Source: Vulcanimicrobiota bacterium (lineage in GTDB: Bacteria; Vulcanimicrobiota; Vulcanimicrobiia; Vulcanimicrobiales; Vulcanimicrobiaceae). From it: a stretch of DNA of 64,000 nt. The stretch spans positions 62,001 to 126,000 of the forward strand of contig PMSI01000002.1 in assembly GCA_003168375.1 (NCBI GenBank). The letters run 5' to 3'. The position numbers and the translations under genes are program-made. Shown here piece after piece: positions 1-64,000 of this stretch. A model generated the notes under the pieces. That model saw nothing but the letters and a program-made list of their open reading frames with translations. It was not told the DNA's origin and did not search any database. Within the stretch, counting starts at the first letter, position 1, and every line of letters begins with the position of its first letter.

Positions 1-591
1 CTGCTCAAAGCCGGCAAGGCGTTCCGGCGCATCCACGCGATCCAGCACATCCTCGCAGCGCAGGTCGATGTGCTCGAGACGATGACGCCGCAGGACTTCA
101 ACGAATTCCGCACCGGGCTGAACCCCGCTAGCGGCTTTCAATCCGCGCAGTTCCGCGAGATCGAGTTCCGCTGCGGCCTGCGGATGCCCGAGGAGGCGCT
201 GCGGCACCTCGACGTGACGCCGCAGGAGCGCGCGAACCTCGAGCGCCGGCTGCGCGAGCCGACACTCTACGACGCGCTCAAGGGTCATCTCGCGCGGCAA
301 GGCTTCGACGTGTCCTCGCACGACGCGCTGGTGCAAACGTTCCGCACGATCTACGAGAACGACGAGGCGCATTACGCGCTCTACCTGCTGCTCGAGGATC
401 TGATCGAGTTCGACGAACGCGTCCGGCTGTGGCGCGGTCGCCACGTGCTGATGGTCGAGCGCATGATCGGGATGAAGCCCGGCACCGGCGGATCGCTCGG
501 CGTATCCTACCTGCAGAAGACGCTGCAGCGGCAGTTCTTCCCCGAGCTATGGGAGGTCCGCACCGTGCTCGGCGAAAGCACGACCCCGTGA
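1..591 (+). CDS. kynA: tryptophan 2,3-dioxygenase, C-terminal part
   Basis: Haem dioxygenase that opens the indole ring of L-tryptophan to N-formylkynurenine, the first step of the kynurenine pathway, in the cytoplasm. The frame is open at the left edge; 196 codons are present of the roughly 280 usual for bacterial enzymes, so about 85 residues are missing. The visible part carries family signatures: VLETMTPQDFNEFR near codons 24-37, the histidine of GRHVLMVERMIG as the likely proximal haem ligand, and the substrate loop GTGGSLGVSYL. The GTG at base 70 lies inside the conserved domain and is not the start. The stop overlaps the kynureninase start by four bases (GTGA), so the two steps are probably translated together. 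Confidence 0.95.
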   Translation: MLKAGKAFRRIHAIQHILAAQVDVLETMTPQDFNEFRTGLNPASGFQSAQFREIEFRCGLRMPEEALRHLDVTPQERANLERRLREPTLYDALKGHLARQGFDVSSHDALVQTFRTIYENDEAHYALYLLLEDLIEFDERVRLWRGRHVLMVERMIGMKPGTGGSLGVSYLQKTLQRQFFPELWEVRTVLGESTTP

Positions 592-1754
592 TCGCCGCGG
601 CGACGCCTCTCAACATTCCGGACGGGGTCCGCAAGCGGTTTGCGGGGCTCGACGCGAGCACGTGGCTCGTCTCGCATTCCATGGGCGCGCCGCCGCTCGC
701 CGCGCGCGACGCGCTCGTGCGCTATCACGCCCAGTGGGCCGACGGCGGTCCGGAGGGCGCGTGGCCCGGCTGGCTGGACGAGATGCGCGCGATCGGCGAC
801 GGGATCGGTGCGATCGTCGGCGCGCCCGCCGGCTCGGTCGCGCTCGCGCCGAACGTCAGCCTGCTGCAGTCGGCGCTCGCCTCATCGCTCGACTTCCGAG
901 GCGCCGAGCGGAACGAGGTCGTGTACGAAGCGCTGCAGTTTCCCTCGCTGGCGTACGTCTGGACCGCGTGGGAGCGCGCCGGCGCGAAGACGGTGCGCGT
1001 CGCGACCGACGACGGCAAGACGATCCCGACCGATCGCATCTGCTCGGCGATCACCGAGCGCACCGCCGTCGTCGTGCTCTCGCACGCCTACTACCAGAGC
1101 GGCGTGCTGATCGACGTCCCGGCGATCGTCGCGCGGGCTCGCGAGGCCGGCGCGCTGGTCGTGCTCGACGCGTACCAGACGACCGGGACGTATCCGTACG
1201 ACGTCGTCGCGCTCGATATCGACATCGCGGTCGGCGGCTCGCACAAATGGCTGTGCGGCGGCCCCGGCTGCGGCTGGATCTACGTGCGGCCGGAGCTCCG
1301 TGAAAGGTTTCGGCCGATGGTGACCGGCTGGTTCGCGCACCGCGAGCCGTTCGCGTTCGAACCGCCGCCGATCGACTACGCGCAGGACCAGCTCCGCTGG
1401 GCGAGCGGGACGCCGACGATCCCGGGATATCTGGTCGCCCGGGCCGGGCACGAGATCATCCGCGAGATCGGCGTACCCGCGATCCGCGCGCACAACGTGC
1501 GGCTCACGACGCGTCTCACCGACGCGGCGCTCGAACGCGGCTGGCACGTCAGCACGCCGCACGACGCGAGCCGGCGCACCGGCTGGGTCGGCATCGACGT
1601 GCCGGACGGCGAGCGCGTGCTGCACGAACTCATCGCGCGCCGCATCTACCTCGACTACCGCCCCGGCTGCGGACTGCGCGTGGGGGCGCACTTCTACACG
1701 ACCGACGAGGAGATCGAGCGCTTCCTCTCCGTGATGGACGAGCTCCTGCGCTAA
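588..1754 (+). CDS. kynU: kynureninase (class V aminotransferase fold)
   Basis: PLP enzyme that cleaves kynurenine to anthranilate and alanine. Length is 388 residues from the GTG that overlaps the dioxygenase stop; a longer frame to 429 is only read-through inside the upstream gene. Lys220 in GGSHKWLCGGPG is the expected Schiff-base lysine, and the upstream VVLDAYQTTG supplies the cofactor-binding aspartate of the fold type I family. The coupling to tryptophan dioxygenase supports kynureninase over other class V enzymes such as cysteine desulfurase. No kynurenine formamidase is visible here. It may lie upstream of the window, or the hydrolysis may be done elsewhere. Confidence 0.88.
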   Translation: MIAAATPLNIPDGVRKRFAGLDASTWLVSHSMGAPPLAARDALVRYHAQWADGGPEGAWPGWLDEMRAIGDGIGAIVGAPAGSVALAPNVSLLQSALASSLDFRGAERNEVVYEALQFPSLAYVWTAWERAGAKTVRVATDDGKTIPTDRICSAITERTAVVVLSHAYYQSGVLIDVPAIVARAREAGALVVLDAYQTTGTYPYDVVALDIDIAVGGSHKWLCGGPGCGWIYVRPELRERFRPMVTGWFAHREPFAFEPPPIDYAQDQLRWASGTPTIPGYLVARAGHEIIREIGVPAIRAHNVRLTTRLTDAALERGWHVSTPHDASRRTGWVGIDVPDGERVLHELIARRIYLDYRPGCGLRVGAHFYTTDEEIERFLSVMDELLR

Positions 1755-1791
1755 AGCGGCGGCGGTTCTTGGAAGCGTTCGCGCAGGATAA

Positions 1792-2568
1792 CTAACGGGC
1801 GTCGCGACTGACCTCTCCCAGTAGCTGCTCCATTTCGGTGTGGATGCGTCCGTTCGATGCGAGGATCGAACCGGCCGCGATGTCGAGTGCACCGCCTTCG
1901 ATCGCACCGGCGCGTCCGCCGGCTTCTTCGATCAGCAGCGCGCCCGCCGCGACGTCCCACGCGCCGAGGTCCCACTCCCAGAACGCGTCGTAGACGCCGG
2001 CCGCGATGAAGGCGAGGTCGAGCGCCGCGCTGCCGTCGCGGCGCACCGCCTGAGCCCGGTCGGAGAGGTGCGCGAAATACGGTCCGTTTCGCGAATAGCG
2101 AGCCGGGTTGAACCCCGTGCAGACCATCGCATCCGCGACGCGCTCCACCGGCGAGACGCGGATCGGCGCGCCGTTGCGCGTCGCACCGCCCCCGCGCCGC
2201 GCAGTGAAGAGCTCGCGCAGCATCGGCGCGTAGATCGCGCCGGCCTCGACGACGCCGGCCCGCTCGTACGCGATCGAGACGCAGAACAGCGGGTAGCGGT
2301 GCGCGTAGTTCGTCGTTCCGTCGAGCGGGTCCACGACGAAGCGCTCATCGCTACGGCCCGCGTGCACCCCGCTCTCCTCGCCGAGGATCGCGGCGTTCGG
2401 AAAGGCCTCGCGGACGCGCCGCACGATCAGCGCCTCGCTCGCGCGGTCGGCATCGGTCACGAGATCGTGGGGGCGCTTCTCCGCGACATCGCGCGGATCG
2501 TCGAGCCGCTCGCACAAGAGCGCGCCCGCGTCCTGCGCAAGCGCCGTGATGAAAGCGAGCGGGTCCAA
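1792..2568 (-). CDS. inositol monophosphatase family protein
   Basis: Mg-dependent sugar-phosphate phosphatase of the IMPase superfamily (SuhB, CysQ and histidinol-phosphatase relatives), 258 residues, cytoplasmic. Motifs appear in the usual order: ILGEESG, the metal/phosphate site DPLDGTTNYAH, and near the C terminus WDVAAGALLIEEAGG. I chose the TTG start at 2568 because AGGAG lies seven bases upstream, while longer versions run into the opposite-strand gene. The exact substrate (inositol-1-phosphate, 3'-phosphoadenosine nucleotide, histidinol phosphate) cannot be told from sequence alone. It converges with kynureninase and is divergent from the DUF4149 gene, whose start is only 28 bases away. 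Confidence 0.85.
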   Translation of the reverse strand: MDPLAFITALAQDAGALLCERLDDPRDVAEKRPHDLVTDADRASEALIVRRVREAFPNAAILGEESGVHAGRSDERFVVDPLDGTTNYAHRYPLFCVSIAYERAGVVEAGAIYAPMLRELFTARRGGGATRNGAPIRVSPVERVADAMVCTGFNPARYSRNGPYFAHLSDRAQAVRRDGSAALDLAFIAAGVYDAFWEWDLGAWDVAAGALLIEEAGGRAGAIEGGALDIAAGSILASNGRIHTEMEQLLGEVSRDAR

Positions 2569-2596
2569 CGGAGTTCTCCTCGGAAAGGGGCGCGTA

Positions 2597-3070
2597 ATGA
2601 GGAAACCTCCTTCCGGGCAACGCGACCGCGTCCTCGCGGCGATCGAGATCCCGGCGCTCGGCGTGTGGCTCGGCGCGCTCGTCGGCTTCGCGTTCATCTC
2701 GGCGCCGCTCGCCTTCCGCATCGTCGCACCGCTCGACATCGGGCGGTTCGCCGCGCTGACCGCTCAAACGCTCGGCAGCCTCACCATCTGGGGATACGTC
2801 CTCGGCGGGATCGCGATCGCCGTCGTGCTGCTGCGATCGGCCTCCGCCGGCGACCGCACGTGGGACTTCGGGCGCGCCGTCCTGCTCGCGTTGGCGCTGG
2901 GCCTGGTCACCTACCAGCAGCGCACGATCGTCCCCGCGATGACGGCGACGACCGACGTGCGCAGCGAGGACTACCGGGCGCTGCACCAGCGCTCGACGCA
3001 GGTCTACGGCGCGGTCGTGGTGTTCGTCTTCGCCGCGCTGGTGCTGGCCGCGGTCCGGCGCGACGACTGA
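2597..3070 (+). CDS. DUF4149 family membrane protein
   Basis: Small integral membrane protein of 157 residues with four hydrophobic segments (about 17-38, 52-75, 86-104 and 133-152). It resembles the DUF4149 family, whose role is unknown. The start at 2597 follows a purine-rich GGAAAGGGG; a longer frame from 2546 would overlap the divergent phosphatase gene. The central segment keeps a YQQRTIVPAM motif followed by an acidic/histidine stretch ending in LHQRSTQVYG, which resembles the family's conserved loop. It ends three bases from the convergent secreted-protein gene, so no terminator fits between them. Confidence 0.75.
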   Translation: MRKPPSGQRDRVLAAIEIPALGVWLGALVGFAFISAPLAFRIVAPLDIGRFAALTAQTLGSLTIWGYVLGGIAIAVVLLRSASAGDRTWDFGRAVLLALALGLVTYQQRTIVPAMTATTDVRSEDYRALHQRSTQVYGAVVVFVFAALVLAAVRRDD

Positions 3071-3073
3071 GCG

Positions 3074-3802
3074 TCAGGGCAGCGTGACGTACAGGTTGTA
3101 CTGAATCGTCGCGGTGAACGAACCGGCCGGCTGCGCGTTCGGGACGACGACGGTCAGGTCGATGCAGTGCTGCTGCGACTGCTTCACCGCGCCGACCCAC
3201 GTCGTCTCACCGCCCGGTCCCTGATTCCAGTACGGCGTGAAGGTCGGCGAGAAGTCCGGCACCGCCCATGACATGAAGCTGACGGTCGGGTAGTTCTCGA
3301 TCGGAAAGGTCCCTGAATTCGCGCCGCCGTTCTTGGTGGTGTTGTAGCCCCAGTCTTGCAGCTTGTAGCTGTTCGTGTAGTAGGTGAAGATCTCGAAGGC
3401 GCACGGGAGGACGGTCGTCCCGTACGGGAGGCTGTAGAAACCGGCGGCCGGCGGGTGCGGGATCACGCGCAGAAAGGCCGCATTCGGATCGGGCTTCGCG
3501 ACGAACTGGACCGGGACCGGCGTCGGCTGCGCCGAGCTCTGCGCGATCATCACCGGCGCGCCGGGCGCGACGTCCCACGCACTGCCCGACGACGCGATCT
3601 GCACGTTCTGCGCGAACGGGTCGGGGAGCGTCGCCTTCTTCGGCGCGAGCCAGCCGACCGGTGCCGGGCTCGGCGTCACCTGGATGCTGATGACGACTTC
3701 CTTGAACGTCTTGAGGCCGGTGAGGGCGTCGGCTTGCGAGACGACCGTCAGGATAGCGAGCGCCGCGAGTGCGAGCAGCCCGAACAGATTGCGGTATCTC
3801 AA
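3074..3802 (-). CDS. secreted protein, last gene of surface cluster
   Basis: Unrecognised exported protein of 242 residues. The TTG start overlaps the preceding stop (TTGA), so it is probably translated by coupling. Residues 5-25 form a hydrophobic signal segment ending in SQADA. The mature chain is rich in Pro, Tyr, Thr and Asn, with cysteines in TTVLPCAFEIF and QQHCIDLTVVV that could form a disulfide. The C terminus ends in an alternating hydrophobic strand (ATIQYNLYVTLP), a feature shared with other proteins of the cluster and reminiscent of pilin terminal strands. Its position at the distal end and its single-domain build would suit a tip or adaptor subunit, but this is inference. Confidence 0.7.
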   Translation of the reverse strand: MRYRNLFGLLALAALAILTVVSQADALTGLKTFKEVVISIQVTPSPAPVGWLAPKKATLPDPFAQNVQIASSGSAWDVAPGAPVMIAQSSAQPTPVPVQFVAKPDPNAAFLRVIPHPPAAGFYSLPYGTTVLPCAFEIFTYYTNSYKLQDWGYNTTKNGGANSGTFPIENYPTVSFMSWAVPDFSPTFTPYWNQGPGGETTWVGAVKQSQQHCIDLTVVVPNAQPAGSFTATIQYNLYVTLP

Positions 3803-4479
3803 TTTCCGATCACCGTGTAGACGATGTAGACGTTGAACTGGCTGGGCGGAATCGTGCCCGACAGCCGCAGCTCGTAGTCGAAGCCCTGCACGAGGTTGCC
3901 CGCGATAGGGCTGCTCCACACGGCCGACATCGCCTGCGGTACGCCGCCGACCCCCGAGTAGTCGATCCCGTTCACGCCGTTGAGGCCGATCGGGTTGCCG
4001 TTGGTCTTGTTGAACGAGGTGGCGGGCGAGAACGGCGAGTTCGTTGCGCTCGACGGGAGCCAGAACAGCGTCGAGAAGATCGGATACGTCGCCGGCAACG
4101 GAACCGGGTTGCTCCCGTTGAGATCGGTCGCGCCTTCGCCGTAGACGACGAACCCGGCGGAGTCGTTGGTCTGCACCTTGACCTGTGCGGCGTACTTGTA
4201 GAGGTACTGATAGCCGACGACGACGTTGCCGAAATCGACGGTCCCGCCGTTGAGCACCGCGCTCGGACCCGGCGTCGGCGTCGAGCCGCTGCCGAGACCG
4301 CCGGTCGGTCCGAATCCGCTGAGGTAGTTGGGGATCACCTGCGCCTTGACGGTCGGCAGGATCTTGTAGTTCAACTGCGCCGACCCGTTCGTTATCGCCG
4401 GCGCGGCGCGCACTATCTGCGGCGTTGCCGTCGTCAGGATCAGGGCTGCGGCCGCGAGCGCCGCGGCGTATTTACGCAT
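3799..4479 (-). CDS. subunit-like secreted protein (paralogue of 9633-10412)
   Basis: Exported protein of 226 residues with a signal peptide cut after IVRA. The mature N terminus NGSAQLNYKI closely resembles YGSAQLKYTV of the protein at 9633-10412, and both continue with an alternating polar/hydrophobic strand, so the two are probably paralogous subunits. The C terminus QFNVYIVYTVIGN is again an alternating hydrophobic strand. The start could be ATG 4479 or the adjacent GTG 4482; GGAG lies upstream at a usable distance from either. It follows the 1415-residue protein by 15 bases and overlaps the next gene by four. No database family is recognised. Confidence 0.75.
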   Translation of the reverse strand: MRKYAAALAAAALILTTATPQIVRAAPAITNGSAQLNYKILPTVKAQVIPNYLSGFGPTGGLGSGSTPTPGPSAVLNGGTVDFGNVVVGYQYLYKYAAQVKVQTNDSAGFVVYGEGATDLNGSNPVPLPATYPIFSTLFWLPSSATNSPFSPATSFNKTNGNPIGLNGVNGIDYSGVGGVPQAMSAVWSSPIAGNLVQGFDYELRLSGTIPPSQFNVYIVYTVIGN

Positions 4480-4494
4480 CACGTCTCGACTCCG

Positions 4495-7400
4495 TCAATT
4501 CGCGATCAGCGTGTAGGTGAGGGTGACCGTCGTCGTCGTGTTGTTGTTCACGGACAACGGGTTGACGGTGACGCGGTATCCCATCATGTTGTCGACCGGC
4601 TTCTTCGGCACCGGATTGGTGCCGGTCCAGGTCGACAGCGCGAGCGTCCCCGCGGTCGGGATGACGGTCCCCGGCGCGACGGTGATGTTCTTCGTGTACG
4701 TCCCCGCGGGGGCGGCCGACTCCGGCGTCAGCCACGTGCTGAGCTGTCCGCTCGAGGTCGACGGGTTGACGTCGGCCGCGACGGAGAGGCTCCAGCCCGC
4801 GGCGGAGTCCGTGTACACCGAGGCGGCGAGCGCATCAGTGAAGTTGACCGTGCCGGTGATCTGGTTGAGGTTGATCAGCGGCAGCGCGCCGGCGGAATTG
4901 TACGTGCAGCCGGGGCACGAGACGATCGGCGTCGCGGTGTACAGCGCGGGAACGTACGAGCCGGCACCGCTCGGGATCACGATCGTGAGCCGCGCGTCGG
5001 TGACGATCCGAACCGTGTTCGAGAGGCTGTAGAGCGCCAGCGCGTTCGGGTTGCCGGCGACGCGCGGATCGGGCGGCGTGGCGTTTGCAGTCGCGACGCT
5101 CGCGTCGAAGCGGAAGGTCGAGTTGACGTCGTACGGATTCTTCGCGTAGAAGAACACGTCGAGGTTCTGTCCGACGGCGACGTTGCAGCCCGACAGGCGC
5201 AGCAGACCCGAGGTCCCCGGCGTCCCGTTGATCGCCTGCACCAGCGAGTTGATCCCGCTGCCGCTGCACTTCGCGCCGGCCGCGCCCGCCCCGTAGACGA
5301 AGATCGACGCCGGGTCGACGAACCACGGGTTCCCGGTGTCGAAGAGCTGGCCCGACGTGTTGGCCCACGGGACCGCGACGCTGACGTCGGTGATCGTCGT
5401 CGAGCCGTTGTTGTGCAGCTCGTACACGTAGCCGTTGCCTTCGGTGAAATCGGCCCACGAACCGACGATCGGCTGGCTCCCGAACGGCACGCTCTGGATC
5501 GGCGCGACCGGCGGGTGCGAAGGCGTCGCGGTGTAGCCGCCGGCGAACGTGAAGCTCGTCTGCGCGGTCGTGTTCGCGACGACCAGGTTCGGGACTTGCG
5601 TCCCGGAGGCTTGGACCACGGCGCCGCCGTTCGCGCCCACGATCGTCCATGCGATCGGATACGATCCGACCGCCGGAGCTACGGCATAGTTGAAGTTGAC
5701 GAAGAGCTTGCCGCCCGGCGGCAGCGAGTTCGCGTCGGCGACCGCGGCGCACGGCGTCGAGGTCTGCGTCGCCGCGACCGGTGCGGTTGAGACCGCGCAC
5801 AGGTCGATGAGCCACTGACCCGCCGTCCCGGTCGCGTTGGCGTTGAACGTCGCCCCGTTCGACGCGGTCACGGAGGTGATCGTCGGGTAGATCCCGGCGC
5901 CGGCCGCCGGTACCGTGATCAGCAGCTGGCTGATGTAGTCGGGGTTCGGATCGAGCCCGGTCGACGTGTTGTCGAACTCGTACTGCCAGGTCGCGTTCGC
6001 CAGCGCCGGGACGACGGTCGGCGTGACGTTCGCGAACATCAGCGTCGGATCGAGCGAGAACACGCCGAGCTCGGTCGAGTCGATGTTCTGCGTCCCCGCG
6101 ATCGCGTTCGTCTGGACGTTGGTCGGACCGACGTTGTAGGGCCCGGCGGCGTAGTTGGCCGTCGCCGCGATCTGCTGGAAGGCGAACGCGGACTGCAGGA
6201 TCGGCATCTTCAGCACGAAGGTGGCGGTCTTGCCGACGGCGAGCGTCGCGCCGCCGACGGACGTCACGAGCGCAAAAGAGTTCGTTGCCAGCGTAGTGTC
6301 GCCGGCCGTCGCCACCGTCCCCCCACACGTCTGGATCGTGCTGCCGGTCGCCTGGATCTTCACGCCCCAGTTCGCGGTCTGGTTCACGCCGTTGATCGTC
6401 GCCGAGGTGATGCACGGGTTGAGGCGCGTGTTGTCGACCGTCGGCGGCATGATCAGCTCGAGCGAGGTCAGGGCTGCGGGCGCACCGTTGTTGACCACGG
6501 TGAGCGTGACCGTATACGTGCCGCCGCTGGCCGCGCCGTCGGTGCCGAGGCGGTACATCATCTGCCGGTACCGCGGCGTCCCGAGCTGGGCGGCGCTGTA
6601 CGCGCCGATCTGCCACGAGTACGTCGCCTGCGTGTTCGAGCCGATCACACCGAAGCCGTAGACGTTGAGCCCGTTGGTCGCACGGTTGGCCATCGTCGCA
6701 CTGATCGTGCTGGCCGCCACGCCGTGGAGCGGCGTGATCTGGGTCTGTAGAACGCATGCCGTGGTGCAGTTGCCGGTCGCGACGGCGATCGTCATCGGGA
6801 TCGGAATGATCGCGTTGGGCGCCAGCGACTGGCCGGCGACCGCGGGGTTCAGGACGATCGTTCGGGCGTTCGGGTTCGTGATGTTCCAAGTCTGACCGAG
6901 CGAGTCGGTCGCCGTCGTGACGCCGACCTGCAATCCGAGCGAGACGAAGTTCCCGGTGTCGTTGTTGATCGTGATCGACTTGATCCCGTCGGCGTTCCAC
7001 ACGCCGTACAACGATCCGGCGTCGTTCCGGAGCGTCGTCGTGACGTTGGTCGCGACCCCGGCCGCGTTCGCGTTGACGTAGGCTCCGGCCGGACTCGTCC
7101 ACTGGAACTGGCCGGAGTAGGACATGACGCGGAACGACTTGGATCCGACCACGGCTCCGGTCCCGACGTCGTACAGCTGCGCGGTGTAGACGTTCGGGCC
7201 GAACGGCGTCTGCGTGGCGCCGAACGAGGTGAAGTTCCCGGTGTTAATCGGGAACGCGAGCTTCTGCGCGCCGGTCGACGTGCCGGCCGCGGTGAACGAG
7301 AACGGAAGTGAGAACGCCTGCGGCTGCCCGAACGCGGGATTGCCGTCGGTGGTCGTCGCGCTGAGCACGACGCCGTTTCCGTTGCTGATCGTGATGCGAT

Positions 7401-8742
7401 AGGTGTGGCCGTTCACGACACCGCTGGCTTGATAGGTCAGCCCCTGGACCGACTGCTCCTGGACGAGGCCGGCCGAGCCGGGGCTGCCCAAGATGCCGTC
7501 GGTCGCGAACGTGTCGCCCAAATTGACGCCGGTCGTGGCCCCGTTGTACGGGATCAGCGGGCTCCACGCGACGGACGCGGGGTTCAGCGAATACTGCTGG
7601 GTCGAGATCAAGTCGTTGGTCGTTGCGTCGTACAACTGCACCGACTGCGTGCCGACCGAGTTTCCGCCGGCCGCCGGCGTCGCGTACTGCCCGTTGAACG
7701 TCTGCGCGGTCGGGATGACGCCGGTCGCACCCTGCACGAAGCACGTCGCGTTGTTGAAGTTTTGCGACCCGGCGGGGATCGCGAACACGCAGGGAAGCCC
7801 GTTGCCCGAGCTGTTCACGAAGCCGAACGAGTAGAAATGCGCGGGGTTCAGCCCAGAGGCGGAGACGTAGACCGTTCCGCCCGAGCCGAAGTCGCTCGAG
7901 ACCGTCGTGAACGCAGCGTCGGAAAACGTGTTGAAGTTCAGCGTACCGAGGACCACGGAGTACGCGACCGCCTCGTATTGGTTCGTCCCGGTGTTCTGGA
8001 CGGCGATCGTCCAGACGCCGGAGTAGGGCGCGTCGGTCGTGCCCACTCGGGTCGGCCCGATCCCGGTGATCGGATCGGGCGACGCCGTGAGCGGGGTCTG
8101 CAGCGACAACTGCGCGTACCACGGCGTCTGCGTGGCGCCGCCTTGCATGCAGCGTCCCGTCGCGTCGGTCGTGAACGTCGCGGAGTAGCCGCCGCCGACG
8201 TAGTTTCGCGACGAGGCGGTGTAGGCCGTACCGTCGGGAGGGAACACGACGTACCGGTACGTCGTGTTCGGCGTCATGTTCTGGCAGAGCCAATAGACGT
8301 TGGAACCGTACGAGAGCGTCTGGTCGTCGAGATACGGGACGGCCGAGGTCCCGGTCAACACGATGGTACCGCCGCTCGCCGAACGCCGATAGCGCGCCTT
8401 GTGGTGGAGGAGGTCGGTCAGCTTCGGAATCGGCGGGCGCGGTCCGCGAAAGACCGTGAGGAGGCTCTGGCCACGCCGCATGGACGCCGGGAGCCGGGCC
8501 AGTGCGGCCGCGGCATCGTCGCTGCCGTTCACGTTCGTCGAGCGCCGCGAACCCTGGGCCGTCTGCGACTGGTCGCCGAACGGAAGTGGGGGCGGGGTGG
8601 GGCCGGACGTCGTGCTGCGAGGGCCGCCGATCGTGCGCTGCGTCGACTGCGTCGACTGCGCCAGAGCGACGAACCCGCCGGCGCCGATGACGGCGGCGAC
8701 GACGATGGCGACGAGCGCCAGCGTTCGCGTCAGGTGTGGCAT
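4495..8742 (-). CDS. giant secreted Thr/Asn-rich surface protein (1415 aa)
   Basis: Predicted extracellular protein. The N-terminal hydrophobic segment (about 7-28, ending FVALAQS) is a signal peptide, followed by a low-complexity Ser/Thr/Pro stretch to about residue 90. The rest is rich in Thr, Asn, Gly, Ala and Val with repeating beta-sandwich-like segments and scattered cysteine pairs, as in Ig-like or DUF11-like surface proteins, though I cannot assign a family. The C terminus TVTLTYTLIAN matches the alternating strand at the ends of the smaller secreted neighbours. GGAG lies five bases before ATG 8742. It is the largest product of the minus-strand cluster and a candidate adhesin or shaft component. 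Confidence 0.8.
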   Translation of the reverse strand: MPHLTRTLALVAIVVAAVIGAGGFVALAQSTQSTQRTIGGPRSTTSGPTPPPLPFGDQSQTAQGSRRSTNVNGSDDAAAALARLPASMRRGQSLLTVFRGPRPPIPKLTDLLHHKARYRRSASGGTIVLTGTSAVPYLDDQTLSYGSNVYWLCQNMTPNTTYRYVVFPPDGTAYTASSRNYVGGGYSATFTTDATGRCMQGGATQTPWYAQLSLQTPLTASPDPITGIGPTRVGTTDAPYSGVWTIAVQNTGTNQYEAVAYSVVLGTLNFNTFSDAAFTTVSSDFGSGGTVYVSASGLNPAHFYSFGFVNSSGNGLPCVFAIPAGSQNFNNATCFVQGATGVIPTAQTFNGQYATPAAGGNSVGTQSVQLYDATTNDLISTQQYSLNPASVAWSPLIPYNGATTGVNLGDTFATDGILGSPGSAGLVQEQSVQGLTYQASGVVNGHTYRITISNGNGVVLSATTTDGNPAFGQPQAFSLPFSFTAAGTSTGAQKLAFPINTGNFTSFGATQTPFGPNVYTAQLYDVGTGAVVGSKSFRVMSYSGQFQWTSPAGAYVNANAAGVATNVTTTLRNDAGSLYGVWNADGIKSITINNDTGNFVSLGLQVGVTTATDSLGQTWNITNPNARTIVLNPAVAGQSLAPNAIIPIPMTIAVATGNCTTACVLQTQITPLHGVAASTISATMANRATNGLNVYGFGVIGSNTQATYSWQIGAYSAAQLGTPRYRQMMYRLGTDGAASGGTYTVTLTVVNNGAPAALTSLELIMPPTVDNTRLNPCITSATINGVNQTANWGVKIQATGSTIQTCGGTVATAGDTTLATNSFALVTSVGGATLAVGKTATFVLKMPILQSAFAFQQIAATANYAAGPYNVGPTNVQTNAIAGTQNIDSTELGVFSLDPTLMFANVTPTVVPALANATWQYEFDNTSTGLDPNPDYISQLLITVPAAGAGIYPTITSVTASNGATFNANATGTAGQWLIDLCAVSTAPVAATQTSTPCAAVADANSLPPGGKLFVNFNYAVAPAVGSYPIAWTIVGANGGAVVQASGTQVPNLVVANTTAQTSFTFAGGYTATPSHPPVAPIQSVPFGSQPIVGSWADFTEGNGYVYELHNNGSTTITDVSVAVPWANTSGQLFDTGNPWFVDPASIFVYGAGAAGAKCSGSGINSLVQAINGTPGTSGLLRLSGCNVAVGQNLDVFFYAKNPYDVNSTFRFDASVATANATPPDPRVAGNPNALALYSLSNTVRIVTDARLTIVIPSGAGSYVPALYTATPIVSCPGCTYNSAGALPLINLNQITGTVNFTDALAASVYTDSAAGWSLSVAADVNPSTSSGQLSTWLTPESAAPAGTYTKNITVAPGTVIPTAGTLALSTWTGTNPVPKKPVDNMMGYRVTVNPLSVNNNTTTTVTLTYTLIAN

Positions 8743-8783
8743 GTAGTCTCCGGAATCCGTTCCGTTGCTGCTGCTTCGTGCGC

Positions 8784-9569
8784 TCAGCGCACCGTGATGT
8801 TCGCCTGTCCTGCGACGAGGTTCGGCCCGCCGTAGTCGACGAGCGCGACGACCGAGTACGAACCCGGAGCGAGCTTCTTCCCGATGGCGTCGATCAGCCG
8901 TTTGCCGGACCGTTCGACGAGCATGCCCTGGGGAAACGCGACGCGGTCGACGACGACGCTGCCTTGCTTGATCTCGACCCGCCCGCTGAGGTACACGTGA
9001 GCGTTTCCGGTATTGTGAAAATCGACGAGGTAGTGCTGGCTGTCGCCGAGCGACTGGGCCTTCACGTCGTCGATCTCACCACCGATGCGCGTCGTCTCGG
9101 GGATCATCACGTAGATCTTCGAAGCGATGCGCTCCACGATCGAGAGCCCTGCGCCGTGGCGCGTGGGCCGGGTCGTGAAGAAGACAAGGTTGCTGTACTC
9201 GCCCGCCGCGGTCGCAGGAACATCGACCGAGAATCGTACTTGGGTGAACGATCCCGGTTCGAGGTCGAACTCACGCGGATTGATGGTGATCGTCTTCGAG
9301 AGCGAGAACGGTGACTTGCCCGGAGGCGCGAACGCGTAGTTGCCGGTCGGCCCGACCGCGTAGTCCGAGAGCGAGGCCACGATATGGACCGCGGCATTGC
9401 TCGTGTTGCGGACGGTGATCGGAAACGTCTCCTGCTTGCCGGGCTGCGTCTGCAACTCGTATTTCGCGGGGGAGACGTCGACGGAGATGTCGGCCGACGA
9501 GGGAGCGGTGAAAGCGAGTCCGAGGACGGCGATCGGCCCGAGGACTCGAACAAGACGCGGTAGGCGCAT
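8784..9569 (-). CDS. periplasmic pilus-chaperone-like protein
   Basis: Exported protein of 261 residues with a signal peptide ending PSSA. Mature residues open with DISVDVSPAKYELQ and a PGKQETFPITVRNTS strand, the layout of PapD-like and related Ig-fold chaperones in which a basic residue and alternating hydrophobics guide a subunit strand. A second Ig-like half starts near residue 150 (RIGGEIDDVKAQ). The sequence also resembles DUF916-type domains, so chaperone function is inferred mainly from its place between a subunit-like gene and the giant surface protein. The start could be GTG 9572 instead of ATG 9569; an AGGA lies 7 or 10 bases upstream. Confidence 0.65.
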   Translation of the reverse strand: MRLPRLVRVLGPIAVLGLAFTAPSSADISVDVSPAKYELQTQPGKQETFPITVRNTSNAAVHIVASLSDYAVGPTGNYAFAPPGKSPFSLSKTITINPREFDLEPGSFTQVRFSVDVPATAAGEYSNLVFFTTRPTRHGAGLSIVERIASKIYVMIPETTRIGGEIDDVKAQSLGDSQHYLVDFHNTGNAHVYLSGRVEIKQGSVVVDRVAFPQGMLVERSGKRLIDAIGKKLAPGSYSVVALVDYGGPNLVAGQANITVR

Positions 9570-9632
9570 CACATTCTTATCCTCGGCCGTTCCCTTCGCC
9601 AGATTCAGTCCGTCGAGCCGACAGGGGTCAAG

Positions 9633-10412
9633 TTACTGCGGGATGACGGCGAACGTGATGACCGACGTCGCCGCGCCCGAGGTCGCGGTGCCGTTGATGT
9701 TCATCTGGACGTCCTGCCCCACGTACTTGAAGGCGATGCCGCTCAGGCCGGTCGTGCCGGAGTAGAGCTGGTAGCCGCCCGCCGTGTAGACCGTCGATGT
9801 CGGGTTCGCCGTCACGTTGGTCGTGACGCCCGCCGGTGCGCCGGCGGCGCCGAAGCCCGTACCGCCCGTCACCGCGCCGAGCGCGCTGAGCAGCTGTCCG
9901 CCGACCGCGTTGACCGTCGGGCACGCCGCGCCGGTGTAGGCGCCGGGGTTACCCGCCGCGCCGGAGGCGGTCGGAAGAGCGTTGAGCGTGTTCGCCGCGC
10001 CGAGCGGGAAAACGCAAACCGCCGTGCCGGCAGGCGCGACGTCGAGGTATTCCATGATCTTCACGCCGCTCGCGTCGTTCGACTGGACGCCGACCGAGAT
10101 GGCGTTCTGGTAGTAGCAGCCGGTGTAGCCGGCGCCCGGAGGCGTCATGCCGCCGTACGTCAGCGTGGCGTTGACGCCTTCCGCGACGGCAGCCGAGCAG
10201 TTGCCCGCGGCCGACGCGAGGATCGAGCCGGCAACGGCGTTCTTGATCGAGCCGGTCACCGGGTCGTAATTGACCGCGATCGAGACGGCAGCCGTCGCAT
10301 TGACGGTGTACTTGAGCTGAGCAGATCCGTAGACCGTCGTGGCAGCCATGCTGGGCGCTGCCGTGGCGGTCGCGATCCCCAGCATGACGAGAGCAGCGAC
10401 TGCTCTTTTCAC
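9633..10412 (-). CDS. secreted pilin-like subunit
   Basis: Exported protein of 259 residues with a signal peptide ending PSMA. The mature chain begins TTVYGSAQLKYTVNATA, an alternating strand like the N-terminal donor strands of CS1/DUF4402-type pilins, and ends in SVITFAVIPQ. Cysteines near residues 72, 99, 133 and 165 could pair. It shares the GSAQL.Y start with the gene product at 3799-4479. An AAAGGA ribosome site precedes GTG 10412 by eight bases, stronger than for most cluster genes and consistent with a major subunit. It lies between the barrel gene (113-base gap) and the chaperone-like gene (63-base gap). Family assignment is tentative. Confidence 0.7.
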   Translation of the reverse strand: MKRAVAALVMLGIATATAAPSMAATTVYGSAQLKYTVNATAAVSIAVNYDPVTGSIKNAVAGSILASAAGNCSAAVAEGVNATLTYGGMTPPGAGYTGCYYQNAISVGVQSNDASGVKIMEYLDVAPAGTAVCVFPLGAANTLNALPTASGAAGNPGAYTGAACPTVNAVGGQLLSALGAVTGGTGFGAAGAPAGVTTNVTANPTSTVYTAGGYQLYSGTTGLSGIAFKYVGQDVQMNINGTATSGAATSVITFAVIPQ

Positions 10413-10525
10413 GTTCGAATCCTTTCGAGAGGGACGCAGAGGAGAAGGCGGAGACCGCCCCCTCCATTGTTAGTTCGAACGTCCTAGGACCAGACCTTAG
10501 CCGCTCGCTCTGCTGTTCGGGCGAC

Positions 10526-13500
10526 TTAACGCAGACTTAGCGAGTACGTCTGGCCTCGCTTGGTCACCAGGGTGGCCGAGTACGGCAGCCCTTTGCGCCA
10601 CAGCCGCATGTCGAACGTGTAGACGCGCCCGCTTGGTTTGGGGAGCAGAATTTTATAGCCGTCTTCGAAGATCAGGGCGTCGCCTTCCTCGATCGCCGCC
10701 AGCGCCTTGATCGTGACCTTGATCGTGTGCCCGGCCTCCGGGGTGCGCGGGCTGACCCGCATGGCGAACAGCGGGACGCTCGGGTCGACCGGGACCAGCG
10801 AGGTGGCGTCGGTGACGTCCTTGCGATGGGCGGTAACGGTCAGCGCGTAGTCGCCCTTGGCCAGTGCCGGGACCAGGATCGCGCCGGTCCAGATGCCGAG
10901 CCGCGGGTCGAGCCGCAGCGGGAAGCCGCCGAAGACGTCGCTCTCGACGAACATCTCCTTTACATCCTTCGCTGCGGTCCGGGCCGTCACGCGGAGCATC
11001 CCGCCGGGTGGGACGGCCGACGGATCGGTGGTCAGCTGGATCGGCTGGCGCCGCCCGTCGCTGAAAGTGTAGACGACTTGCTTCGCGCCCGCGCCGAGCT
11101 TGAACAGCACGCCGGAGAGCGTCGCGCCGCCTTCGAGCGCGAGCGCGCCTTCAGGGCCCGAGAGGACGCTCAGGCCGTCGGGGAGCGTGTCGCCATCGAC
11201 CGAGAGCGTGTACTTGCCGGGCGGCAAGTTGTCGAGCAAGAACGCGCCGTCGTCGTCGGTGATCACCGCGTGTTCGCCCGGCTCGGCGACGACGTACACG
11301 TTCTTGAGGCCGGCGAGCTGTCCGAATCCGCCGTCCGCGGCCGCGACGACGTTCCCGGCGATCGAGCCGAGCGGGGTCGCGACGAAGTTCAGCGGCGTCG
11401 ACGTCCCCGCCGTGACGGTCACCGTCTTCTTGCGGTCGGTCACGAAGGCGACCGTCGACGGCAACGTAGCCTCGACGATCTCGACGGTATGCGCACCCGG
11501 GGTGAGCCGGCCGATCGCGTAGTGCCCGTCGGGCGTCGTCGTGACGGCTTGAATGCCGTCGACCGCGATTCCGACGGCTCCCAGAGCGCGCTTCTTGCCG
11601 TTCGCGTCGGCGGCGACGACCGTACCCTGGACTCCGGCGAAGTTGCCGATCATGAACTGGACCGTCGCGGTCTGCCCGCCCAGGACTTGGATCGACTGGT
11701 ACTCGCGGTCGGCGATCAGACCGGGCTGGATCGTAGCGTCATCGATGCGAATCGTGTGCGTGCCCTGCGTTACGAAGCGGAACTCGAACTCGCCGCTCGC
11801 GTCGGTGCGCTGAGTGATGCGGCCGTCGAGGATGATCAGCGCGTTGTTGTAGCCGCGCACCGAGGGCGCGTTGTACGCGAACGGGGTCGGCGAGACCGAA
11901 TAGGTGACGATCCCCCGGATGACCGCGGGGAGGTTCGGGTTCGAGCGGCCGGTCGCGGCCCGAGGCTGGCCGAACCCGAACGGTCCGACGATCGAGGCTT
12001 GAACCGAGCTGCCGCCCCCGGCGCCGATCCCGGTCTGCCTGAAGACGCTGGCATTGACCTGGAGCGCGACGACGTTCGAGAGCCGGCGCACGAGCGAGAG
12101 CGTCGTGTCGAAGAGTTTGGAGGTGACGCCGTTGTTCGAGGAACTCTGAATCGTCTCGGAGATCTGCGCTTCGAGCTTGCGACCGACCGAGCGGCGATAC
12201 GAGAGCGACTGCGCGAGACCGTCGCCCGCGCTTCCGGTGCCGCCGCTGGAATTGCCGCGCGAAAACTGGTAGGCTGCGACGCCGCCCAGCATCGGGCGGC
12301 TCACGCCCAGCGCCAACTGCCGCTGCGCCGCCGCGCCCTGCGACCCGCCGACCGACGACGCCTGGAACGTCTCGAAGAGCGAGAACTTGCGGATCGATTC
12401 GCTGAACGTTACCGCCGCGGTGCGCTGCAGTGATGCGCCGGTGGCCGAGTGGATCCCGTCGAGGCCGGCGACGTACTGAAAGCCGATCCCACCCCAGCTG
12501 CGTCCGCCGTTGACCGTGAGGCGGTTGTCGTGTTGAACGTCGCCGTCGAGCCGCGTGTCGCTGTGGCCGAGGTCGAGGTCGAGGTCGCCGAAACGCTCGG
12601 AGTGCTTGCGGATGGTGAGGTCGCCGCTGAGGCCCCCTTCGATCGTTCCGGTCAACGTCTGAAAGCCGTTCGGGTCGTAGCGGACCCCGAGCGTCGCGAA
12701 CGTCGACTTCCCTTGCAGATCGGCATGAAACGCGGCCGCGAGGTTTGCGCCATCCGCCACGCCGGTGACGCCGTGATTCGACGAGACCGCGACCTCGGTG
12801 TCGGTCGAGAGCTTCGCGCCGTAGCGCCGGAAGCCGATGTCGGTGATCGACTGACGGCCGCCGTTCTGCTCCGCGGCGCCGAGGTACTGGCCGACCGACA
12901 GGAAGCCGCCCAGCGCGTTCCAGTTGCGGCGCACGCCGTAGATGCGGAACGCCTCTCCGTCCGCCTGCTGCGCGCTCGACACGATGTACGAGATGTCGCC
13001 GTTGCGCACCGGGACGGCCAGGCTGATCCCCCTCGCGAAGCCGCCGATCTGCAGCTGGCTGTCGCTGGGCCCGGTGACCTGCCCGTAGGTGAGCCCGTAT
13101 TTCGGCGTGCGATACGCGACGATCAGCGAGCCGGCCGAGCTCCCTCCCGCCCCGTACCCGAAGGCGTTCGAGAGTGACAGCGCACTTTGCTCGGTCCGGC
13201 GCTCGGCGACCAACGACAGCGCGGTCGCGTAGTTGTCGGCCGCCGCGCTCAAGCCGTTGCGGCTCGACCGGTTCAGGCCCAGCTGGTAGGTTCCGTCGCC
13301 CTTGAGGACGATCGGGCCTTCGCCCAGCCACTTCCGCCGCTTGGGATCGGGGACCGGTGAGCCGGAGGGAGCGGGCGCCGGGGCGTCGATCGCGATGCGC
13401 GGCGCGGCGAACGGCAAGTGAAGCCGGACGGCGAGGAGCGGAGCCGCACGGAGCGCCGTATCCGACGCAAGGCAGAAGGCCGACGCGGTCAGACATGCGG

Positions 13501-13540
13501 CGCCCGCCGCCGCAGTCAGGCGGCGCAGACGAGGACGCAC
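10526..13540 (-). CDS. outer-membrane beta-barrel with carboxypeptidase-regulatory-like repeats, usher-like
   Basis: 1004 residues. An N-terminal hydrophobic stretch (about 8-33) is followed by a Pro-rich linker and a region from about 70 to 510 of short amphipathic strands separated by Gly/Asn/Ser turns, as in outer-membrane barrels. From about 540 come three transthyretin/CarboxypepD_reg-like modules, marked by RTDASGEFEFRFV, VTTTPDGHYAIGRLTPGAHTV and ITDDDGAFLLDNLPPGKYTL, and then an Ig-like C terminus from about 850. A barrel with C-terminal beta-sandwich modules, first in a cluster with a chaperone-like protein and subunits, recalls fimbrial ushers, but I see no clear usher signature. 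The GTG start lacks a good ribosome site. Confidence 0.75.
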   Translation of the reverse strand: MRPRLRRLTAAAGAACLTASAFCLASDTALRAAPLLAVRLHLPFAAPRIAIDAPAPAPSGSPVPDPKRRKWLGEGPIVLKGDGTYQLGLNRSSRNGLSAAADNYATALSLVAERRTEQSALSLSNAFGYGAGGSSAGSLIVAYRTPKYGLTYGQVTGPSDSQLQIGGFARGISLAVPVRNGDISYIVSSAQQADGEAFRIYGVRRNWNALGGFLSVGQYLGAAEQNGGRQSITDIGFRRYGAKLSTDTEVAVSSNHGVTGVADGANLAAAFHADLQGKSTFATLGVRYDPNGFQTLTGTIEGGLSGDLTIRKHSERFGDLDLDLGHSDTRLDGDVQHDNRLTVNGGRSWGGIGFQYVAGLDGIHSATGASLQRTAAVTFSESIRKFSLFETFQASSVGGSQGAAAQRQLALGVSRPMLGGVAAYQFSRGNSSGGTGSAGDGLAQSLSYRRSVGRKLEAQISETIQSSSNNGVTSKLFDTTLSLVRRLSNVVALQVNASVFRQTGIGAGGGSSVQASIVGPFGFGQPRAATGRSNPNLPAVIRGIVTYSVSPTPFAYNAPSVRGYNNALIILDGRITQRTDASGEFEFRFVTQGTHTIRIDDATIQPGLIADREYQSIQVLGGQTATVQFMIGNFAGVQGTVVAADANGKKRALGAVGIAVDGIQAVTTTPDGHYAIGRLTPGAHTVEIVEATLPSTVAFVTDRKKTVTVTAGTSTPLNFVATPLGSIAGNVVAAADGGFGQLAGLKNVYVVAEPGEHAVITDDDGAFLLDNLPPGKYTLSVDGDTLPDGLSVLSGPEGALALEGGATLSGVLFKLGAGAKQVVYTFSDGRRQPIQLTTDPSAVPPGGMLRVTARTAAKDVKEMFVESDVFGGFPLRLDPRLGIWTGAILVPALAKGDYALTVTAHRKDVTDATSLVPVDPSVPLFAMRVSPRTPEAGHTIKVTIKALAAIEEGDALIFEDGYKILLPKPSGRVYTFDMRLWRKGLPYSATLVTKRGQTYSLSLR

Positions 13541-13613
13541 ACCCGTACCATCGGTCGCCGTGGGCGGCGCCTGTAGCCGCTCCGTTCAAGCTTCCGTCAA
13601 AGCGCATTTTCAC

Positions 13614-13640
13614 TAAGGCCGGCCCATCGGGTGCCGATAG
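13614..13640 (+). promoter_or_regulatory. sigma-28 (FliA-type) promoter of the flagellin gene
   Basis: TAAG at 13614-13617, a 15-base spacer and GCCGATAG at 13633-13640 match the flagellar sigma-28 consensus TAAA-N15-GCCGATAA at all but two positions. The element sits 73 bases before the flagellin ATG and in its orientation. A flagellar sigma factor elsewhere in the genome is therefore expected. Confidence 0.85.
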
Positions 13641-13713
13641 GAAACTAAGGGGACTACGGACCCCCTCGCCCAGGGACGGGCAGCTTCCACGGAGGGAAGA
13701 TCGCAGCACCAGC

Positions 13714-14964
13714 ATGGACGTTCGAGGTCTGAGTGATCTCGCGCTGAGCGCGGGATTGAAGACGCAGAACAACTTGGCGAGCGACACCAGTCGTCTCGCT
13801 TCCGGTTTGCGCGTCAACACGGCTGCCGACGATCCGAGCGGGCTCGCGATCGCGGAGAGTCTTGCCTCGCGCGTCGCCGGCCTCGACCAGGGCGTCCACG
13901 AACTCCAGAACGCCAGCAACGCGCTCACGGTCGCCGAAGGCGCGATGAGCACGATCAGTCAGATCCTGCAGCGCATGCGCACGCTGGTGGTCGAGGGCCG
14001 CAGCGATCTCATCAGCACCTCCGACCGCAACGACCTGCAGTCCGAGCTGAGCCAGCTGCGGCTCGAGATCGACCGCATCGCGCAGAACACGTCGTTCAAC
14101 GGGCGCGCGCTCCTCGACGGCAGCGCATCGAGTCAGCTCCCGCTCTCGTCACGCCAGCTGATGATCAACCCGAGCCTGGCCGGCGGCGGCACGCTGATCG
14201 ACACGATCATCGACCCGCTCTCGCCGTACATCCCCGCCAACGCGCCGCAGTTCGCGAACCTGTTGACCGTCGACTCGTACGATCCGGTCTCGAACACGAT
14301 CGGGATCACCGTTACGATCGGCAGCCAGGAGACCTCGTTCGGGTCGGACCAAATCGTCCCGCTCGCGGTTCCCAACGGTTCTGACACACCGGTCGGTCTG
14401 ACGCCGCCGGCGCCGGGCGCGCCGACGTTTCTGCAGAACTCGCAGAACGGCGGCGGACCGCAGGTGCTCGCCTTCAACATGGGGGTCCTGACGCCGGGCG
14501 ACGTCGGCAAGAGCGCGCTGATCGTCTCGCTGCCGGCGCAGTTCAAGGCGCCCGGCGCGGCGCTGCAAGTGAACAGCGGGGACGCCGAAGGCGCCGTCAC
14601 CTCGGTCGACATCGCCGCGATGAGCACGGTCAACCTCGGTGTCAACGAGGTGATCCTCGGCAACGACCTGCAGAACCAGGCCGCCGAGTACCGCATCGAC
14701 TATGCGCTGACGACGGTCGGCGGCGCGCGCGCCACGATCGGCGCGCAGACGGTCGCGCTCCAGGACGCGGCGAACGCCGGGAACACGACCAGCGTCAACA
14801 CACAGGCCGCAGAGAGCGCGATCCGCGATCTGAACGTCGGCTCCGCAGTCACCACCTTCACCCGCGACCAGCTCCAAAACCAGTTCCAGCAGCGCCTCGT
14901 CGCCGACGCGAACAAGCTCTCGCACATCTACGCGACCCTCGTCGCCGACGCGATCGTCCGCTAG
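13714..14964 (+). CDS. fliC: flagellin
   Basis: Filament protein of 416 residues. The N-terminal D0/D1 coiled region (about 1-135) has the family features: a hydrophobic-heptad start, SRLASGLRVNTAADDPSGLAI, and RDLQ/RLEIDRIAQNTSFNGRALLDG. The matching C-terminal helix is about 370-416 (AESAIRDLNVGSAVTTFTRDQL). The middle (about 150-350) is a variable surface-exposed region unlike enteric D2/D3. GGAGGGAAG lies upstream of the ATG, although the spacing is rather long. No other flagellar gene is in the window, so this is a solitary flagellin gene. A 6-bp hairpin at 14980-14995 follows the stop but lacks a T-tract, so termination there is doubtful. Confidence 0.95.
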   Translation: MDVRGLSDLALSAGLKTQNNLASDTSRLASGLRVNTAADDPSGLAIAESLASRVAGLDQGVHELQNASNALTVAEGAMSTISQILQRMRTLVVEGRSDLISTSDRNDLQSELSQLRLEIDRIAQNTSFNGRALLDGSASSQLPLSSRQLMINPSLAGGGTLIDTIIDPLSPYIPANAPQFANLLTVDSYDPVSNTIGITVTIGSQETSFGSDQIVPLAVPNGSDTPVGLTPPAPGAPTFLQNSQNGGGPQVLAFNMGVLTPGDVGKSALIVSLPAQFKAPGAALQVNSGDAEGAVTSVDIAAMSTVNLGVNEVILGNDLQNQAAEYRIDYALTTVGGARATIGAQTVALQDAANAGNTTSVNTQAAESAIRDLNVGSAVTTFTRDQLQNQFQQRLVADANKLSHIYATLVADAIVR

Positions 14965-15053
14965 AGAGCGAAAACCTATCCGTTCGGGTGAACGGCCGCG
15001 CCGTCGCACGCCGAAGAGTCCCATGACGACCCCGCTGGAAATGGAGGCTCGGC

Positions 15054-15998
15054 ATGATTCACGGACGCATGGTCGCGCTCGCGGTTGCGGCGCTCCTGGC
15101 GACGGGCTGCGCATCGGGCAGCACCGTCCCTCCGCCCACCCCGCAGCAGCAGGCGCAGTCCGCCGCGCAGTATCCGACGGAATCGTCGGCCGCGCGCTTC
15201 ATCCTCGCCAACGTCGGCCGGAGCGGCGCGACGGTCCGGGCTCCGCAAGGCCGGGGAGGGGGCGATGACGACGACGGGGACCGCAGCGAGCTCCAGTTGC
15301 CCACGCTACAGCCGTGCGGCATGGGAACGTTCGCGACCGACTGCAGCGTGTGGATATTCGCGAGTGGGCATTCGACGCGCGCCGCGGCTCGCTCGACGCA
15401 GTCGCTCGCCGGCGCGAGCCCGCCGGCGCTGAATTTCTGCCGTGACGGGGGTGCGTTTCCCGCCGACCTCGGCCCGCCCGCGACGCCCTCGCAGCTCCTG
15501 TTCGCAACCTATACGTTCGGGCTGAACTACGCCGGAACCAAATCCACGCCGATCGTCACGTTCGTGACACGCTCGGGGAACGTCACCCTGCAAGGGACGT
15601 TCACCGGGAACTCCACCTCGGCGCCGTCGATCATGCTGACGCCGGTGCTGACCACCGGCGCCTCACGCGGCTGGCTGGTCTTCTTCACCTGGAGCTGGCC
15701 GGCGGATATCCTGCTGGTCCCGTACGAGATCAACGAGATTCAACTGGCCGCGAGCTCGTCGCCGCTGGTGATCCCGGCCGGGGGATCGGCGACGCTCGGC
15801 GCGTTCGACTGCCTCGGCCGGAAGATCGCGGCACGCACGTCCGGGTCGGGCTTCGGCTTCAACCGCAACCTGAGCGGCGAAGCGGTGACCTCGCCGGCAA
15901 ACGAGCTGAACGTGCCGGTCTTCGCCGGCGCGCACCCGAGCGGCTTCATCAACCTCACCGACGATCAGGGAGCCCAGGTCGCCGTTCCGGTTCGCTGA
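15054..15998 (+). CDS. putative lipoprotein (314 aa)
   Basis: Unrecognised lipoprotein. The N terminus has a hydrophobic segment ending in a lipobox, LLATGC, with Cys19 as lipidation site. A short Pro/Gln linker and an acidic patch near residues 70-76 (DDDDGD) follow. The mature part is Ser/Thr-rich and probably beta-structured, with segments such as PIVTFVTRSGNVTLQGTF suggesting an Ig-like fold. GGAGG precedes the ATG by six bases. The gene follows the flagellin by 89 bases and converges with a second lipoprotein gene six bases away. The function is unknown. Confidence 0.75.
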   Translation: MIHGRMVALAVAALLATGCASGSTVPPPTPQQQAQSAAQYPTESSAARFILANVGRSGATVRAPQGRGGGDDDDGDRSELQLPTLQPCGMGTFATDCSVWIFASGHSTRAAARSTQSLAGASPPALNFCRDGGAFPADLGPPATPSQLLFATYTFGLNYAGTKSTPIVTFVTRSGNVTLQGTFTGNSTSAPSIMLTPVLTTGASRGWLVFFTWSWPADILLVPYEINEIQLAASSSPLVIPAGGSATLGAFDCLGRKIAARTSGSGFGFNRNLSGEAVTSPANELNVPVFAGAHPSGFINLTDDQGAQVAVPVR

Positions 15999-16004
15999 GC
16001 GAGG

Positions 16005-16472
16005 CTACGGCCGGATCGGCGCCTCTCGCTGCACCGGCGGAGGGATCGGCGCGACGATGCTGTTCTGCTGCGGATCGTAGTGCTCGCCGGTCTTCGAGTT
16101 GAGGATTTTGAAGACGACGTACTCATGCGGCTTGCCGGGGTGCCGGCCGTCGCGCCCGAGACCTTCACCGTCATAGACCACGAGGCGCACCTTCCCGTCG
16201 TCGCCGGCGGCGAGCGCGTAGCGCAGCCGGGCGCGGACCGCTGGCTGCTCCTTCGCCACGGCGGCGTCGAGCGCGCGCCGCTGCGCCGCGTCGAGCGGGA
16301 TCGCACCCGGCGAACCGGCCCGCGCAACCGGAGCGTTGGCTGGACCGCTCGCGAGCCCGACGGCCGGCACCGCCGACGGGGACGCCTCGACAACCGCGAT
16401 CGACGCTTTCGGGCCGGAACAGGCATACAGCAACGCCGCGGCGGCAACGCTCGCCGCGAGTCGGATCCGCAT
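16005..16472 (-). CDS. putative lipoprotein (155 aa)
   Basis: Small exported protein with a typical lipoprotein signal: basic MRIRLAASV, a hydrophobic core and LLYAC with Cys18 as lipidation site. The mature region is Ala/Pro-rich to about residue 65, then has a charged domain with DDGKVRLVVYDGEGLG and HEYVVFKILNSKTGEHYDPQ, which suggests a small beta-rich fold. ATG 16472 is chosen over a longer frame to 16553 because that frame would add a non-signal extension running over the start of the adjacent riboswitch. AAGGGG lies upstream. No family is recognised. Confidence 0.7.
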   Translation of the reverse strand: MRIRLAASVAAAALLYACSGPKASIAVVEASPSAVPAVGLASGPANAPVARAGSPGAIPLDAAQRRALDAAVAKEQPAVRARLRYALAAGDDGKVRLVVYDGEGLGRDGRHPGKPHEYVVFKILNSKTGEHYDPQQNSIVAPIPPPVQREAPIRP

Positions 16473-16524
16473 ACGCCGCCCCTTCGACGTGCTCAGGGTT
16501 GACGCCCGGCGTACACTTGAAGGT

Positions 16525-16690
16525 GGATTCCTCGTTAGGTGAGGCGTCCACACGCAGATACGCCGCTGCCCGGAAAGGTCGAGAGACCCCGACGTGGTTG
16601 ACCAGGCTCCGCCGAATCAAGGCGGCGCTCAACGCGGCTCCCCTCCCGGAGGGAATGGTGTGTGGTGCTGAAGCTCGACGTAGAGGACGG
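16525..16690 (+). promoter_or_regulatory. M-box (ykoK leader) magnesium riboswitch
   Basis: The leader reproduces the conserved M-box segments in order: CTCGTTAGGTGAGGC at 16531-16545, CGCTGCCCGGAAAGGTCGAG with the following AGACCCCGACGTGGTTGACC, a hairpin around AATCAAGGCGG, and the closing GGTGCTGAAGCTCGACG near 16664-16680. This class folds around Mg2+ and lowers expression of Mg uptake genes when magnesium is plentiful. It lies 100 bases ahead of the MgtE-like/NRAMP pair with an intrinsic terminator in between, the standard off-switch layout. TTGACG at 16499-16504 could be the -35 element, but I see no convincing -10. Confidence 0.9.
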
Positions 16691-16735
16691 AACTTCCGCA
16701 CTTCGGTGTTGGAGAAACGCCATCGCGCCGAGCGG

Positions 16736-16772
16736 CCGGACGGGGAGACAGCCCGGACCGGTCTTTCTTTTT
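16736..16772 (+). terminator. riboswitch-controlled intrinsic terminator
   Basis: CCGG(AC)GGG at 16736-16744 pairs with CCC(GGA)CCGG at 16752-16761 and is followed by the T-rich run TCTTTCTTTTT at 16762-16772. It lies between the M-box and the ribosome site GGAGGTGA of the next gene, so it is probably the expression platform. The stem has an internal mismatch, which would help switching with an antiterminator. Confidence 0.75.
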
Positions 16773-16793
16773 GGGAGAGGAGGTGAGGACGCG

Positions 16794-18098
16794 ATGGCGA
16801 CCACGACATTCCACGACGGCTTCGTCTCCGAGCTGATCGGCAAGCCGGTCATGGTCGAACGTGACGGCAAGCGCGCGACGGTCGGCAAGATCGCCGACTT
16901 CGTCGTCGAGCACCCCGAGGACACGTTCCCGCAGATCGACGCGATCATCGTGAAGACACGCTACGGCGAGCTCGCTGCACCGATCGCCGAAGTGGCTTCG
17001 CTCGACACCGGCGGCGTCGTCCTCACCACCCCTCCGAAGATCGTGCGCCCCCCCGACGACGAAGCGCTGTACCTGGTCGAGGACCTCTTCGACAAGCAGA
17101 TCGTCGACGTCGACGGCCGCAAGGTCGTACGCATCAACGACATCGAGGTCGCCCGCACCGGCGGCGCGCTGCGCGTCGTCGCGGCCGACATCGGCGTCGG
17201 CGGGCTGCTGCGCCGGCTCGGCGCCGCGAAGCTCGCCCCCGGTCTGGTCGACCGCATCCCGCGCTCGCTGATCGCGTGGGACAACGTCGCGCCGCTGCAC
17301 GATCTCAGCCCGACGCAGATCCGGCTCTCGGTGAGCGAGCACCGCCTCTCGCGGCTCCACCCCTCCGAGCTGGCCGACATCATCAGCGAACTCTCCTCGC
17401 AGGACGCGGCCCGCGTGGTGGGCTCGCTCGACGACGAACGTGCGGCCGACGCGCTGGAGCACCTCGACGCCGACGTGCAGCGCTCGATCATCGACGACCT
17501 CGGCACCGAGCGCGCCGCCGACATCATCGAGGAGATGGATTCCGACGACGCCGCCGACCTGCTCGGCGACCTGCCGGAAGAGCGTCAGGAAGAGCTGTTG
17601 CGCGAGATGGACGCCGAGACCGCGGACGATCTGCGCGAGCTGGTCGCCTACGACGAGGACACGGCCGGCGGCTTGATGACGACTGATTATTTCTGGATCT
17701 ATCCGCACCGTACCGTGACCGCCACGATCGCGAAGATCCGCCAGATCGCGCCCGAGACCGAGTTCATCTACTACCTCTACGTCACCGACCAGTCGGAGAA
17801 GCTGCTGGGCGTCCTCTCGCTGCGGACGCTGCTGCTCTCGGCGGCCGGCGCGACGATCCACAGCATCATGGATCCCGACTTGATCACGGTGCGGCCGGAC
17901 ACGTCGGCGGAAGACGTCACCGCGACGATCGCGCGTTACGACTTGCTCGCGTGCCCGGTCACCGACGAAGGCGGGAAGATGCTGGGGATCGTGACCGTCG
18001 ACGACGCGATCGACGCCATCATCCCCGAGCGGCTCAAGAAACAGCTGCCGCGTTTCACCAAACGCGCGCAGCGGCGGCGCGCCGAAGCGGCGAGCTGA
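16794..18098 (+). CDS. MgtE-like cytoplasmic Mg-sensing protein (PRC-barrel, MgtE-N, CBS pair; no membrane domain)
   Basis: 434 residues with no membrane segment. Residues 1-150 resemble two PRC-barrel modules (LIGKPVMVERDGKRATVGKI; KQIVDVDGRKVVRINDI). Residues about 185-310 form the acidic superhelical MgtE N domain (LHPSELADIISELSSQDAARV, AADIIEEMDSDDAADLLGDL). About 310-425 is a pair of CBS domains starting at TAGGLMTTDYFWI. MgtE channels carry this cytoplasmic half ahead of a pore; here the pore is absent. With an upstream M-box and an NRAMP-type transporter 11 bases downstream, it is probably the Mg-sensing regulatory partner of that transporter. GGAGGTGA eight bases before ATG 16794 fixes the start. 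Confidence 0.88.
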   Translation: MATTTFHDGFVSELIGKPVMVERDGKRATVGKIADFVVEHPEDTFPQIDAIIVKTRYGELAAPIAEVASLDTGGVVLTTPPKIVRPPDDEALYLVEDLFDKQIVDVDGRKVVRINDIEVARTGGALRVVAADIGVGGLLRRLGAAKLAPGLVDRIPRSLIAWDNVAPLHDLSPTQIRLSVSEHRLSRLHPSELADIISELSSQDAARVVGSLDDERAADALEHLDADVQRSIIDDLGTERAADIIEEMDSDDAADLLGDLPEERQEELLREMDAETADDLRELVAYDEDTAGGLMTTDYFWIYPHRTVTATIAKIRQIAPETEFIYYLYVTDQSEKLLGVLSLRTLLLSAAGATIHSIMDPDLITVRPDTSAEDVTATIARYDLLACPVTDEGGKMLGIVTVDDAIDAIIPERLKKQLPRFTKRAQRRRAEAAS

Positions 18099-18109
18099 GC
18101 ACCTAGCAC

Positions 18110-19375
18110 ATGCGCCGCAACTGGCGAATCCTGCTCGCCTTCTTCGCCGTGCTCGGGCCCGGCTTCGTCACGGCCTCGGCCGGCAACGACGTCGGCGGCA
18201 TCGCGACCTACTCGGCGGCCGGCGCGAGATTCGGCTACACGACGCTGTGGACACTCGTCGCGCTGACGGTCTCGCTGATCGTGGTACAAGAGATGGCCGG
18301 GCGCATGGGCGCGGTGACGGGCCAGGGGTTGGCCGGCTTGATCCGCGAGAATTTCGGTCTGCGCACGACCTTTCTCGCGATGGTGGCGCTCTTCTTCATC
18401 AACACCGGGATCACGGCGACCGAGTTCGCCGGGATCGGCGCGGCGTCGGAGATCTTCGGCGTCTCTCGCTACATCGCGGTGCCGGTGTCGATGGCGGTCG
18501 TGTTCGCGTTCGTGCTGCGGCTGCCGAACAAGATCGTCGAGCGCGTCTTCGTCGTGCTCTCGCTGGTCTACCTGAGCTACGTTTGGTCGGCGGTCTCCGC
18601 GCATCCGGACTGGGGTCAGGTGGCGCGCGGCACCTTCATCCCGACGATCGACCGCAATCCGGCCTTCCTCGTGACCGTCGTCGGGCTGATCGGCACGACG
18701 ATCTCGCCGTACATGCAGTTCTTCCTGCAGTCGGCGGTCGTCGACAAGGGCTCTCGCGCGCGCGACCTGCCCGCGATCCGCATCGACATCATCGTCGGGT
18801 CGGGGCTCGCGATCGTGCTGGCCGGCTTCATGATCATCGCGAACGGTGCGACGATCTATCAGGCCGCGCTCCACACCGGGAGGCCTCCGCTCGACATCGG
18901 CAGCGCGCAGGCGCAGGACTTCGCGCTCGCCCTCAAGCCGCTCGCCGGCAACTTCGCCGAGATGCTGTTCGCGTTCGGGATCCTCAACGCCGGAATCTTC
19001 ACGGCCGTCGTGCTGCCGCTCTCGACCGCGTACATCGTCTGCGAGGCGTTCGGGCTCGAAGCGTCGCTCAACCGCCGCTTCCGCGAAGCGCCGGTCTTCT
19101 ACACGCTCTTCGCCGGCTCGATCGTCCTCGGCGCCGGCCTGGTGCTGCTCGTCCCGAAAGCGTCACTGCTCAAACTGATCTTCTACGCGCAGGTCGTGCA
19201 GGGCGTGCTGCTGCCGTTCGAGCTGGTGCTCATGCTGATCGTGATTAACCGCCGCCGCGTGATGGGCCGCTTCGTCAACACGACGTTCACGAACGTCGTC
19301 GGCTGGGCGACCGCGATCGTGATCGGCGGCCTCGCCCTCGTCTACGTCTGGCAGCAAGTCACGAGCGGCGGATAA
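18110..19375 (+). CDS. NRAMP-family transporter, probably Mg2+-type (NRMT-like)
   Basis: 421-residue SLC11-fold membrane protein with about 11 membrane segments. The opening LGPGFVTASAGNDVGG aligns with the first helix of MntH, but DPGN is DVGG (Asp27-Gly30), and the sixth-helix MPH motif is SPY (Ser199-Tyr201). The metal-binding methionine that favours Mn/Fe and the histidine are thus gone. Loss of that methionine is described for NRAMP-related magnesium transporters. The M-box leader and the MgtE-like gene just upstream point the same way. Transport of another divalent or trivalent ion, or of no metal, cannot be excluded from sequence. It ends six bases from a convergent gene. Confidence 0.85.
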   Translation: MRRNWRILLAFFAVLGPGFVTASAGNDVGGIATYSAAGARFGYTTLWTLVALTVSLIVVQEMAGRMGAVTGQGLAGLIRENFGLRTTFLAMVALFFINTGITATEFAGIGAASEIFGVSRYIAVPVSMAVVFAFVLRLPNKIVERVFVVLSLVYLSYVWSAVSAHPDWGQVARGTFIPTIDRNPAFLVTVVGLIGTTISPYMQFFLQSAVVDKGSRARDLPAIRIDIIVGSGLAIVLAGFMIIANGATIYQAALHTGRPPLDIGSAQAQDFALALKPLAGNFAEMLFAFGILNAGIFTAVVLPLSTAYIVCEAFGLEASLNRRFREAPVFYTLFAGSIVLGAGLVLLVPKASLLKLIFYAQVVQGVLLPFELVLMLIVINRRRVMGRFVNTTFTNVVGWATAIVIGGLALVYVWQQVTSGG

Positions 19376-19381
19376 CGATCG

Positions 19382-19714
19382 TCAGACGTAGCCGTGTTTC
19401 ACGGCCTCGAATCCGATGGAGTACGCGACCAGGATCAGGAGCGATGAGACGGCGCTGACGATGAGCGCGTTGCGCGACGCGGGGTCGCGCCGCGCGATCG
19501 CGTTCGCCGCCATGTAGCCGATCCAGCCGAGCACCGCGAGCGCGGGGTGGTACCACGGTACGCGCCCGCCCTGGACCATCAGCACGACGCCGATCACGAT
19601 CTGCAGCGTGACGACGTAGAGCATGATGCGGCGTTCGGGGCGCCGCCACACCGCCAGCACGGCGAGCGCGGCGACGACGAACGCGGCGTACAGATGGATG
19701 GTGAAAATGGTCAC
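19382..19714 (-). CDS. four-helix membrane protein of unknown function
   Basis: Integral membrane protein of 110 residues from the GTG at 19714. It has four hydrophobic segments: IHLYAAFVVAALAVLAVW, IMLYVVTLQIVIGVVLMV, YHPALAVLGWIGYMAANAI and LIVSAVSSLLILVAYSIGF. Histidines near the first helix and at the third could bind haem or metal, but nothing else supports that. A longer frame to 19840 adds an Arg-rich leader that looks non-coding, so the shorter start is preferred, though its ribosome site is weak. It is transcribed toward the transporter gene and away from the PucR-type gene. Confidence 0.6.
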   Translation of the reverse strand: MTIFTIHLYAAFVVAALAVLAVWRRPERRIMLYVVTLQIVIGVVLMVQGGRVPWYHPALAVLGWIGYMAANAIARRDPASRNALIVSAVSSLLILVAYSIGFEAVKHGYV

Positions 19715-19889
19715 GAGCGGCTGCTTCGCTGCGCGCGCGCGATCGACCGGCCGGTCCCGGGCTTGTCGAACGTCGTCACGAAGCTCTCCTCCGTTGTGCA
19801 AATGGCGAACGCGGGCGGCGAGCGGCAGCGTGAGTGACACTCCTTCCGGCCGAAGGAGACACCCTTCGGCGTCGAAACCCTTCCAAACG

Positions 19890-21125
19890 GTGCACGACGA
19901 GAACGTGGTCCCCGCCCGGCCGATACGCCGAGACCGCTCCGAGACGCTGCTCGCCTACGCAGAGGCGCTGGCGCGCGTCGCGGCGAGCGGCGGCGGCGCT
20001 CAGGCGCTGGCCGCCCACCTGGCGGCGACGATCGACGCGGCCGTCCTGGTCGAGGACGCACAGTGGCGCCACCTCGCGGTCGCCGGGACCGGCGAGCGCG
20101 CGGTCCCGCCGTCGGTGCGCGACTTGCTGCCCAAGGACGCCGATGGTGAGGAGGTCGTCCACCTGGCGCCGCCCGCCGACACGCACGCCCGGGCGTTCCC
20201 GGTGCGGGCCGGCGAGGCACGGCTGGGCTGGCTGTCCGTCTTTCCGACCGGCACCCGCATCCTCGAGGAGCGCGCCGGGCTGATCCGGCTGACCGCCTCG
20301 CAGATCGCGGTCGAACTCTCGCGCGACGCCGGCGGCGGGCGCGGGCGGCGGCGCGGCTTCTGGGACCGCCTGCTGGCACGCGCATACGAAGATCCGCTCG
20401 AGGCCAAGGAGGACGCACAGGCCCGCGGGATCGCGCTGGCGCCCGGATACGTCGCGGTCTCGGTCGAGGGCGACGGTCTCGACGAGACGGTCGCCGCCAC
20501 CAAGAACGCCGAGATCCGCCGCGTCTGCCTCGATACGCTCGGAACCCGTACCGGCGACGTCGTCGTGGTCGAGCGCGGCGGCGGCTTCTTCTTCCTCGTC
20601 CCGGCGCCGCTCGAGGTCGACGCGGCGAACGCACGGACCGCAGCGACGCTGATCCCGCGCGGCGTGCAGCGCGCCGGCCTCGACGTGAAGATCGTCGGCG
20701 GCGTCGGCCGGCACGCCGAGATGCTGCACGTGGCGCAGAGCGTCGACGAGGCGCGCGAGGCGATGATCATCGCGCGGCGGATGTTCGGCGGCGGACGCGT
20801 GATGCCGTACGACGATCTCGGCGTCTACCCGCTGCTGCACCGCACCGGCGCGACGCGCGAGGACTGGCGCATCTTCGCGACGCGCGTGCTCGACCCGCTG
20901 CGCGCCTACGACGAGAAGCACCAGACCGAACTCGTGCGCACGCTCAAGCTGTTCTTCGACGTCGGACAGAACATCAAGGAGGCTGCGGCGCTGCTCAACG
21001 TGCACCGGCACACCGTGTTCTACCGTCTGCGCCAGATCGGCGAGATCGGCCGGCTCGACCTCGACTCGCCGCACGACCAGCTCACCGTCCGCGCCGCTCT
21101 GGCCGTCGACGCGCTGGACTCCTGA
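19890..21125 (+). CDS. PucR-type transcriptional regulator
   Basis: About 411 residues. The C-terminal 60 residues form a PucR-type helix-turn-helix (TLKLFFDVGQNIKEAAALLN, then VHRHTVFYRLRQIGEI), the family's most conserved part. Ahead of it is a GGDEF-like/CdaR-type middle domain (about 170-330) without catalytic motifs, and the N-terminal 140 residues may be GAF-like. PucR/CdaR proteins sense small molecules and usually activate neighbouring catabolic genes. The glutamine-synthetase-like gene starts three bases downstream and is the obvious target, or simply its operon partner. The GTG start at 19890 is the least certain part; an AAGGAG at 19852-19857 lies farther upstream without a good start after it. 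Confidence 0.82.
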   Translation: MHDENVVPARPIRRDRSETLLAYAEALARVAASGGGAQALAAHLAATIDAAVLVEDAQWRHLAVAGTGERAVPPSVRDLLPKDADGEEVVHLAPPADTHARAFPVRAGEARLGWLSVFPTGTRILEERAGLIRLTASQIAVELSRDAGGGRGRRRGFWDRLLARAYEDPLEAKEDAQARGIALAPGYVAVSVEGDGLDETVAATKNAEIRRVCLDTLGTRTGDVVVVERGGGFFFLVPAPLEVDAANARTAATLIPRGVQRAGLDVKIVGGVGRHAEMLHVAQSVDEAREAMIIARRMFGGGRVMPYDDLGVYPLLHRTGATREDWRIFATRVLDPLRAYDEKHQTELVRTLKLFFDVGQNIKEAAALLNVHRHTVFYRLRQIGEIGRLDLDSPHDQLTVRAALAVDALDS

Positions 21126-21128
21126 CCC

Positions 21129-22445
21129 GTGGTCTTGACGGCCGTGAAGGACGCGGCGGCGGCGCGCCGGACGGCGCTCGCGACGGCGAAGGAACGCGGC
21201 GTACGCTGGGTGCGGCTCGCGTTCGTCGACGTGCTCGGGATTCAGAAGAGCGTCTACATCCCGGCGAGCGAGCTCGAGGCGGCGTTCGACGGCAAGGTGA
21301 CGTTCGACGGCGGCTCGATCGACGGCTTCGTGCGCGGCGAAGAGATCGACATGGTGCTGCGGCCCGACCCGGCGACGTTCATCGTTCTGCCGTGGGTCGA
21401 GGAGGGACAAGTCGAAGCGCGCATCCTGTGCGACATCTCGATGCCGGACGGAACGCCGTTCGAGGGCTGCTCGCGCACGACGCTCAAGCGCGTCCTCGAA
21501 GACGCCGGCGACGTGCTGCAGAGCGTGCAAGCCGCGCTCGAAATCGAATACTACCTCTTCGAGATCGAAGAAGACGGTTCGCCGACGACGCGCACGAACG
21601 ACGCCGGATCGTACTTCGACTTCTCCGCGAGCGATCGCGGCCAGGAAGTGCGGCTCGACGCCAGCGCCGCGCTCGAAGCGATGGGGATCCCGATCTCGAG
21701 CGCGCACCACGAGCACGGCGCCGGCCAGCACGAGCTCGATCTCGCCGCGTCCGGCGTGCTCTCGATGGCCGACCGGCTGCTCACCGTGCGCGGCGTCGTG
21801 CGCCGCATCGCGCAGCGCCACAAGCTGCACGCGACGTTCATGCCGAAACCGCTCGAAGATTCAGCTGGCAGCGGGCTGCACGTGTACTTCGCGCTCGGCG
21901 AGCTCGACGAGGCGGTGCGGCTGCACGCGATCGCCGGCCTGCTCGCTCACGCGCCGGGATTCACCGCAATCTGCAACCCGACGGTGAACTCGTACAAGCG
22001 GCTCGTCGCAGCGTGGGACGCGCCGGTCTACACGGTGTGGTCGCACCGCAGCGCAAACGCGCTGGTGCGCGTTCCGCCGGCGTCCGGCGACGAGCCGCCG
22101 TTGCTCGAGGTTCGCAGCCCCGACGCCTCCTGCAATCCCTACCTCGCGATGGCCGTGCTCGTCGAAGCGCTCGCCGACGGGATCCGCACCCGCAGCCTCC
22201 CCGGCGATCCGTTCACCGGCTCGACGTACGAGCTCGGTGACCGCTTCCGCGCCGAGCGCGGGATTCGCCAGCTGCCGAAATCGCTGCGTCAGGCGATCGC
22301 GGCGCTCGATGACGACATCGTGATCCGGGGCGCCTTGGGCGATCACATCTATCACGCGTTCCGCGACGCGAAGCTCGCCGAATACGAGCGCTACCGCCGC
22401 GCCGTCCACCCATGGGAGCGCACCGAGTACCTGCGCACGTTCTAG
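21129..22445 (+). CDS. glutamine synthetase family protein (type I fold)
   Basis: 438 residues; ATP-dependent ligase that joins ammonia or an amine to a glutamate-like carboxylate. Class motifs are visible: the beta-grasp domain with FVDVLGIQKSVYIP and FDGGSIDGFVR, the metal site LEIEYYLFEIE, HHEHGAGQHELDL, the ATP-site TFMPKPLEDSAGSGLHVYF, and NPTVNSYKRLV with the later EVRSPDASCNPYLAMA. The adenylylation loop tyrosine region of enteric GlnA is not evident. Cotranscription with a PucR-type regulator suggests a catabolic or polyamine gamma-glutamylation role rather than housekeeping ammonia assimilation, but true GlnA activity remains possible. Confidence 0.88.
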   Translation: MVLTAVKDAAAARRTALATAKERGVRWVRLAFVDVLGIQKSVYIPASELEAAFDGKVTFDGGSIDGFVRGEEIDMVLRPDPATFIVLPWVEEGQVEARILCDISMPDGTPFEGCSRTTLKRVLEDAGDVLQSVQAALEIEYYLFEIEEDGSPTTRTNDAGSYFDFSASDRGQEVRLDASAALEAMGIPISSAHHEHGAGQHELDLAASGVLSMADRLLTVRGVVRRIAQRHKLHATFMPKPLEDSAGSGLHVYFALGELDEAVRLHAIAGLLAHAPGFTAICNPTVNSYKRLVAAWDAPVYTVWSHRSANALVRVPPASGDEPPLLEVRSPDASCNPYLAMAVLVEALADGIRTRSLPGDPFTGSTYELGDRFRAERGIRQLPKSLRQAIAALDDDIVIRGALGDHIYHAFRDAKLAEYERYRRAVHPWERTEYLRTF

Positions 22446-22656
22446 ACCGTGTCCTACGACCGCGTCTTACCGCCGGAAGCCCTCGCTTGCATCGGGGAGC
22501 GGTGAGGGGAATCCGGTCGCCGGTCGAACCTCGGTTCTACTCGACGGACGCGATCGGCGTCCAAGGACCCGCGGGCATTCATAGCTCTTGCGTCTCCCCC
22601 ACCGAGCGCTACGTTTCGCCGGGCTCTATGACTCGGCACTGGGGCTCGGCAAACGG

Positions 22657-23406
22657 ATGGCCTCGCCGGCTTACTCGGACGGCGCTCTGCGAGCAACGCG
22701 GAATCTCTTTCTCGACGCGCTCGCGCCGGAGACGTTGCAGCGGCTCCGTCCGCAGCTCGAACGCGTGCAGCTGCGCGCCGGTGAGGTCATTGCGCCGCCC
22801 AACGTTTCGATCGCGCACGTTTTCTTTCCGATCGGCAGCGTGATCTCGACCATCACGCGGATGAGCGATGGAACCGCCGTCGAGGCGGCGCTCACCGGCC
22901 GCGAGGGGATGGTCGGCGCGTCGCTAGCGCTGTATCAGCTCAGCACCGTCCAGGAATGCGTCGTCCAGATCGCCGGCTCGGCATGGCGTATGAACGCCGA
23001 GATGTTCCTACGGGAGCTTCGCTCCGATCCTTCGCTCAACGAGGCGCTGCTCCGCTTCACGCATGCCGGGATCGTCATTGCGGGACAGTTCATCGCCTGT
23101 AATCGCCTTCACGAGATTCAGGAACGTTACGCGCGGTGGCTCTTGATGGCGCACGACCGTGTCGAGAGCGACCATTTTTACCTCACGCAGGAATACGCCG
23201 GTCAGATGCTCGGGGTGCGGCGCGTCAGCGTCACGTTGGTCGCCGGTGAATTCGCCCGTGCCGGCCTGATCTCGTATCGCCGCGGCTCCGTCACGATTCT
23301 CAACCGAGGCGGGCTCGAGGATATCGCGTGCGAGTGCTACGCGGCGGTAAACGATACGATGCAGGAGCTCCAGGGGTGCACGATTCGCAAAGAGGCGGTC
23401 CGCTAG
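22657..23406 (+). CDS. Crp/Fnr-family transcriptional regulator
   Basis: 249 residues. Residues about 20-150 form a cyclic-nucleotide-binding-like domain (RAGEVIAPPNVSIAHVFFPIGSV), and about 160-235 a winged helix with EYAGQMLGVRRVSVT as recognition element. The phosphate-binding GE..R(S/T)A motif of cAMP receptors is not present, and there is no Fnr cysteine cluster, so the ligand is unknown. It resembles the common soil-bacterium subgroup with a VSITSTIITRMSDGT-like strand. ATG 22657 is preferred over 22588. Its stop is three bases from the convergent decarboxylase stop. The 211 bases upstream contain no gene that I can support. Confidence 0.85.
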   Translation: MASPAYSDGALRATRNLFLDALAPETLQRLRPQLERVQLRAGEVIAPPNVSIAHVFFPIGSVISTITRMSDGTAVEAALTGREGMVGASLALYQLSTVQECVVQIAGSAWRMNAEMFLRELRSDPSLNEALLRFTHAGIVIAGQFIACNRLHEIQERYARWLLMAHDRVESDHFYLTQEYAGQMLGVRRVSVTLVAGEFARAGLISYRRGSVTILNRGGLEDIACECYAAVNDTMQELQGCTIRKEAVR

Positions 23407-23409
23407 GCG

Positions 23410-24846
23410 TCACCCGGGTGGGGCAAGCGTCCGGGCGGCGGCTTCGCGGCGCAGCAGGTCCCAGGCGAGGCGGACGTCGTCGCGGGTCGTACGCTCGTTG
23501 CCGATCGCGATGCGCAAGACCAGGCGATCGTGCAGGCGCGTCGACGAGAGGAACACCTCGCCGGTCGCGTTGACGGCGTCCATGATCGCGAGGTTGAGCG
23601 CGTCGCCGCTTCCATCAACCGCAGAGGGCTCGTAACGGAAGCACACGACCGAGAGCGGGTGCGGCGCGACGACGTTCCAGCCCGGTTCGGCTTCGATCCA
23701 GCCGGCGAGCTCTTGGGCGAGGGCGATGTGGTTGCGCAGCCGCTCCTGCATCCCGCGCACCCCGTAGGTTCGCAGCGCGAACCACAGTTTGAGCGCGCGG
23801 AAGCGGCGGCCGAGCTGCAGTCCGTAGTCCATGTAGTTGTGCACGCCGCTCTCGTACGTCACCAGCACGTCGGAGGCGAGGCTGAACGTGCGCCGCAAGA
23901 GCTCGGGATCGCGCACGTAGAGCACCGAGAGGTCGACCGGGACGAACAGCCATTTGTGCGGGTTGACGACGATCGAGTCCGCGCCGTGCGCGCCGTCGAG
24001 CAGCCAGCGGAACTCGGGCAGGATCGCGGCCGGTCCCCCGTACGCGGCGTCGACGTGCAGCCACACGCCGCGCTCCCGGGTCAGCTCGCGGATCGTGGCG
24101 ACGGGATCGGTCGACGTCGTCGACGTCGTCCCCACCGTCGCGACGGCGCACATCGGGCGATAACCCGCGGCGCGGTCGTCGTCGATCGCGCGCGCGAGGG
24201 CCTCGGGACGCATCGCGAACGCGTCGTCGACCGCGACGGTGACGACGTTCTCGCGGCCGATCCCCAGCGCGATCGCACCCTTTTCGATGTGCGAATGGGT
24301 GTGCTCCGTGACGTACACGCGCAGCGCGGGCAGGTCGCTGCGGCCGGCCATCCCGCGCGCGCGGATGTCGAGCCCGAGTGCCTCGCGCGCGGCGGCGAGC
24401 GCGGTGAACCCGCCGATCGACGCGGTGTCGTAGACGATCCCATGGAAATCGTCCGGCAGGCCGAGCATGATGCGCAGCCAGCCGAGCGTCACGTCCTCGA
24501 GCTCCGTCGCCGCCGGCGAGGTCCGCCAAAGCATCGCGTTCACGTCGAGGGCCGCCGCCAGCGCTTCGGCCAGCACCGTCACCTGCGCAGCGCTGATCGC
24601 GAAGTACGCGAAGAACCGCGGATGGTTCCAGTGCGTGATCCCCGGGACGATCAACCGCTCGAAATCGGCGAAGATGCGGTCGAACGGCTCGCCGTCTGCG
24701 GGCGCTTCGCCCGGCAGGGCGGCGATCAGCTCGCCGGGGCGGGACCGCGAGAGGACGGGGTAGCGTCCCGGCGAGCGGTAATAGTCCTCGATCCACGCGG
24801 CGACGCGCTCGAACGCGACGCGGAACGAACCGTCGTCAGGGGTCAT
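23410..24846 (-). CDS. pyridoxal-dependent aromatic amino acid decarboxylase (group II)
   Basis: 478 residues; PLP enzyme that removes the carboxyl group of an aromatic L-amino acid (Trp, Tyr, Phe or DOPA) to give the amine. Lys298 in VVNPHKWLFVPVD is the Schiff-base lysine. LHVDAAYGGPAAILPEF supplies the PLP aspartate, HWNHPRFFAYF the N-terminal substrate region, and THSHIEKGAIALG the histidine that stacks on the ring. The substrate is not decidable, although tryptophan genes sit at the start of the window. ATG 24846 is used; longer frames to 25164 run into the divergent aldo/keto reductase gene. Confidence 0.9.
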   Translation of the reverse strand: MTPDDGSFRVAFERVAAWIEDYYRSPGRYPVLSRSRPGELIAALPGEAPADGEPFDRIFADFERLIVPGITHWNHPRFFAYFAISAAQVTVLAEALAAALDVNAMLWRTSPAATELEDVTLGWLRIMLGLPDDFHGIVYDTASIGGFTALAAAREALGLDIRARGMAGRSDLPALRVYVTEHTHSHIEKGAIALGIGRENVVTVAVDDAFAMRPEALARAIDDDRAAGYRPMCAVATVGTTSTTSTDPVATIRELTRERGVWLHVDAAYGGPAAILPEFRWLLDGAHGADSIVVNPHKWLFVPVDLSVLYVRDPELLRRTFSLASDVLVTYESGVHNYMDYGLQLGRRFRALKLWFALRTYGVRGMQERLRNHIALAQELAGWIEAEPGWNVVAPHPLSVVCFRYEPSAVDGSGDALNLAIMDAVNATGEVFLSSTRLHDRLVLRIAIGNERTTRDDVRLAWDLLRREAAARTLAPPG

Positions 24847-24919
24847 TCGCCAGCCTTCGGCGGGCGGGGTCGCCGCTCCCGAGCCCGAATTCCGACCGGT
24901 CCGCCCAACAGGAGCCCGC

Positions 24920-25972
24920 ATGAAGTACCGCACGCTACCGCATACCGATGTCACCGTCAGCGAGGTCGGGTTCGGCCTGTGGACCACGTCGACGGGCTGG
25001 TGGGGCGAAAAGAGCGACGACGACGCCGTGTCCCTGCTGCACGAGGCGCTCGACCTCGGCATCACGACCTTTGACGCGGCCGACACGTACGGAAACGGTC
25101 GCAGCGAGGAGCAGCTCGCGAAAGCGTTCGCGGACCGGCGCGAGCGAGTGGTGTACGCGACCAAGTTCGGCTACGACTGGTATCATCACGCCGGCGAGCG
25201 CAAGGGTCAGAACGAGATCGAGCAGGACTTCTCGCCGGCGTTCGTGCGCTATGCGCTCGAGCAGTCACTGCGGCGTTTAAAAACCGACTACATCGACGTC
25301 TGGCAGATGCACAACGCGCGGATGGAGCAGGTCAAGGACGGCACGCTGATCGCGCTGCTCGACGCGTTGCGGGCCGAGGGAAAGATCCGCACCTGGGGCG
25401 TCTCGCTCGGACCGGCGATCGGCTGGCTCTGGGAAGGCGTCGAAGCCGCGCGCGTCAACGCGCCGGTCGTGCAAATGATCTGGAACATGCTCGAGCAGTT
25501 CCCCGGCGACCAGATGGTCGAGGCCGCGAACGCGTTCGCGACCGACACGGCGTATTTCATCCGCGTGCCGCACAGCTCGGGGATGCTCGAAGGAAAGTAC
25601 ACCGCGGAGACGGTCTTTCCGCCGACCGATCACCGCAGCCACCGTCCGCGCCAGTGGCTGATCAATGGGATCAAGAAGGTCGAGACGCTGCGCTTCCTCG
25701 AGCAGCCTGGGCGCACGCTCGGCCAAGCCGCGATCCAATGGCTGCTCGCCGAGCCGCGCGTGATGACGGTGCTGCCGAACATCTACGACGCGGAGCAGAT
25801 GCGCGAGTTCGCCGCGGCGCCCGATACGCCGCGCCTCACCTCCGCGGAGCTCGCGACGATCGCCGAGCTGCGCGCGACGAACTTCGGCGTCGGGCCCGAG
25901 CAGATGCGCTACAAGGGCACGATGGACCCGTCGCCAAGCTCAGGGCAGGCTACGCTCCCGGCGCACGCGTGA
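24920..25972 (+). CDS. aldo/keto reductase
   Basis: NADPH-dependent oxidoreductase of the (beta/alpha)8 AKR superfamily, 350 residues. The catalytic tetrad is visible as Asp52 and Tyr57 in FDAADTYG, Lys82 in ATKFGYD and His131 in WQMHNARM. LRAEGKIRTWGVS and the C-terminal cofactor region TVLPNIYDAEQMREF follow the family pattern. The final 15 residues (after YKGTMDP) look like a non-conserved tail. The stop overlaps the RidA start by GTGA. It is divergent from the decarboxylase, so amine or aldehyde metabolism is a plausible common theme, without direct evidence. Confidence 0.92.
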   Translation: MKYRTLPHTDVTVSEVGFGLWTTSTGWWGEKSDDDAVSLLHEALDLGITTFDAADTYGNGRSEEQLAKAFADRRERVVYATKFGYDWYHHAGERKGQNEIEQDFSPAFVRYALEQSLRRLKTDYIDVWQMHNARMEQVKDGTLIALLDALRAEGKIRTWGVSLGPAIGWLWEGVEAARVNAPVVQMIWNMLEQFPGDQMVEAANAFATDTAYFIRVPHSSGMLEGKYTAETVFPPTDHRSHRPRQWLINGIKKVETLRFLEQPGRTLGQAAIQWLLAEPRVMTVLPNIYDAEQMREFAAAPDTPRLTSAELATIAELRATNFGVGPEQMRYKGTMDPSPSSGQATLPAHA

Positions 25973-26355
25973 GCGACCACGCGACGATCTCCACCACCGC
26001 GGCGCCGGCGGCGATCGGCCCGTACTCGCAGGCCGTCGGCGCGGGATCGTACCTGTTCTTGTCGGGCCAGATCGGGCTCGACCCGGCGACCGCGCACGTC
26101 GTCGACGGCGGGATCGACGCGCAGACGCGTCAGGTGATGGCGAACCTCTCCGCCGTCCTGGGCGCCGCCGGCCTCTCGTTCGCGGACGTCGTCAAGACGA
26201 CGATCTTCCTGATCGACATGAACGACTTCAGCGCGGTGAACGCGATCTACGGCGAATCGTTCGAAGGCGCCCCGCCGCCGGCCCGTTCCACCGTCGCCGT
26301 CGCGGCGCTCCCACGCGGTGCGAGGGTCGAAATCGATGCGATCGCGCTGCGCTAG
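25969..26355 (+). CDS. ridA: RidA family enamine/imine deaminase
   Basis: 128 residues, the normal length. RidA trimers hydrolyse reactive 2-aminoacrylate and other enamines made by PLP enzymes. The signature is complete: PAAIGPYSQAV near the N terminus, LFLSGQIGLDPAT, the substrate-binding arginine in PPPARSTVAVAAL and the closing VEIDAIAL. GTG 25969 overlaps the reductase stop, so a longer frame is not needed. The stop codon TAG (26353-26355) interlocks with the convergent stop of the glycine-rich protein gene. Proximity to a PLP decarboxylase fits the protective role. Confidence 0.93.
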   Translation: MSDHATISTTAAPAAIGPYSQAVGAGSYLFLSGQIGLDPATAHVVDGGIDAQTRQVMANLSAVLGAAGLSFADVVKTTIFLIDMNDFSAVNAIYGESFEGAPPPARSTVAVAALPRGARVEIDAIALR

Positions 26356-28805
26356 AACTGGACGGCGCTGAAGCTGAACTGTGAGTTCTGGGCGGCGGTG
26401 AGCGTCGTCCAGAGCGCGGTGACCTTGAAGACCTTGTTCGTGGTGTTGTAGTTGGCCGGGAACACCGTGTTGTTCGTCAGGTTGTAGTAATAGGTCACGG
26501 TGGTCGGCGCGGTCCCGGTCGAGCTGGCGCCGGGCGTGTTCAAATAGCCGCCGTCCTTGGCCCACGAGTTCGCGTTCGAGCCGTCGTCGGTGAGCGTCAG
26601 CGTGTTCGCGGTCAGGGTCGCCGAAGCGGGCGTCGTCCCGTTCGCGGCGATGGTGATGTTGCGCACGTCGATCGTGTACTTCAGGACGCCGCCGGGACAC
26701 CACGTGCCGGCCGGGACGCCGCCGGAGCAGCCGGTCGAGGTGATCGTGTACGACTTGGTCTGCACGACGTAGCCCGAGTAGAGCTCGTCGTGCACCTCGT
26801 TGTTGTTCGAGAGGTTGCCGGAGTCGATGACTGCCAGCAACGCGTCGAACTGGTTGAAGGCCTGGATCCCGCTCGGCGCGGCGTAGACCGTCCACACGAA
26901 CGCGTTCGCGCCCGCCCCGATCGCCATGGTCGCGGTCGTCGTGTACGAGGTCCCGCTCGCGGTGCCGGCGATCTGCGTCCCGAGCGCGCCGCCGCTGTCG
27001 TTGTAGACCGCGACCGTCCACCCGGCCGGTGAACTTGGCGCCTGCGCGTAGAAAATAAAGTTGCCGGCCGAGCCCGAGGTGTTGCGCACCTGATGGCGGA
27101 GCGCGATCCCGGTCACCGCGGCGCCATAGGTGTTGCCGTTCGGCGAGCCAACGACCGTCGAGCTGTTGATCGCGTTGAAGGCGGGCGGGGCGAACGACTT
27201 CTCGACGAAGTCGTTGTTGTTGGTCGTGGCGACGTTGCCGTCGTAGCTGCCGGTCGCAGTCGGCACGCCGACCGGACCGATAAATACCGTACCACCCGAC
27301 GAGCCGCACTCCGCACCCGACGACGCGCCCTGCACGGCATTGTACGCGATCGCGAGCGTTTGTCCGGTGCCTCCGGCGGCCGCACCGTAGTGGGCGTCCG
27401 GATCCGGGCTACCGTCGGTCACGCCGGGCTGCCCGCCGTTGACCGTCGAGCCAACACCGCCGCTCTGGACGACCACGCCGCCGCCGCCGCCGCCGCCGGG
27501 ACCGTGCGCGGCGTTGCCCGCGTTGAGGACGTCGGCGTCGGTGCCGTTCGCGCCGTTGGCATTCACGGTGACGCCGGTAAACGTCGCTTGCGCGGTGATC
27601 ATCACCGTCCCACCTGCGCCGCCGCCGCCGCCGCCGTCGTTCTGGGGGTCGACGCCCATCATCCCGTTCGCGGTGAGGGTAACGTTGTTGATGAGCCCAC
27701 CGACGCGCATCATCACGAGCCCACCGCCGCTGCCGCCTGACGACATCGTCCCGCTGCTGTTGTTGCGCGCGCCGGCGCCGCCGCCGCCGCCCATGACCAA
27801 CTGCGTCGTCGCGGGCGTGAACGTGCCGCCGTGGCCGCCGTCGGCCACGTCGGAGCTCCACGACTTTCCGCCGCCGCCGCCCGCACCGCCGTTACCGCCG
27901 CCGCCGCCGCCGGTGTTCTGATCGTTGGCCGTGACGTGCGCGTCGGCACCGCCGCCGCCCGCGTTGCCGGGCGCGCCGCGCCCCATGTCGCCACCGGGAT
28001 AGCCGTCCGCGGTCCCCGCCCCGGATTCGGTCGCGCTCACCGAGCTGTACACGTAGGTCGGCGTTCCGGCTGTCCCCTCGCCCTTTTGGCCATGTGCGTT
28101 CTTGGCGTTCGAATTGACCCAATCGCCGTTCCCGGCCGTCGCATCGCCGGCCAGCTGGCGCGCGCCGCCGCCGCGGAATCCGCGCCCGTCGGTGCTCACG
28201 GTCGAACCGTTTCCGTTCAGAAGGTTTTGTGAATCGATCGCGAGCACGCCGCCGGCCGTGCCGCTCCAGGCCAGCGCCGTCAGCGCCGCGCCGACCGTCG
28301 GTGCTGCGTACTGCGGAACGCGGATAACCTGAAAGTGCGCGCCGCCGCCCGTCGTATAGGCGTTGATCAGGCCGCCCGCATTCGTGCCCTTGATGCTCAG
28401 CGTCCCGCCGGTGGTGGCGAGGTTGCCGTTCGCGACGACGTATTCGTACGTGCCGGCGGTGGTCGATGTCGCGCCGCTGCCGCTCCCCGATCCGTCACCG
28501 TACGACGAAGAGTTCGTCGAGTTGATCGTCGCGCCTTGCATCTGGATGACGAGCAGCAAGTCGCCGGTCGCAATCGCGACACTGGCGTCACCGGCAGCGT
28601 GCCCGCCGAGGGTGATCGACGTCGCGGTCGCTCCGGCGTTCACCGTGCCGGGAAAATACGTGTTGACGACGCCGGTGATCGTACCGCTGCCGTCGCGCCC
28701 CGGGGTACCGCATAGCGCGGCGGCGCGCGCCGGCTCGCGCACCGCGACGACGAGCGCCGTCGTCAGCGCGAGCGATAGCAGCGCTGCGACGGCGCGCCGG
28801 ATCAC
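26352..28805 (-). CDS. glycine-rich secreted surface protein (817 aa)
   Basis: Exported protein with signal peptide residues 1-28 (ending PARA). The middle (about 260-480) is dominated by glycine runs interrupted by short Ala/Asn/Ser motifs, encoded by the GGC/GGT tracts seen as CCG repeats at 27480-27990. The flanks are beta-like, with LTLTDDGSNANSWAKDGGYL near residue 745 typical of DUF11-associated proteins. It starts with GTG overlapping the barrel stop by four bases, so it is the last gene of the five-gene surface operon. It may be the exported cargo of that operon. Glycine-rich spans suggest an extended or cross-linked matrix protein; function unknown. Confidence 0.8.
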   Translation of the reverse strand: MIRRAVAALLSLALTTALVVAVREPARAAALCGTPGRDGSGTITGVVNTYFPGTVNAGATATSITLGGHAAGDASVAIATGDLLLVIQMQGATINSTNSSSYGDGSGSGSGATSTTAGTYEYVVANGNLATTGGTLSIKGTNAGGLINAYTTGGGAHFQVIRVPQYAAPTVGAALTALAWSGTAGGVLAIDSQNLLNGNGSTVSTDGRGFRGGGARQLAGDATAGNGDWVNSNAKNAHGQKGEGTAGTPTYVYSSVSATESGAGTADGYPGGDMGRGAPGNAGGGGADAHVTANDQNTGGGGGGNGGAGGGGGKSWSSDVADGGHGGTFTPATTQLVMGGGGGAGARNNSSGTMSSGGSGGGLVMMRVGGLINNVTLTANGMMGVDPQNDGGGGGGAGGTVMITAQATFTGVTVNANGANGTDADVLNAGNAAHGPGGGGGGGVVVQSGGVGSTVNGGQPGVTDGSPDPDAHYGAAAGGTGQTLAIAYNAVQGASSGAECGSSGGTVFIGPVGVPTATGSYDGNVATTNNNDFVEKSFAPPAFNAINSSTVVGSPNGNTYGAAVTGIALRHQVRNTSGSAGNFIFYAQAPSSPAGWTVAVYNDSGGALGTQIAGTASGTSYTTTATMAIGAGANAFVWTVYAAPSGIQAFNQFDALLAVIDSGNLSNNNEVHDELYSGYVVQTKSYTITSTGCSGGVPAGTWCPGGVLKYTIDVRNITIAANGTTPASATLTANTLTLTDDGSNANSWAKDGGYLNTPGASSTGTAPTTVTYYYNLTNNTVFPANYNTTNKVFKVTALWTTLTAAQNSQFSFSAVQF

Positions 28806-31800
28806 CGCTTGCCCCAGCCGAAGAACCGGCTCACCACGCTGGTGACCGTGACGAAGAATCCGCGGTGGGTCGGCGTCGTTGAGAGCGACGGATCGGCGGT
28901 ACCGCCCATGTTGTAGCCGACCGCGACGCGCGTCGTGTCGCCGACCCGCACGCCGCCCTCGACGGCGAACGCGGTCGAAGCGGCGCCGTCGATGCCGCGC
29001 ACGTCGGCGCGCCGCGCTTCCGCGCCGACGTCGAGGCGGGAGCCGATCTTCTGGTCGATGCGAATCCCCACCAGCGAGCTGTGCGCTGCGTAGTACGAAT
29101 CGCCGTCGGTCTTGTACGCGTAGCGCCCGACGATCTCGGTGCGGGTGCGCACGCGCAGCACCTGCTCGAGCGAGAGCACTCCGCTCTGTGTGTTCGTCAG
29201 CACGGCGGTGCCGTCGGTACGCTCAAACTGGAGCAGCGTGACCCCGGCATCGCTGCGCGACGGGCGCCAGGCCAGTCCGACGCGCTCGTCGGACTGATTG
29301 TTTCCCGCCGCACGCGCGTCGTTGACACTCGCGAACATCGAGAAGTCGGGCGAGAGCGCGCCGACCGCGGCGAGCGAGATCGAGACGCCGGCGCCGTTCC
29401 CGGTCCGCAGCTGCGTCGACCCGCTAGCGCGGAATCGCGCCGCCGGGTCGGCGTACGAAAGTGAAAGCCCGTACAAGTCGAAGCCGCCGCCGTTGACCCC
29501 GGTCGCGGTGGCGTGCTGCACGAACGCGTCGCCCTTGGTTCGGCCGAACGAGAGCCGCTCGCGCACGCCGATCGCGGCGTAGAGGTCGCCGCCGCTCGCC
29601 GTGTGGTCGACCAGGTACGACGTGTCGACCGTCGTCGCGTCTCCGACCTTGCGCTGGAAGCCGATCTCCGTCGCGCGCGTCCCTCCGGTGGCAGCGGTCA
29701 GCGACTGCGTCGCGGCGGCGAAGCTCTGGATCGGCGAAGCGCTCCAGCGCTCGCGCAGGTACGCGCGTCCGCCCTTGCCGAGATCGTACGTCACCTGCGC
29801 GTCGGTCTGCGCGGGCTGCACGTCGTTTGTTCCGCCGAGCGTCTGCAGCCGGTTCAGGCTCACGTCGAGCGCGCTCGTCGCACGCCAGTCGACGCCGAGC
29901 GAGGCCTGCGTCGAGGACTGCGAGGGGGAGGGCTGATACGACTGCAACGACGAGCCGGGCGGCGCGATGAAACCGGCCGGCAGCGGCGCCGGGGTCGCGC
30001 TCGCGAGCGAGGGTCCGGCGGCGGAGCTGGTCGCGATGCGGCGTTCCAGCGAGCCGGTAAGGGTGAAGCGCTTGGTGAGCGCGCGCCGCGTCCGCAGCGT
30101 CGCGGTCGTCTGCGCGCTCGCTGCGATCCCGGCCCCAGCGTTCGCCTGGTGGCCGACGTCGAACGCAAACTCGCCGGATCCGCCGGCATACTTGTGCGCG
30201 TACGCCATCCGCTCGTTGAGCAGCCCCGGCGTCGAAAGCCCGCCGAACGGATCGTTGTAGCCGGCGTCGGTGCGGTCGTACAGGAGCGAGAAGCGGTCCG
30301 CGCCGAGCGCGCGGGTGAACTGCCCGTGCAGGGCGCTCCCGCCGTTGCCGGACAACGGTGCGTCGGGGGAGGTTGCCAGCAGCGAGCCGCTGCTGGTCGC
30401 GTGGACGATCTGCCAACTGCCGCCGCGGAACGATCCGCCGAGGTCCTGCGTCGCGAGCGCGATGTTCCCCGCACCGGTGCTATCGTTCACGTAGCCGACG
30501 CCGAGCTTGATCGCGTGATTGGGCCCGAACGAGGTTTCGGCGCGGCCGCCGACCGTTCGCGCGGCGCTGCCGGGCGCGTCGAACTCGTACGTCAGGACGA
30601 TCTGCCGTGGGTTGAACGCTTCGTCGAGCGGCAGCGGAATCTCGATGAAGCGCAGCTGCCCGGTCGCGTACTCGATCGAGTAGTCGACGCCGCGGGTCAG
30701 CACGCTCTGCGCGATGACCGCGCCGCTGCGCGCGTCGAGCGTCGCCAGCATCACGACCTCGGAGCCCACCACGATGCTCGGCCGCAGGGTCACCCCGTTG
30801 GCGAGCCCGCTCGGCGCGAAGATGCGGCGGTCGTATCCGACGTCGTTGCGCGCGGCGAACAGGGACGCGCGGCGGGCCTCACCGCCGAGCTCGAGCTTCG
30901 CGCCGTCGACCAGCTGGTCGAATCCTCCGAGCGCGTTCGTGTCGCTCCCGGTACGGGCGCGGAACTCGCCCCACTGCGCGGTCGTGCGCCCGCTGTCGAA
31001 GCGCGCGAAGAGATGGTCGCGCGAGAGGGCGTCGTCGCGCCGAAGGCTGGCATCGCCGGTGATCGCATACGGCCGATCGTTCGGATCGCCGTTGTAGGTG
31101 CCGAGCGCGCCGCCGTACTGCGAGCTACGCTGCAGCGTGTCCGCGGTGTCGTACGCGAAAGTAGCCAGTGATTTGCCCATCGCGCCCGTCCCGAACATGG
31201 CGATGCGTCCACGGCGCGAGTTCGTTCCGTCGGGCTCACCGTCGGCCGAGCCCGGGATCCCCGGGACGGCGCCGGCCCCGGCGCTCAGCAAACCGTTCAC
31301 GAACGGCTTGCGCAGGTTCGGCGCGAGAAAGAGCCGCGTCTCGCGCGTCGCATCGCCGCAGTCGGCGCGCACCACGACCGTGCCGGGGGTGAGCCCGGGG
31401 ATGAGGCGTACCAGCGCGGTACCGTCGCCGTCGAGCGCGACGTCGACGCTCTGCCGCGTCACCGTGTTGCTGACGACACCCGGCGACGCCGAGCTCAGCG
31501 GGACCGGAGACGCCGCGTTCGCCACGACCGGCGGCGCGGTGCCGGCGCGTTCGAGCCGGGCGTCACCCTGGACGAGCACGACTTGGACGACGCTGCCGGC
31601 CGCCGCGTGATGGCCCCACGCATCGCGACCCTCGATGCGGATCTCGTCGACGCTGGTTCCGTCGGCGCGGAGCGGACCGCTGGCGGCAAGCGTCACGCTC
31701 GCAGGACGGCCCGGAGCGAAGACGCGGTGCAGCGTCGTCTCGCCGCGCAGCCCGCTCGCTCCGAGCGGCGTCAGGGCGACGGTGTTCGGCCCGGGCAGCA

Positions 31801-32281
31801 GCGCGACGCCGTAGTAGGTGTACCGGGTGACGCCGCTCTTCGTGTCGACGGTGCGTTTGCCGATGCGCGAGAACGGGATCACGCCGTCGCCGACTTTGAG
31901 CTCGACGCCGGCACCCGCGACGGTCTGCACCTCGATGCTCGCTGCCGTCGAGCCCGCGACCTCGTCGTCGGCCGGCGCGACCAGCGATGCGTTCAGCCCG
32001 TCGGTCGCGGTAAAGGTGAGGTGCGTCAGGTCGCCGCCTTCGGGCGCCTTCTCCGGCATCGCGACCGTGGCCGCGACGGTTTCCGCCGCGCCGAGCGGTT
32101 CCGGCGTCGCGACGGCGGCCGCCGGAGACGCCGACGGCTGCGGCGAGGGCGCGACGGCGGGCACCTGATCGGCGAACGCGCCCTGGATCTCGCCGGCCGG
32201 GTTCACGTTGACCGTCGAGAGCACGATCCCCATGACGACGAACGCGATGCCGGTCCGCCGGATACGGTTGCGCGTGGTCAT
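28802..32281 (-). CDS. large outer-membrane barrel protein with Ig-like N-terminal region
   Basis: 1159 residues from ATG 32281, whose ATGA overlaps the preceding stop. A signal segment (about 8-36) and a Pro/Ala linker precede an Ig-like region (about 85-330) with VTLAASGPLRADGTSVDEI, resembling invasin/Big-type filler domains. From about 370 to the C terminus runs a long series of amphipathic strands with Gly/Asp/Asn turns (FARFDSGRTTAQWGEFRART, and ISLAAVGALSPDFSMFASVN), as in a large barrel, ending in an aromatic-rich strand. In some bacteria DUF11, SdrD-like and barrel parts occur in one long chain; here they are split over adjacent genes. Likely the outer-membrane anchor or export pore of the operon. 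Confidence 0.75.
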   Translation of the reverse strand: MTTRNRIRRTGIAFVVMGIVLSTVNVNPAGEIQGAFADQVPAVAPSPQPSASPAAAVATPEPLGAAETVAATVAMPEKAPEGGDLTHLTFTATDGLNASLVAPADDEVAGSTAASIEVQTVAGAGVELKVGDGVIPFSRIGKRTVDTKSGVTRYTYYGVALLPGPNTVALTPLGASGLRGETTLHRVFAPGRPASVTLAASGPLRADGTSVDEIRIEGRDAWGHHAAAGSVVQVVLVQGDARLERAGTAPPVVANAASPVPLSSASPGVVSNTVTRQSVDVALDGDGTALVRLIPGLTPGTVVVRADCGDATRETRLFLAPNLRKPFVNGLLSAGAGAVPGIPGSADGEPDGTNSRRGRIAMFGTGAMGKSLATFAYDTADTLQRSSQYGGALGTYNGDPNDRPYAITGDASLRRDDALSRDHLFARFDSGRTTAQWGEFRARTGSDTNALGGFDQLVDGAKLELGGEARRASLFAARNDVGYDRRIFAPSGLANGVTLRPSIVVGSEVVMLATLDARSGAVIAQSVLTRGVDYSIEYATGQLRFIEIPLPLDEAFNPRQIVLTYEFDAPGSAARTVGGRAETSFGPNHAIKLGVGYVNDSTGAGNIALATQDLGGSFRGGSWQIVHATSSGSLLATSPDAPLSGNGGSALHGQFTRALGADRFSLLYDRTDAGYNDPFGGLSTPGLLNERMAYAHKYAGGSGEFAFDVGHQANAGAGIAASAQTTATLRTRRALTKRFTLTGSLERRIATSSAAGPSLASATPAPLPAGFIAPPGSSLQSYQPSPSQSSTQASLGVDWRATSALDVSLNRLQTLGGTNDVQPAQTDAQVTYDLGKGGRAYLRERWSASPIQSFAAATQSLTAATGGTRATEIGFQRKVGDATTVDTSYLVDHTASGGDLYAAIGVRERLSFGRTKGDAFVQHATATGVNGGGFDLYGLSLSYADPAARFRASGSTQLRTGNGAGVSISLAAVGALSPDFSMFASVNDARAAGNNQSDERVGLAWRPSRSDAGVTLLQFERTDGTAVLTNTQSGVLSLEQVLRVRTRTEIVGRYAYKTDGDSYYAAHSSLVGIRIDQKIGSRLDVGAEARRADVRGIDGAASTAFAVEGGVRVGDTTRVAVGYNMGGTADPSLSTTPTHRGFFVTVTSVVSRFFGWGKR

Positions 32282-34494
32282 GCCGCGTCCACCGCGAAGT
32301 TGACGTCGTGCATCAGCCCGGCGTCGTAGATGCCGTGCAGCAGTCGTTGGAGGCTGCGCGGGCTGTCGTAGCGGCGATCGTCGAACGCACGCACGGTGGC
32401 CGGCAGCGTCGAGGGATCGAGCCGCAGCACGTGCTGGCCCGGATGGACGGAGGGGAACGTGAAGCGGCCGTACTGATCGGTCGTCACCGACGATCCGTCC
32501 TCGAGGTAGATACGCACGCCCGCGACGCCGCGGTCGCCGTCGCGGAAGCGCCCGCTCTTCGCGAGGTCGACGAAGACGCGTCCGGTGATGACGATGCGGT
32601 TGCCGAGCGCACCGGCGACGACGCGCGTGTCGGCACTCGCGGTGCTGCTCACATGCAAGCCGGTGCTCGACACGGCGTCGACATCGACGATGTTGACCAG
32701 CGTCGCGCCTTCGGAGGTGAACGGCATGACGACGCACGCGTAGATGATCGTGTGTTGCCCGTCGAGCGCCGGGAAGGTCCAGGTGAGGATACGGCCCTCG
32801 CGACGCGGCTCGACCGGCACGCCGTCGACCCGCGCCGTGCCGGGCGCGTACACGACGCCGGCTGGCAGCGTGTCGACGACGCGCGTCGCGCCGAACTGAC
32901 TGCCCTGGGCTCCGACCTGCAGCGTATAGAGGAGACGGTCGCCGCCAGACGCGGCGTCGCGGTCGACGGTCTTCGAAACCGCCAGCGGATGCGGCGCGAA
33001 CAGCGGCAGGTTCCCGAGCAGACCGAACACCTCGGAGAGCGAGACCGAGTTCGCGACAAGCGCGAACCCGCCGGGGACGGCGAGCATCTGCTCGTCGAGC
33101 TCACGGAGCGTCGCGTTGTACAGCAGCCCGCTCGCGTCGGGGCTGATCGTCACCTGGATGCGGCGGTCGCGGTAGCCTGGCGCGGTGATGTCGAGTTCGT
33201 ACTGCGCCGGCTGCACCAGCGTCCCCAGCTGGCTCTGCGTGAAGACGAAGCTGTACGCGCCGTCGGCGCCGGTGGCGAACGGGTTGCGGTTTGCGGTATT
33301 CGGCGGGAGCCCGCCGGCAGGGACACCGATCAGGAAGTCGAGCGGCGATCGGAAGATCGAGGACGTTGCGGGTGACGATCCGATCGCCGGCAGCGTGACG
33401 ATCGCTTTGGTCGCGAAGTCGCGCAGCGTCAGGGTGGCGCCGTTGACCGGCGAACCACCGCCGGCGTACCCGTCGTAACAAACGTTGCCGAGCCCGACCA
33501 GGACGCTCGCCGGCGTCGTCGTGATCGTAGCGAACCCGTCCGCGGTGAGCGAGGCGACGTTGACGTACGATGCGCCGGCCGCCGCTCCGCTCTGGACCGT
33601 TGCATCGAAGGTCAGCGTATCGACCACGCCGACGCCGAGCGTGCCGACCTTGACGGTGAGACGCTGTCCGGCGAGCGTCGCCGACGAGGCGATGTTCGTG
33701 CCGTTGAGCGCCGCGGTCTGCGGCAGCGCGACGATCCCGGCCGGCACGTCGTCGACGATGACGACGTTGGTCGCCGGCGAGCCACCGTAGTTTTTGAAGA
33801 TGATCGAGTAGGTAACGGTCTCGCCGGGCGTCGCAGTGTGCGTGCGGACCTGGTCGACGAGCTTGTTGACGGAGGTCGCCGGACCGCCCGGACCGGCGAT
33901 CGACGCGCCCGGCTGCGCGAGCGCCCATTCTTTTCCGCTATCGCTGACGAGCCCGTTCGCGGGTGCGGCATTCGTCGAGCGCGCCGTCAACGCGATCGGG
34001 AACGCGGTGCCGACGGCGGCGCCGGTCGTCGCGATCGCCAGCTGCACGGCGATCGACTCGCCGGGCTGCAACGTCGGGGAGGTCGTGCTGCCGAGCGTGA
34101 CCGGCACCGTCCCGGACGGCGTCACGAAGGCGACCGAGCTGATCGTCCCGGCGCCGGTATTCGCGGACTGGATCGTGTACGCATCGGCAACGTTCCCGGC
34201 GTTCGAGATGGTGAACGTGCGGACGATCGGCGTTCCGCCCGGAAAGCCTTCGGTCACGGGATCGACCGCGGTCTCCTTCGGGGAGACGGCGATCGCCGAG
34301 ACCGCGGCGATCGAGACGGCGACCGTGTTCGACTGCACGCCGTAGTGCAACCCCTGCGGGTCGCTGTACTGCGCGGTCACCGTGTTGGTGATGACGACGC
34401 CCGCGGGAGACGCCTCGCCGCGCCCTGCCGCCGAAGCGATCAGAGACACGGCGAGACCCATCGCGCGCGCAAGGCGCCCGACGACTCCCGGCAT
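32278..34494 (-). CDS. DUF11/SdrD-like repeat surface protein
   Basis: 738 residues with a hydrophobic N terminus (ARAMGLAVSLIASAAG) and mature start GVVITNTVTAQYSDPQGL, a motif also present in the next upstream gene. DUF11-type units recur: GETVTYSIIFKNYGGSPATNVVIVDD-like strands near residue 260 and DRLLYTLQVGAQGSQFGATRV near 560. The C terminus (about 640-738) is an SdrD B-like module with GRVFVDLAKSGRFRDGDRGV and the later VTTDQYGRFTFPSVHPGQHV. The start lies seven bases after the upstream stop and its stop overlaps the barrel start. Probably a cell-surface protein assembled with the barrel. Confidence 0.8.
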   Translation of the reverse strand: MPGVVGRLARAMGLAVSLIASAAGRGEASPAGVVITNTVTAQYSDPQGLHYGVQSNTVAVSIAAVSAIAVSPKETAVDPVTEGFPGGTPIVRTFTISNAGNVADAYTIQSANTGAGTISSVAFVTPSGTVPVTLGSTTSPTLQPGESIAVQLAIATTGAAVGTAFPIALTARSTNAAPANGLVSDSGKEWALAQPGASIAGPGGPATSVNKLVDQVRTHTATPGETVTYSIIFKNYGGSPATNVVIVDDVPAGIVALPQTAALNGTNIASSATLAGQRLTVKVGTLGVGVVDTLTFDATVQSGAAAGASYVNVASLTADGFATITTTPASVLVGLGNVCYDGYAGGGSPVNGATLTLRDFATKAIVTLPAIGSSPATSSIFRSPLDFLIGVPAGGLPPNTANRNPFATGADGAYSFVFTQSQLGTLVQPAQYELDITAPGYRDRRIQVTISPDASGLLYNATLRELDEQMLAVPGGFALVANSVSLSEVFGLLGNLPLFAPHPLAVSKTVDRDAASGGDRLLYTLQVGAQGSQFGATRVVDTLPAGVVYAPGTARVDGVPVEPRREGRILTWTFPALDGQHTIIYACVVMPFTSEGATLVNIVDVDAVSSTGLHVSSTASADTRVVAGALGNRIVITGRVFVDLAKSGRFRDGDRGVAGVRIYLEDGSSVTTDQYGRFTFPSVHPGQHVLRLDPSTLPATVRAFDDRRYDSPRSLQRLLHGIYDAGLMHDVNFAVDAA

Positions 34495-34501
34495 AGGATT
34501 G

Positions 34502-36733
34502 TTACTTGACCTGGACCTTGAACGTACACGTCCCGGTCGCACCCGCCACGAGCGCGCCGACCGTGTCGGTGAACTTCGACGAGCCGGCCGCTCCGGGGCC
34601 CGGATTGTACCCGCCCAGCGCACCGCCGTTCGAGTCGACCGGAACCGCGAAGAGACCGTTCGTGTTCGCGAACCAGTTGTTGGTGTACGCGGTCCCGCCG
34701 CCACCGCCGGACGCAGCACCGTCTTCGGTGATGACGAACGAGCTGGCGTTGAGGGTGATGTCGTTCGTCCCGCCCGACGGCGCGACGTTCAGATAGGTGA
34801 TCGTGTACAGGATACAGTCGCCGGGATTGACGTTGGCAGCGCCCGGCGTGAAGACCGACGCGGTCGCGCACGGCTGGAGCGAGGCCACCGAGAGCGCCTT
34901 CGTCAGCTTGAGGTAGCCGCCGACGAACATCTCGTCGATCGTGATGTTGGTCTTCGTGTTGTCGTTGGTCGACGTCGCGGTGACGGCGTCCCCGTATCCG
35001 GCGTACGAGTTGAACGTCGTCGCACCCGCGGGCGGCGTGTACAGCACGCGGTAGTTCACCGTCGAGCCCGACGGTACGCAGACCGACGTGATCACGGTGC
35101 CCGCGACGACCGCGCCGCACGATCCGCTCGCGCCTTGACCCGCGCTCGCGAACGTCGCCGTCCAGCCGGCCGGGAGCGCCGTGAGGCCGGTCCCGGTCGC
35201 CGCACTGAGGTTGTACGTGTCGTCCTTGTTGCCGGTGTTCTGCAGCGAGTTGACGATCGTGATCGCCGCGGCGCCCGCAGGCACCGAGACGGTCGCGCCG
35301 TTCACCGCTGAGAGGATCGTCGCGCCGTTGGTATAGCTAACGGCCGTGTAGTCGGTGTTGGTCGTCGTGTCGGGTCCGGTCGCACCCGGGAATCCGTTCG
35401 GACCGTTCAGCACCGAGTTCGCGACCGGCGAGCAGGCCGAGGTGACCTGCGCCGAGCCGGTCAGCGCGCCGTTGGAGTTCGCGATCGCCGGCGCCGTTTG
35501 CGCCGGAGTCGTCGTCCCGTCGTTCTTCAGCGTTTGGACCGACAGGCCGGGACCTTCGATGTAGCCCGACTGGTCGGCGTAGATCGAGTTCACGACGTTG
35601 GTGATCGCGGTCGGGTTCGCCGCGCCGCTGGCGGTCGAGCCGTTGATCGTGTAGGTGAACGCCGCCTGCGCCTGCGCGCCCGTGACGCTGCCCTGCGACG
35701 AGCCGGGGTTGGACGCACCGAACGATCCGGTGATCGCCGACGAAGGGATGAACGCGCCGACGTAGACCGCACCGACCGTACTGGTCGTCCAGGTCGTGCC
35801 GTCCGTCGAGTAGATGAACGTCGCGCCGGTTGGCTGCGTGACCCACGCCGGCGTGCCGTTCAGGGTGAGCTGCGTTGCGTTGTACGAGGGGATCTTATCG
35901 GTGAGGATCACGCCGTCGCCGGTGATCCCGGCGCCGGCCGGAAGCGAGACGCGCTTCACCGCGACCATCGCGCGGCTGCCGCCGTTGTTGGCGCGAACCG
36001 TGTACTGCACCGTCGGTGCCACGACCGTACCGCCGACGACCGCGAGCTTCTGCAGGTCCATGCGCGCGTCGGCGACGACCGGGTCGTTGTACTGGCCGAC
36101 CGTGTTCGGGGTCGACGTTTGCAGCGACGTCCCGCTGCCGGCCGGCTGGGTCACGTTGGCCGTCACGTTGGTCGTTATCGTGCCGGACGCGCCGACGTTC
36201 GCCGTGTACTGCACGGCGATCGTGATCGTGCCGTTGATCGCGGTCAGGAACGGCCCGCCAGCGTTGCCGGTCAAGAGGTAGTTGTTGACCGCGGCGACCG
36301 TGGCGAAGTTCTGGTTGCCTGCGCCCGCGTTGACGACGAACTGCGTGAACGTGCCCAGGCCGGCGGTGACGCCGTCGGCCGTTCCGAGCGCGCCGGCGAG
36401 CTGGAAGTAGCCCGCGGCGTTGCCGGTGTTGGTCAGCGTGTAGGTGTCGGTCACCGAGCCGCCGGGGCTGACGGTGTTGGCGCCGGGGGTGCCCTGCGGC
36501 GGCGCGATCGTCATCGACGGCGCGTTCTGGACGGTCGTCGTGACGGTATTGGACTGCGAGTTGTAGGTGTTCGTACCGTCTGAATAGGTGGCGGTCGCGG
36601 TGTTCGAGATGGCTGTGCCGGCCGGCGTCGCTGCTGCGAATGCAGGCGCCGCGGTCACGATCCCGAGACCGACGACGACGGGCGCCACGACCACCGCGCA
36701 CAAGCGCAGCAGCGATCGCAGGTGCGATTGCAT
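34502..36733 (-). CDS. DUF11-type secreted repeat protein (743 aa)
   Basis: Exported protein with a signal peptide ending AAPAFA and mature start TPAGTAISNTATATYSDGT, the usual opening of DUF11 conserved-repeat proteins. Thr/Asn/Gly-rich beta-sandwich repeats follow, for example NTVSPGGSVTDTYTLTNTGN and VQYTVRANNGGSRAMVAV, with cysteine-containing loops near residues 450 and 555. The end is CTFKVQVK. An AAGGGAGAA ribosome site nine bases upstream selects ATG 36733 over 36778. It belongs to the minus-strand operon, 41 bases after the small DUF11-like gene, and shares the N-terminal ITNT/ISNT motif with its downstream neighbour. Confidence 0.85.
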   Translation of the reverse strand: MQSHLRSLLRLCAVVVAPVVVGLGIVTAAPAFAAATPAGTAISNTATATYSDGTNTYNSQSNTVTTTVQNAPSMTIAPPQGTPGANTVSPGGSVTDTYTLTNTGNAAGYFQLAGALGTADGVTAGLGTFTQFVVNAGAGNQNFATVAAVNNYLLTGNAGGPFLTAINGTITIAVQYTANVGASGTITTNVTANVTQPAGSGTSLQTSTPNTVGQYNDPVVADARMDLQKLAVVGGTVVAPTVQYTVRANNGGSRAMVAVKRVSLPAGAGITGDGVILTDKIPSYNATQLTLNGTPAWVTQPTGATFIYSTDGTTWTTSTVGAVYVGAFIPSSAITGSFGASNPGSSQGSVTGAQAQAAFTYTINGSTASGAANPTAITNVVNSIYADQSGYIEGPGLSVQTLKNDGTTTPAQTAPAIANSNGALTGSAQVTSACSPVANSVLNGPNGFPGATGPDTTTNTDYTAVSYTNGATILSAVNGATVSVPAGAAAITIVNSLQNTGNKDDTYNLSAATGTGLTALPAGWTATFASAGQGASGSCGAVVAGTVITSVCVPSGSTVNYRVLYTPPAGATTFNSYAGYGDAVTATSTNDNTKTNITIDEMFVGGYLKLTKALSVASLQPCATASVFTPGAANVNPGDCILYTITYLNVAPSGGTNDITLNASSFVITEDGAASGGGGGTAYTNNWFANTNGLFAVPVDSNGGALGGYNPGPGAAGSSKFTDTVGALVAGATGTCTFKVQVK

Positions 36734-36774
36734 CGAACCGGTTCTCCCTTCCTTGGGTGAGTGCGAGGCCGGTC

Positions 36775-37260
36775 TCATTTGACGCGCACCTCGTAGCTAT
36801 AGGCGACGGACTGATGCGGCGCGATCGCGCCGTCGGTTACGAAACGGACCGTCGTGTAGAGTGACGGATCGGCCTTCCTGACCACCGTCGTGCCGTCGGG
36901 CAACCGCACCTTGACCGTCGGCGAAGCGGACCACGTCTTGCCGCCGTCGAGCGAGAACTCGGCGTGCGCGCGAGGAGCCTTGGCCGACCCGTCCACGTAG
37001 GCGGTTCCGGCCGGGATCTTGCCGACGGGGACCATCCGCAGCGCGGGCGAGTCGCCTGCGTTCGACGCGACGATGTCGTACTGGATCTCATCGCCGGTCT
37101 TCGGCTGGACCTTGTCGACGGCGGTCAGCGTCGTCTTGCCGTCTGCGGCAGTGGTGACGAGCGAGCCGGTTAACTTGAGCGTGACGTTCGGCTTGGCCGA
37201 CGCGATCCCGGGGAGGACCAGCGCGAAAACGACCAGCGCTACGGCCGCGATGCTACGCAT
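36775..37260 (-). CDS. small secreted DUF11-like protein, first gene of surface operon
   Basis: 161 residues with a signal peptide ending GIASA. The mature part is a single beta-sandwich-like unit: VTLKLTGSLVTTAADGK, then KTGDEIQYDIVASNAGDSPA (a DUF11-type strand pair), FSLDGGKTWSASP and a closing SVAYSYEVRVK. GAGGAG lies nine bases before ATG 37260. It is the promoter-proximal gene of a five-gene minus-strand operon ending at 26352. The 205 bases upstream (37261-37465) have TACTAT and TTATCT sequences that could be -10 boxes, but no matching -35 is convincing. Confidence 0.75.
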   Translation of the reverse strand: MRSIAAVALVVFALVLPGIASAKPNVTLKLTGSLVTTAADGKTTLTAVDKVQPKTGDEIQYDIVASNAGDSPALRMVPVGKIPAGTAYVDGSAKAPRAHAEFSLDGGKTWSASPTVKVRLPDGTTVVRKADPSLYTTVRFVTDGAIAPHQSVAYSYEVRVK

Positions 37261-37465
37261 CTTCCATGACTCCTCAAAGCGTGCGGAAAACCGCCCGACC
37301 ATCCGTGGCGGCCTCTGGGATAGTAGTCGACAAAGCGACCGGGCGGATGACCGTTTGCGACCGGAACGACAAGAAGATAACCACCGGTTGACGCGGGGTT
37401 TACACTCGAGCCCGTTTCCGCGCGTCCCCAACGCGAACGTGAAGATCGCTTTACACGAAAGCGCC

Positions 37466-38137
37466 TTACCGGAAGCGCAGCAGGCCGGCGACCGCCGCGA
37501 GTGCGACGATCGCCAGCCCGAACCGGACCGCGAGCGTTCGCCTCACGCGCAGCATCACCGAGCGATCGGAGACGCGCGCCCAGACGCGCCAGTAGCGCCG
37601 TACCTCGACCGCCATCCGCCATGCCGCGAGCGCGAGCCGCATCCCGAACCCCGCGGCGACGACGCCGAGGGCGGCGAAGATCCAGGCCTGCAGGATCGCA
37701 CCGACGATCGCCGCGGGGAATCCGAGGCCGGCGAGAACGAGCGAGCCGAACGCCCACCACGCCGCGCGGAGCACCGCCGCGGTCATCGCATCCTCGGGCG
37801 GCCGGGTGCGCACGCTCTCGCGCCACACCTCGTCGACCCAAGCCAGCGGATCCGCCGCGCCGACTTCGACCGGCGGCTGGGGCTCGTCGAGGACGGCCTC
37901 GCCGGCGGCGGTCCCCTCGCGGGACGCGCGCGGCACGCGCGGGTAGCCGCTGCGGCGCAGCACCGAGTACGCCTCGACGAGCAGGCGTGTCGTCTCGTTC
38001 GCACGCTCCTGCTCGCCGGGGGGCGCGCGATCCGGATGATGGGCACGAACGAGATCGCGGAACCGCACCCGTACGTCGCCCGGAGCCGCGCTCGTACCGT
38101 CGAGTCCCAGCGCCGCGTACGCCTGCCGAATCGTCAC
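37466..38137 (-). CDS. DnaJ-domain membrane protein
   Basis: 223 residues. The N-terminal 65 residues are a J domain with helix I IRQAYAALGLDG, VRFRDLVRAHHPDRAPPGE containing the HPD motif needed to stimulate DnaK ATPase, and helix III RLLVEAYSVLRR. A Pro/Glu-rich linker follows, then two or three hydrophobic segments (about 133-180) and a basic tail with a last hydrophobic stretch. It is therefore a membrane-tethered J protein, not full DnaJ, since Gly/Phe, zinc-finger and substrate-binding parts are absent. GTG 38137 overlaps the stop of the upstream MFS-like gene. Its client is unknown. Confidence 0.82.
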   Translation of the reverse strand: MTIRQAYAALGLDGTSAAPGDVRVRFRDLVRAHHPDRAPPGEQERANETTRLLVEAYSVLRRSGYPRVPRASREGTAAGEAVLDEPQPPVEVGAADPLAWVDEVWRESVRTRPPEDAMTAAVLRAAWWAFGSLVLAGLGFPAAIVGAILQAWIFAALGVVAAGFGMRLALAAWRMAVEVRRYWRVWARVSDRSVMLRVRRTLAVRFGLAIVALAAVAGLLRFR

Positions 38138-38724
38138 CGGCGTCCGTTCCCGAACTCGCGCGCCGAACGCCCGAACGGAAGCCCGAGCGCCGCAAACTGG
38201 AAGGCGAGTCCGGTCAGCAGCGGTGCGACCGATGCGGCCGCGGGGCGCACCGCCGCCGCAAGTCCGGCCGCTCGCGCGCGTTCGTGCGGCGGGACGAGCG
38301 CGAAGGTAAACGCCTGCCGTGTCGGGACATCCATCTGCGAGAGGGCGAACCGCGCCAGCAGGACGGCCGCCGCGAGCGGTAACGTCGGCATGAGCGGGAT
38401 CAGGCACAGCGGCACGTTGGACGGCAGATGCGTGAACACCATCGTGCGCAGCAAGCCGATCCGCGCAGCGACGCGGTCGGCGAGGAGGTACGACGCTGCC
38501 GCGAGCAGGTTCGCGGCGAGCGTCGTTGCCGCGCCGAACTTTCGCACGAGCGCGCCGCTGCACGCCGACCATACCGCACCGGAGAGCAGCGCGACGGTCA
38601 CGAGAGCGCCGATCTCGGCCGGCGAGCGCCCGCGCGAAGCGAGCGCCTGCGCCAGGACGACGGCGAGCGCACCGTACGCAAGCGACCGGGACGCGCGCGC
38701 GACGAAGATCCGGGTGACCGGCAC
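38134..38724 (-). CDS. MFS transporter, internally shortened
   Basis: 196 residues in one frame, about half the usual 400. The start (GTG 38724) gives TRIFVARASRSLAYGALAVV and a second hydrophobic segment IGALVTVALLSGAVW, typical of helices 1-2. The chain then passes directly into RVAARIGLLRTMVFTHLPSN and SQMDVPTRQAFTFALVPP, motifs that normally lie in the second half of this family. Helices of about 3-7 are therefore missing, with the junction near residues 55-75. It ends with a few unconserved residues and overlaps the DnaJ-domain gene. Transport activity is doubtful; it may be a remnant. Nothing coding is supported between 38725 and 38949. Confidence 0.65.
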   Translation of the reverse strand: MPVTRIFVARASRSLAYGALAVVLAQALASRGRSPAEIGALVTVALLSGAVWSACSGALVRKFGAATTLAANLLAAASYLLADRVAARIGLLRTMVFTHLPSNVPLCLIPLMPTLPLAAAVLLARFALSQMDVPTRQAFTFALVPPHERARAAGLAAAVRPAAASVAPLLTGLAFQFAALGLPFGRSAREFGNGRR

Positions 38725-38949
38725 GCCGTACAGTTGAAACCGTGATCCGAGCAAGCCTGCGGGACGCTCACGCTGACGCCGACCAGCACCGCGGTCGCGT
38801 CGAACACGTTCGAAGAGAAGGGTTCCGACGATGACGACCCGTGCCCGTCGCCGAGCCCGAGCGCTACCCCTAGCGCTTCGCCTCACGGCTGACCGCGCGG
38901 CGGGAGCGTCGAGGAGCTGCGCGGGTGCGCGCGGCAAACCATCGCTCTG

Positions 38950-40520
38950 ATGCCAAAGCGCGCGATGACGCCGCCGGAGACCGCGGGCATCGTCCCGATG
39001 TGGATCTACGACCGCGATACGCTGGTGCTGCTCGCGGCCAACGACGCTGCGCTCGCCGCATCGGGGTACGCCCGGGACGAGCTCCTGGGGCTGACGCTCG
39101 ACCGGCTGGTCCCAGGCGCAGTGAACGAGTCGGCGCCGGCGATGGGGCGGATCCGGCGTCGTGACGGGACGTTCGCCGAAGTCGAACTGTGCGCGTCGGT
39201 CGCGCTCGAGTACGCCGGCCGTCCCGCCCGCCTCGCGCTCTTTCGGGACCTCGTCGATCCGGTCACTGGATTGCCGAGCCGCGACGTCCTGCTGAACCGC
39301 GCGCCCGCCGGCGGCGCCTCGACGACGCTGCTGCTGGTGCGGGTCGTTTGGACGACGCGATCGAGCCAGCGCGGCGAAGCAGCGCGCGGTCGCGCGGAAC
39401 GCGCCGCGGGGGACGCGATCGGTCGACTGCTTCCCGGCGACGCGACGCTGGTGCACTACGCGGAGAACACCTTTGCGATCCGTCTGCGTGGCGGTCGCGC
39501 GCGCGCTGCGCTGGGCTTGGCCAAGCGATTGCTCGCCGCGTTCGAGCGCCCGATGGCCGACGGCGACGAAGAGATCAGCGGCACGCCGAGCATCGGTATC
39601 GCGGCCGGCGGAACCGAACTCGCGGCCAGATCCGCGACGCCGAAGCCGCGCTCGAGCATGCCGTCTCGACCGGTACCGGCGTGCAGCTCTTCGACGCCGA
39701 GATCGCACGCCTGCACGATCGCTACGCGACGATCGAACGCAATCTCCGTCACGCCGTGCTCGACGGGAGCATCAGCCTCGCGTTCCAGCCGATCGTCTCC
39801 CTGCGGTCGACCGACGTCGTCGGCGCCGAAGCGCTCATGCGCTGGGACTGCCCCGGCCTCGGACCCGTCTCGCCGGACGAGTTCATCGCGATCGCGGAGG
39901 AGAGCCGCGCGATCGTGCGGCTCGGCGAGTGGGTGCTGCGCGAGGCATGCGCGCAGAACCGGCGTTGGCAGCGCGCCGGCCTCGCTTCGATTCGCATGAC
40001 GGTCAACGTGTCGGCGCGACAGATCTCGCATCCGGACTTCATACGAGCGGTCAGCGGGATCCTCGAGAGCACCTCGCTCGCGGCCGAGTACTTGGAGATC
40101 GAGCTGACCGGCCCGTCGATGACCAGCCAGGACGAGCTGTCGCGGCGCACCGTCGCCGCGCTGCGCAGGCTCGGCGTGCGCATCGCGATCGACGAGTTCG
40201 GCACCGGCTACAGCTCGCTGCGCGATCTCGGCGCGCTGCCGGTCGACACGCTGAAACTCGCCCGTCCTTTCGTCGGCGAGCTCGGCAGCGACCGCTTCGC
40301 CACCGAGGCCGCCCGCGCCGCGGTGCAGCTGGCGCACCTGCGCGGGATTCGCGTCGTCGCCGTCGGCGTCGAGACCGCCGAGCACCTGGATGCTCTGCGC
40401 GCGATGGAATGTGACGAAGCGCAAGGCTTCTTGCTCGGCGCGCCGGTGAACGCCGAGACGTTTGCGGCACGGCTCGGGCGCGACCGTATGCGCAGCGCGA
40501 TCGCGACGCCCGGCCCGTAA
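38950..40520 (+). pseudogene. PAS-GGDEF-EAL protein broken by a frameshift
   Basis: The first frame (38950 to about 39630) encodes a PAS domain (IVPMWIYDRDTLVLLAANDA) and a degenerate GGDEF domain where the active-site motif reads YAENTF. The homologous continuation RDAEAALEHAVSTGTGVQL lies one frame over and runs to 40520 as an EAL domain. The switch point is near 39625-39635 (GCGGCCAGATCCGC), where one inserted base, for instance G before AGATC, would restore a single chain. The EAL part keeps GAEALMRW and NVSARQI, but has ELTG for ELTE, IDEF for DDF, KLAR for KIDR and VGVE for EGVE, so phosphodiesterase activity is unlikely even if the frame were intact. Confidence 0.75.
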
Positions 40521-40987
40521 GGAATCACGGACGCGAGCCGAGATGGCGTCGTCTGCGGCAACCGAGCGCTGGTGATCGGTAAACCGCAGTCCGATCACCA
40601 GAGTATCAGACGCGCTCGACCAGATGGACGATGCTGGTCACGGAGCCGAGAAACGCCGCCACATCCGGAACGCGATCGCATGGAGGGACGCACGATCGCA
40701 AACGTCCCGGGGCGGCCACGGCGGGTCGAGCCGTCTGGTTTTCACACGTTCAGGTGATGGACGACATCGACGCCACGTTCGGGCGCGACGCGGACGCGAA
40801 CTAGCACGTCGTGCTGCTTCAAGCGATACTCGATCTGAAAGCGCCTACAAGCTCTAGAAGCCGTGCCAGGGCGCCGGCCGGTGTCCTGGCGCACTCTTTG
40901 TTCCGCCGAAGGGACCGGACGGCGAGCCGGGAATCCGAGAGGAAACGCTGGGATGCGGACTCATCGGGGTGGTCTGCGGCGTCGAAG
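40521..40987. other. gene-free stretch with one perfect inverted repeat
   Basis: No coding sequence is supported in these 467 bases: possible frames lack ribosome sites and family resemblance, although the next gene's frame is open from 40811. The one clear structure is the inverted repeat at 40569-40601. The tract may hold the promoter of the PAS-EAL gene, but no convincing promoter was found. Confidence 0.5.
40569..40601. repeat. perfect 11-bp inverted repeat
   Basis: CTGGTGATCGG at 40569-40579 is exactly complementary to CCGATCACCAG at 40591-40601 across an 11-base loop. No T-tract follows, so it is either a factor-independent hairpin of another kind or a binding site for a dimeric regulator. 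Confidence 0.6.
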
Positions 40988-43018
40988 GTGTGGGCGAACA
41001 ACGTGGGTGAGCGGAACCGCAGCGAGACTTTTTCGTTCTCCGAATCGGTGCTGCCGGCGTGGGTCTACGACGTGCAGACGCTCGCGTTTCTGGCCGTCAA
41101 CGACGCCGCGGTGCGGAGGTACGGCTACGCTCGCGAGCGCTTCCTGCGCATGACGGTGTCCGACATTCATCCGCACGAGGATCCGCCGGAGCCCACCGAC
41201 ATCGTTACCGGCGCGATCGACGAGCTTTCGGGGCGCCACGCTGGAGCGCGCCACCGCACCGCCGCCGGCCACGACCTCTTCGTGCGCACCGCCACCTCCG
41301 ATCCGCTGCCCTTCGAGGGGCGCGAGGCGCGGATCACGATCGTCTTCGACGTGACGGAATGGCGCACGGCCTACCGCCGGCTCAGCGCGAGCCTCGCGAT
41401 GCTTCGGCATGCCGAGGCGCTGACGGGCCTCGGAAGCTGGATGCTCGAACCGGGAGCGGGATCGCTCGAGGGTTCGGACGCGATGCTGGAGATGTTCGGG
41501 ACCTCGCCCGGCGAGCGCCGCATCCCGGTCGCGGCGCTGCTCTCGCTCGTGCATCCCGACGACGCTCGCGCGGCCGTCACGATGCGCGACGCGATCGCCG
41601 CGCTGCAACCCTTCGACGCGGAGTACCGCATCGTCTTGAGCGAGGTGGTCCGGTGGTGCCGTTCGCGCGCCCGGATCATCGAGGACGACACGGGGCCTCG
41701 CATGATCGGTACCGTGCTCGACGTGACCGATCGCATCCGCAACGAAGAACGGCTGCAAGAACTGGCCCGCCTCGACCCGGTCGTCGGGATTCCGAACCGG
41801 GCTGCGCTCGCGGTAGCGTTCGCCGATGCGGCGCCCGCGCTCGGGACCGCGGTCTTCGCGATTCGACTTGACTACGCCATCGTCCATCAGATCGAGACGG
41901 GTCTGGCCGATGCGGTCGCCCAAGCCGCGGCAGCCGTGATCCGCGATGCGCTGCCCGCCGCGAGCTCGATGTTCGTCCACTCCACCGACGTCTTCGTCGC
42001 GCTGTGCCCGTCGGTCGGCAGCATATTCTCGGCGCGCGGCTGCGCGGAGCTGGTCGTCGCCGCCTTCATCGCTCCGCTTCCGATCAACGACGGCGTCGTC
42101 GTCAACGCACGCGTCGGTTTCGACGTCGCGACCGATGAGCCCCGGCCGGCGAGCGAGCTGCTCGCGCACGCGTTGACCGCGCTGCACCGCACCGGACGGT
42201 ACGGTTCGATCGTGTGCCCGTTCACGCCGGACATGCAGCAGGAGGCCCGGCGCGCCGACGCGATCGACCGTCATCTGCGCGCCGCGCCCATCTCCGAGTT
42301 CTCGCTCGTCTACCAGCCGGTCATCTCGCTCGAGACCCGGCACGTGATCGGCGTCGAGGCGCTCCTGCGGTGGACCTCGGCGGAGCTCGGCTCCGTCTCC
42401 CCGGCGGAGTTCATCCCCGTCGCCGAGCGCAGCGGTTTCATCGCAACCTTGGGGACCCGCGTGCTGCGCATGGCGACCGAAGACTACGCCGGGTGGCACC
42501 TTGCCGACGGGCAGCGGCCGAAGCTCATGATCAACGTCTCCGCGCACCAGCTGCGCAGCCCGGCGCTCCTCGCGGAGCTCATCGGTGCCGTGGACCGTAC
42601 CGGGATCAGCATGACCGACATCGACCTGGAGCTGACGGAGACGGCGATGATCGAGCAGCTCGGCGCGGGCGTGGAACGCTTGAACGCGCTGCGCGGGCGC
42701 GGCGTGCGAATCTGCCTGGACGATTTCGGCATGGGCTACAGCTCGCTGAACTATCTGGCCGAACTGCCGCTCGACGTCGTCAAGATCGACCGCTCGTTCG
42801 TAAGCGGAATGCGAACGGACCCGATCAAGGGCGCGGTGGTGCACAGCGTCATCGAGCTCGCGCACGAGATCGGCGCGACGGTGATCGGCGAAGGGGTCGA
42901 ACAGCGATCGGAGGCGGAGCGCTTACGGCGCCTGCACTGCGACGCGATCCAAGGCTACTGGGTCGCGCGCCCGATGCCGCCGGAGGCGATCCGCACCCGG
43001 CTCGCCGCGGGCTTCTGA
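40988..43018 (+). CDS. PAS-PAS-(degenerate GGDEF)-EAL c-di-GMP phosphodiesterase
   Basis: About 676 residues. Two PAS domains come first (VLPAWVYDVQTLAFLAVNDA; then FGTSPGERRIPVAALLSLVH), followed by a degenerate GGDEF domain with HSTDVF in place of the motif and a complete EAL domain. The c-di-GMP-hydrolysing residues are present: EALLRW (Glu about 457), the Asn of MINVSAHQ, ELTETAM, CLDDFGMGYSS, KIDRSFV and GEGVEQ. It is thus predicted to degrade c-di-GMP in response to a PAS signal. The start is uncertain: the frame opens at 40811 with GTG, but comparison with the neighbouring PAS-EAL gene favours GTG 40988 or 41003. Confidence 0.85.
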   Translation: MWANNVGERNRSETFSFSESVLPAWVYDVQTLAFLAVNDAAVRRYGYARERFLRMTVSDIHPHEDPPEPTDIVTGAIDELSGRHAGARHRTAAGHDLFVRTATSDPLPFEGREARITIVFDVTEWRTAYRRLSASLAMLRHAEALTGLGSWMLEPGAGSLEGSDAMLEMFGTSPGERRIPVAALLSLVHPDDARAAVTMRDAIAALQPFDAEYRIVLSEVVRWCRSRARIIEDDTGPRMIGTVLDVTDRIRNEERLQELARLDPVVGIPNRAALAVAFADAAPALGTAVFAIRLDYAIVHQIETGLADAVAQAAAAVIRDALPAASSMFVHSTDVFVALCPSVGSIFSARGCAELVVAAFIAPLPINDGVVVNARVGFDVATDEPRPASELLAHALTALHRTGRYGSIVCPFTPDMQQEARRADAIDRHLRAAPISEFSLVYQPVISLETRHVIGVEALLRWTSAELGSVSPAEFIPVAERSGFIATLGTRVLRMATEDYAGWHLADGQRPKLMINVSAHQLRSPALLAELIGAVDRTGISMTDIDLELTETAMIEQLGAGVERLNALRGRGVRICLDDFGMGYSSLNYLAELPLDVVKIDRSFVSGMRTDPIKGAVVHSVIELAHEIGATVIGEGVEQRSEAERLRRLHCDAIQGYWVARPMPPEAIRTRLAAGF

Positions 43019-43054
43019 AGCCGCGGTCACGAGCTAGGCGGAGCGGCGACGTAC

Positions 43055-43471
43055 TTAGATTCGGCCCATCTTGGCGTAGTCGCTCGTCGGGTACGACACG
43101 ATCAGCCAGTCCAGCGTGTCGTTTTTGCGGACGCGCGCGTCCTCGGTGTCGATCTTGCGGTACAGCTCGGCCAGGCTGTACAGGTACTTCGGGATCCAGG
43201 GGTCGTTCGGAAACTTCTGCGACCAGTCGCGCAGCGCGTCTTCGACGAGCACCGTCTTGCCGTAGACCTCGTTCGCCTCTTGCGGACGTGCGTCGATACG
43301 CAACGCGAGATCGTGCAGCGAGTTGCGCACCCCGAGGATGCTCATTTGCATCTGGCCGAAATAGCGGTCAGCCGGCGCGAGCTCGCTGGTGGGACGAGCG
43401 AATGCCGGGGCGGGCAGAACCGCCGGGATGGTGCTCGCGACGAGTGCGAGCGTTAGCATGAAGCCTTTCAC
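43055..43471 (-). CDS. secreted protein, helical (138 aa)
   Basis: Exported protein with signal peptide MKGFMLTLALVASTIPAV and processing near AFA. The mature part is alpha-helical, with DRYFGQMQMSILGVRNSLHD and WIPKYLYSLAELYRKIDTED, possibly a TPR-like hairpin. The function is unknown. GTG 43471 is supported because it aligns exactly with the GTG start of the CAP-domain gene 640 bases away when their promoter regions are compared; both begin GTGAAA. The predicted -10 box GATAAT ends seven bases before it, implying a leaderless or very short-leader mRNA. Confidence 0.7.
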   Translation of the reverse strand: MKGFMLTLALVASTIPAVLPAPAFARPTSELAPADRYFGQMQMSILGVRNSLHDLALRIDARPQEANEVYGKTVLVEDALRDWSQKFPNDPWIPKYLYSLAELYRKIDTEDARVRKNDTLDWLIVSYPTSDYAKMGRI

Positions 43472-43477
43472 ACGACG

Positions 43478-43545
43478 ATTATCGCACTCGTCCGTAACCC
43501 ACGGCGGTCCGGTGCGCACCGCTTTGCGCGTTACTGCGGTGTTAC
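43478..43545 (-). promoter_or_regulatory. SARP-type promoter of gene 43055-43471
   Basis: Read on the minus strand: -10 box GATAAT at 43483-43478, GTTACGG at 43498-43492 (eight bases upstream of the -10), and two tandem GTAAC units at 43545-43541 and 43534-43530 spaced 11 bases apart. The start codon is 27 bases from the first base of GTTAC. The layout and about three quarters of the bases are shared with the promoter at 44115-44182. Confidence 0.6.
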
Positions 43546-43562
43546 CGTGCGACCCGACCCGA

Positions 43563-44108
43563 TCAGTTGCCCGAGAAGACCTGGACGTAGAACGTCTCGC
43601 CGTGGCCCACCGTGACGACCGCAACACCGAGGCGACGCTCGTTCGGGTCGATCATGTTGGCGTAGTGGCCGGGGCTGTTGACGAACGCTGCGTTCGCGTG
43701 GGGCTCGTCACGGTCGAAGGCGATGTTCTCGGCGACGTACGTCGTCGCCCAATGCGCCGCACGCATGCGGTCTGCAAACGTGACGCCCGCCGGATCTGTG
43801 TGCCCGAAGTATCCGTGCGCCGCCATGTCGACTGCCTTCGCGTAGGCGATCCGATCGAGCGCCGCATCGCGCGTCAACGCCGGCAGACCGCGCTTCGCGC
43901 GTTCGCTGTTGAGATCGGCGGCGAGCGTACGTGCATCGGCGTCGATGGTGACCGGCGACCCAGGATTCACCAGAGCGATCGCAATCGTCTGCTCGACCGT
44001 TCGCGAGGAGCTCACCATCGGTGCCGGCGCCGTCGCGAAGGACACAACCGGAAGAGCCGCAGAGACGGAGCCTGCGACGAGTGCGAGCATCAGCGTTAAG
44101 CGTTTCAC
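43563..44108 (-). CDS. CAP/SCP-domain secreted protein (YkwD-like)
   Basis: 181 residues with a signal peptide (MKRLTLMLALVAGSVSAAL) and a CAP domain from about residue 60. Family features are clear: LNSERAKRGLPALTRDAAL, AKAVDMAAHGYFGHTDPAG with the first cavity histidine, VAENIAF with the glutamate, and SPGHYANMIDPNERRLGVA with the second histidine. Bacterial CAP proteins are extracellular, of mostly unknown role, some linked to cell-surface or spore functions. The gene shares its promoter region and signal-peptide style with the unrelated secreted protein downstream, and is divergent from the SARP-like regulator gene. Confidence 0.88.
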   Translation of the reverse strand: MKRLTLMLALVAGSVSAALPVVSFATAPAPMVSSSRTVEQTIAIALVNPGSPVTIDADARTLAADLNSERAKRGLPALTRDAALDRIAYAKAVDMAAHGYFGHTDPAGVTFADRMRAAHWATTYVAENIAFDRDEPHANAAFVNSPGHYANMIDPNERRLGVAVVTVGHGETFYVQVFSGN

Positions 44109-44114
44109 TCAACG

Positions 44115-44182
44115 ATTTTCGCAATCGCCCGTAACCCTTTGCGGTCCGTTGCACGCCGATCCGCGCGTTACCGCCGCGTTAC
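44115..44182 (-). promoter_or_regulatory. SARP-type promoter of the CAP-domain gene
   Basis: Minus strand: -10-like GAAAAT at 44120-44115, GTTACGG at 44135-44129, and tandem GGTAACGCG units at 44183-44178 and 44172-44167 with an 11-base period. GTG 44108 lies 27 bases after the first G of GTTAC. On the plus strand the tandem units read GCGTTACCG twice and point toward the regulator gene at 44275, so autoregulation is possible. Confidence 0.6.
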
Positions 44183-44274
44183 CGCGCGACCAGAAGGTCG
44201 TTGCTGCAATCGCTCGCCCGCTTCTGGGCCAAATGACATGTTTACCGCGGCGTCGTCTGCGGCAAACGTCAAGC

Positions 44275-47052
44275 ATGGGCGTGCTCGTAGACCGTCGCCG
44301 AGTGCTGCAGCGCATCCGCCGATCGGCGGCGCCGCTGATCGCGCTCGTCGCGCCGGCGGGGTACGGCAAGAGCTACATCGCGCAGCGCATCGCGCGCGAG
44401 GATCCGCACTGGGCGATCGTCGATGCGAACGTGACGCCGGATGCTGCCGCCTTCGCGCAAGCGCTCGCCGTGGTGCCGATCCTCTCCGGCGGGGAAAGCC
44501 GTGACCTGCACGGCCTCGTCGCTGCGTGGAGCGCCTGCCCCGAACCGATCACGCTGATCCTCGAAAACCTCGAAAGCGCCACCGCCCCCGATCTGCTCCA
44601 TGCCGTGACCGCGCTCGTCCGTTCGCGTCCGGCTACCGGAAAGCTGATCATGTGCGCCCGCCGGGCGCTCGCCATCGAGCTCAGCGACTTCGCCGCACCG
44701 CATCTCATCGCAATGCTGCGCGCCGACGACCTGAGCTTCGACCAGGCCGAGATGGCGCAGCTCTTCGCCGAGACGGAGGCGGACGCAACCGCGCTGTTCC
44801 GTGCCTCTCGCTTCACCGAAGGCTGGCCCGTCGTCGCGCTCTATCTTCAGCGGCTCATGCAAGAAGGCGCGTTCGATCCGCAGCTCGACACGGTTCCGGA
44901 TGCGCTGCTGACCGAGCTCTTCGACTACGTCGACGCGCAGGTCATCGGAAAGCTGCCGGCTCCGGCGCTGCGCGCGTTGATCGCCGCCTCCGGCTGGAGC
45001 GACCTCACCGACGCCGAGATCGAGGCCGCGTACGGCGAGTCCGGTGCGATCGCAGATCTCGTGCGCGTGCATCAGCTCGCCCGCCCCGGCGCACAGGAAC
45101 GCGTCGAGCTCCATCCGCTCGTCCGGCGGACCGTTGCACAGCGGCATAGCCGGCAGCTCACCGCCGCGATGCGGTCGATGGCGGAGCGGTTCGTCGCCGA
45201 CGAACGCTTCGCACGCGCGGCGGAGTGCTATCTCATGGCCGACGACATCGGCGCCGCCGCCGACTGCGCGACGCAGGCGGAGGGCGGCTTCCTGACGCTG
45301 GTCGGGATGCCTCCGTCGGGCGGCTCGTACAGCGACGATGAGGCCGGGCTCGCGAGGAACCCGGAGATTCGGCTGGCGATCTTGTCGGCGCGACGGCTCA
45401 TCGAACCCTCGCGCGACCTTCCGCGCGAAGCCCTTTCCGTGCTCGAATCGACGCGTGGGGAAACGCCGGCACTCGACAAGGCCGCGCTCGGGGTCGCCGT
45501 CCTCGCGCTTCTCGACGCCGGACGAAGCGCCGAGGCCGCCGCGTTGATCGACGAAGCACCGCTCGAGGACAGTGAACCGGCGAACGGTCCGGAACTGGTG
45601 CTGCTCACCGCACGGCTGGCGCTGTTCGGCCACCTCGGGCACTTCGAGGACGGCATGCGGCTGTGGCAGCCGCTGCGGCGCCGAATCCACGGCAACCCGG
45701 TTTGGCTCTCCCAGCTGCTTCGGTTCGAAGTGCAGGCGGCTCGGGCGCGCGCGCGCTGGGAGGTGGAGCACGAAGCGCTCGAACGGATGGTCTCGCTCGC
45801 GCGCAGCGGGCGCGCCGTCCCGCTGATCGGGCTTGCGCTGGCCGAGGCGGTGTTCGGTTCCTGGCTCGCCGGCGAAGACGCCCTCTTCGAGACGTACCGC
45901 ACGGGTCTCGTCGCCCTGGTCGAGCGCTACGACATTCCCGCGCTGCTGCGCTTTTCGCTGGCGGCCTGCGGACACGCGCCGCGGGTCGACCACAGCGACG
46001 CACCCTTGTGGGACGCGCGCGCGTTCCTGATCGCCGCCGCCGACGCCCAGGACGGGGCGCTCGCCGCGCGCTACGTGCAAGCCGCAATCCAAGCCGCCGA
46101 CATCGCCGACGGCCCGCTGATGAAGGTGCTCGCGCGCGTCGCTGCCGCCGAGAAATTCGGTTCGGCGCGCGGACGCCTGCGCGAAGCGCTCGCGCTGTGC
46201 GATACGATCGAATCCGCTCCGCTGCGCGACTCGGTCGCGGCGCTGTCGGAACTCGGCGACGTGCGCGGGATGCTGGCCCCGCTGGTGAACCGCCTGCGTC
46301 ACCGTACGTCGATCGTCGTCGCCGCCGAGGACGCTCCGCTGATGATCTCGCTCGCCGACGGCACGGTGTCGCGCGGCGACGAGCGCATCGACGTCTCCGA
46401 AGGCGTGCTCGCGCTGCTCCTCGCGCTCGCCGTCGAAGCGCAAGCGGTCACGCGAGACCGTCTGGTCGATCGCCTGTGGCCCGACCTGCAGGACGAATCG
46501 GCCTACAACGCGCTGAAGATGTGCGTGCATCGCACGCGCCAGCAGCTCGCGTCCCCCGGCGCGATCGCCGTCTCCCGCGGCGGTTACGCGCTCGCACCGG
46601 AGATCGACGTCGACCTGCGCCGGCTGCAGCGCACGCTGGAGTGGATCCGGCGCGACACGGTGCCGGCGACGGAGATGCCGCAGCTCGAAGCGACCTTCCA
46701 ATCCCTGATACGCGGGCGGCCGGCGGCCTTCGCAGACTGGGAATGGTTCGAACCGGTCGAGCAGACACTCGAAGCTGCGACGCACGAGGTCGGCGCGTAT
46801 ATCGCCGCGCGCGCGCTGCGTGAGGGCGACGACGTCCGTGCGCTCGGCATCGCCCAGGCGTTGACGAAACTCGACCCGCTCAACGAGAGCGCCCGTCAGA
46901 TCGCGATCAGCGCCCACATCGCCGCGAACGATCGGAGCGCGGCGATCCTGGAGTACCGCGCCTACAAGGCGCTGTTACGAACCGAGCTCGACGTCGAGCC
47001 GTCGGCCGACCTCAAGCGCCTGCTCGAGGGCGAGCTCGTGACGGCCCGCTAA
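44275..47052 (+). CDS. SARP/BTAD-type transcriptional regulator with N-terminal NTPase
   Basis: 925 residues. The N terminus carries a P-loop (APAGYGKS, residues 26-33) and a STAND-like ATPase region to about 320, as in MalT-type regulators. A helical TPR-like region spans about 330-680. Residues about 690-760 form an OmpR/PhoB-type winged helix (VSEGVLALLLALAVEAQAVT, RDRLVDRLWPDLQDESAYNA), and about 775-922 the bacterial transcriptional activator domain (LDPLNESARQIAISAHIAAN). SARP-type factors bind 11-bp direct repeats near the -10. Such repeats precede this gene, its neighbours and both arms of the Tad locus, so it is the likely activator. The effector is unknown. Confidence 0.85.
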   Translation: MGVLVDRRRVLQRIRRSAAPLIALVAPAGYGKSYIAQRIAREDPHWAIVDANVTPDAAAFAQALAVVPILSGGESRDLHGLVAAWSACPEPITLILENLESATAPDLLHAVTALVRSRPATGKLIMCARRALAIELSDFAAPHLIAMLRADDLSFDQAEMAQLFAETEADATALFRASRFTEGWPVVALYLQRLMQEGAFDPQLDTVPDALLTELFDYVDAQVIGKLPAPALRALIAASGWSDLTDAEIEAAYGESGAIADLVRVHQLARPGAQERVELHPLVRRTVAQRHSRQLTAAMRSMAERFVADERFARAAECYLMADDIGAAADCATQAEGGFLTLVGMPPSGGSYSDDEAGLARNPEIRLAILSARRLIEPSRDLPREALSVLESTRGETPALDKAALGVAVLALLDAGRSAEAAALIDEAPLEDSEPANGPELVLLTARLALFGHLGHFEDGMRLWQPLRRRIHGNPVWLSQLLRFEVQAARARARWEVEHEALERMVSLARSGRAVPLIGLALAEAVFGSWLAGEDALFETYRTGLVALVERYDIPALLRFSLAACGHAPRVDHSDAPLWDARAFLIAAADAQDGALAARYVQAAIQAADIADGPLMKVLARVAAAEKFGSARGRLREALALCDTIESAPLRDSVAALSELGDVRGMLAPLVNRLRHRTSIVVAAEDAPLMISLADGTVSRGDERIDVSEGVLALLLALAVEAQAVTRDRLVDRLWPDLQDESAYNALKMCVHRTRQQLASPGAIAVSRGGYALAPEIDVDLRRLQRTLEWIRRDTVPATEMPQLEATFQSLIRGRPAAFADWEWFEPVEQTLEAATHEVGAYIAARALREGDDVRALGIAQALTKLDPLNESARQIAISAHIAANDRSAAILEYRAYKALLRTELDVEPSADLKRLLEGELVTAR

Positions 47053-47063
47053 CACTGCGTGGG

Positions 47064-47657
47064 CTAACAGTTGCCGTGGACGGTGTACGTCCCGCCGAGC
47101 GCCGCGACGACCGACGCGCCGACGTGGCTGGTGCAGTACATGATCAACGCCGGCGAGGCGGTGTGGACGTATCCGAGCGTGGCCGACACGGTACCGTTGG
47201 CGCCGAGCGTCGCCGTGAGATACGACGGCAGGACCAGCGTACCGCTGACGTTGTGGGTGGTGACGCTGAGATAGCGGTACGCGTCGGTCGAGACGGCGGT
47301 GAACCCGGCGGTCGTGATCGTACACGTCGCCGCGGGTACCGAGTCGGTCTTCCAGAACCCCTGCGCGACGGAACCGCTGCGCGAACCGTTGAGCGTGCTC
47401 AGGGTGTCGGTGACGACCGCGGCCGGGCAGAGGTTCGTCGGCGCCGCATTCGCGGCGATCGTCGAATACAGCTGGGCCGCGCCGTAGGTGGCCGACCCTT
47501 CGTATGAGACCGTCGCACCGTAACGGACCGCGCTCTGGGCGCGTTCTTCGAGGATGCCGAAACGCGCGAAGTAGAGGACCGCGAACATCAGCACGAGCGC
47601 GATCGGAAGGAAGACCGCCGTCTCGATGAGGGCTTGTCCGCGCTGCGCGTGCATCAT
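47064..47657 (-). CDS. TadE-like pilus assembly protein
   Basis: 197 residues. The N terminus QRGQALIETAVFLPIALVLMF is the TadE-type membrane anchor, with a glutamate four residues into the hydrophobic helix as in pilin-like proteins, followed by FARFGILEERAQSAVRYGA. The periplasmic part is Thr/Ala-rich with three cysteines. ATG 47657 overlaps the preceding stop. It is the last gene of the minus arm of the Tad locus. TadE-type pseudopilins help assemble or retract the Flp pilus. Its end is 11 bases from the convergent regulator stop. Confidence 0.82.
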   Translation of the reverse strand: MMHAQRGQALIETAVFLPIALVLMFAVLYFARFGILEERAQSAVRYGATVSYEGSATYGAAQLYSTIAANAAPTNLCPAAVVTDTLSTLNGSRSGSVAQGFWKTDSVPAATCTITTAGFTAVSTDAYRYLSVTTHNVSGTLVLPSYLTATLGANGTVSATLGYVHTASPALIMYCTSHVGASVVAALGGTYTVHGNC

Positions 47658-48469
47658 GAGCACCCGTAGCCGGCGACGGCCGCGGCCGGGCGCACGGATC
47701 CCGCCACGTACCACGTCATGTTGACGCTGAGGCTCTTGAACGAGACGCCGTATTCAGTGGGAACGCCGACGCCGGCGGGAGACTCGTCGGGCTGATACGC
47801 CACGCCTGTGCTCGGGTTCACGTTCCCCGGTACGAACGTCTCGCTGATCGGCGAAAGGACGGCCAGACTATGGCCGATCGCCGTGAACGTCGCGCCCGTC
47901 GCCTTTCCGAGCAACGTCGGGGACAGCAGAGGGATCTTCTTGCATGCGATCACATCGACGGACTCCGACGCACCGTTGATCTTCGTCGTGTAGGTGAAGG
48001 CGCAGTCGAAGACGGCGCAACTCGTCGACGCGAGCGCGACCGCCTTGTCGGCACCGTTGACGAGGCCACCCCCCGCGTATGTTTGCGCTGCCGTCATCGA
48101 GGCCACGATCTGCGTGTACTTCGCTTGCGCGGCGTTGTACGCCGCGAGCAACTTGACGTAGTCCGCGTCGCACGCGCTCGACGACCCGCAGTGGCTCGGA
48201 TCATTGACGACATTGACCATCGACTGGAGCAGGTACCGCATGCGCGTCTCCTCGACGGCCGCCGCGAACTGCAGCGTCGTCTTCTCGTTGTACATGTTGG
48301 CGTCCGTCGAGATACCGGCCGCGGCGGCGCTGTCCGCCGCGTTCTGCGCGCGGATCTGCCAGCGCACCGTGTTCGTGTAGTTCGTCATGAAGAACAGCAG
48401 CGTCAGCGTCGCCGCGATCGACAGGGTCCAGAGCGGGAGTGTCTGCCCGCGTTCACCCTCGCGGTTCAC
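47654..48469 (-). CDS. TadG-like pilus assembly protein
   Basis: 271 residues from the GTG that overlaps the previous stop (TCGTGA). GERGQTLPLWTLSIAATLTL forms the N-terminal membrane helix, followed by WQIRAQNAADSAAAAGIS, the conserved TadE/TadG extension after the helix. The remainder is periplasmic with several cysteines (SHCGSSSACDAD, STSCAVFDCAFTY) and no von Willebrand domain, so it is a short TadG. It is coupled by four-base overlaps to both neighbours in the minus arm. Confidence 0.78.
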   Translation of the reverse strand: MNREGERGQTLPLWTLSIAATLTLLFFMTNYTNTVRWQIRAQNAADSAAAAGISTDANMYNEKTTLQFAAAVEETRMRYLLQSMVNVVNDPSHCGSSSACDADYVKLLAAYNAAQAKYTQIVASMTAAQTYAGGGLVNGADKAVALASTSCAVFDCAFTYTTKINGASESVDVIACKKIPLLSPTLLGKATGATFTAIGHSLAVLSPISETFVPGNVNPSTGVAYQPDESPAGVGVPTEYGVSFKSLSVNMTWYVAGSVRPAAAVAGYGCS

Positions 48470-49209
48470 GAGCACGCTTTCCCGTCGTCCCAGCCGTAGA
48501 CCACGTAGAGCGGGCTCCACGACATCGTCACGTCCCACACCGAGTAGGGTCCGGTACTGTAGTGCGGGCGCGACGACGGGAAGGAGAGCGAGGCGTACGT
48601 CGCCTGCCGGCAGCTCCATTCCGCGAACGGGCCGGTAAAGTAGTAGTAGTAATAGTTCCAGTCGCAGCCGCAATAGCCCTCACCGTCGTCGCCCCAGCCG
48701 TAACCGTCCCAGTTGTAGTTGTCGCAGTTCGACTGTTGGGGCAGGCCGGGCTGCGCGATCCCGAGCGGACGGTTCGCGGCGGAATTGCCCGACGCGTCAC
48801 GGTAGTTGGTCAGCACGTTGGTGCTCGTGAACGCGCCCAGCGTTCCCGCGAGCGGCGTCACGCGTTCGGTCGCACCGGAGCGCAGCCCGATCGCTGCCGG
48901 GGCACCGGGGATGCTCGGTGCAGACGCGGTCGTCGCGATCGTCGCGGTGACCGACGCGCTGGCCGGCGCGACGGCGATCCCGGCGGTGGGGATCGTGCCG
49001 AAGACGGAGTTCGCCGCCGTCGTCGCGCGCGCCACGCCGGACGTCGGACTCTGCGCATAGGTGTGTGCGGTGACGAACGCCGCGCCGTCCTGGGTCGACT
49101 GTTTGAAGCCGAGCGCGCCCAACTGCATCGTGCCGAGCAGCACGATCATGGCGATCCCGATCGAAAACGCCGTTTCGACCAGCGCGGCGCCGCGCGAAAA
49201 GCCGGTCAC
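48466..49209 (-). CDS. TadE-like protein with Tyr/Trp/Gly-rich C-terminal region
   Basis: 247 residues. The start SRGAALVETAFSIGIAMIVL is a TadE-type pilin-like anchor with glutamate in the helix. After a Thr/Ala-rich stretch, residues about 165-200 are unusually rich in Tyr, Trp, Asp, Gly and Cys (NYNWDGYGWGDDGEGYCGC), ending in aromatic-rich SVWDVTMSWSPLYVVYGW. That composition is odd for a TadE protein and may indicate metal binding or surface exposure. It overlaps the small pilin-like gene and the TadG-like gene by four bases each. Confidence 0.75.
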   Translation of the reverse strand: MTGFSRGAALVETAFSIGIAMIVLLGTMQLGALGFKQSTQDGAAFVTAHTYAQSPTSGVARATTAANSVFGTIPTAGIAVAPASASVTATIATTASAPSIPGAPAAIGLRSGATERVTPLAGTLGAFTSTNVLTNYRDASGNSAANRPLGIAQPGLPQQSNCDNYNWDGYGWGDDGEGYCGCDWNYYYYYFTGPFAEWSCRQATYASLSFPSSRPHYSTGPYSVWDVTMSWSPLYVVYGWDDGKACS

Positions 49210-49388
49210 GGCGGCGACGTCCCCAGGCCGCTGAGGTTCGTGCTGGTCGTCCCGTAGGTGGTCGTGCAGATCGTGACGATCGTGGCTAAGGCGCCGATCA
49301 TCGCCACGGACAGCACGGCGGTGATGACGGCATATTGGACCACCGCGATCGCTGAGTCGTCGGCGAGCATCCGCAGCAGCGCCGTCAC
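49206..49388 (-). CDS. Flp-like small pilin in the secretin arm
   Basis: 60 residues: LADDSAIAVVQYAVITAVLSV is a charged segment followed by a pilin-like helix with the Tyr of Flp proteins, but the glutamate normally before the tyrosine (VEY) is Gln (VQY). It may be a minor or divergent Flp pilin. GTG 49388 overlaps the secretin stop by four bases. It is second in the minus arm, where assembly rather than structural genes predominate. Confidence 0.7.
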   Translation of the reverse strand: MTALLRMLADDSAIAVVQYAVITAVLSVAMIGALATIVTICTTTYGTTSTNLSGLGTSPP

Positions 49389-50788
49389 TTCGTGATCACG
49401 GTCGGCGTCATCACGAAGATGATGTCCGTCTGCGACGACTGGTAGCGCGTCGAGCGAAAGAGCTTGCCGATGATCGGGAGATCGCCGAGGAACGGGACCT
49501 TCTGGATCGAGCGCTGCTCGACGTGGCGCATCAGTCCGCCAAGCACGATGCTCTCACCGGACTGCGTGACGACGTCGGTGGTCAGGCGGCTGGTGCGCAG
49601 CGCCGGAATCACGAAGCCGCCGGTGCTGACGCCGTTCTGAAAGTCGAGGTCCGAGACCTCGGGCGTGATCTTCGCTTCGACGGCGCCGCTGCCGAGCAGC
49701 GTCGGCGTGATGTTGAGCCGGACGCCGTATTCTTTGTACACGATGGCGACCTGTCCGACGCCGGAGGCGTACGGGATCGGCACTTCGCCGCCGACGAGGA
49801 AGCTTGCGGCCGTCCCGGGCAGCGTGACAAGGTTCGGCTCGGAGAGCAACGTCGCGTCGCCGCTCGACACGAGCAAATCCAACGTCGGCGCGAGCCGGGT
49901 GGTGCGCACGAACGCCCCGATGGTGAGCGCCTTGCCGACGCCGAGGGCCGTTTCAACGATCGGGAACATCGGCGCGCCCAGCAGGACGTTGCCGGGGTTG
50001 ACCGGATCCGGCGTACCGGCTTGCAGGCGCACACCGAGTTGATCGAGCGCGCTCTTGTCGACTTCGTACACGCGGACTTTGACCTGGATCTGCGAGACGG
50101 TCGCGACCTCGAGCCGATCGGTCACTTTCGCGTCCGCGGCGAGAAACGGTCCGGCCAGACCGCGAACCCGCGCCAACACCCATTCGGCACGCGTCCGGTC
50201 TTGGACCGGCCCGCTAACGATCAAGCCGCCCTTACCGTCGGAGTCGACGCGCACGTCGGGTCCAGCGGCGTCCGTGATCCGCTGTTGCAGCGCGCCGAGC
50301 GGATGCATGACCGTCACCGCGTTCACGACCGCGTACTTGCGTGCGGCCGCCAGCTTGTCGAAGCGCGAGACGACGTCGTTGACCACCGCGAGTTCGCGCG
50401 GGTCGTCGACGTTGCCGCGAACCACGATCGCTCGATCGAACGCTCGCACGACGACGCCCGGGTAGGGAATCGCCGATTGCACCATCGCCGCCAAGCGGTC
50501 GGCGGTATCCTCGCTGACGTCGATCTGATACTCGCTTCGCTGCGTCTTCGTCCATACGATCGCGGTCGTGTGGCCGGGCGCTCGCCCGGTGATCAGCAGC
50601 TGCGTGTCGCCGACGGCGCGGATCGAGACGATCGCACGGTCACCGACCGCGACGCGTTCGACCGCCCGCTCGTCGATGACGATCGAGTGTCCGGTTTGCA
50701 CGGTGATCGAACGCACGGTCTGCGCACTAGCGGGCGAGAGTGTGCCGAGAACGGCGAGCAGGCCGGCGGCGACGAGAATGCGGTGCAT
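49385..50788 (-). CDS. rcpA: Tad/Flp pilus outer-membrane secretin
   Basis: 467 residues with a signal peptide (HRILVAAGLLAVLG, ending ASA). The N-terminal BON-like/pilus-formation part (about 20-90) has VQTGHSIVIDERAVERVAVGD-type strands and ITGRAPGHTTAIVW. The secretin core (about 230-467) has the signature VPFLGDLPIIGKLFRSTRY followed by QSSQTDIIFVMTPTVI. It forms the outer-membrane ring through which the Flp pilus passes. ATG 50788 is chosen because it lies exactly 27 bases after the GTTAC box, as in the other promoters of this set. It heads the five-gene minus arm. Confidence 0.92.
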   Translation of the reverse strand: MHRILVAAGLLAVLGTLSPASAQTVRSITVQTGHSIVIDERAVERVAVGDRAIVSIRAVGDTQLLITGRAPGHTTAIVWTKTQRSEYQIDVSEDTADRLAAMVQSAIPYPGVVVRAFDRAIVVRGNVDDPRELAVVNDVVSRFDKLAAARKYAVVNAVTVMHPLGALQQRITDAAGPDVRVDSDGKGGLIVSGPVQDRTRAEWVLARVRGLAGPFLAADAKVTDRLEVATVSQIQVKVRVYEVDKSALDQLGVRLQAGTPDPVNPGNVLLGAPMFPIVETALGVGKALTIGAFVRTTRLAPTLDLLVSSGDATLLSEPNLVTLPGTAASFLVGGEVPIPYASGVGQVAIVYKEYGVRLNITPTLLGSGAVEAKITPEVSDLDFQNGVSTGGFVIPALRTSRLTTDVVTQSGESIVLGGLMRHVEQRSIQKVPFLGDLPIIGKLFRSTRYQSSQTDIIFVMTPTVITK

Positions 50789-50794
50789 GGCACT

Positions 50795-50878
50795 CATCAT
50801 CCGCACCGCAGTAACGGCCAAGTGTCCCCGTGAGCGACCTGTTGCCGACCCCGCTTCGTTACCCCAAGCCGGTACGCT
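50795..50878. promoter_or_regulatory. divergent SARP-type promoters of the two Tad arms
   Basis: Minus direction: GTTAC at 50815-50811, -10-like GATGAT at 50801-50796, secretin ATG 27 bases after the G. Plus direction: GTTAC at 50858-50862, a 10-base gap and -10 box TACGCT at 50873-50878; the presumed transcript start is 50885, 27 bases after the G. The facing GTAAC/GTTAC elements are 47 bases apart, the same spacing as in the promoters at 43478 and 44115. Confidence 0.6.
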
Positions 50879-50945
50879 AGGTCCATGCGACGCGGTCCGT
50901 CAGATCAGCGCCGCGTCACCCACCGCCATTACAGGAAGCACCTAC

Positions 50946-51107
50946 TTGTACAACTCCTTCATCGCCATGCTCCGCAACGACGACGGCGCCACCCTCGTCG
51001 AATACTCGCTGGTCGTCGCGCTCATCGCCGTCGTCTGCATCGCTGCAGTGACGTCGCTCGGCAACAAGATCAACAACAAGCTCAACAACGCAGCGAACTC
51101 GCTCTGA
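50946..51107 (+). CDS. flp: Flp-type major pilin
   Basis: 53 residues: MLRNDDGATLVEYSLVVALI is the classical Flp sequence, processed after DDGA-type residues ahead of the conserved Glu-Tyr, with one hydrophobic helix and an Asn/Lys-rich tail (NKINNKLNNAANSL). TTG 50946 is preferred because AGGAAG lies seven bases upstream; ATG 50967 inside is the alternative and gives 46 residues. The ATG at 50885 is in another frame. The stop overlaps the peptidase start (TGATG). It is the first gene of the plus arm after a leader of about 60 bases. Confidence 0.88.
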   Translation: MYNSFIAMLRNDDGATLVEYSLVVALIAVVCIAAVTSLGNKINNKLNNAANSL

Positions 51108-51631
51108 TGATCGCGCCGCCGTCCACTGCCCTCCTCGGGCTCGTGCTCGGCGCGTGCATCCTCGCAGCCGCGTCAGACGCCGTCTCCCGGCGCATCCCCA
51201 ACCTGATCCCGCTCGTGATCCTCATCGCAGTCGTGATCGAGCGGGCACATCAGGGCTGGGGCCCGCTCGGGAGCGGCCTGGGCGCGATGGCGATCGTGCT
51301 GATCCTCGGAACCTTCGCTCACGCCCACGGATGGTTCGGAGGCGGCGATGTCAAGCTCGCTGCCGCCGTCGCCGCCGCGTTCGGGCTACCGACCTGCTTC
51401 GCGTTCCTGCTCCTCACCGGAGCCTGCGGCGGAGTGGTCGCGCTCGTCACGCTCTTCGCCACACGCCGCCTGACGGCGCGGGAAGCACTGGTCACGCTCG
51501 ACGTGCTCGTGCGGTCCCGCATCGTCACGCTCCCAGACAAGAAGGCGACCGTTCCCTACGCGATTGCGATCGCGTTCGGAGCGCTCCTGACCACCGTTTC
51601 ACTCAGCTCCCCGGTGATGCATTTGCTATGA
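51107..51631 (+). CDS. cpaA: prepilin peptidase CpaA/TadV type
   Basis: 174 residues, an A24 aspartic membrane protease that cleaves the Flp leader. Both catalytic aspartates are visible: AASDAVSRRIPN near residue 24 and the GGGDVKLAAAVAAAFG motif near 82. About five membrane segments are predicted. It is a second-type (short) peptidase without the N-methylation domain. ATG 51107 overlaps the pilin stop, and its stop overlaps the CpaB start. A second related peptidase lies at 56160-56786 in the same arm. Confidence 0.9.
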   Translation: MIAPPSTALLGLVLGACILAAASDAVSRRIPNLIPLVILIAVVIERAHQGWGPLGSGLGAMAIVLILGTFAHAHGWFGGGDVKLAAAVAAAFGLPTCFAFLLLTGACGGVVALVTLFATRRLTAREALVTLDVLVRSRIVTLPDKKATVPYAIAIAFGALLTTVSLSSPVMHLL

Positions 51632-52530
51632 AAATCCCACCTCGTACGACGCTGATCGTCGCCGGCGCAATCGCCGCCGCGACCGGCTTTCTCACGCTGA
51701 ACTACGTCTCATCCGTGGGGCGCAGCGACGCGGCGCAGGCCGAGCCGCAGCTGGGGATCCTGGTCGCCCAACAGGACATCCCGGCACGCGCCACGATCGA
51801 CGTTTCGATGCTGAAGCGCGTCGAACGCCGCGCTTCGCAAGTCGAGCCAGGGGCGGTCACCGACGCGCACAAGGCGATCGGATCGCTGGCCCTCGTCTCG
51901 CTCCCGGCCGGTTCGACGATCACCGATTCGCGGATCGGCCGCCCGCAGAGCGTCGCTCTCGCGGTCGTCCTCAAGCGCGGCATGCGCGCCGTCAGCATCG
52001 GAATCGACCGCGTCAAAGCCGTTGGCGGCCTGATCCAGCCGGGCGATCGCGTCGATGTCATCGCCGTTCCGCCCCGCGTCGGCGACGAGACCCCGCAGGC
52101 GCGAACGATCATCTACGGCGCGCTCGTGCTCGCCTCGGGGATGCAGATGGAATCGGTCTCGCAGCCGACCTCGGCGCCGGGCCAGGACGCCGCGCAAAAT
52201 CTCACCACCGTGACCCTCGGCGTCACGCCGGCGCAAGCCGATCTGCTCGCGACCGCCGACGTCAACGCGACCCTCCGGCTCGCGCTCCGCTCTCCGCAGG
52301 AGCCGATCGGCAACGCTAAGCCCGAACGGTTTATCCTCCCCGTCGCGCCGGTCTCGACGCGCGCGGCCACCAGCTTCGCTCCGCCGCAGCCGATGCCGAT
52401 CACGGTCATGGCCCCGCCGGCCGCCGCACAGCCACGCCTAGCGCCCGTCGCCCGCACGCGCCCCGTCGTCCGCCGCGGCGTCGAAGTAATCGAAGAACAA
52501 ACGGTGACCCCGTCGGGCTCGGGTTCATGA
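51628..52530 (+). CDS. cpaB: Flp pilus assembly protein CpaB/RcpC
   Basis: 300 residues. An N-terminal membrane anchor (TLIVAGAIAAATGFLTLNYV) is followed by a SAF-like domain (LVAQQDIPARATIDVSMLKRV, ALVSLPAGSTITDSRI), the CpaB signature MRAVSIGIDRVKAVGGLIQPGDRVDVI, and a Pro-rich tail (about 250-300) with basic residues. CpaB proteins are periplasmic and thought to stabilise the secretin or assist pilin modification. It is coupled by ATGA overlaps on both sides. Confidence 0.92.
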   Translation: MKIPPRTTLIVAGAIAAATGFLTLNYVSSVGRSDAAQAEPQLGILVAQQDIPARATIDVSMLKRVERRASQVEPGAVTDAHKAIGSLALVSLPAGSTITDSRIGRPQSVALAVVLKRGMRAVSIGIDRVKAVGGLIQPGDRVDVIAVPPRVGDETPQARTIIYGALVLASGMQMESVSQPTSAPGQDAAQNLTTVTLGVTPAQADLLATADVNATLRLALRSPQEPIGNAKPERFILPVAPVSTRAATSFAPPQPMPITVMAPPAAAQPRLAPVARTRPVVRRGVEVIEEQTVTPSGSGS

Positions 52531-54599
52531 GCAATCGCGTCATCTCGTTCGTCGGCGCGAAAGGCGGATCGGGAACCTCCAGCGTCGCGCTCGAGGTCAC
52601 GCGCGTGCTGCGGCGCAGCCAGCAGGTCGCGATCGTCGACGCCGACCTCACCGGCCGCCGCAACCTCGCGGTCATGCTCGACGCCGTCCGCCTCTTCGAC
52701 GAGAAGCGCGGCCAAGACGGCCTCCCGATCGTCGAGTGCGAGGGCTTTCAGGCCGCCGAACTCATCAACGGCCTGATCGCTTCCTTTTCGCTGCGCGCCA
52801 AGTCGGTCGAACAGTTGAACGACACCCTCGCCGCGTGCGAGACGATCGTCGTCGATGTGCCGCAGCCGTTCGCCGGCGCGGTACAACCGCTGGTCTCGCG
52901 CACGTCGCGTTTCCTGATCGTCATGGAACCGACCGTGCTCGGGGTCGCGAGCGCGCGCAGCTTCATCACCGACGCGTTCGCCAACGTCGAGCGGAACCGC
53001 ATCGCCGCGGTCCTGAACCATCGCGAATCCGGGCCGAGCGAGCTCTCGCGCCGCGAGGTTGAAGGGCTGCTCGGCATTACCGTCGCCGCGGAGATTCCGA
53101 ACCGCTCGGACCGCAGCTTCGTCAAGGCCGTCGCCGCGCTGGCAGCCTACGTCGGCGAGATCCCGGTCACCGACACCTCACTCAACCTGCTGATCTCCAA
53201 TACCCCGATCGGGGAGCGGCGCTCCGACGTGCGCCGCGAGGAGATGCGCGCCGAAGAGCGCGCGCTCGACGACAAGACCGCCGCCGCCGGCGTCCCCTCG
53301 CGCACCGCGGCGATCAATGCGATCAAAGCGGAGATCCATGCCGCGCTCGGCGACGAGATCGACGCCGCGACCGCGGCGACGATGTCGGACGCCGGCCGCC
53401 TGCTCCGTCTGCGCGAGAAAGTCTCGGCGACGGTCCGCCGCCTCGTCACCACGCACTCGGAAGAGTTTTCGATCGAATCGATCCAGCCGCTGTGTGACGA
53501 GATCGTCGCCGAGGCGCTCGGCCTGGGCCCGCTCGAGGATCTGATGGCGCAGCCCGACGTCTCCGAGATCATGGTCAACGGGCCGGAGCGGATCTTCGTC
53601 GAGCGCAACGGCAAGCTCGAACTCACCGCCAAGCGCTTCGCCAGCCCGCAGCAGCTGCGTCTCGTGATCGAACGGATCATCGCGCCGCTCGGCCGCCGCG
53701 TCGATGAGTCGTCTCCGATGGTCGACGCCCGCCTGCCCGACGGCTCGCGCGTGAACGTCATCATCGAACCGCTGGCGCTGGACGGCGCGACGATCTCGAT
53801 CCGCCGGTTCGGGATCCGGAAGCTCGAGATCGAGGATCTCGTGCGCCTCGGCGCGGTCTCCCCGCAGGTCGTCAGCCTGCTGCGCGCCGCGATTCAGGCG
53901 CGGCTCAACGTCGTCGTGAGCGGCGGTACGGGCTCCGGGAAAACGACCTTCCTCAACATCCTGTCCGGCTTCATCCCCCCGGGCGAGCGCATCGTCACGA
54001 TCGAGGACGCCGCCGAGCTGCAGCTGCGACAGCAGCACGTCGTGCGGCTGGAATCCCGCCCGCCGAACATCGAAGGCAAAGGCGAGATCCGCATCCGCGA
54101 CCTGGTGCGGAACTCGCTGCGGATGCGTCCGGACCGGATCGTGATCGGCGAGTGCCGCGGCGGCGAGGCCCTCGACATGCTGCAAGCGATGAACACGGGC
54201 CACGACGGTTCGCTCACGACCGTGCACGCCAATGCACCACGCGAGGCGATCTCGCGCATCGAGACGATGGTCATGATGGCGGGCTTCGATCTGCCGGTGC
54301 GGGCGATCCGCGAACAGATCGCCGGCGCGGTCGACCTCGTCGTGCAGACCGCTCGTCTGCGCGACGGCAGCCGCAAGATCATGAGCATCACCGAGATCGT
54401 CGGCATGGAGGGTGACGTCGTCACGATGCAGGAGATCGTTTCGTACGAGCAGCGCGGGATGAACGAAGACGGCAAGGTGATCGGAGACTTCAAGTTCAGC
54501 GGCGTGCAGCCGCAATGCTTCGCGCGCTTCGACGAGCTCGGGATCTCGTTCGAGCGCGACGAGCTCGCGACGATGGAATCGGCCGGAGGCCTGTGGTGA
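52527..54599 (+). CDS. TadZ-TadA fusion: localisation ATPase joined to pilus assembly motor
   Basis: 690 residues. Residues 1-235 are a MinD/ParA-like TadZ/CpaE domain with the P-loop AKGGSGTSS (12-19) and [11 protein letters not shown], but without the usual receiver domain. From about 255 to 675 follows a complete TadA/CpaF hexameric ATPase: [19 protein letters not shown], Walker [10 protein letters not shown] (466-474), the Asp box [31 protein letters not shown], and [15 protein letters not shown]. TadZ and TadA are normally separate genes; here the frame is uninterrupted with no internal stop. The fusion may tie motor placement to the polar marker. It lies between CpaB and TadB with four-base overlaps. 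Confidence 0.93.
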
Positions 54600-55330
54600 T
54601 CACCGCGGCCGGACCGTACGCCATCGTCATCGGCTTCACCGTCGCCGCCGGGCTGTGCTGGCTCGCGATCGCCGAACGCGCCCAGCGCCTCGCGCGCACG
54701 ATTCTGCCGCGTTCCGCCGCGTTCGCAACCGGCGCCGTCGAGAACGTGCGTGCGGCATCCGTGTGGAAGAACATGCAAACGGCTCGGCGCACGAAGAAGT
54801 TCATGCCGCAGCTCGAGAGCGCGCTCCGCATGATCGCGGGCTCGCTGCGGGTCGGGCTCAGCTTGCCGCAGTCTCTGGTCGTCGTCGCCGAAGAGCTCGA
54901 CGACCCCGCCAAGACGGAGTTCACGCGCGTCGTCGGCCGGACCAACTTCGGCGTCAGCATTCTGGACGCGCTCGACGAGATGGCCGAACGCATGCCGAGC
55001 AGTGAGCTGTCGATGACCGTGCGCGCGATCCGCGTTCAATCCCAGACCGGCGGCGATCTCGCCGAACTGCTCGAAGCGGTCGGTGACACGATCAAAGCGC
55101 GTCGCACGCTGGCACGCAAGGTCGCGGCGCTGACGGCCGAGGGCCGCATGAGCGCCTACGTCATCCTTGCGCTGCCGATCGGCGTCGGAATCTTTCTGAC
55201 GATATCGCAGCCTCACATGGGGCATTCGCTGATGTTCACGCTGATCGGCCGCCTCGCACTTGCGACCGTCGCGGTGCTCGAAACCCTCGCTTGGGTCGTC
55301 ATCGCGCAAATGCTCAAGGTCCAACTGTGA
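54596..55330 (+). CDS. tadB: Tad pilus inner-membrane platform protein TadB
   Basis: 244 residues, T2SS-F/GspF-like platform. An N-terminal hydrophobic segment is followed by the helical cytoplasmic part ([60 protein letters not shown]) and two C-terminal membrane segments. GTG 54596 overlaps the motor stop; GTG 54593 is also possible. It is somewhat shorter than the usual TadB, lacking much of the first membrane region. It works with TadC and TadA to extrude the Flp pilus. Confidence 0.92.
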
Positions 55331-56163
55331 ACGTTCAGGTTTTCGCGCTCCCGGCACTGGCGATGATCAGCATGTTCGTCCTGTTGCTCGCGATGCCGCG
55401 CCGGTCACCCGCGCACCGCATCGTGAACGACCTCGAGCGTCGCCCGAGCGGCCGGCACGCCCTGACCGAACGCGTGGTGGACCCGCGCGATCTTGGCCGG
55501 CTGCGCAGCCGCTTCCTCGAAGCGGGCTGGTACGAAGAGACGCCGACGGGCTTTCTCACCCGTTGCGTCATGTTTGCCGGCGCCGGGGTTGTCGCTGGAC
55601 TCGTGCTGGTGTGGCTGAGACACCCCGGCGCCATGATCGGCGGCGGCATCCTCCTCGGGTTCGCGGCCGGCGGCGCGTACTTGCCGTATTCGCGGCTGGG
55701 CGGCGCCATCAAGAAACGCAAGAGCGAGATCTCCCGCGCGCTGCCGGACCTGCTCGACACGCTCTCGAGTACGGTTCGCGCAGGGCTTGCGCTGAACGCC
55801 GCGCTCGTCCACGCGGCGTACGCCGTCAGCGGCCCGCTCGCCGAAGAGCTCCGCGGTACGCTGAGCGAGATCCGGCTCGGTCGCGCCCGTACCGAAGCGC
55901 TTCGTGCGCTCGCCGCGCGCGTTCAAAACGATGAAATCACCCAGGTCGTTCGGGCGATGGTACAAGCCGAACGCCTTGGCGCGAACCTTTCGTCGGTCCT
56001 CGCAAGCCTTTCGTCCGAGTCGCGCGAGCGCCGGGTGCTCAAGGCGGAAGAGATCGCCGCATCCCTCCCCGTCAAGATGGTGCTGCCAATGGCGTTGTTC
56101 ATGCTCCCGGCCCTGTTCGTCATGATTTTCGGCGCCGTCGCCGCGGATTACTACACACGATGA
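55327..56163 (+). CDS. tadC: Tad pilus inner-membrane platform protein TadC
   Basis: 278 residues. GspF-like core ([60 protein letters not shown]) and C-terminal membrane segment [20 protein letters not shown] follow two N-terminal helices. GTG 55327 overlaps the TadB stop and its own stop overlaps the next start. TadB and TadC form the membrane platform; having both is typical of Tad loci. Confidence 0.92.
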
Positions 56164-56786
56164 CGCACGCAACCCAGCTCGTCGCCGACGCCGGACTGCT
56201 CGCCGCGCTCGCGTTTCTCGGCACGGTTCTCGCGCGCATCGTCACGGCCGACGCACGGTCGTTCGCCGACGGACCTCCGGCCGGAAATCCCGCGGTCAGC
56301 CTCATCGTCGGCACGGCGGCGCTCGCCGGGCTCTGCCTCGCCATCCGCGGCGTCGCGGTTCCCGAACTCGGGGTCGCCTGCGTCATGACGATCGTACTGT
56401 CCGGCATCTGCTACTCGGACGTGCGCTGCGGGCTCATCCCGGACGTCTTCACCATAGCGCCGCTCGCCGCCGTGCTCGGCGGCGATCTTCTGCTCCACCA
56501 GTGGAGCGCTCCGATTGCGGTCGCGCTCGTCGCCGCACCGTTCTGCGTCGCTGCGAAACTCTCTGGGGGGCGCGGGATGGGCTGGGGCGACGTCAAGCTG
56601 GTCGCGCTCGGCGCGGCGGTGCTCGGCGCAGAGCCTGCGCTTCTCGCGTTCACGGGCGCGTGTTTCGCCGCAGTCGCCGTCGCGATGGTGGTGCGCCGCC
56701 AACAGATGGTCCCGCGTCCGATCGCATTTGCCCCCTATCTCGCCGTCGGAATCGCCGCCGTTCTCGCGGTCCACGGGGTCGTGTGA
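56160..56786 (+). CDS. second A24 prepilin peptidase
   Basis: 208 residues, eight or so hydrophobic segments. Catalytic aspartates sit in YSDVRCGLIPD (about residue 88) and MGWGDVKLVALG (about 143). No methylase zinc motif is present. The locus therefore has two peptidases; this longer one may process the TadE-type pseudopilins or the divergent pilin at 49206, while the first handles Flp. It could also be the peptidase for another secretion system. ATG 56160 overlaps the TadC stop. Confidence 0.85.
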   Translation: MTHATQLVADAGLLAALAFLGTVLARIVTADARSFADGPPAGNPAVSLIVGTAALAGLCLAIRGVAVPELGVACVMTIVLSGICYSDVRCGLIPDVFTIAPLAAVLGGDLLLHQWSAPIAVALVAAPFCVAAKLSGGRGMGWGDVKLVALGAAVLGAEPALLAFTGACFAAVAVAMVVRRQQMVPRPIAFAPYLAVGIAAVLAVHGVV

Positions 56787-56787
56787 G

Positions 56788-58212
56788 TTGAACATCGCCC
56801 CCCGATCGGCGAACACCGCCAGTCGCCGGTGGCTGCTGCCCGCGATCGTTCTCGCCGGACTCGCCGGCGCGGACGTCGTCGGCGCACTGAATGTCCCGCC
56901 GTCCGACGGCGACCTCGGCTGGCAGCATTGGCTGGGCGTCCAAATCCTCAGCAGCGGGCTGCCTCATGCACTCGGTGCCGAAAGCTTCACGGCAGCCGGC
57001 GCGCCGTGGGTGCCGCAGGAGTGGCTGTTCAGCACACTGCTGGCGCTCGCCGTCGCACACGGCATGGGCTGGCTGTTCGCGCTCGCCGTCGGCACGTGCG
57101 CCATACTCGCCCTCGGCTGCGTCGCACTACGATGCGCCCGGCACGGCGCGCATCCCGCCGCCGTCGCATTGGTGCTGATCTTCGTCGACGTTGCGATGTC
57201 GCAGTCGTTCGGCGTTCGCGTGCAAGTCGTCGGGTGGGCGATGCTTGCAGCATTCCTGCTCGCGCTCGAGCTGCCCGGAAGGCTGCGCTGGACGGCGATC
57301 CTCATCGCGGTCCTCTGGGCGAATTTTCACGCGAGCGCGATGCTCGCTCCGGTCCTCGCCGCCGCCGCGGCCGCCGGCAGCGCGGCGCAAGGCGATCGAC
57401 GAGGCGCCGTCCGGGACGCCGCACTCGCGCTGTGCAGCGCGTTCGCGGTGTGTGCGACGCCGCTGGGGACGCGGTTGCCCCTGTACGCCCTCGAACTCGC
57501 CCACAGCCCGATCCGGCATTGGATTCACGAATGGCGTCCGACCGCGTTTGCCGATCCGGCGTTCGCCTTGGGCGCGCTGCCGTTGGTCGCGCTCGCAGCG
57601 TTCGCCGCGCCGCGCTCGTGGCGCGCGATCGCGATCGCTGCACCGTTCGCCTACCTCACCTTCGTCGCCGTCCGTAACGTCCCGCTCGCCGCGATTGCCT
57701 GCGCACCGCTCGCGGCGGTTGCGCTGACGCGGCTGCTGCCGTCGCTCGCCAGGCTACGGCCGATTCGCAGCCGCACCCTCGCAACGGCCGCAATCGTCGT
57801 CGCCTTCCTCACCGTGGGCACTGCAAATGCAATCGGCGCGCGCAGCGTTCACGACGAGCGCCCGCTGATCGCAATCGCGCGGCTGGCGGGGCTCCCGGGC
57901 CGGCATCGCCTGCTCTGCGAGGACTTCGCCTGGTGTGGTCCGGCGGTCGACACCGGTCGCGTCAGCGTGTTCTTGGACGGCCGAGCCGATCCGTTTCCGC
58001 CGTCGGTGTGGACGCAGTACGACACGGTCATCCACGTGCGCAAGGGATGGCGCCTCGTCGTACGGCGCTACGGCGTCGACGCTTTGCTCGTGCATCGCGG
58101 CGGCGCGCTCGACCGCGCCGCGCAGCGCAACGGTTGGCGCATCGTCGTCGACGCCCCGATCCGGCTGCTCGTCAGCCAGGCGCCCAGCCCCCAAAGACGG
58201 AGAGACTCATGA
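56788..58212 (+). CDS. multi-pass membrane protein, GT-C glycosyltransferase-like
   Basis: 474 residues with about ten membrane segments. The first luminal loop resembles a widespread GT-C-like family: an acidic SDGDLGWQHWLGVQIL followed by AAGAPWVPQEWLFS, where other members have a D.D..WH......W..HEWL pattern. The C-terminal 110 residues form a soluble domain (LLCEDFAWCGPAVDTGRVSV, VFLDGRADPFPPSVW). Within a Tad operon it might add sugar to pilins, but no enzyme activity can be shown from sequence. TTG 56788 follows the peptidase stop; its own stop overlaps the GGDEF-EAL start. Confidence 0.7.
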   Translation: MNIAPRSANTASRRWLLPAIVLAGLAGADVVGALNVPPSDGDLGWQHWLGVQILSSGLPHALGAESFTAAGAPWVPQEWLFSTLLALAVAHGMGWLFALAVGTCAILALGCVALRCARHGAHPAAVALVLIFVDVAMSQSFGVRVQVVGWAMLAAFLLALELPGRLRWTAILIAVLWANFHASAMLAPVLAAAAAAGSAAQGDRRGAVRDAALALCSAFAVCATPLGTRLPLYALELAHSPIRHWIHEWRPTAFADPAFALGALPLVALAAFAAPRSWRAIAIAAPFAYLTFVAVRNVPLAAIACAPLAAVALTRLLPSLARLRPIRSRTLATAAIVVAFLTVGTANAIGARSVHDERPLIAIARLAGLPGRHRLLCEDFAWCGPAVDTGRVSVFLDGRADPFPPSVWTQYDTVIHVRKGWRLVVRRYGVDALLVHRGGALDRAAQRNGWRIVVDAPIRLLVSQAPSPQRRRDS

Positions 58213-59555
58213 GAAACCACCGGCGCCGGGAGACCGGCGAGACCGAGCGCGCATTTCTGGCGCATCACAACGCGCTGACGGCGTTGCCGAACCGCAGCCT
58301 GCTGGTACAGAAACTCTCGCGCACGATGGCAGCCGCCAGAACGGCGGGCCGGCACGTCGGGGTCGTCTCCATCGACCTGGACGACTTCGCGCGGATCAAC
58401 GACGCGTACGGGCACGCGGAAGGCGACAGCATCATCCACAGGTGCGCCGAACGCCTTACCGCCTGCGTGCGCTCGGTGGATTTGGTCTCGCGAGTCGGAG
58501 GTGACGAGTTCGTCGTCATCCTCGGTGACATGGGTTCCAGCGCGAGCGCCGCTCGCGTCGTGCAGCGCATGCGCGCCGCGCTCGCCGAGCCGATCGCGAT
58601 CGGGAACGCCTCGATCGGGGTCACCGCCAGCTTCGGGATCAGCTCCTTTCCCGACGACGGAGGTTCCGCAGAACAACTGCTCGGGTTCGCCGACCTCGCG
58701 ATGTACCGGGCGAAGCGGTCGCGGCGCGGCGACTTTGCCTGCTTCGCGCCTGAGCGGCACGACGAAGCCGTCGAGCGGGTGCGGCTCGAGCACGAGCTCG
58801 GTGAGGCGATTCAGAACGGCGAATTGGTCGTTCACTATCAACCGATCATCGACGCGCGGACGAACCGCATCGGCGGAGTCGAAGCGCTCGTCCGGTGGGC
58901 ACATCCGATCGAGGGTCTCAAGGCTTCGGGCACCTTCATTCCGCTGGCAGAGGAGACCGGGCTGATCGTCCCCCTCGGCGAGTTCGTCCTACGCGAAGCG
59001 AGCCGCACGATTGCGCAGTTGAACCGTGGCGGGCACCCGGGCCTTCGGCTCTCGGTCAACGTTTCGGCACGCCAGTTGCACGACGAGGCGTTTCCGACCA
59101 ACGTGCTCGGCGCGCTGGCGCAATCGGGTCTGCGGACCGATCGTCTCGACCTCGAGGTCACCGAGGCGTTTCTGATCTCCGACGCAGTGTGGGCGGCTTC
59201 GCAGCTCCGCGAGCTGACCCGGCTCGGAATTCGGATCGCGCTCGACGACTTCGGGAGCGGCTGCAGCGCGCTGACGTTCCTCCGCCGTTTTCCCGTACAG
59301 CTGCTCAAGCTCGACCCCTCCTTCGTCGCCGAGATCGAACGCAGCGAGCTCAGCCGCGCGGTCGCAGCCGCGATCATCGGCGCGGCGCGGAAGCTCGGGA
59401 TGCGCTCGGTAGCCACCGGCGTGGAGACCGCAGTCGCGCACCGCGTGCTCGCTGAGCTTGGCTGCGACGCGTTCCAGGGCTCGTACCTCGCGCCGCCGAT
59501 GACGGCGGCCGAGCTCGGGGACTATCTCACCGCAGATCATCTCGCGGCGGCTTGA
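58209..59555 (+). CDS. GGDEF-EAL c-di-GMP protein in the Tad operon
   Basis: 448 residues, no membrane or PAS domain. The GGDEF motif is intact (RVGGDEFVVIL, residues 97-101), so diguanylate cyclase activity is plausible. The EAL domain keeps GVEALVRW (225-227), NVSARQL, LEVTEAF and ALDDFGSG, but the general-base loop reads ATGVET where active enzymes have EGVE, so phosphodiesterase activity is doubtful. The EAL half may be a c-di-GMP receptor. ATG 58209 overlaps the previous stop; this is the ninth and last gene of the plus arm, which suggests c-di-GMP control of the pilus. Confidence 0.88.
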   Translation: MRNHRRRETGETERAFLAHHNALTALPNRSLLVQKLSRTMAAARTAGRHVGVVSIDLDDFARINDAYGHAEGDSIIHRCAERLTACVRSVDLVSRVGGDEFVVILGDMGSSASAARVVQRMRAALAEPIAIGNASIGVTASFGISSFPDDGGSAEQLLGFADLAMYRAKRSRRGDFACFAPERHDEAVERVRLEHELGEAIQNGELVVHYQPIIDARTNRIGGVEALVRWAHPIEGLKASGTFIPLAEETGLIVPLGEFVLREASRTIAQLNRGGHPGLRLSVNVSARQLHDEAFPTNVLGALAQSGLRTDRLDLEVTEAFLISDAVWAASQLRELTRLGIRIALDDFGSGCSALTFLRRFPVQLLKLDPSFVAEIERSELSRAVAAAIIGAARKLGMRSVATGVETAVAHRVLAELGCDAFQGSYLAPPMTAAELGDYLTADHLAAA

Positions 59556-59576
59556 TGAGCATGACGACCCTCGCGC

Positions 59577-59629
59577 GTTACCCAGGGCCTCGCGCGCGAT
59601 ACCGCTCGGTTACGCGTCGCTGCTAGCGT
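59577..59629 (+). promoter_or_regulatory. SARP-type promoter of gene 59636-61747
   Basis: GTTACGC at 59609-59615, eight bases, and -10 box TAGCGT at 59624-59629, with ATG 59636 exactly 27 bases after the first G. A related GATACCG lies 11 bases upstream at 59598-59604, and a further GTTACCC at 59577-59583. The predicted mRNA is leaderless. Confidence 0.6.
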
Positions 59630-59635
59630 ACGACC

Positions 59636-61747
59636 ATGACGACCACGGCTCCGAGCGCGTTCATTCCGGCTGCGGGGACGCCTGCCCAGCGAGGCTCGCA
59701 CGCTATCGCGCGTGCCCAGATCTTTAACCGGCTCTCGATCGCGGTAATGTTCGCGGTCATCATCGCTATCGGAAGCTCCGGAATCTTTGCGATCGTGAAA
59801 GGCCAAGAGAGCGACGGCGTCGTCGCGCAGAGTTTCGAGCGCGCGAACAACGCCAGCGAGATGCGGACCGCGCTGGATCGAGAAGACGTCGAGCTGCTCT
59901 CGCAGATGCGGCTGCGGAAAGGCGTGGAGTCGGAGCGAATCGTTCGGGCGACGGAGATGTTCAACGCCGCAAACCTCGCGGTCCAGCGTGACGGCTGGAC
60001 GAGCAGCGAGCCGCTCTTGAAGCAGCTGGCGTCGCGCCAGGCGGCATTCGTAGCGGACAGCCGCGAGGTCGCCGGTACCCTTGCCACCGGCGACTACGCG
60101 CGTGCGATGCGCATCCACGCGGAGATCGTGACGCCCAACGTCAGTGCGATGCGGTCTGCTCTCGACGCAATATCGGCCAAGTTGTTCCGTGCGAGCGTCG
60201 CCGGCGCGGCCGAGGACGCGCGGATCATGTGGGACCTGGAGCGTTTCATCGGAATGGTCACTTCGCTCGGCGTTCTTTTGATGGCCGGCTTTGCCGTGCT
60301 GCTCGGGCGCTACAAACGCTCCGCCGATGCCTCAGCCGCCGTAACGCTGGCCGTGCTCGAGCAAGCGGCGCTCACCGACAGCCTTACGGCGCTCGGCAAC
60401 AATCGGTCGTTCTACGACGATTTCGAGCGCGAGCTCGCGCGTGCCAAACGGCACGCTCATCCGCTGGTTCTGGCGCTGATCGACATCGACGATTTCAAGG
60501 CGGTCAACGACAAGGGCGGACATTCGCACGGCGACGCCGTCCTGACGCGCATCGCAGAAGGCTTTCGTACGATGCGTCAGGAGGATCGCGGCTATCGCAT
60601 CGGCGGCGACGAGTTCGCGCTCATCCTCGTCGAGACCGGCCCTGAGGCGGCCGCGCTCGCGCTCGAACGCCTGCAGAACGAGATCCGCGAGTTCGGGCTC
60701 GGTGCTTCCGTGAGCATCGGTTACGTCAACCTCAGCGGCGAGCAGCTCGACGCGGAGTCGTACGAGCTCGCCGACACGGCGCTCTATGAAGCCAAACGCC
60801 TGGGGCGCAACCAGACGGTGTGCTTCGAGAGCGTCAGCGCTACCGTCAACGTCTTCTCGCCGCGCAAAGCCGAGGCGGTTCGCACCCTGATCGCCCAGGG
60901 ACTCCTGAGCACCGCCTTCCAACCGATCTGGGACATGCAGAGCACGCACCCGCTCGGCTTCGAAGCGCTGGCGCGGCCGCTCCCCGAGCTGGGGTTGTCG
61001 GGCCCGCAAGAGGCGTTCGACGTCGCGGAACGCATCCGGCAGCTCCCCGAGCTCGACACGCTGTGCACGCGCAAGACCCTCGAGGCCGCGGTGAACTTGC
61101 CGGCCGGTTCCGTCATCTTCCTCAACTACTCCCCGGCATCGCTCGTGCACGGCGCATTCGACCCGAATACATTTGTCGCCACCGTGCGAGCAGCAGGCTT
61201 GCTGCCCCAGCAGATCGTCATGGAGCTGACCGAGCGCCGCATCGATGATCCCTCGGCCGTCGCCCAGCGGGTCGCGGCGCTGCGCGCGCTCGGCGTTCGC
61301 ATCGCGCTCGACGATACGGGAAGCGGCCACGCAGGGCTGGAGATCCTGAGCAAGGTACGGTTCGATTTCGTCAAGATCGCCCGCGGGCTCATCGTTGCGG
61401 CGATGGCGAGCAGCGAGGCGCGCGGCGTGCTGGCCGGGATCATCGCGATCGCTCGCGAGACCGGAAGTTACTTGATCGCCGAAGGGATCGAGACGGGCGA
61501 AATGCTGGACTTCGTCAACAAGGCGCACGTCCCAAATTTCGCCGGCGTACGCGGAATTCAAGGCTACCTGCTCGGGCGACCGCAGACGGGCCACGTCGAC
61601 TCCAGGTCGCTCGAGCTGCACCACGACTTCCTCGCCGCACGCCAGCTCGCGGAAGGGCGCGTCGGCGGCTCGGTCGACGCAATCAGCGGCGAGGAGAGCG
61701 GGACCGGTAGATGGGTGCCCTCCGTCAAGCCGCTCGTGTTCAGGTGA
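59636..61747 (+). CDS. membrane GGDEF-EAL c-di-GMP protein with periplasmic sensor
   Basis: 703 residues. Helix 1 (about 32-54) and helix 2 (about 203-225) enclose a periplasmic helical sensor of about 150 residues. Cytoplasmic GGDEF (RIGGDEFALIL, 323-327) is intact. The EAL domain is a complete but divergent type: FEALARP (443-445), IFLNYSPASL, MELTERRI, ALDDTGSGHAG, VKIARGL and AEGIETG. Both synthesis and hydrolysis are therefore possible, with the periplasmic signal deciding. The promoter carries the GTTAC box shared with the Tad locus, so it is probably coregulated. ATG 59636 is at the predicted transcript start, with no ribosome site. Confidence 0.9.
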   Translation: MTTTAPSAFIPAAGTPAQRGSHAIARAQIFNRLSIAVMFAVIIAIGSSGIFAIVKGQESDGVVAQSFERANNASEMRTALDREDVELLSQMRLRKGVESERIVRATEMFNAANLAVQRDGWTSSEPLLKQLASRQAAFVADSREVAGTLATGDYARAMRIHAEIVTPNVSAMRSALDAISAKLFRASVAGAAEDARIMWDLERFIGMVTSLGVLLMAGFAVLLGRYKRSADASAAVTLAVLEQAALTDSLTALGNNRSFYDDFERELARAKRHAHPLVLALIDIDDFKAVNDKGGHSHGDAVLTRIAEGFRTMRQEDRGYRIGGDEFALILVETGPEAAALALERLQNEIREFGLGASVSIGYVNLSGEQLDAESYELADTALYEAKRLGRNQTVCFESVSATVNVFSPRKAEAVRTLIAQGLLSTAFQPIWDMQSTHPLGFEALARPLPELGLSGPQEAFDVAERIRQLPELDTLCTRKTLEAAVNLPAGSVIFLNYSPASLVHGAFDPNTFVATVRAAGLLPQQIVMELTERRIDDPSAVAQRVAALRALGVRIALDDTGSGHAGLEILSKVRFDFVKIARGLIVAAMASSEARGVLAGIIAIARETGSYLIAEGIETGEMLDFVNKAHVPNFAGVRGIQGYLLGRPQTGHVDSRSLELHHDFLAARQLAEGRVGGSVDAISGEESGTGRWVPSVKPLVFR

Positions 61748-61787
61748 GCGCGGAGCGACGCACGCGCCGGGCGCGCACCGCCCCCGA

Positions 61788-62951
61788 TTACTTCGAGGGC
61801 AGCAACGCCAACTCGGCCTGAGCTGCGCGCACGACGACCGGCTCGTCCGAGGCGATCGCATGGCGGTACTGGTCGCGCGCCAGCGCGATCTTGCCTTGGA
61901 GATTGTAGGTGACCGCAAGCATGTAGTGCAGCCGCCCGTCCTCTTGCGAGACCGCCAGACCCTTGATGTACGCGGCTTCCGCGAGCGGGAACAACCGGTG
62001 CTCGTTGTAGTCGTAGCCGAGGTCGATGTAGGCTTCGGGCCGCATCGGGTCGGAACGGATCGCGCGGTTGTAGTACGTGATCGCCGTCTTCCAGTCGCCC
62101 TGCATGTCGTAGATGTAGCCGATGTCGACCAGCGCCTCGGTCCCCTCGGGACGAATCCCCAGCGCGCGGTCGAGGTACGGGCGAGCGGCCGCGGCGTCGT
62201 TCTTCTCGAGATAGGCTTCGCCCAAGTTGACGACGGCCGGATAGTAGTTGGCGTCGGTGCCCAGACACGACTTCAGGTGCACGATCGCCGCATCGACGCG
62301 GCCGAGATCGACCTGCGCGTTCGCGACGTCGACCCGCGCACCGCACGAAGACGGGCGAATCGCCACGACGTGGCTGAACGCGTCGTACGCCGCTTCGTAT
62401 TTGTGGAGCGCGCGTTGCGCCTGCCCGAGCTCGCTCCAGCGGCCGACGTCGAACGGATGCTGATCGGTGTCGGCCTGCAGCTTGGCCATGTACTGCGCGA
62501 GGTCGCCGGCGCGCTTGTGGACCATCACCAGCCCGGCGTAGCCGCTCTTGCTCGGCAGGCTCTGCTGGAACTCGAACAGCGCGTCGCTGACGCGATCCAG
62601 GACGGCGTAGAGGGCGCCCAGCCGGCTGTGCGTCTCGCGGTCGGCGGAATCGATCGTGAGGATCGCCTTCCACACCTTCTCGGCCTTGGGGTAGTCGGGG
62701 ACGCGGAAGTACAGGTCGCCGAGCAGCCGGCCGGCCGGGATATCCTGGGGATGCCCTGCAACGTACGGCGCCAGCCCCTCGATCGCGCCCTTCGTGTCGC
62801 CGGCGGCGACCCTCGCGCGCGCCGCGTCGAGGACGGCCGGATCGGTCGGGTTCGCGTCCGGGAAAACGACCGTGTGCTCGGTGGCGAGCGAAGGCCCGGC
62901 CTGGATGGCGACGAGAGCAGCCACAACGGCGATGACGCGGAACAGACGCAT
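61788..62951 (-). CDS. secreted TPR protein (387 aa)
   Basis: Exported or periplasmic protein with a signal peptide ending PSLA. From about residue 40 there are eight or more tetratricopeptide repeats, e.g. [60 protein letters not shown] and [23 protein letters not shown] proteins scaffold complexes; TadD of Tad systems is a TPR lipoprotein, but this has no lipobox and is not in the operon. GGAAGGAG precedes ATG 62951 by eight bases. It converges with the membrane GGDEF-EAL gene. Confidence 0.82.
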
Positions 62952-62986
62952 GTGGAAGACGCTCCTTCCGGCGGGACGACAACTAA

Positions 62987-62992
62987 AGTATA
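62987..62992 (-). promoter_or_regulatory. probable -10 box of the TPR gene
   Basis: On the minus strand TATACT lies 36 bases before ATG 62951, giving a leader of about 30 bases that contains the GGAAGGAG ribosome site. No good -35 is seen 17 bases upstream, so an activator may be needed. Confidence 0.4.
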
Positions 62993-63078
62993 CAGGATGC
63001 TGGGAATCAGGGCCTAGAGCCCCGTGCGACGTTTCTCGCGGAGTGCCGCAGCGGGGTGCCGACGAAGCCTGCGCGGCT

Positions 63079-64000
63079 ATGTCCACCACGAAGACGAACG
63101 GTTCGGTCGGGCACACCCGCGTCGAGACCGACTCGATGGGGAAGATCGACGTCCCCAGCGACAAGTACTACGGGGCGCAATCGGCCCGCTCGCTGATCCA
63201 CTTCGACATCGGCGACGACTCGACGCCGCGCGACGTGATGCCGCGCGAGGTCATTCGCGCGATGGCCGTGCTCAAGAAAGCCGCGGCGCTCGTCAACCAC
63301 GATCTCGGCAAGCTCGACGACGAGAAAACGAAACTCATCGCGCAGGCCGCCGACGAGGTGATCGCCGGCAAGCTGTACGAGCACTTCCCGCTGCGCGTGT
63401 GGCAGACCGGCTCGGGAACGCAGACCAACATGAATGTGAACGAAGTGATCTCCAACCGCGCGATCGAGATCGCCGGCGGCGAGATGGGCTCCAAGAAACC
63501 GGTGCACCCCAACGATCACGTCAACATGTCGCAGTCGTCGAACGATACGTTCCCGACCGCGATGCACATGGCGGCGGCGGAAGCGATGGTCGCGATGCTG
63601 CCGGCCGTCGAAGCGCTGCGCGACGCCCTTGACGCCAAGGCGCGGCAGTGGAAGGACATCGTCAAGGTCGGCCGCACGCACTTGCAGGACGCGACCCCGC
63701 TCACGCTCGGCCAGGAGTTCTCCGGCTACGTCAGCCAGCTCGACCGCGACCTCAAGCGCTGCCGGCAGTCGCTCGACGATCTCTACGATCTCGCAATCGG
63801 CGGAACCGCGGTCGGAACGGGGCTGAACGCACACCCCGAGTTCGCCGAACGCGCCGCGAAGCAGCTCGCCGAACTGACCGGCCTGCCGTTTCGCTCGCAC
63901 CCGAACAAGTTCGCCGCGCTCGCGTCGCACGACGAGGTCGTGGCGGCGTCCGGCTCGCTCAAGACGCTCGCGGCGTCGCTGATGAAGATCGCGAACGACA
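63079..64000 (+). CDS. fumC: fumarate hydratase class II, N-terminal part
   Basis: Enzyme of the TCA cycle converting fumarate to malate, cytoplasmic homotetramer. 307 codons are visible of about 465; the frame runs off the right edge. [20 protein letters not shown] opens the family. [19 protein letters not shown] and [13 protein letters not shown] are class II motifs; SSNDTFPT rather than STNDVYPT separates FumC from aspartase. [19 protein letters not shown] and [15 protein letters not shown] form further active-site segments. The catalytic-loop GSSxMPGK motif would lie just beyond the window. ATG 63079 has no strong ribosome site. Confidence 0.95.

Follow-up and report, generated by a model that had tools for sequence, protein, structure and literature searches.

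A candidate chaperone-usher-like surface fibre operon in a Vulcanimicrobiota bacterium

Results

A tight six-gene operon

The window analyzed here comprises 64,000 nucleotides (positions 62,001 to 126,000 of contig PMSI01000002.1) of a 4.43-Mb Vulcanimicrobiota genome that is 97% complete. Six open reading frames on its minus strand, at positions 3074-13540, form one tight operon encoding, in this order, an usher-like barrel protein, a subunit-like protein (subunit 1), a two-Ig chaperone, a protein of 1415 residues, a second subunit-like protein (subunit 2) and a last secreted protein. All six were located where the initial annotation had placed them and in the order that it gave, with two start codons corrected: the most likely start of the last gene is the TTG at position 3802 and not the GTG at position 3919, so that its product has 242 residues, and for the chaperone gene the ATG at position 9569 is the likelier start. 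The TTG overlaps the stop codon of the subunit 2 gene as TTGA. The intergenic gaps of 113, 63, 41, 12 and -4 bp fit a single transcript, as had been suggested from the spacing and the overlapping starts; a promoter scan gave no signal for or against it.

An usher-like protein with a predicted 24-strand barrel

The first gene (positions 10526-13540, minus strand) encodes a protein of 1004 residues with a signal peptide, a proline-rich linker (about residues 23-75), a predicted outer-membrane barrel and C-terminal beta-sandwiches. An AF2 model built from 27 sequences, of moderate confidence (mean pLDDT 75, pTM 0.49), places 24 long strands in residues 77-523, followed by beta domains to the end of the chain; about five beta-sandwich domains are predicted C-terminal of the barrel. 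The barrel that had been proposed for residues 70-510 is thus borne out by the prediction. When the model was compared with the whole PDB using Foldseek, the top ten matches were all FimD or PapC ushers (E-values from 9e-17 to 8e-13), with low TM-scores (0.3-0.5 by target length), in part because the placement of the domains is uncertain. Re-alignment with a second structural aligner, VIA, gave the highest scores to porins, TonB receptors and AlgE (Z 15-18 over residues 76-524), and no ushers were among its best 50 rows; this ranking of generic large barrels says just that the model is itself a large barrel.

At the sequence level, Pfam searches detected only CarboxypepD_reg and similar beta-sandwich domains. 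The CarboxypepD_reg repeats cover three stretches (E 1e-15), and the usher family PF00577 gave no match at E <= 1; both the repeats and the missing usher signature had been pointed out previously. A full-length hhalign comparison with recognizable archaic ushers of the phylum was significant (96.7%, E 3.6e-10). Dissection of the protein showed that the entire profile signal lies in its C-terminal part, and for the barrel alone the sequence comparison with known ushers found no match (2.4%). The first post-barrel domain matches the usher CTD1 domain (90.5%, E 1.4e-6, 92 columns), compared with 7% for a control set of unrelated CarboxypepD_reg domains. A similar match to CTD2 was not counted, since a generic CarboxypepD_reg control matches usher CTD2 as well (95.5%). 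Because the CTD1 match is specific and the barrel is unmatched by sequence, the assignment of the barrel rests on structure prediction together with one specific domain match, and on this basis the protein is most likely usher-like.

The AF2 model contains no usher N-terminal domain (NTD), which serves to recruit chaperone-subunit complexes: residues 1-75 consist of the signal peptide and a disordered proline-rich stretch, and they are variable and of low complexity in all 27 aligned usher-like proteins. Nor does the predicted barrel contain a plug-sized insertion, the largest inter-strand insertion being 37 residues between strands 3 and 4.

A periplasmic chaperone related to PapD

The third gene (positions 8784-9569, minus strand) encodes a periplasmic two-Ig protein of 261 residues. 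In hhalign, its profile matches those of the PapD-type chaperones from the same phylum (96.5%, E 8e-10), and it still does so when signal peptides are removed (94%, E 1.4e-7), in agreement with the Ig-fold chaperone proposed at the outset. The hhalign E-values are those of single comparisons and were calibrated with shuffled, reversed and unrelated-family controls, which behaved as expected of controls: shuffled and reversed chaperones gave E-values of at least 0.09, and unrelated NEW3 Ig-like proteins from the same genomes gave 0.9%. A more distant class of chaperones found in relatives bridges the two families, matching the operon family at 99.8% and PapD at 96.9%, co-linearly over 216 columns. 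Similarity to the classical chaperones of E. coli is weak (only 37%), and PF00345 (PapD) has no match in the protein.

Two lysines, Lys36 and Lys151, are invariant in all 28 chaperones. Judging from an alignment made by eye, they may correspond to Arg8 and Lys112 of PapD, which together anchor the C-terminus of the subunit. The anchor set of the archaic chaperone CsuC (Arg89/Tyr196/Arg174) (PMC4654587) was not identified in the operon chaperone. Toward the end of domain 2 there is a DYGG motif similar to the NDYG of E. coli chaperones; we do not use it as proof, because the motif is found in classical E. coli chaperones and is absent from the archaic ones of the phylum.

All 28 chaperones also match, weakly, the WxLIP_PGBD family (PF06030, DUF916; best E 1e-5). 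This raises the question of whether the locus is a diderm relative of the WxL complexes of Gram-positive bacteria, with the chaperone as a WxLIP-type protein, the small and large secreted proteins as WxL-like wall proteins, and an unrelated barrel. The parts lists run parallel, as WxL clusters comprise a small domain protein, a large protein with the same C-terminal domain and an interacting protein (PMC10599100). Still, the window chaperone scores 22 bits, under the curated cut-off of 27.3 bits, no WxL domain was detected by Pfam in the six proteins at E <= 1, the similarity to PapD profiles is stronger and extends over more columns, and the cluster goes together with a predicted outer-membrane barrel in a diderm phylum. 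We give this explanation very little credence, and regard the protein as a PapD-like chaperone.

Pilin-like subunits and a large protein with a subunit-like C-terminus

Subunit 1 (positions 9633-10412, minus strand; 259 residues) and subunit 2 (positions 3799-4482, minus strand; 227 residues) are secreted, pilin-like and homologous to each other (hhalign 99.1%). Subunit 1 has conserved cysteines at positions 72, 99 and 133 and ends in a hydrophobic strand; subunit 2 ends in VYTVIGN. The product of the last gene (positions 3074-3802, minus strand; 242 residues) has a beta-strand-like N-terminus and a tyrosine-rich C-terminal strand, and its profile aligns with that of subunit 2 (84.2%, E 7e-6; shuffled sequences gave E-values of at least 0.1). 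Judged from these profiles, it is probably a homolog of subunit 2.

In the AF2 model (mean pLDDT 74), mature subunit 2 forms a sandwich of seven strands and has an extended N-terminus. Its best PDB matches in Foldseek are CfaB, CS20, FimA, FimF, FimI, CsuE, CsuA/B, the pilin domain of PapG, and Caf1. With E-values between 1e-3 and 5e-2 (best 1.2e-3, CfaB) and VIA Z-scores of 6-7, these matches are weak singly. The fold match carries weight because 18 of the best 21 PDB matches are chaperone-usher pilins; one more is an archaeal filament (7pnb). Subunit 2, one of the proteins that had been described as subunit-like, has its closest structures mainly among such pilins. By sequence, the subunit profiles match neither the SCPU proteins of the phylum (hhalign about 2%) nor FimA-type pilins, and none of the Pfam pilin families, including PF05229, reaches threshold. 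A weak match was also seen between subunit 2 (residues 78-127; window positions 4102-4251, minus strand) and NF058581, the C domain of the CPR Pam pilin (E 0.009); this model matches 4 of 24 subunit-2 proteins (best E 6e-4). We keep the Pam pilin as a lead only, since NF058581 scores well under its cut-off where checked, the window protein included, and no literature was found.

The fourth gene (positions 4495-8742, minus strand) encodes the large secreted protein of 1415 residues, a putative tip adhesin. It has no recognized domains. Its last 176 residues (about 1240-1415) match subunit 1 (91.5%, E 8.6e-7), and the match runs from column 58 of the subunit 1 profile to the exact C-terminus, without the N-terminal extension. 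By analogy, this C-terminal layout is that of chaperone-usher tip adhesins, and the large adhesin or tip protein anticipated in the initial annotation does end in a subunit-like domain. C-terminal strands ending in [YFW][TS][LVIFW] are found in 21 of 24 subunit-2 proteins, 17 of 22 last proteins, 19 of 20 large proteins and 12 of 25 subunit-1 proteins, compared with 38 of 945 open reading frames.

These proteins could also be the cargo of a dedicated exporter that makes no fibre, with the barrel and the two-Ig protein serving to secrete and fold individual surface proteins that stay monomeric or coat the cell. The 1415-residue protein is far larger than the usual tip adhesins, the predicted usher is devoid of the NTD and plug of known ushers, and polymerization is itself something that we infer here. 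Three related small subunits and a tip-type layout without the N-terminal extension point, on the other hand, to a polymer, and most of the nearest structures of the subunit fold polymerize by donor strand. We consider the fibreless exporter unlikely.

Conservation of the operon

Of 60 relatives, 24 have the chaperone, and a profile search of 149 genomes from the phylum detected it in 42. The relatives with an untruncated operon all belong to the Ca. Eremiobacterota/WPS-2 lineage. Among the relatives from the species-genome collection that are filed only as a 'bacterium' MAG, several have contigs identical to those of genomes classified in the family or order of the window. When gene content was scored with profiles, all six genes were present on one strand in each of the 19 loci not cut by a contig end. 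Gene order varies among these loci: seven have the order of the window (usher, subunit 1, chaperone, large protein, subunit 2, last protein), eleven have the large protein at the end (usher, subunit 1, chaperone, subunit 2, last protein, large protein), and one (L067) has it in second place (usher, large protein, subunit 1, chaperone, subunit 2, last protein). That the content stays constant while the order is shuffled argues strongly for a single functional unit.

In comparison with the closest relative, dN/dS is 0.07-0.26 for the four comparable genes; the chaperone is the slowest-evolving gene (0.07), and the surface proteins range from 0.17 to 0.26. Against the next-closest relative, values across all six genes are 0.10-0.44, with the usher and the surface proteins at 0.27-0.44. 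Conserved content and strand together with low dN/dS indicate that these are not chance open reading frames. No relatives of the operon were found in viral contigs.

Additional copies occur in two genomes. One (G005) carries a standard operon and a variant locus (L035, 8942-11296) with two chaperone genes and an altered gene order; in another (G002), the chaperone and its flanking genes are present in two copies (L006 and L027, on contigs C1 and C37).

Relationship to described chaperone-usher systems

Proteobacteria are the main group known to have chaperone-usher pili; pili of the archaic types occur in Cyanobacteria and Deinococcus-Thermus as well (PMC4654587). The canonical Usher, PapD_N and SCPU families occur elsewhere in the phylum of the window (9 of 60, 23 of 148 and 22 of 148 genomes, respectively) and never match at the operon. 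While the 9 relatives have genuine PF00577 ushers elsewhere in their genomes, neither PF00577 nor PF00345 has any match in the genome of the window. This genome does contain a single SCPU (archaic pilin) protein (L187, G000:C4 around 607060-607476), with no recognizable usher or PapD chaperone.

Of the described systems, the archaic (sigma, Csu-type) one shares with the operon a barrel usher with C-terminal domains, a two-Ig chaperone, small related subunits and a tip protein with a C-terminal pilin-like domain, all in one operon. It differs in several respects: the operon proteins match none of PF00577, PF00345 and PF05229, the usher has no predicted NTD or plug and about five post-barrel beta-sandwiches instead of two, the usher gene comes first, the subunits are unrelated to SCPU by sequence, and the CsuC anchor set was not identified. 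The classical Fim/Pap systems supply the nearest solved structures of the barrel (FimD/PapC, by Foldseek), a similar subunit fold (FimA/FimF/FimI) and the NDYG motif that DYGG resembles, whereas in profile comparisons the chaperones (37%) and ushers (32%) of E. coli are weakly similar. As for the alternate (alpha; CFA/I, ECP) systems, no structure matches subunit 2 better than CfaB, but single sequences of EcpB and EcpC give no match and the barrel protein does not match the TcfC/CooC domains. WxL clusters share the weak WxLIP_PGBD similarity of the chaperone and the small/large/interacting parts list, and differ in their WxL domain, Gram-positive host and lack of an outer-membrane barrel.

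The profiles of the chaperone and CTD1 are most similar to archaic proteins of the same phylum, in which archaic loci are common, so that the operon might be viewed as an ordinary archaic locus that has drifted past Pfam thresholds. The distances argue otherwise. Aligned with classical ushers, the archaic ones reach E 1.9e-40 over 717 columns, while the operon usher, which lies far outside both, reaches 3.6e-10 against archaic ushers through its C-terminal domains only; the NTD and plug are missing from its model; and 8 of 36 genomes with the operon chaperone also have a recognizable canonical PapD chaperone, which indicates that the two systems are separate. Simple drift of an archaic locus is therefore very improbable. 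The operon does not belong to a described clade, because the Usher, PapD and SCPU families stay below threshold, the NTD and plug are absent from the model and there are extra C-terminal domains.

Proposed fibre assembly

The operon contains the parts of a chaperone-usher pathway that had been read from the sequence initially: a predicted barrel, a PapD-like chaperone, pilin-like subunits and a tip-type protein, in a cluster kept as a unit. It is most likely a deeply diverged fibre assembly system of the chaperone-usher kind, outside the described clades, and we think it quite probable that its product is a thin surface fibre, put together in a chaperone-usher-like way. An outer membrane bearing LPS is described for a cultured member of the phylum (PMC9758169), and we count this in favor of the fibre. 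The assembly steps, donor-strand exchange among them, are proposed by extension from known systems. The two subunits and the last protein would enter the periplasm through their Sec signal peptides, where the two-Ig chaperone would bind the C-terminal strand of each and complete its Ig fold by lending one of the chaperone's strands. Docking of the complexes may then take place on the periplasmic beta-sandwiches of the 24-strand barrel; there the next subunit would displace the chaperone with its N-terminal strand, and the chain would be pushed out through the barrel. Because its pilin-like domain has no N-terminal donor extension, the 1415-residue protein would sit at the tip, as the likely adhesin.

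We also propose, tentatively and short of an even chance, that the operon represents a separate deep branch whose usher has no NTD or plug and uses a row of periplasmic beta-sandwiches instead. If true, the operon would be an outgroup against which the origin of chaperone-usher pili could be traced, its chaperone would fall between PapD and the WxLIP proteins, and a stripped-down usher from a little-studied soil phylum would reveal which usher parts are essential. The operon would also point out the surface fibre with which these bacteria likely adhere. The annotation models of Pfam and NCBIfam miss this system. Within Pfam, NCBIfam, the PDB and the open-access papers searched, it is indeed undescribed, as had been suggested, and no paper in this open-access literature joins Eremiobacter* and usher.

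Neighbouring and related loci

A second undescribed class of loci (L038, L039, L044, L046, L050 and L188) encodes a distant relative of the chaperone, several secreted proteins of 170-210 residues, many with similar ends (for example, ADTYAALSGFSVAASAT), and a putative barrel protein of 700-780 residues that often ends in F. Those tested gave no Pfam usher or pilin match. In the window, the operon adjoins a divergently oriented flagellin gene (positions 13714-14964, plus strand; Flagellin_N E 1e-33, Flagellin_C E 8e-8). The cultured member of the phylum was reported to be without flagella (PMC9758169). The genome of the window has two more flagellin genes, grouped on contig C6.

Follow-up and report, generated by a model that had tools for sequence, protein, structure and literature searches.

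A second flagellin with a sigma-28-type promoter element and a putative CsrA operator is inherited together with a divergent, possibly fibre-forming operon in Vulcanimicrobiota

The flagellin gene in the analysed DNA, a window of 64,000 nucleotides within contig 7 of a 4.43 Mb Vulcanimicrobiota genome (97% complete), is, as judged from its sequence, not the main fliC, which lies beside fliW and csrA, but a second flagellin of another kind, and it is inherited together with a divergently oriented operon that starts with a large protein carrying transthyretin-like repeats, here called U. That it is so regularly paired with U is the most unexpected finding of the analysis. The preferred reading, to which we assign a probability of roughly 0.6, is that the gene, here termed S-type, encodes a specialised flagellin which would be transcribed by FliA, repressed by CsrA and employed together with a chaperone-usher-like fibre operon. 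The genes of the locus are as follows.

3074-3919, minus strand: 281-residue protein of unknown kind, a neighbour in other genera too
4495-8742, minus strand: large protein of 1415 residues with a signal-like start (by eye), called 'adhesin-like' only for its size and position
8784-9572, minus strand: chaperone with a predicted PapD-like fold (structure model, synteny)
9633-10412, minus strand: small protein with a signal-like start (by eye), called 'pilin-like' only for its size and position
10526-13540, minus strand: U, large protein of 1004 residues with transthyretin-like repeats and a signal-like start (by eye)
13714-14964, plus strand: S-type flagellin coding sequence, 416 residues (Pfam, tree, alignment)
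15054-15998, plus strand: gene following the flagellin, resembling a lipoprotein when read by eye, with matches in four loci of the genus (L101, L102, L150, L154)

The S-type protein clearly belongs to the flagellin family, with both Flagellin_N (1e-33, 116.8 bits against a cut-off of 26.6, residues 14-137) and Flagellin_C (8.4e-8, 32.9 bits against a cut-off of 23) matching above their cut-offs. Within the family it stands apart. A tree of 55 flagellin-family proteins places all 20 S-type rows on one branch (support 100/99), separate from the main fliC, from FlgL and from a third flagellin type, and an alignment inspected by eye finds the motif NLLA[ND] near the start and S[VI]xxL[FL]R at the end in 20/20 main flagellins and in 0/20 S-type proteins, a comparison that bears on whether a protein is of the main fliC kind and not on whether it is a flagellin. 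The initial annotation had remarked on an unfamiliar middle domain; flagellins commonly vary in that domain, and in the alignment it is the two ends that are distinctive. It had also described the gene as solitary, which is correct in so far as Pfam found no other flagellar gene among 43 window ORFs, a hand-picked and incomplete gene set, but synteny rejects a simple orphan gene, since the flagellin and the U operon form the two halves of a conserved divergent locus. An AlphaFold model of the S-type protein was unusable (pLDDT 37.5). The third flagellin-like type, which has a different end again, was seen in four genomes (G003:C214, G005:C17, G010:C108 and G015:C1), in three of them with the start MSFG.

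Two other roles for such a protein have to be weighed, and they, like the further alternatives below, are not mutually exclusive. The first is that of an ordinary minor flagellin within the main fliC filament, for instance near the hook, with U as a neighbour by chance or co-regulation. The intact pair of flagellin domains agrees with it, as do the several flagellins of Treponema denticola, where excerpts of one account report that flaB2 is sigma-28-controlled and that CsrA sites lie near the Shine-Dalgarno sequences of flaB1 and flaB2 (PMC9481697); the complete absence of the main-type end motifs and the distribution of U given below argue against it, and we regard it as possible but tentative. 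The second is that of a secreted, non-structural flagellin resembling Campylobacter FlaC, which would be exported without assembly and act outside the cell or bound to U. The diverged ends of the S-type protein would suit such a role, yet FlaC mostly lacks domains D2 and D3 whereas the S-type protein and the main fliC product are of similar length (416 and 411 residues), and the second role appears somewhat unlikely.

The association with U is observed throughout the S-type loci. In 20/20 of them a U homolog adjoins the flagellin in divergent orientation, G022 included, where U is cut by a contig end and gives a weak match (4e-10). Among the genomes compared, U is present in 19/19 that have an S-type flagellin and in 0/22 that lack one, counts behind which the kinship between the genomes leaves fewer independent events; the flagellated G015, which has neither S-type flagellin nor U, is among the latter, contrary to what chance neighbourhood with an ordinary minor flagellin would suggest. 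Some of these other genomes do give short matches in a U profile search, confined to the transthyretin-like part. The remainder of the operon was surveyed in 15 of the 20 S-type loci and at the second U of G005. In 15/15 loci a chaperone-like gene follows U, and in 14/15 a small gene lies between the two (G018 gave no match). A large gene comes next where the stretch reaches that far, except that G019 gave no match, and the 281-residue gene, which in the window lies after the large gene, precedes it in G016, G018 and G020. The second U operon of G005 stands without a flagellin.

What the operon encodes is suggested mainly by its architecture and by one structure model. U matches transthyretin-like and Ig-like domains only, with CarboxypepD_reg found in 14/14 members, and the idea that U is a known usher was dropped, as no usher-family match appears in Pfam, NCBIfam or PDB sequences. 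No Pfam family matches the proteins of 9633-10412 and 15054-15998, and none significantly that of 4495-8742. The chaperone model, built from three sequences, has a pLDDT of 63 (43.7 for a second model). Its top Foldseek match is WxLIP, alongside PapD-family chaperones, and the predicted fold aligns with CsuC (Z 13.1, 112 residues, rmsd 2.3), SfaE (Z 13.1, 175 residues, rmsd 4.9) and CfaA (Z 12.9, 195 residues, rmsd 4.7). Against the model, a Z of about 12 is also reached by proteins that are unrelated but have PapD-like or sperm-protein folds, so that the fold match shows no function; the WxLIP family of Pfam matches at 0.00018, below its cut-off. In the open-licence literature, none of the matches listed had a title on the S-type flagellin/U locus. 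Elsewhere in the window, a Tad/Flp pilus cluster occupies 47067-56783 (TadE, Tad, secretin, RcpC, ATPase, two T2SSF and two prepilin peptidases) and is followed by GGDEF-EAL genes.

The pairing was then put to a prediction written beforehand. U was searched for in 149 genomes of the phylum, flagellin in 41 of them, and the 22 further genomes with U were predicted to carry an adjoining S-type flagellin with both control elements, namely the promoter element and the leader hairpin described below. In G058 the contig was too short, which left 21 testable genomes, and in 21/21 of these an S-like flagellin lies beside U on the opposite strand, the S-type profile outscoring the main one each time. 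A tree unites 40 U-linked flagellins, 20 known and 20 new, in one clade (100/100), with the cut G083 gene left out and with a warning from the tool of long branches, foremost that of G025. The full set of an MDV start, a hexaloop hairpin and GCCGAT[AG] 41-45 nucleotides before the ATG is present in 16/21 new loci, nine of which are from one genus. The other five (G057, G104, G105, G110 and G112, from three genera) have none of the three, namely the MDV start, a hairpin at the Shine-Dalgarno sequence and GCCGAT[AG]; G057 carries GCCGATTT, and in G110 and G112 an ANGGAN hairpin without a Shine-Dalgarno sequence lies 54-59 bases upstream. The flagellins of G110 and G112 (L222, L223) start with MRI, and further upstream, in a different reading frame, an ATG coding for MDVL is seen by eye, which gives the impression that the former start has turned into a short upstream ORF.

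The first of the two putative control elements is a promoter, with a possible counterpart facing U.

13614-13640, plus strand: sigma-28-type promoter element TAAG-N15-GCCGATAG, conserved in 10/10 genus copies
13548-13575, minus strand: possible divergent sigma-28-like element TACA-N16-ACCGATGG toward U (motif score)

The sigma-28 consensus has TAAA at -35, a spacer of about 15 bases and GCCGATAA at -10. In the element of the window, TAAG at 13614-13617 is separated by 15 bases from GCCGATAG at 13633-13640, the end of which lies 73 bases before the flagellin ATG at 13714. The window holds a single match to TAAG-N14-16-GCCGATA, and 0/100 dinucleotide shuffles contain one. All ten genus copies, from nine genomes with G002 contributing two, have TAAR-N15-17-GCCGATA 69-76 bases upstream of the ATG and agree with the consensus at 10 or 11 of 12 positions (10/12 in the window copy), scores matched by at most 4/500 plain letter shuffles each. 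Outside the genus, the S-type genes of G016, G018, G019 and G022 carry CAAA-N16-GCCGATA at a distance of 39-43 bases upstream of the ATG, and that of G025 has TGAA-N16-GCCGATGA at 77 bases; the score of G027 is borderline (shuffle fraction 0.052), and those of G011, G020, G026 and G028 are at shuffle level (0.33-0.45). The sigma-28 element reported in the initial annotation is thus borne out by its position and its conservation in the genus, although so near-perfect a form is not the rule in this genome: the main fliC has TAAAGT with a poor -10, CCGAACA (by eye), and genome-wide the exact TAAR-N15-GCCGATA is found at two sites, the second on contig 2 at 171296, against one for the reversed pattern. 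Since exact sites are not enriched, the weight rests on the element's position and conservation. With a TAAN form and at most one mismatch the counts are 43+39 against 37+34 in the control, and proof of a FliA regulon from the genome-wide motif was rejected, exact sites being at control level. Sigma-28-like elements are also present upstream of the main fliC in several relatives, and in the host genome the csrA stop codon TAA forms, by eye, the start of the TAAA in the main fliC -35 element. The U-facing element reaches at least 10/12 in 8/10 genus copies, as measured with a comparison motif derived from those same sequences; outside the genus the best is G022, with 10/12 and a poor -10, and the element was rejected as a general feature, being clear within the genus only.

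A sigma factor that could serve the element is encoded in the same genome. The FliA-like factor that the initial annotation predicted is found on contig 6 as a FliA/WhiG-type protein of 288 residues, above the cut-offs of both TIGR02479 (253.7 bits, cut-off 189.6) and NF005413 FliA (229.7 bits, cut-off 201), about 1.2 kb from cheR and adjoining a below-cut-off fliK match, and FlgM, the second gene looked for in the rest of the genome, is likewise present (33.6 bits, cut-off 25). Contig 6 further holds the order flgI, flgM, flgN-like, flgK, flgL-like, fliW, csrA and fliC, and the genome contains three Flagellin_N genes in all, namely that of the window and, on contig 6, the main fliC and the FlgL-like gene. 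Of 41 genomes, 20 have a flagellin, and the sigma factor exceeds its cut-off in 35; in family f3 (G029-G040) it does so in 12/12, all without flagellin. As it also occurs in flagellin-less relatives, its presence alone is no proof of a flagellar role. Its persistence there would fit service of the GCCGATAG element by another sigma factor, as would the several further below-cut-off matches to the FliA/WhiG model in each genome; the element's agreement with the sigma-28 consensus and the like elements before the main fliC of several relatives make this very unlikely.

Most of the genomes are fragmented MAGs, which makes gene absences in them soft. Among the 20 flagellated genomes, an above-cut-off FliA match is absent from four (G001, G007, G011 and G028, 70-86% complete), FlgM was matched in 13 and not in 7, FliW is present in all 20, and CsrA in 19, with no CsrA match found in G018. 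FliW also occurs in G006 and G009, and CsrA in 14/21 genomes without flagellin, which indicates that CsrA has other jobs. In both G006 (contig 1, about 1511191-1512378) and G009 (contig 178), FlgM, FliW and CsrA are retained without a flagellin. At the end of contig 1 of G018, FliW lies directly upstream of a fliC, and the S-type leader hairpin is retained. One isolate of the Eremiobacterota phylum is described, in the excerpted part of its report, as having no flagella (PMC9758169).

The second putative control element lies in the leader between the promoter and the start codon.

13668-13681, plus strand: second ANGGAN hexaloop, in the leader hairpin GCCC-AGGGAC-GGGC (6/10 genus copies)
13684-13699, plus strand: leader hairpin CTTCC-ACGGAG-GGAAG holding the Shine-Dalgarno sequence GGAGG at 13691-13695 (conservation, covariation)

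Neither hairpin features in the initial annotation. The downstream one has the loop ANGGAN closed by a C-G pair, and the GGAGG extends from the loop into the stem. The GGAGG lies 18 nucleotides from the ATG in the window and 13-18 in S-type genes, against 4-11 in main fliC genes, so that it may not be the working ribosome site. A hexaloop hairpin with at least four pairs is present in 19/20 S-type leaders and in 0/22 main-type leaders given, and shuffled S-type leaders yield one in 0.05-0.55% of cases; the exception is G025, which has the loop but a mismatched stem and lacks GGAGG. The A, G, G and A of the loop and the C-G closure are invariant in 20/20, and the second loop base varies freely. 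The stem is CTTCC/GGAAG in the genus, GACC/GGTC in G026-G028 and GTTTC/GAAAC in other genera (GAAGC in G011), and 95% of stem cells are standard pairs. Its covariation score is 0.648, compared with 0.214 +/- 0.053 for shuffled alignments and at most 0.280 for slid versions, obtained from 16 distinct rows whose relatedness inflates such scores; two other covariation measures are at control level (4 pairs altered on both sides where the control has 3.2, and 6 additional pair types where it has 6.2). The upstream hairpin was found in G000, G003, G004, G005, G007 and G010. An Rfam scan of the leader (window positions 13400-13900) gave no match at E up to 1.

A comparable hairpin precedes csrA itself. 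GCC-ANGGAG-GGC, with a stem of three pairs (by eye), was found before 13/13 csrA genes in a script search of 15 loci. In 140 kb of the host genome, C-ANGGAG-G hairpins with at least three pairs number six, those with at least four pairs number four against one in the reversed sequence, and only those of the S-type flagellin, csrA and one unassigned 177-residue GTG ORF lie at a start codon. The csrA genes have, as a separate observation, a non-ATG start before LVLSRK in nine genomes of the genus that were read (e.g. L095 about 17498-17600, G000 contig 6), which is CTG in G000-G004 and G007, ATT in G008, TTG in G005 and GTG in G006; in four genomes of other genera, G011, G015, G025 and G026, it is ATG.

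In excerpts from a review, NMR structures are described in which RsmE is bound on an ANGGAN hexaloop hairpin, and in B. subtilis the Shine-Dalgarno sequence of hag is blocked by CsrA (PMC7652899). The host genome has both an ANGGAN hexaloop hairpin, the form that CsrA/RsmE binds, and a csrA gene, and by analogy the leader hairpin would most likely be a site for CsrA. An alternative is that the hairpin is a structured ribosome site, or the site of some other RNA-binding protein. G018, which retains the hairpin without a CsrA match, is in line with such a role, and GGAG would belong to any strong Shine-Dalgarno sequence; the fixed loop and closure with a free second base, the covarying stem, the lack of such hairpins in main-type leaders and the like hairpin before csrA speak for a CsrA operator, and we consider the alternative unlikely. 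The notion of two switches on the S-type flagellin, FliA and CsrA, is accordingly one that is supported by conservation, as predicted from the sequences.

Under the preferred reading, the S-type gene would be controlled in sequence. RNA polymerase with the FliA-type sigma factor would transcribe it late from 13614-13640, after export of FlgM. CsrA would then bind the Shine-Dalgarno hairpin, aided by the upstream hairpin where present, and block ribosomes, until FliW, released upon export of the main flagellin, removed CsrA and allowed translation; the steps of CsrA binding and FliW release are modelled on B. subtilis hag. The product would presumably be exported by the flagellar type III system. 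The ends of filament flagellins build the inner tube, and because the S-type ends differ from those of the main flagellin, the protein probably serves as a minor or specialised subunit rather than making up the bulk of the filament. In B. subtilis, according to excerpts of the structural work, the D0 end of flagellin is held by FliS and FliW contacts parts of D1 (PMC6070490), so the altered S-type ends could change those contacts. Finally, the S-type protein would work with the divergent U operon in a chaperone-usher-like surface fibre, a partnership and joint function that we infer from their being found together. A bolder and rather doubtful version is a hybrid organelle, in which a type III-exported flagellin is part of a chaperone-usher-like fibre timed by FlgM-FliA and then by FliW-CsrA, and in which the S-type protein perhaps obeys the checkpoint without feeding back on it. 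A separate proposal, that the S-type protein is unable to feed back via FliW, is tentative, as the D1 contact parts are seemingly kept in it.

Because a flagellin clade and a fibre-like operon are co-inherited, it becomes possible to test whether the flagellar checkpoint is linked to another surface structure. The leaders also supply a naturally occurring set of CsrA-type operators, present before csrA and one flagellin and, in this form, absent from the main flagellin next to csrA.

Several known systems share parts of this arrangement. Archaic (Csu) and classical chaperone-usher pili may be alike in having operons that join a chaperone of PapD-like fold, here a predicted one, with large proteins, whereas U has no usher-family match and a flagellin is part of the locus here. 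The Enterococcus WxLIP, the top Foldseek match of the modelled chaperone-like protein, offers another structural likeness; WxLIP belongs to a Gram-positive cell-surface system. Campylobacter jejuni FlaC, in the excerpts consulted, similarly forms a kind of its own beside the structural flagellins, but is largely without the middle domains, unlike the full-length S-type protein (PMC5466977). Treponema denticola shows the same gene order around csrA (flgN-flgK-flgL-fliW-csrA), together with sigma-28, FlgM and CsrA sites near the Shine-Dalgarno sequences of more than one flagellin, while the excerpted account describes no link to a divergent fibre operon (PMC9481697). A further parallel may be drawn with the Hag-FliW-CsrA system of B. 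subtilis, in which, in the excerpted review, fliW and csrA also lie beside the flagellin gene and CsrA-type sites are found at the flagellin Shine-Dalgarno sequence (PMC7652899); here, in contrast, the strict ANGGAN hexaloop with the Shine-Dalgarno sequence is carried by csrA and by a second flagellin far away, and not by the neighbouring main fliC.
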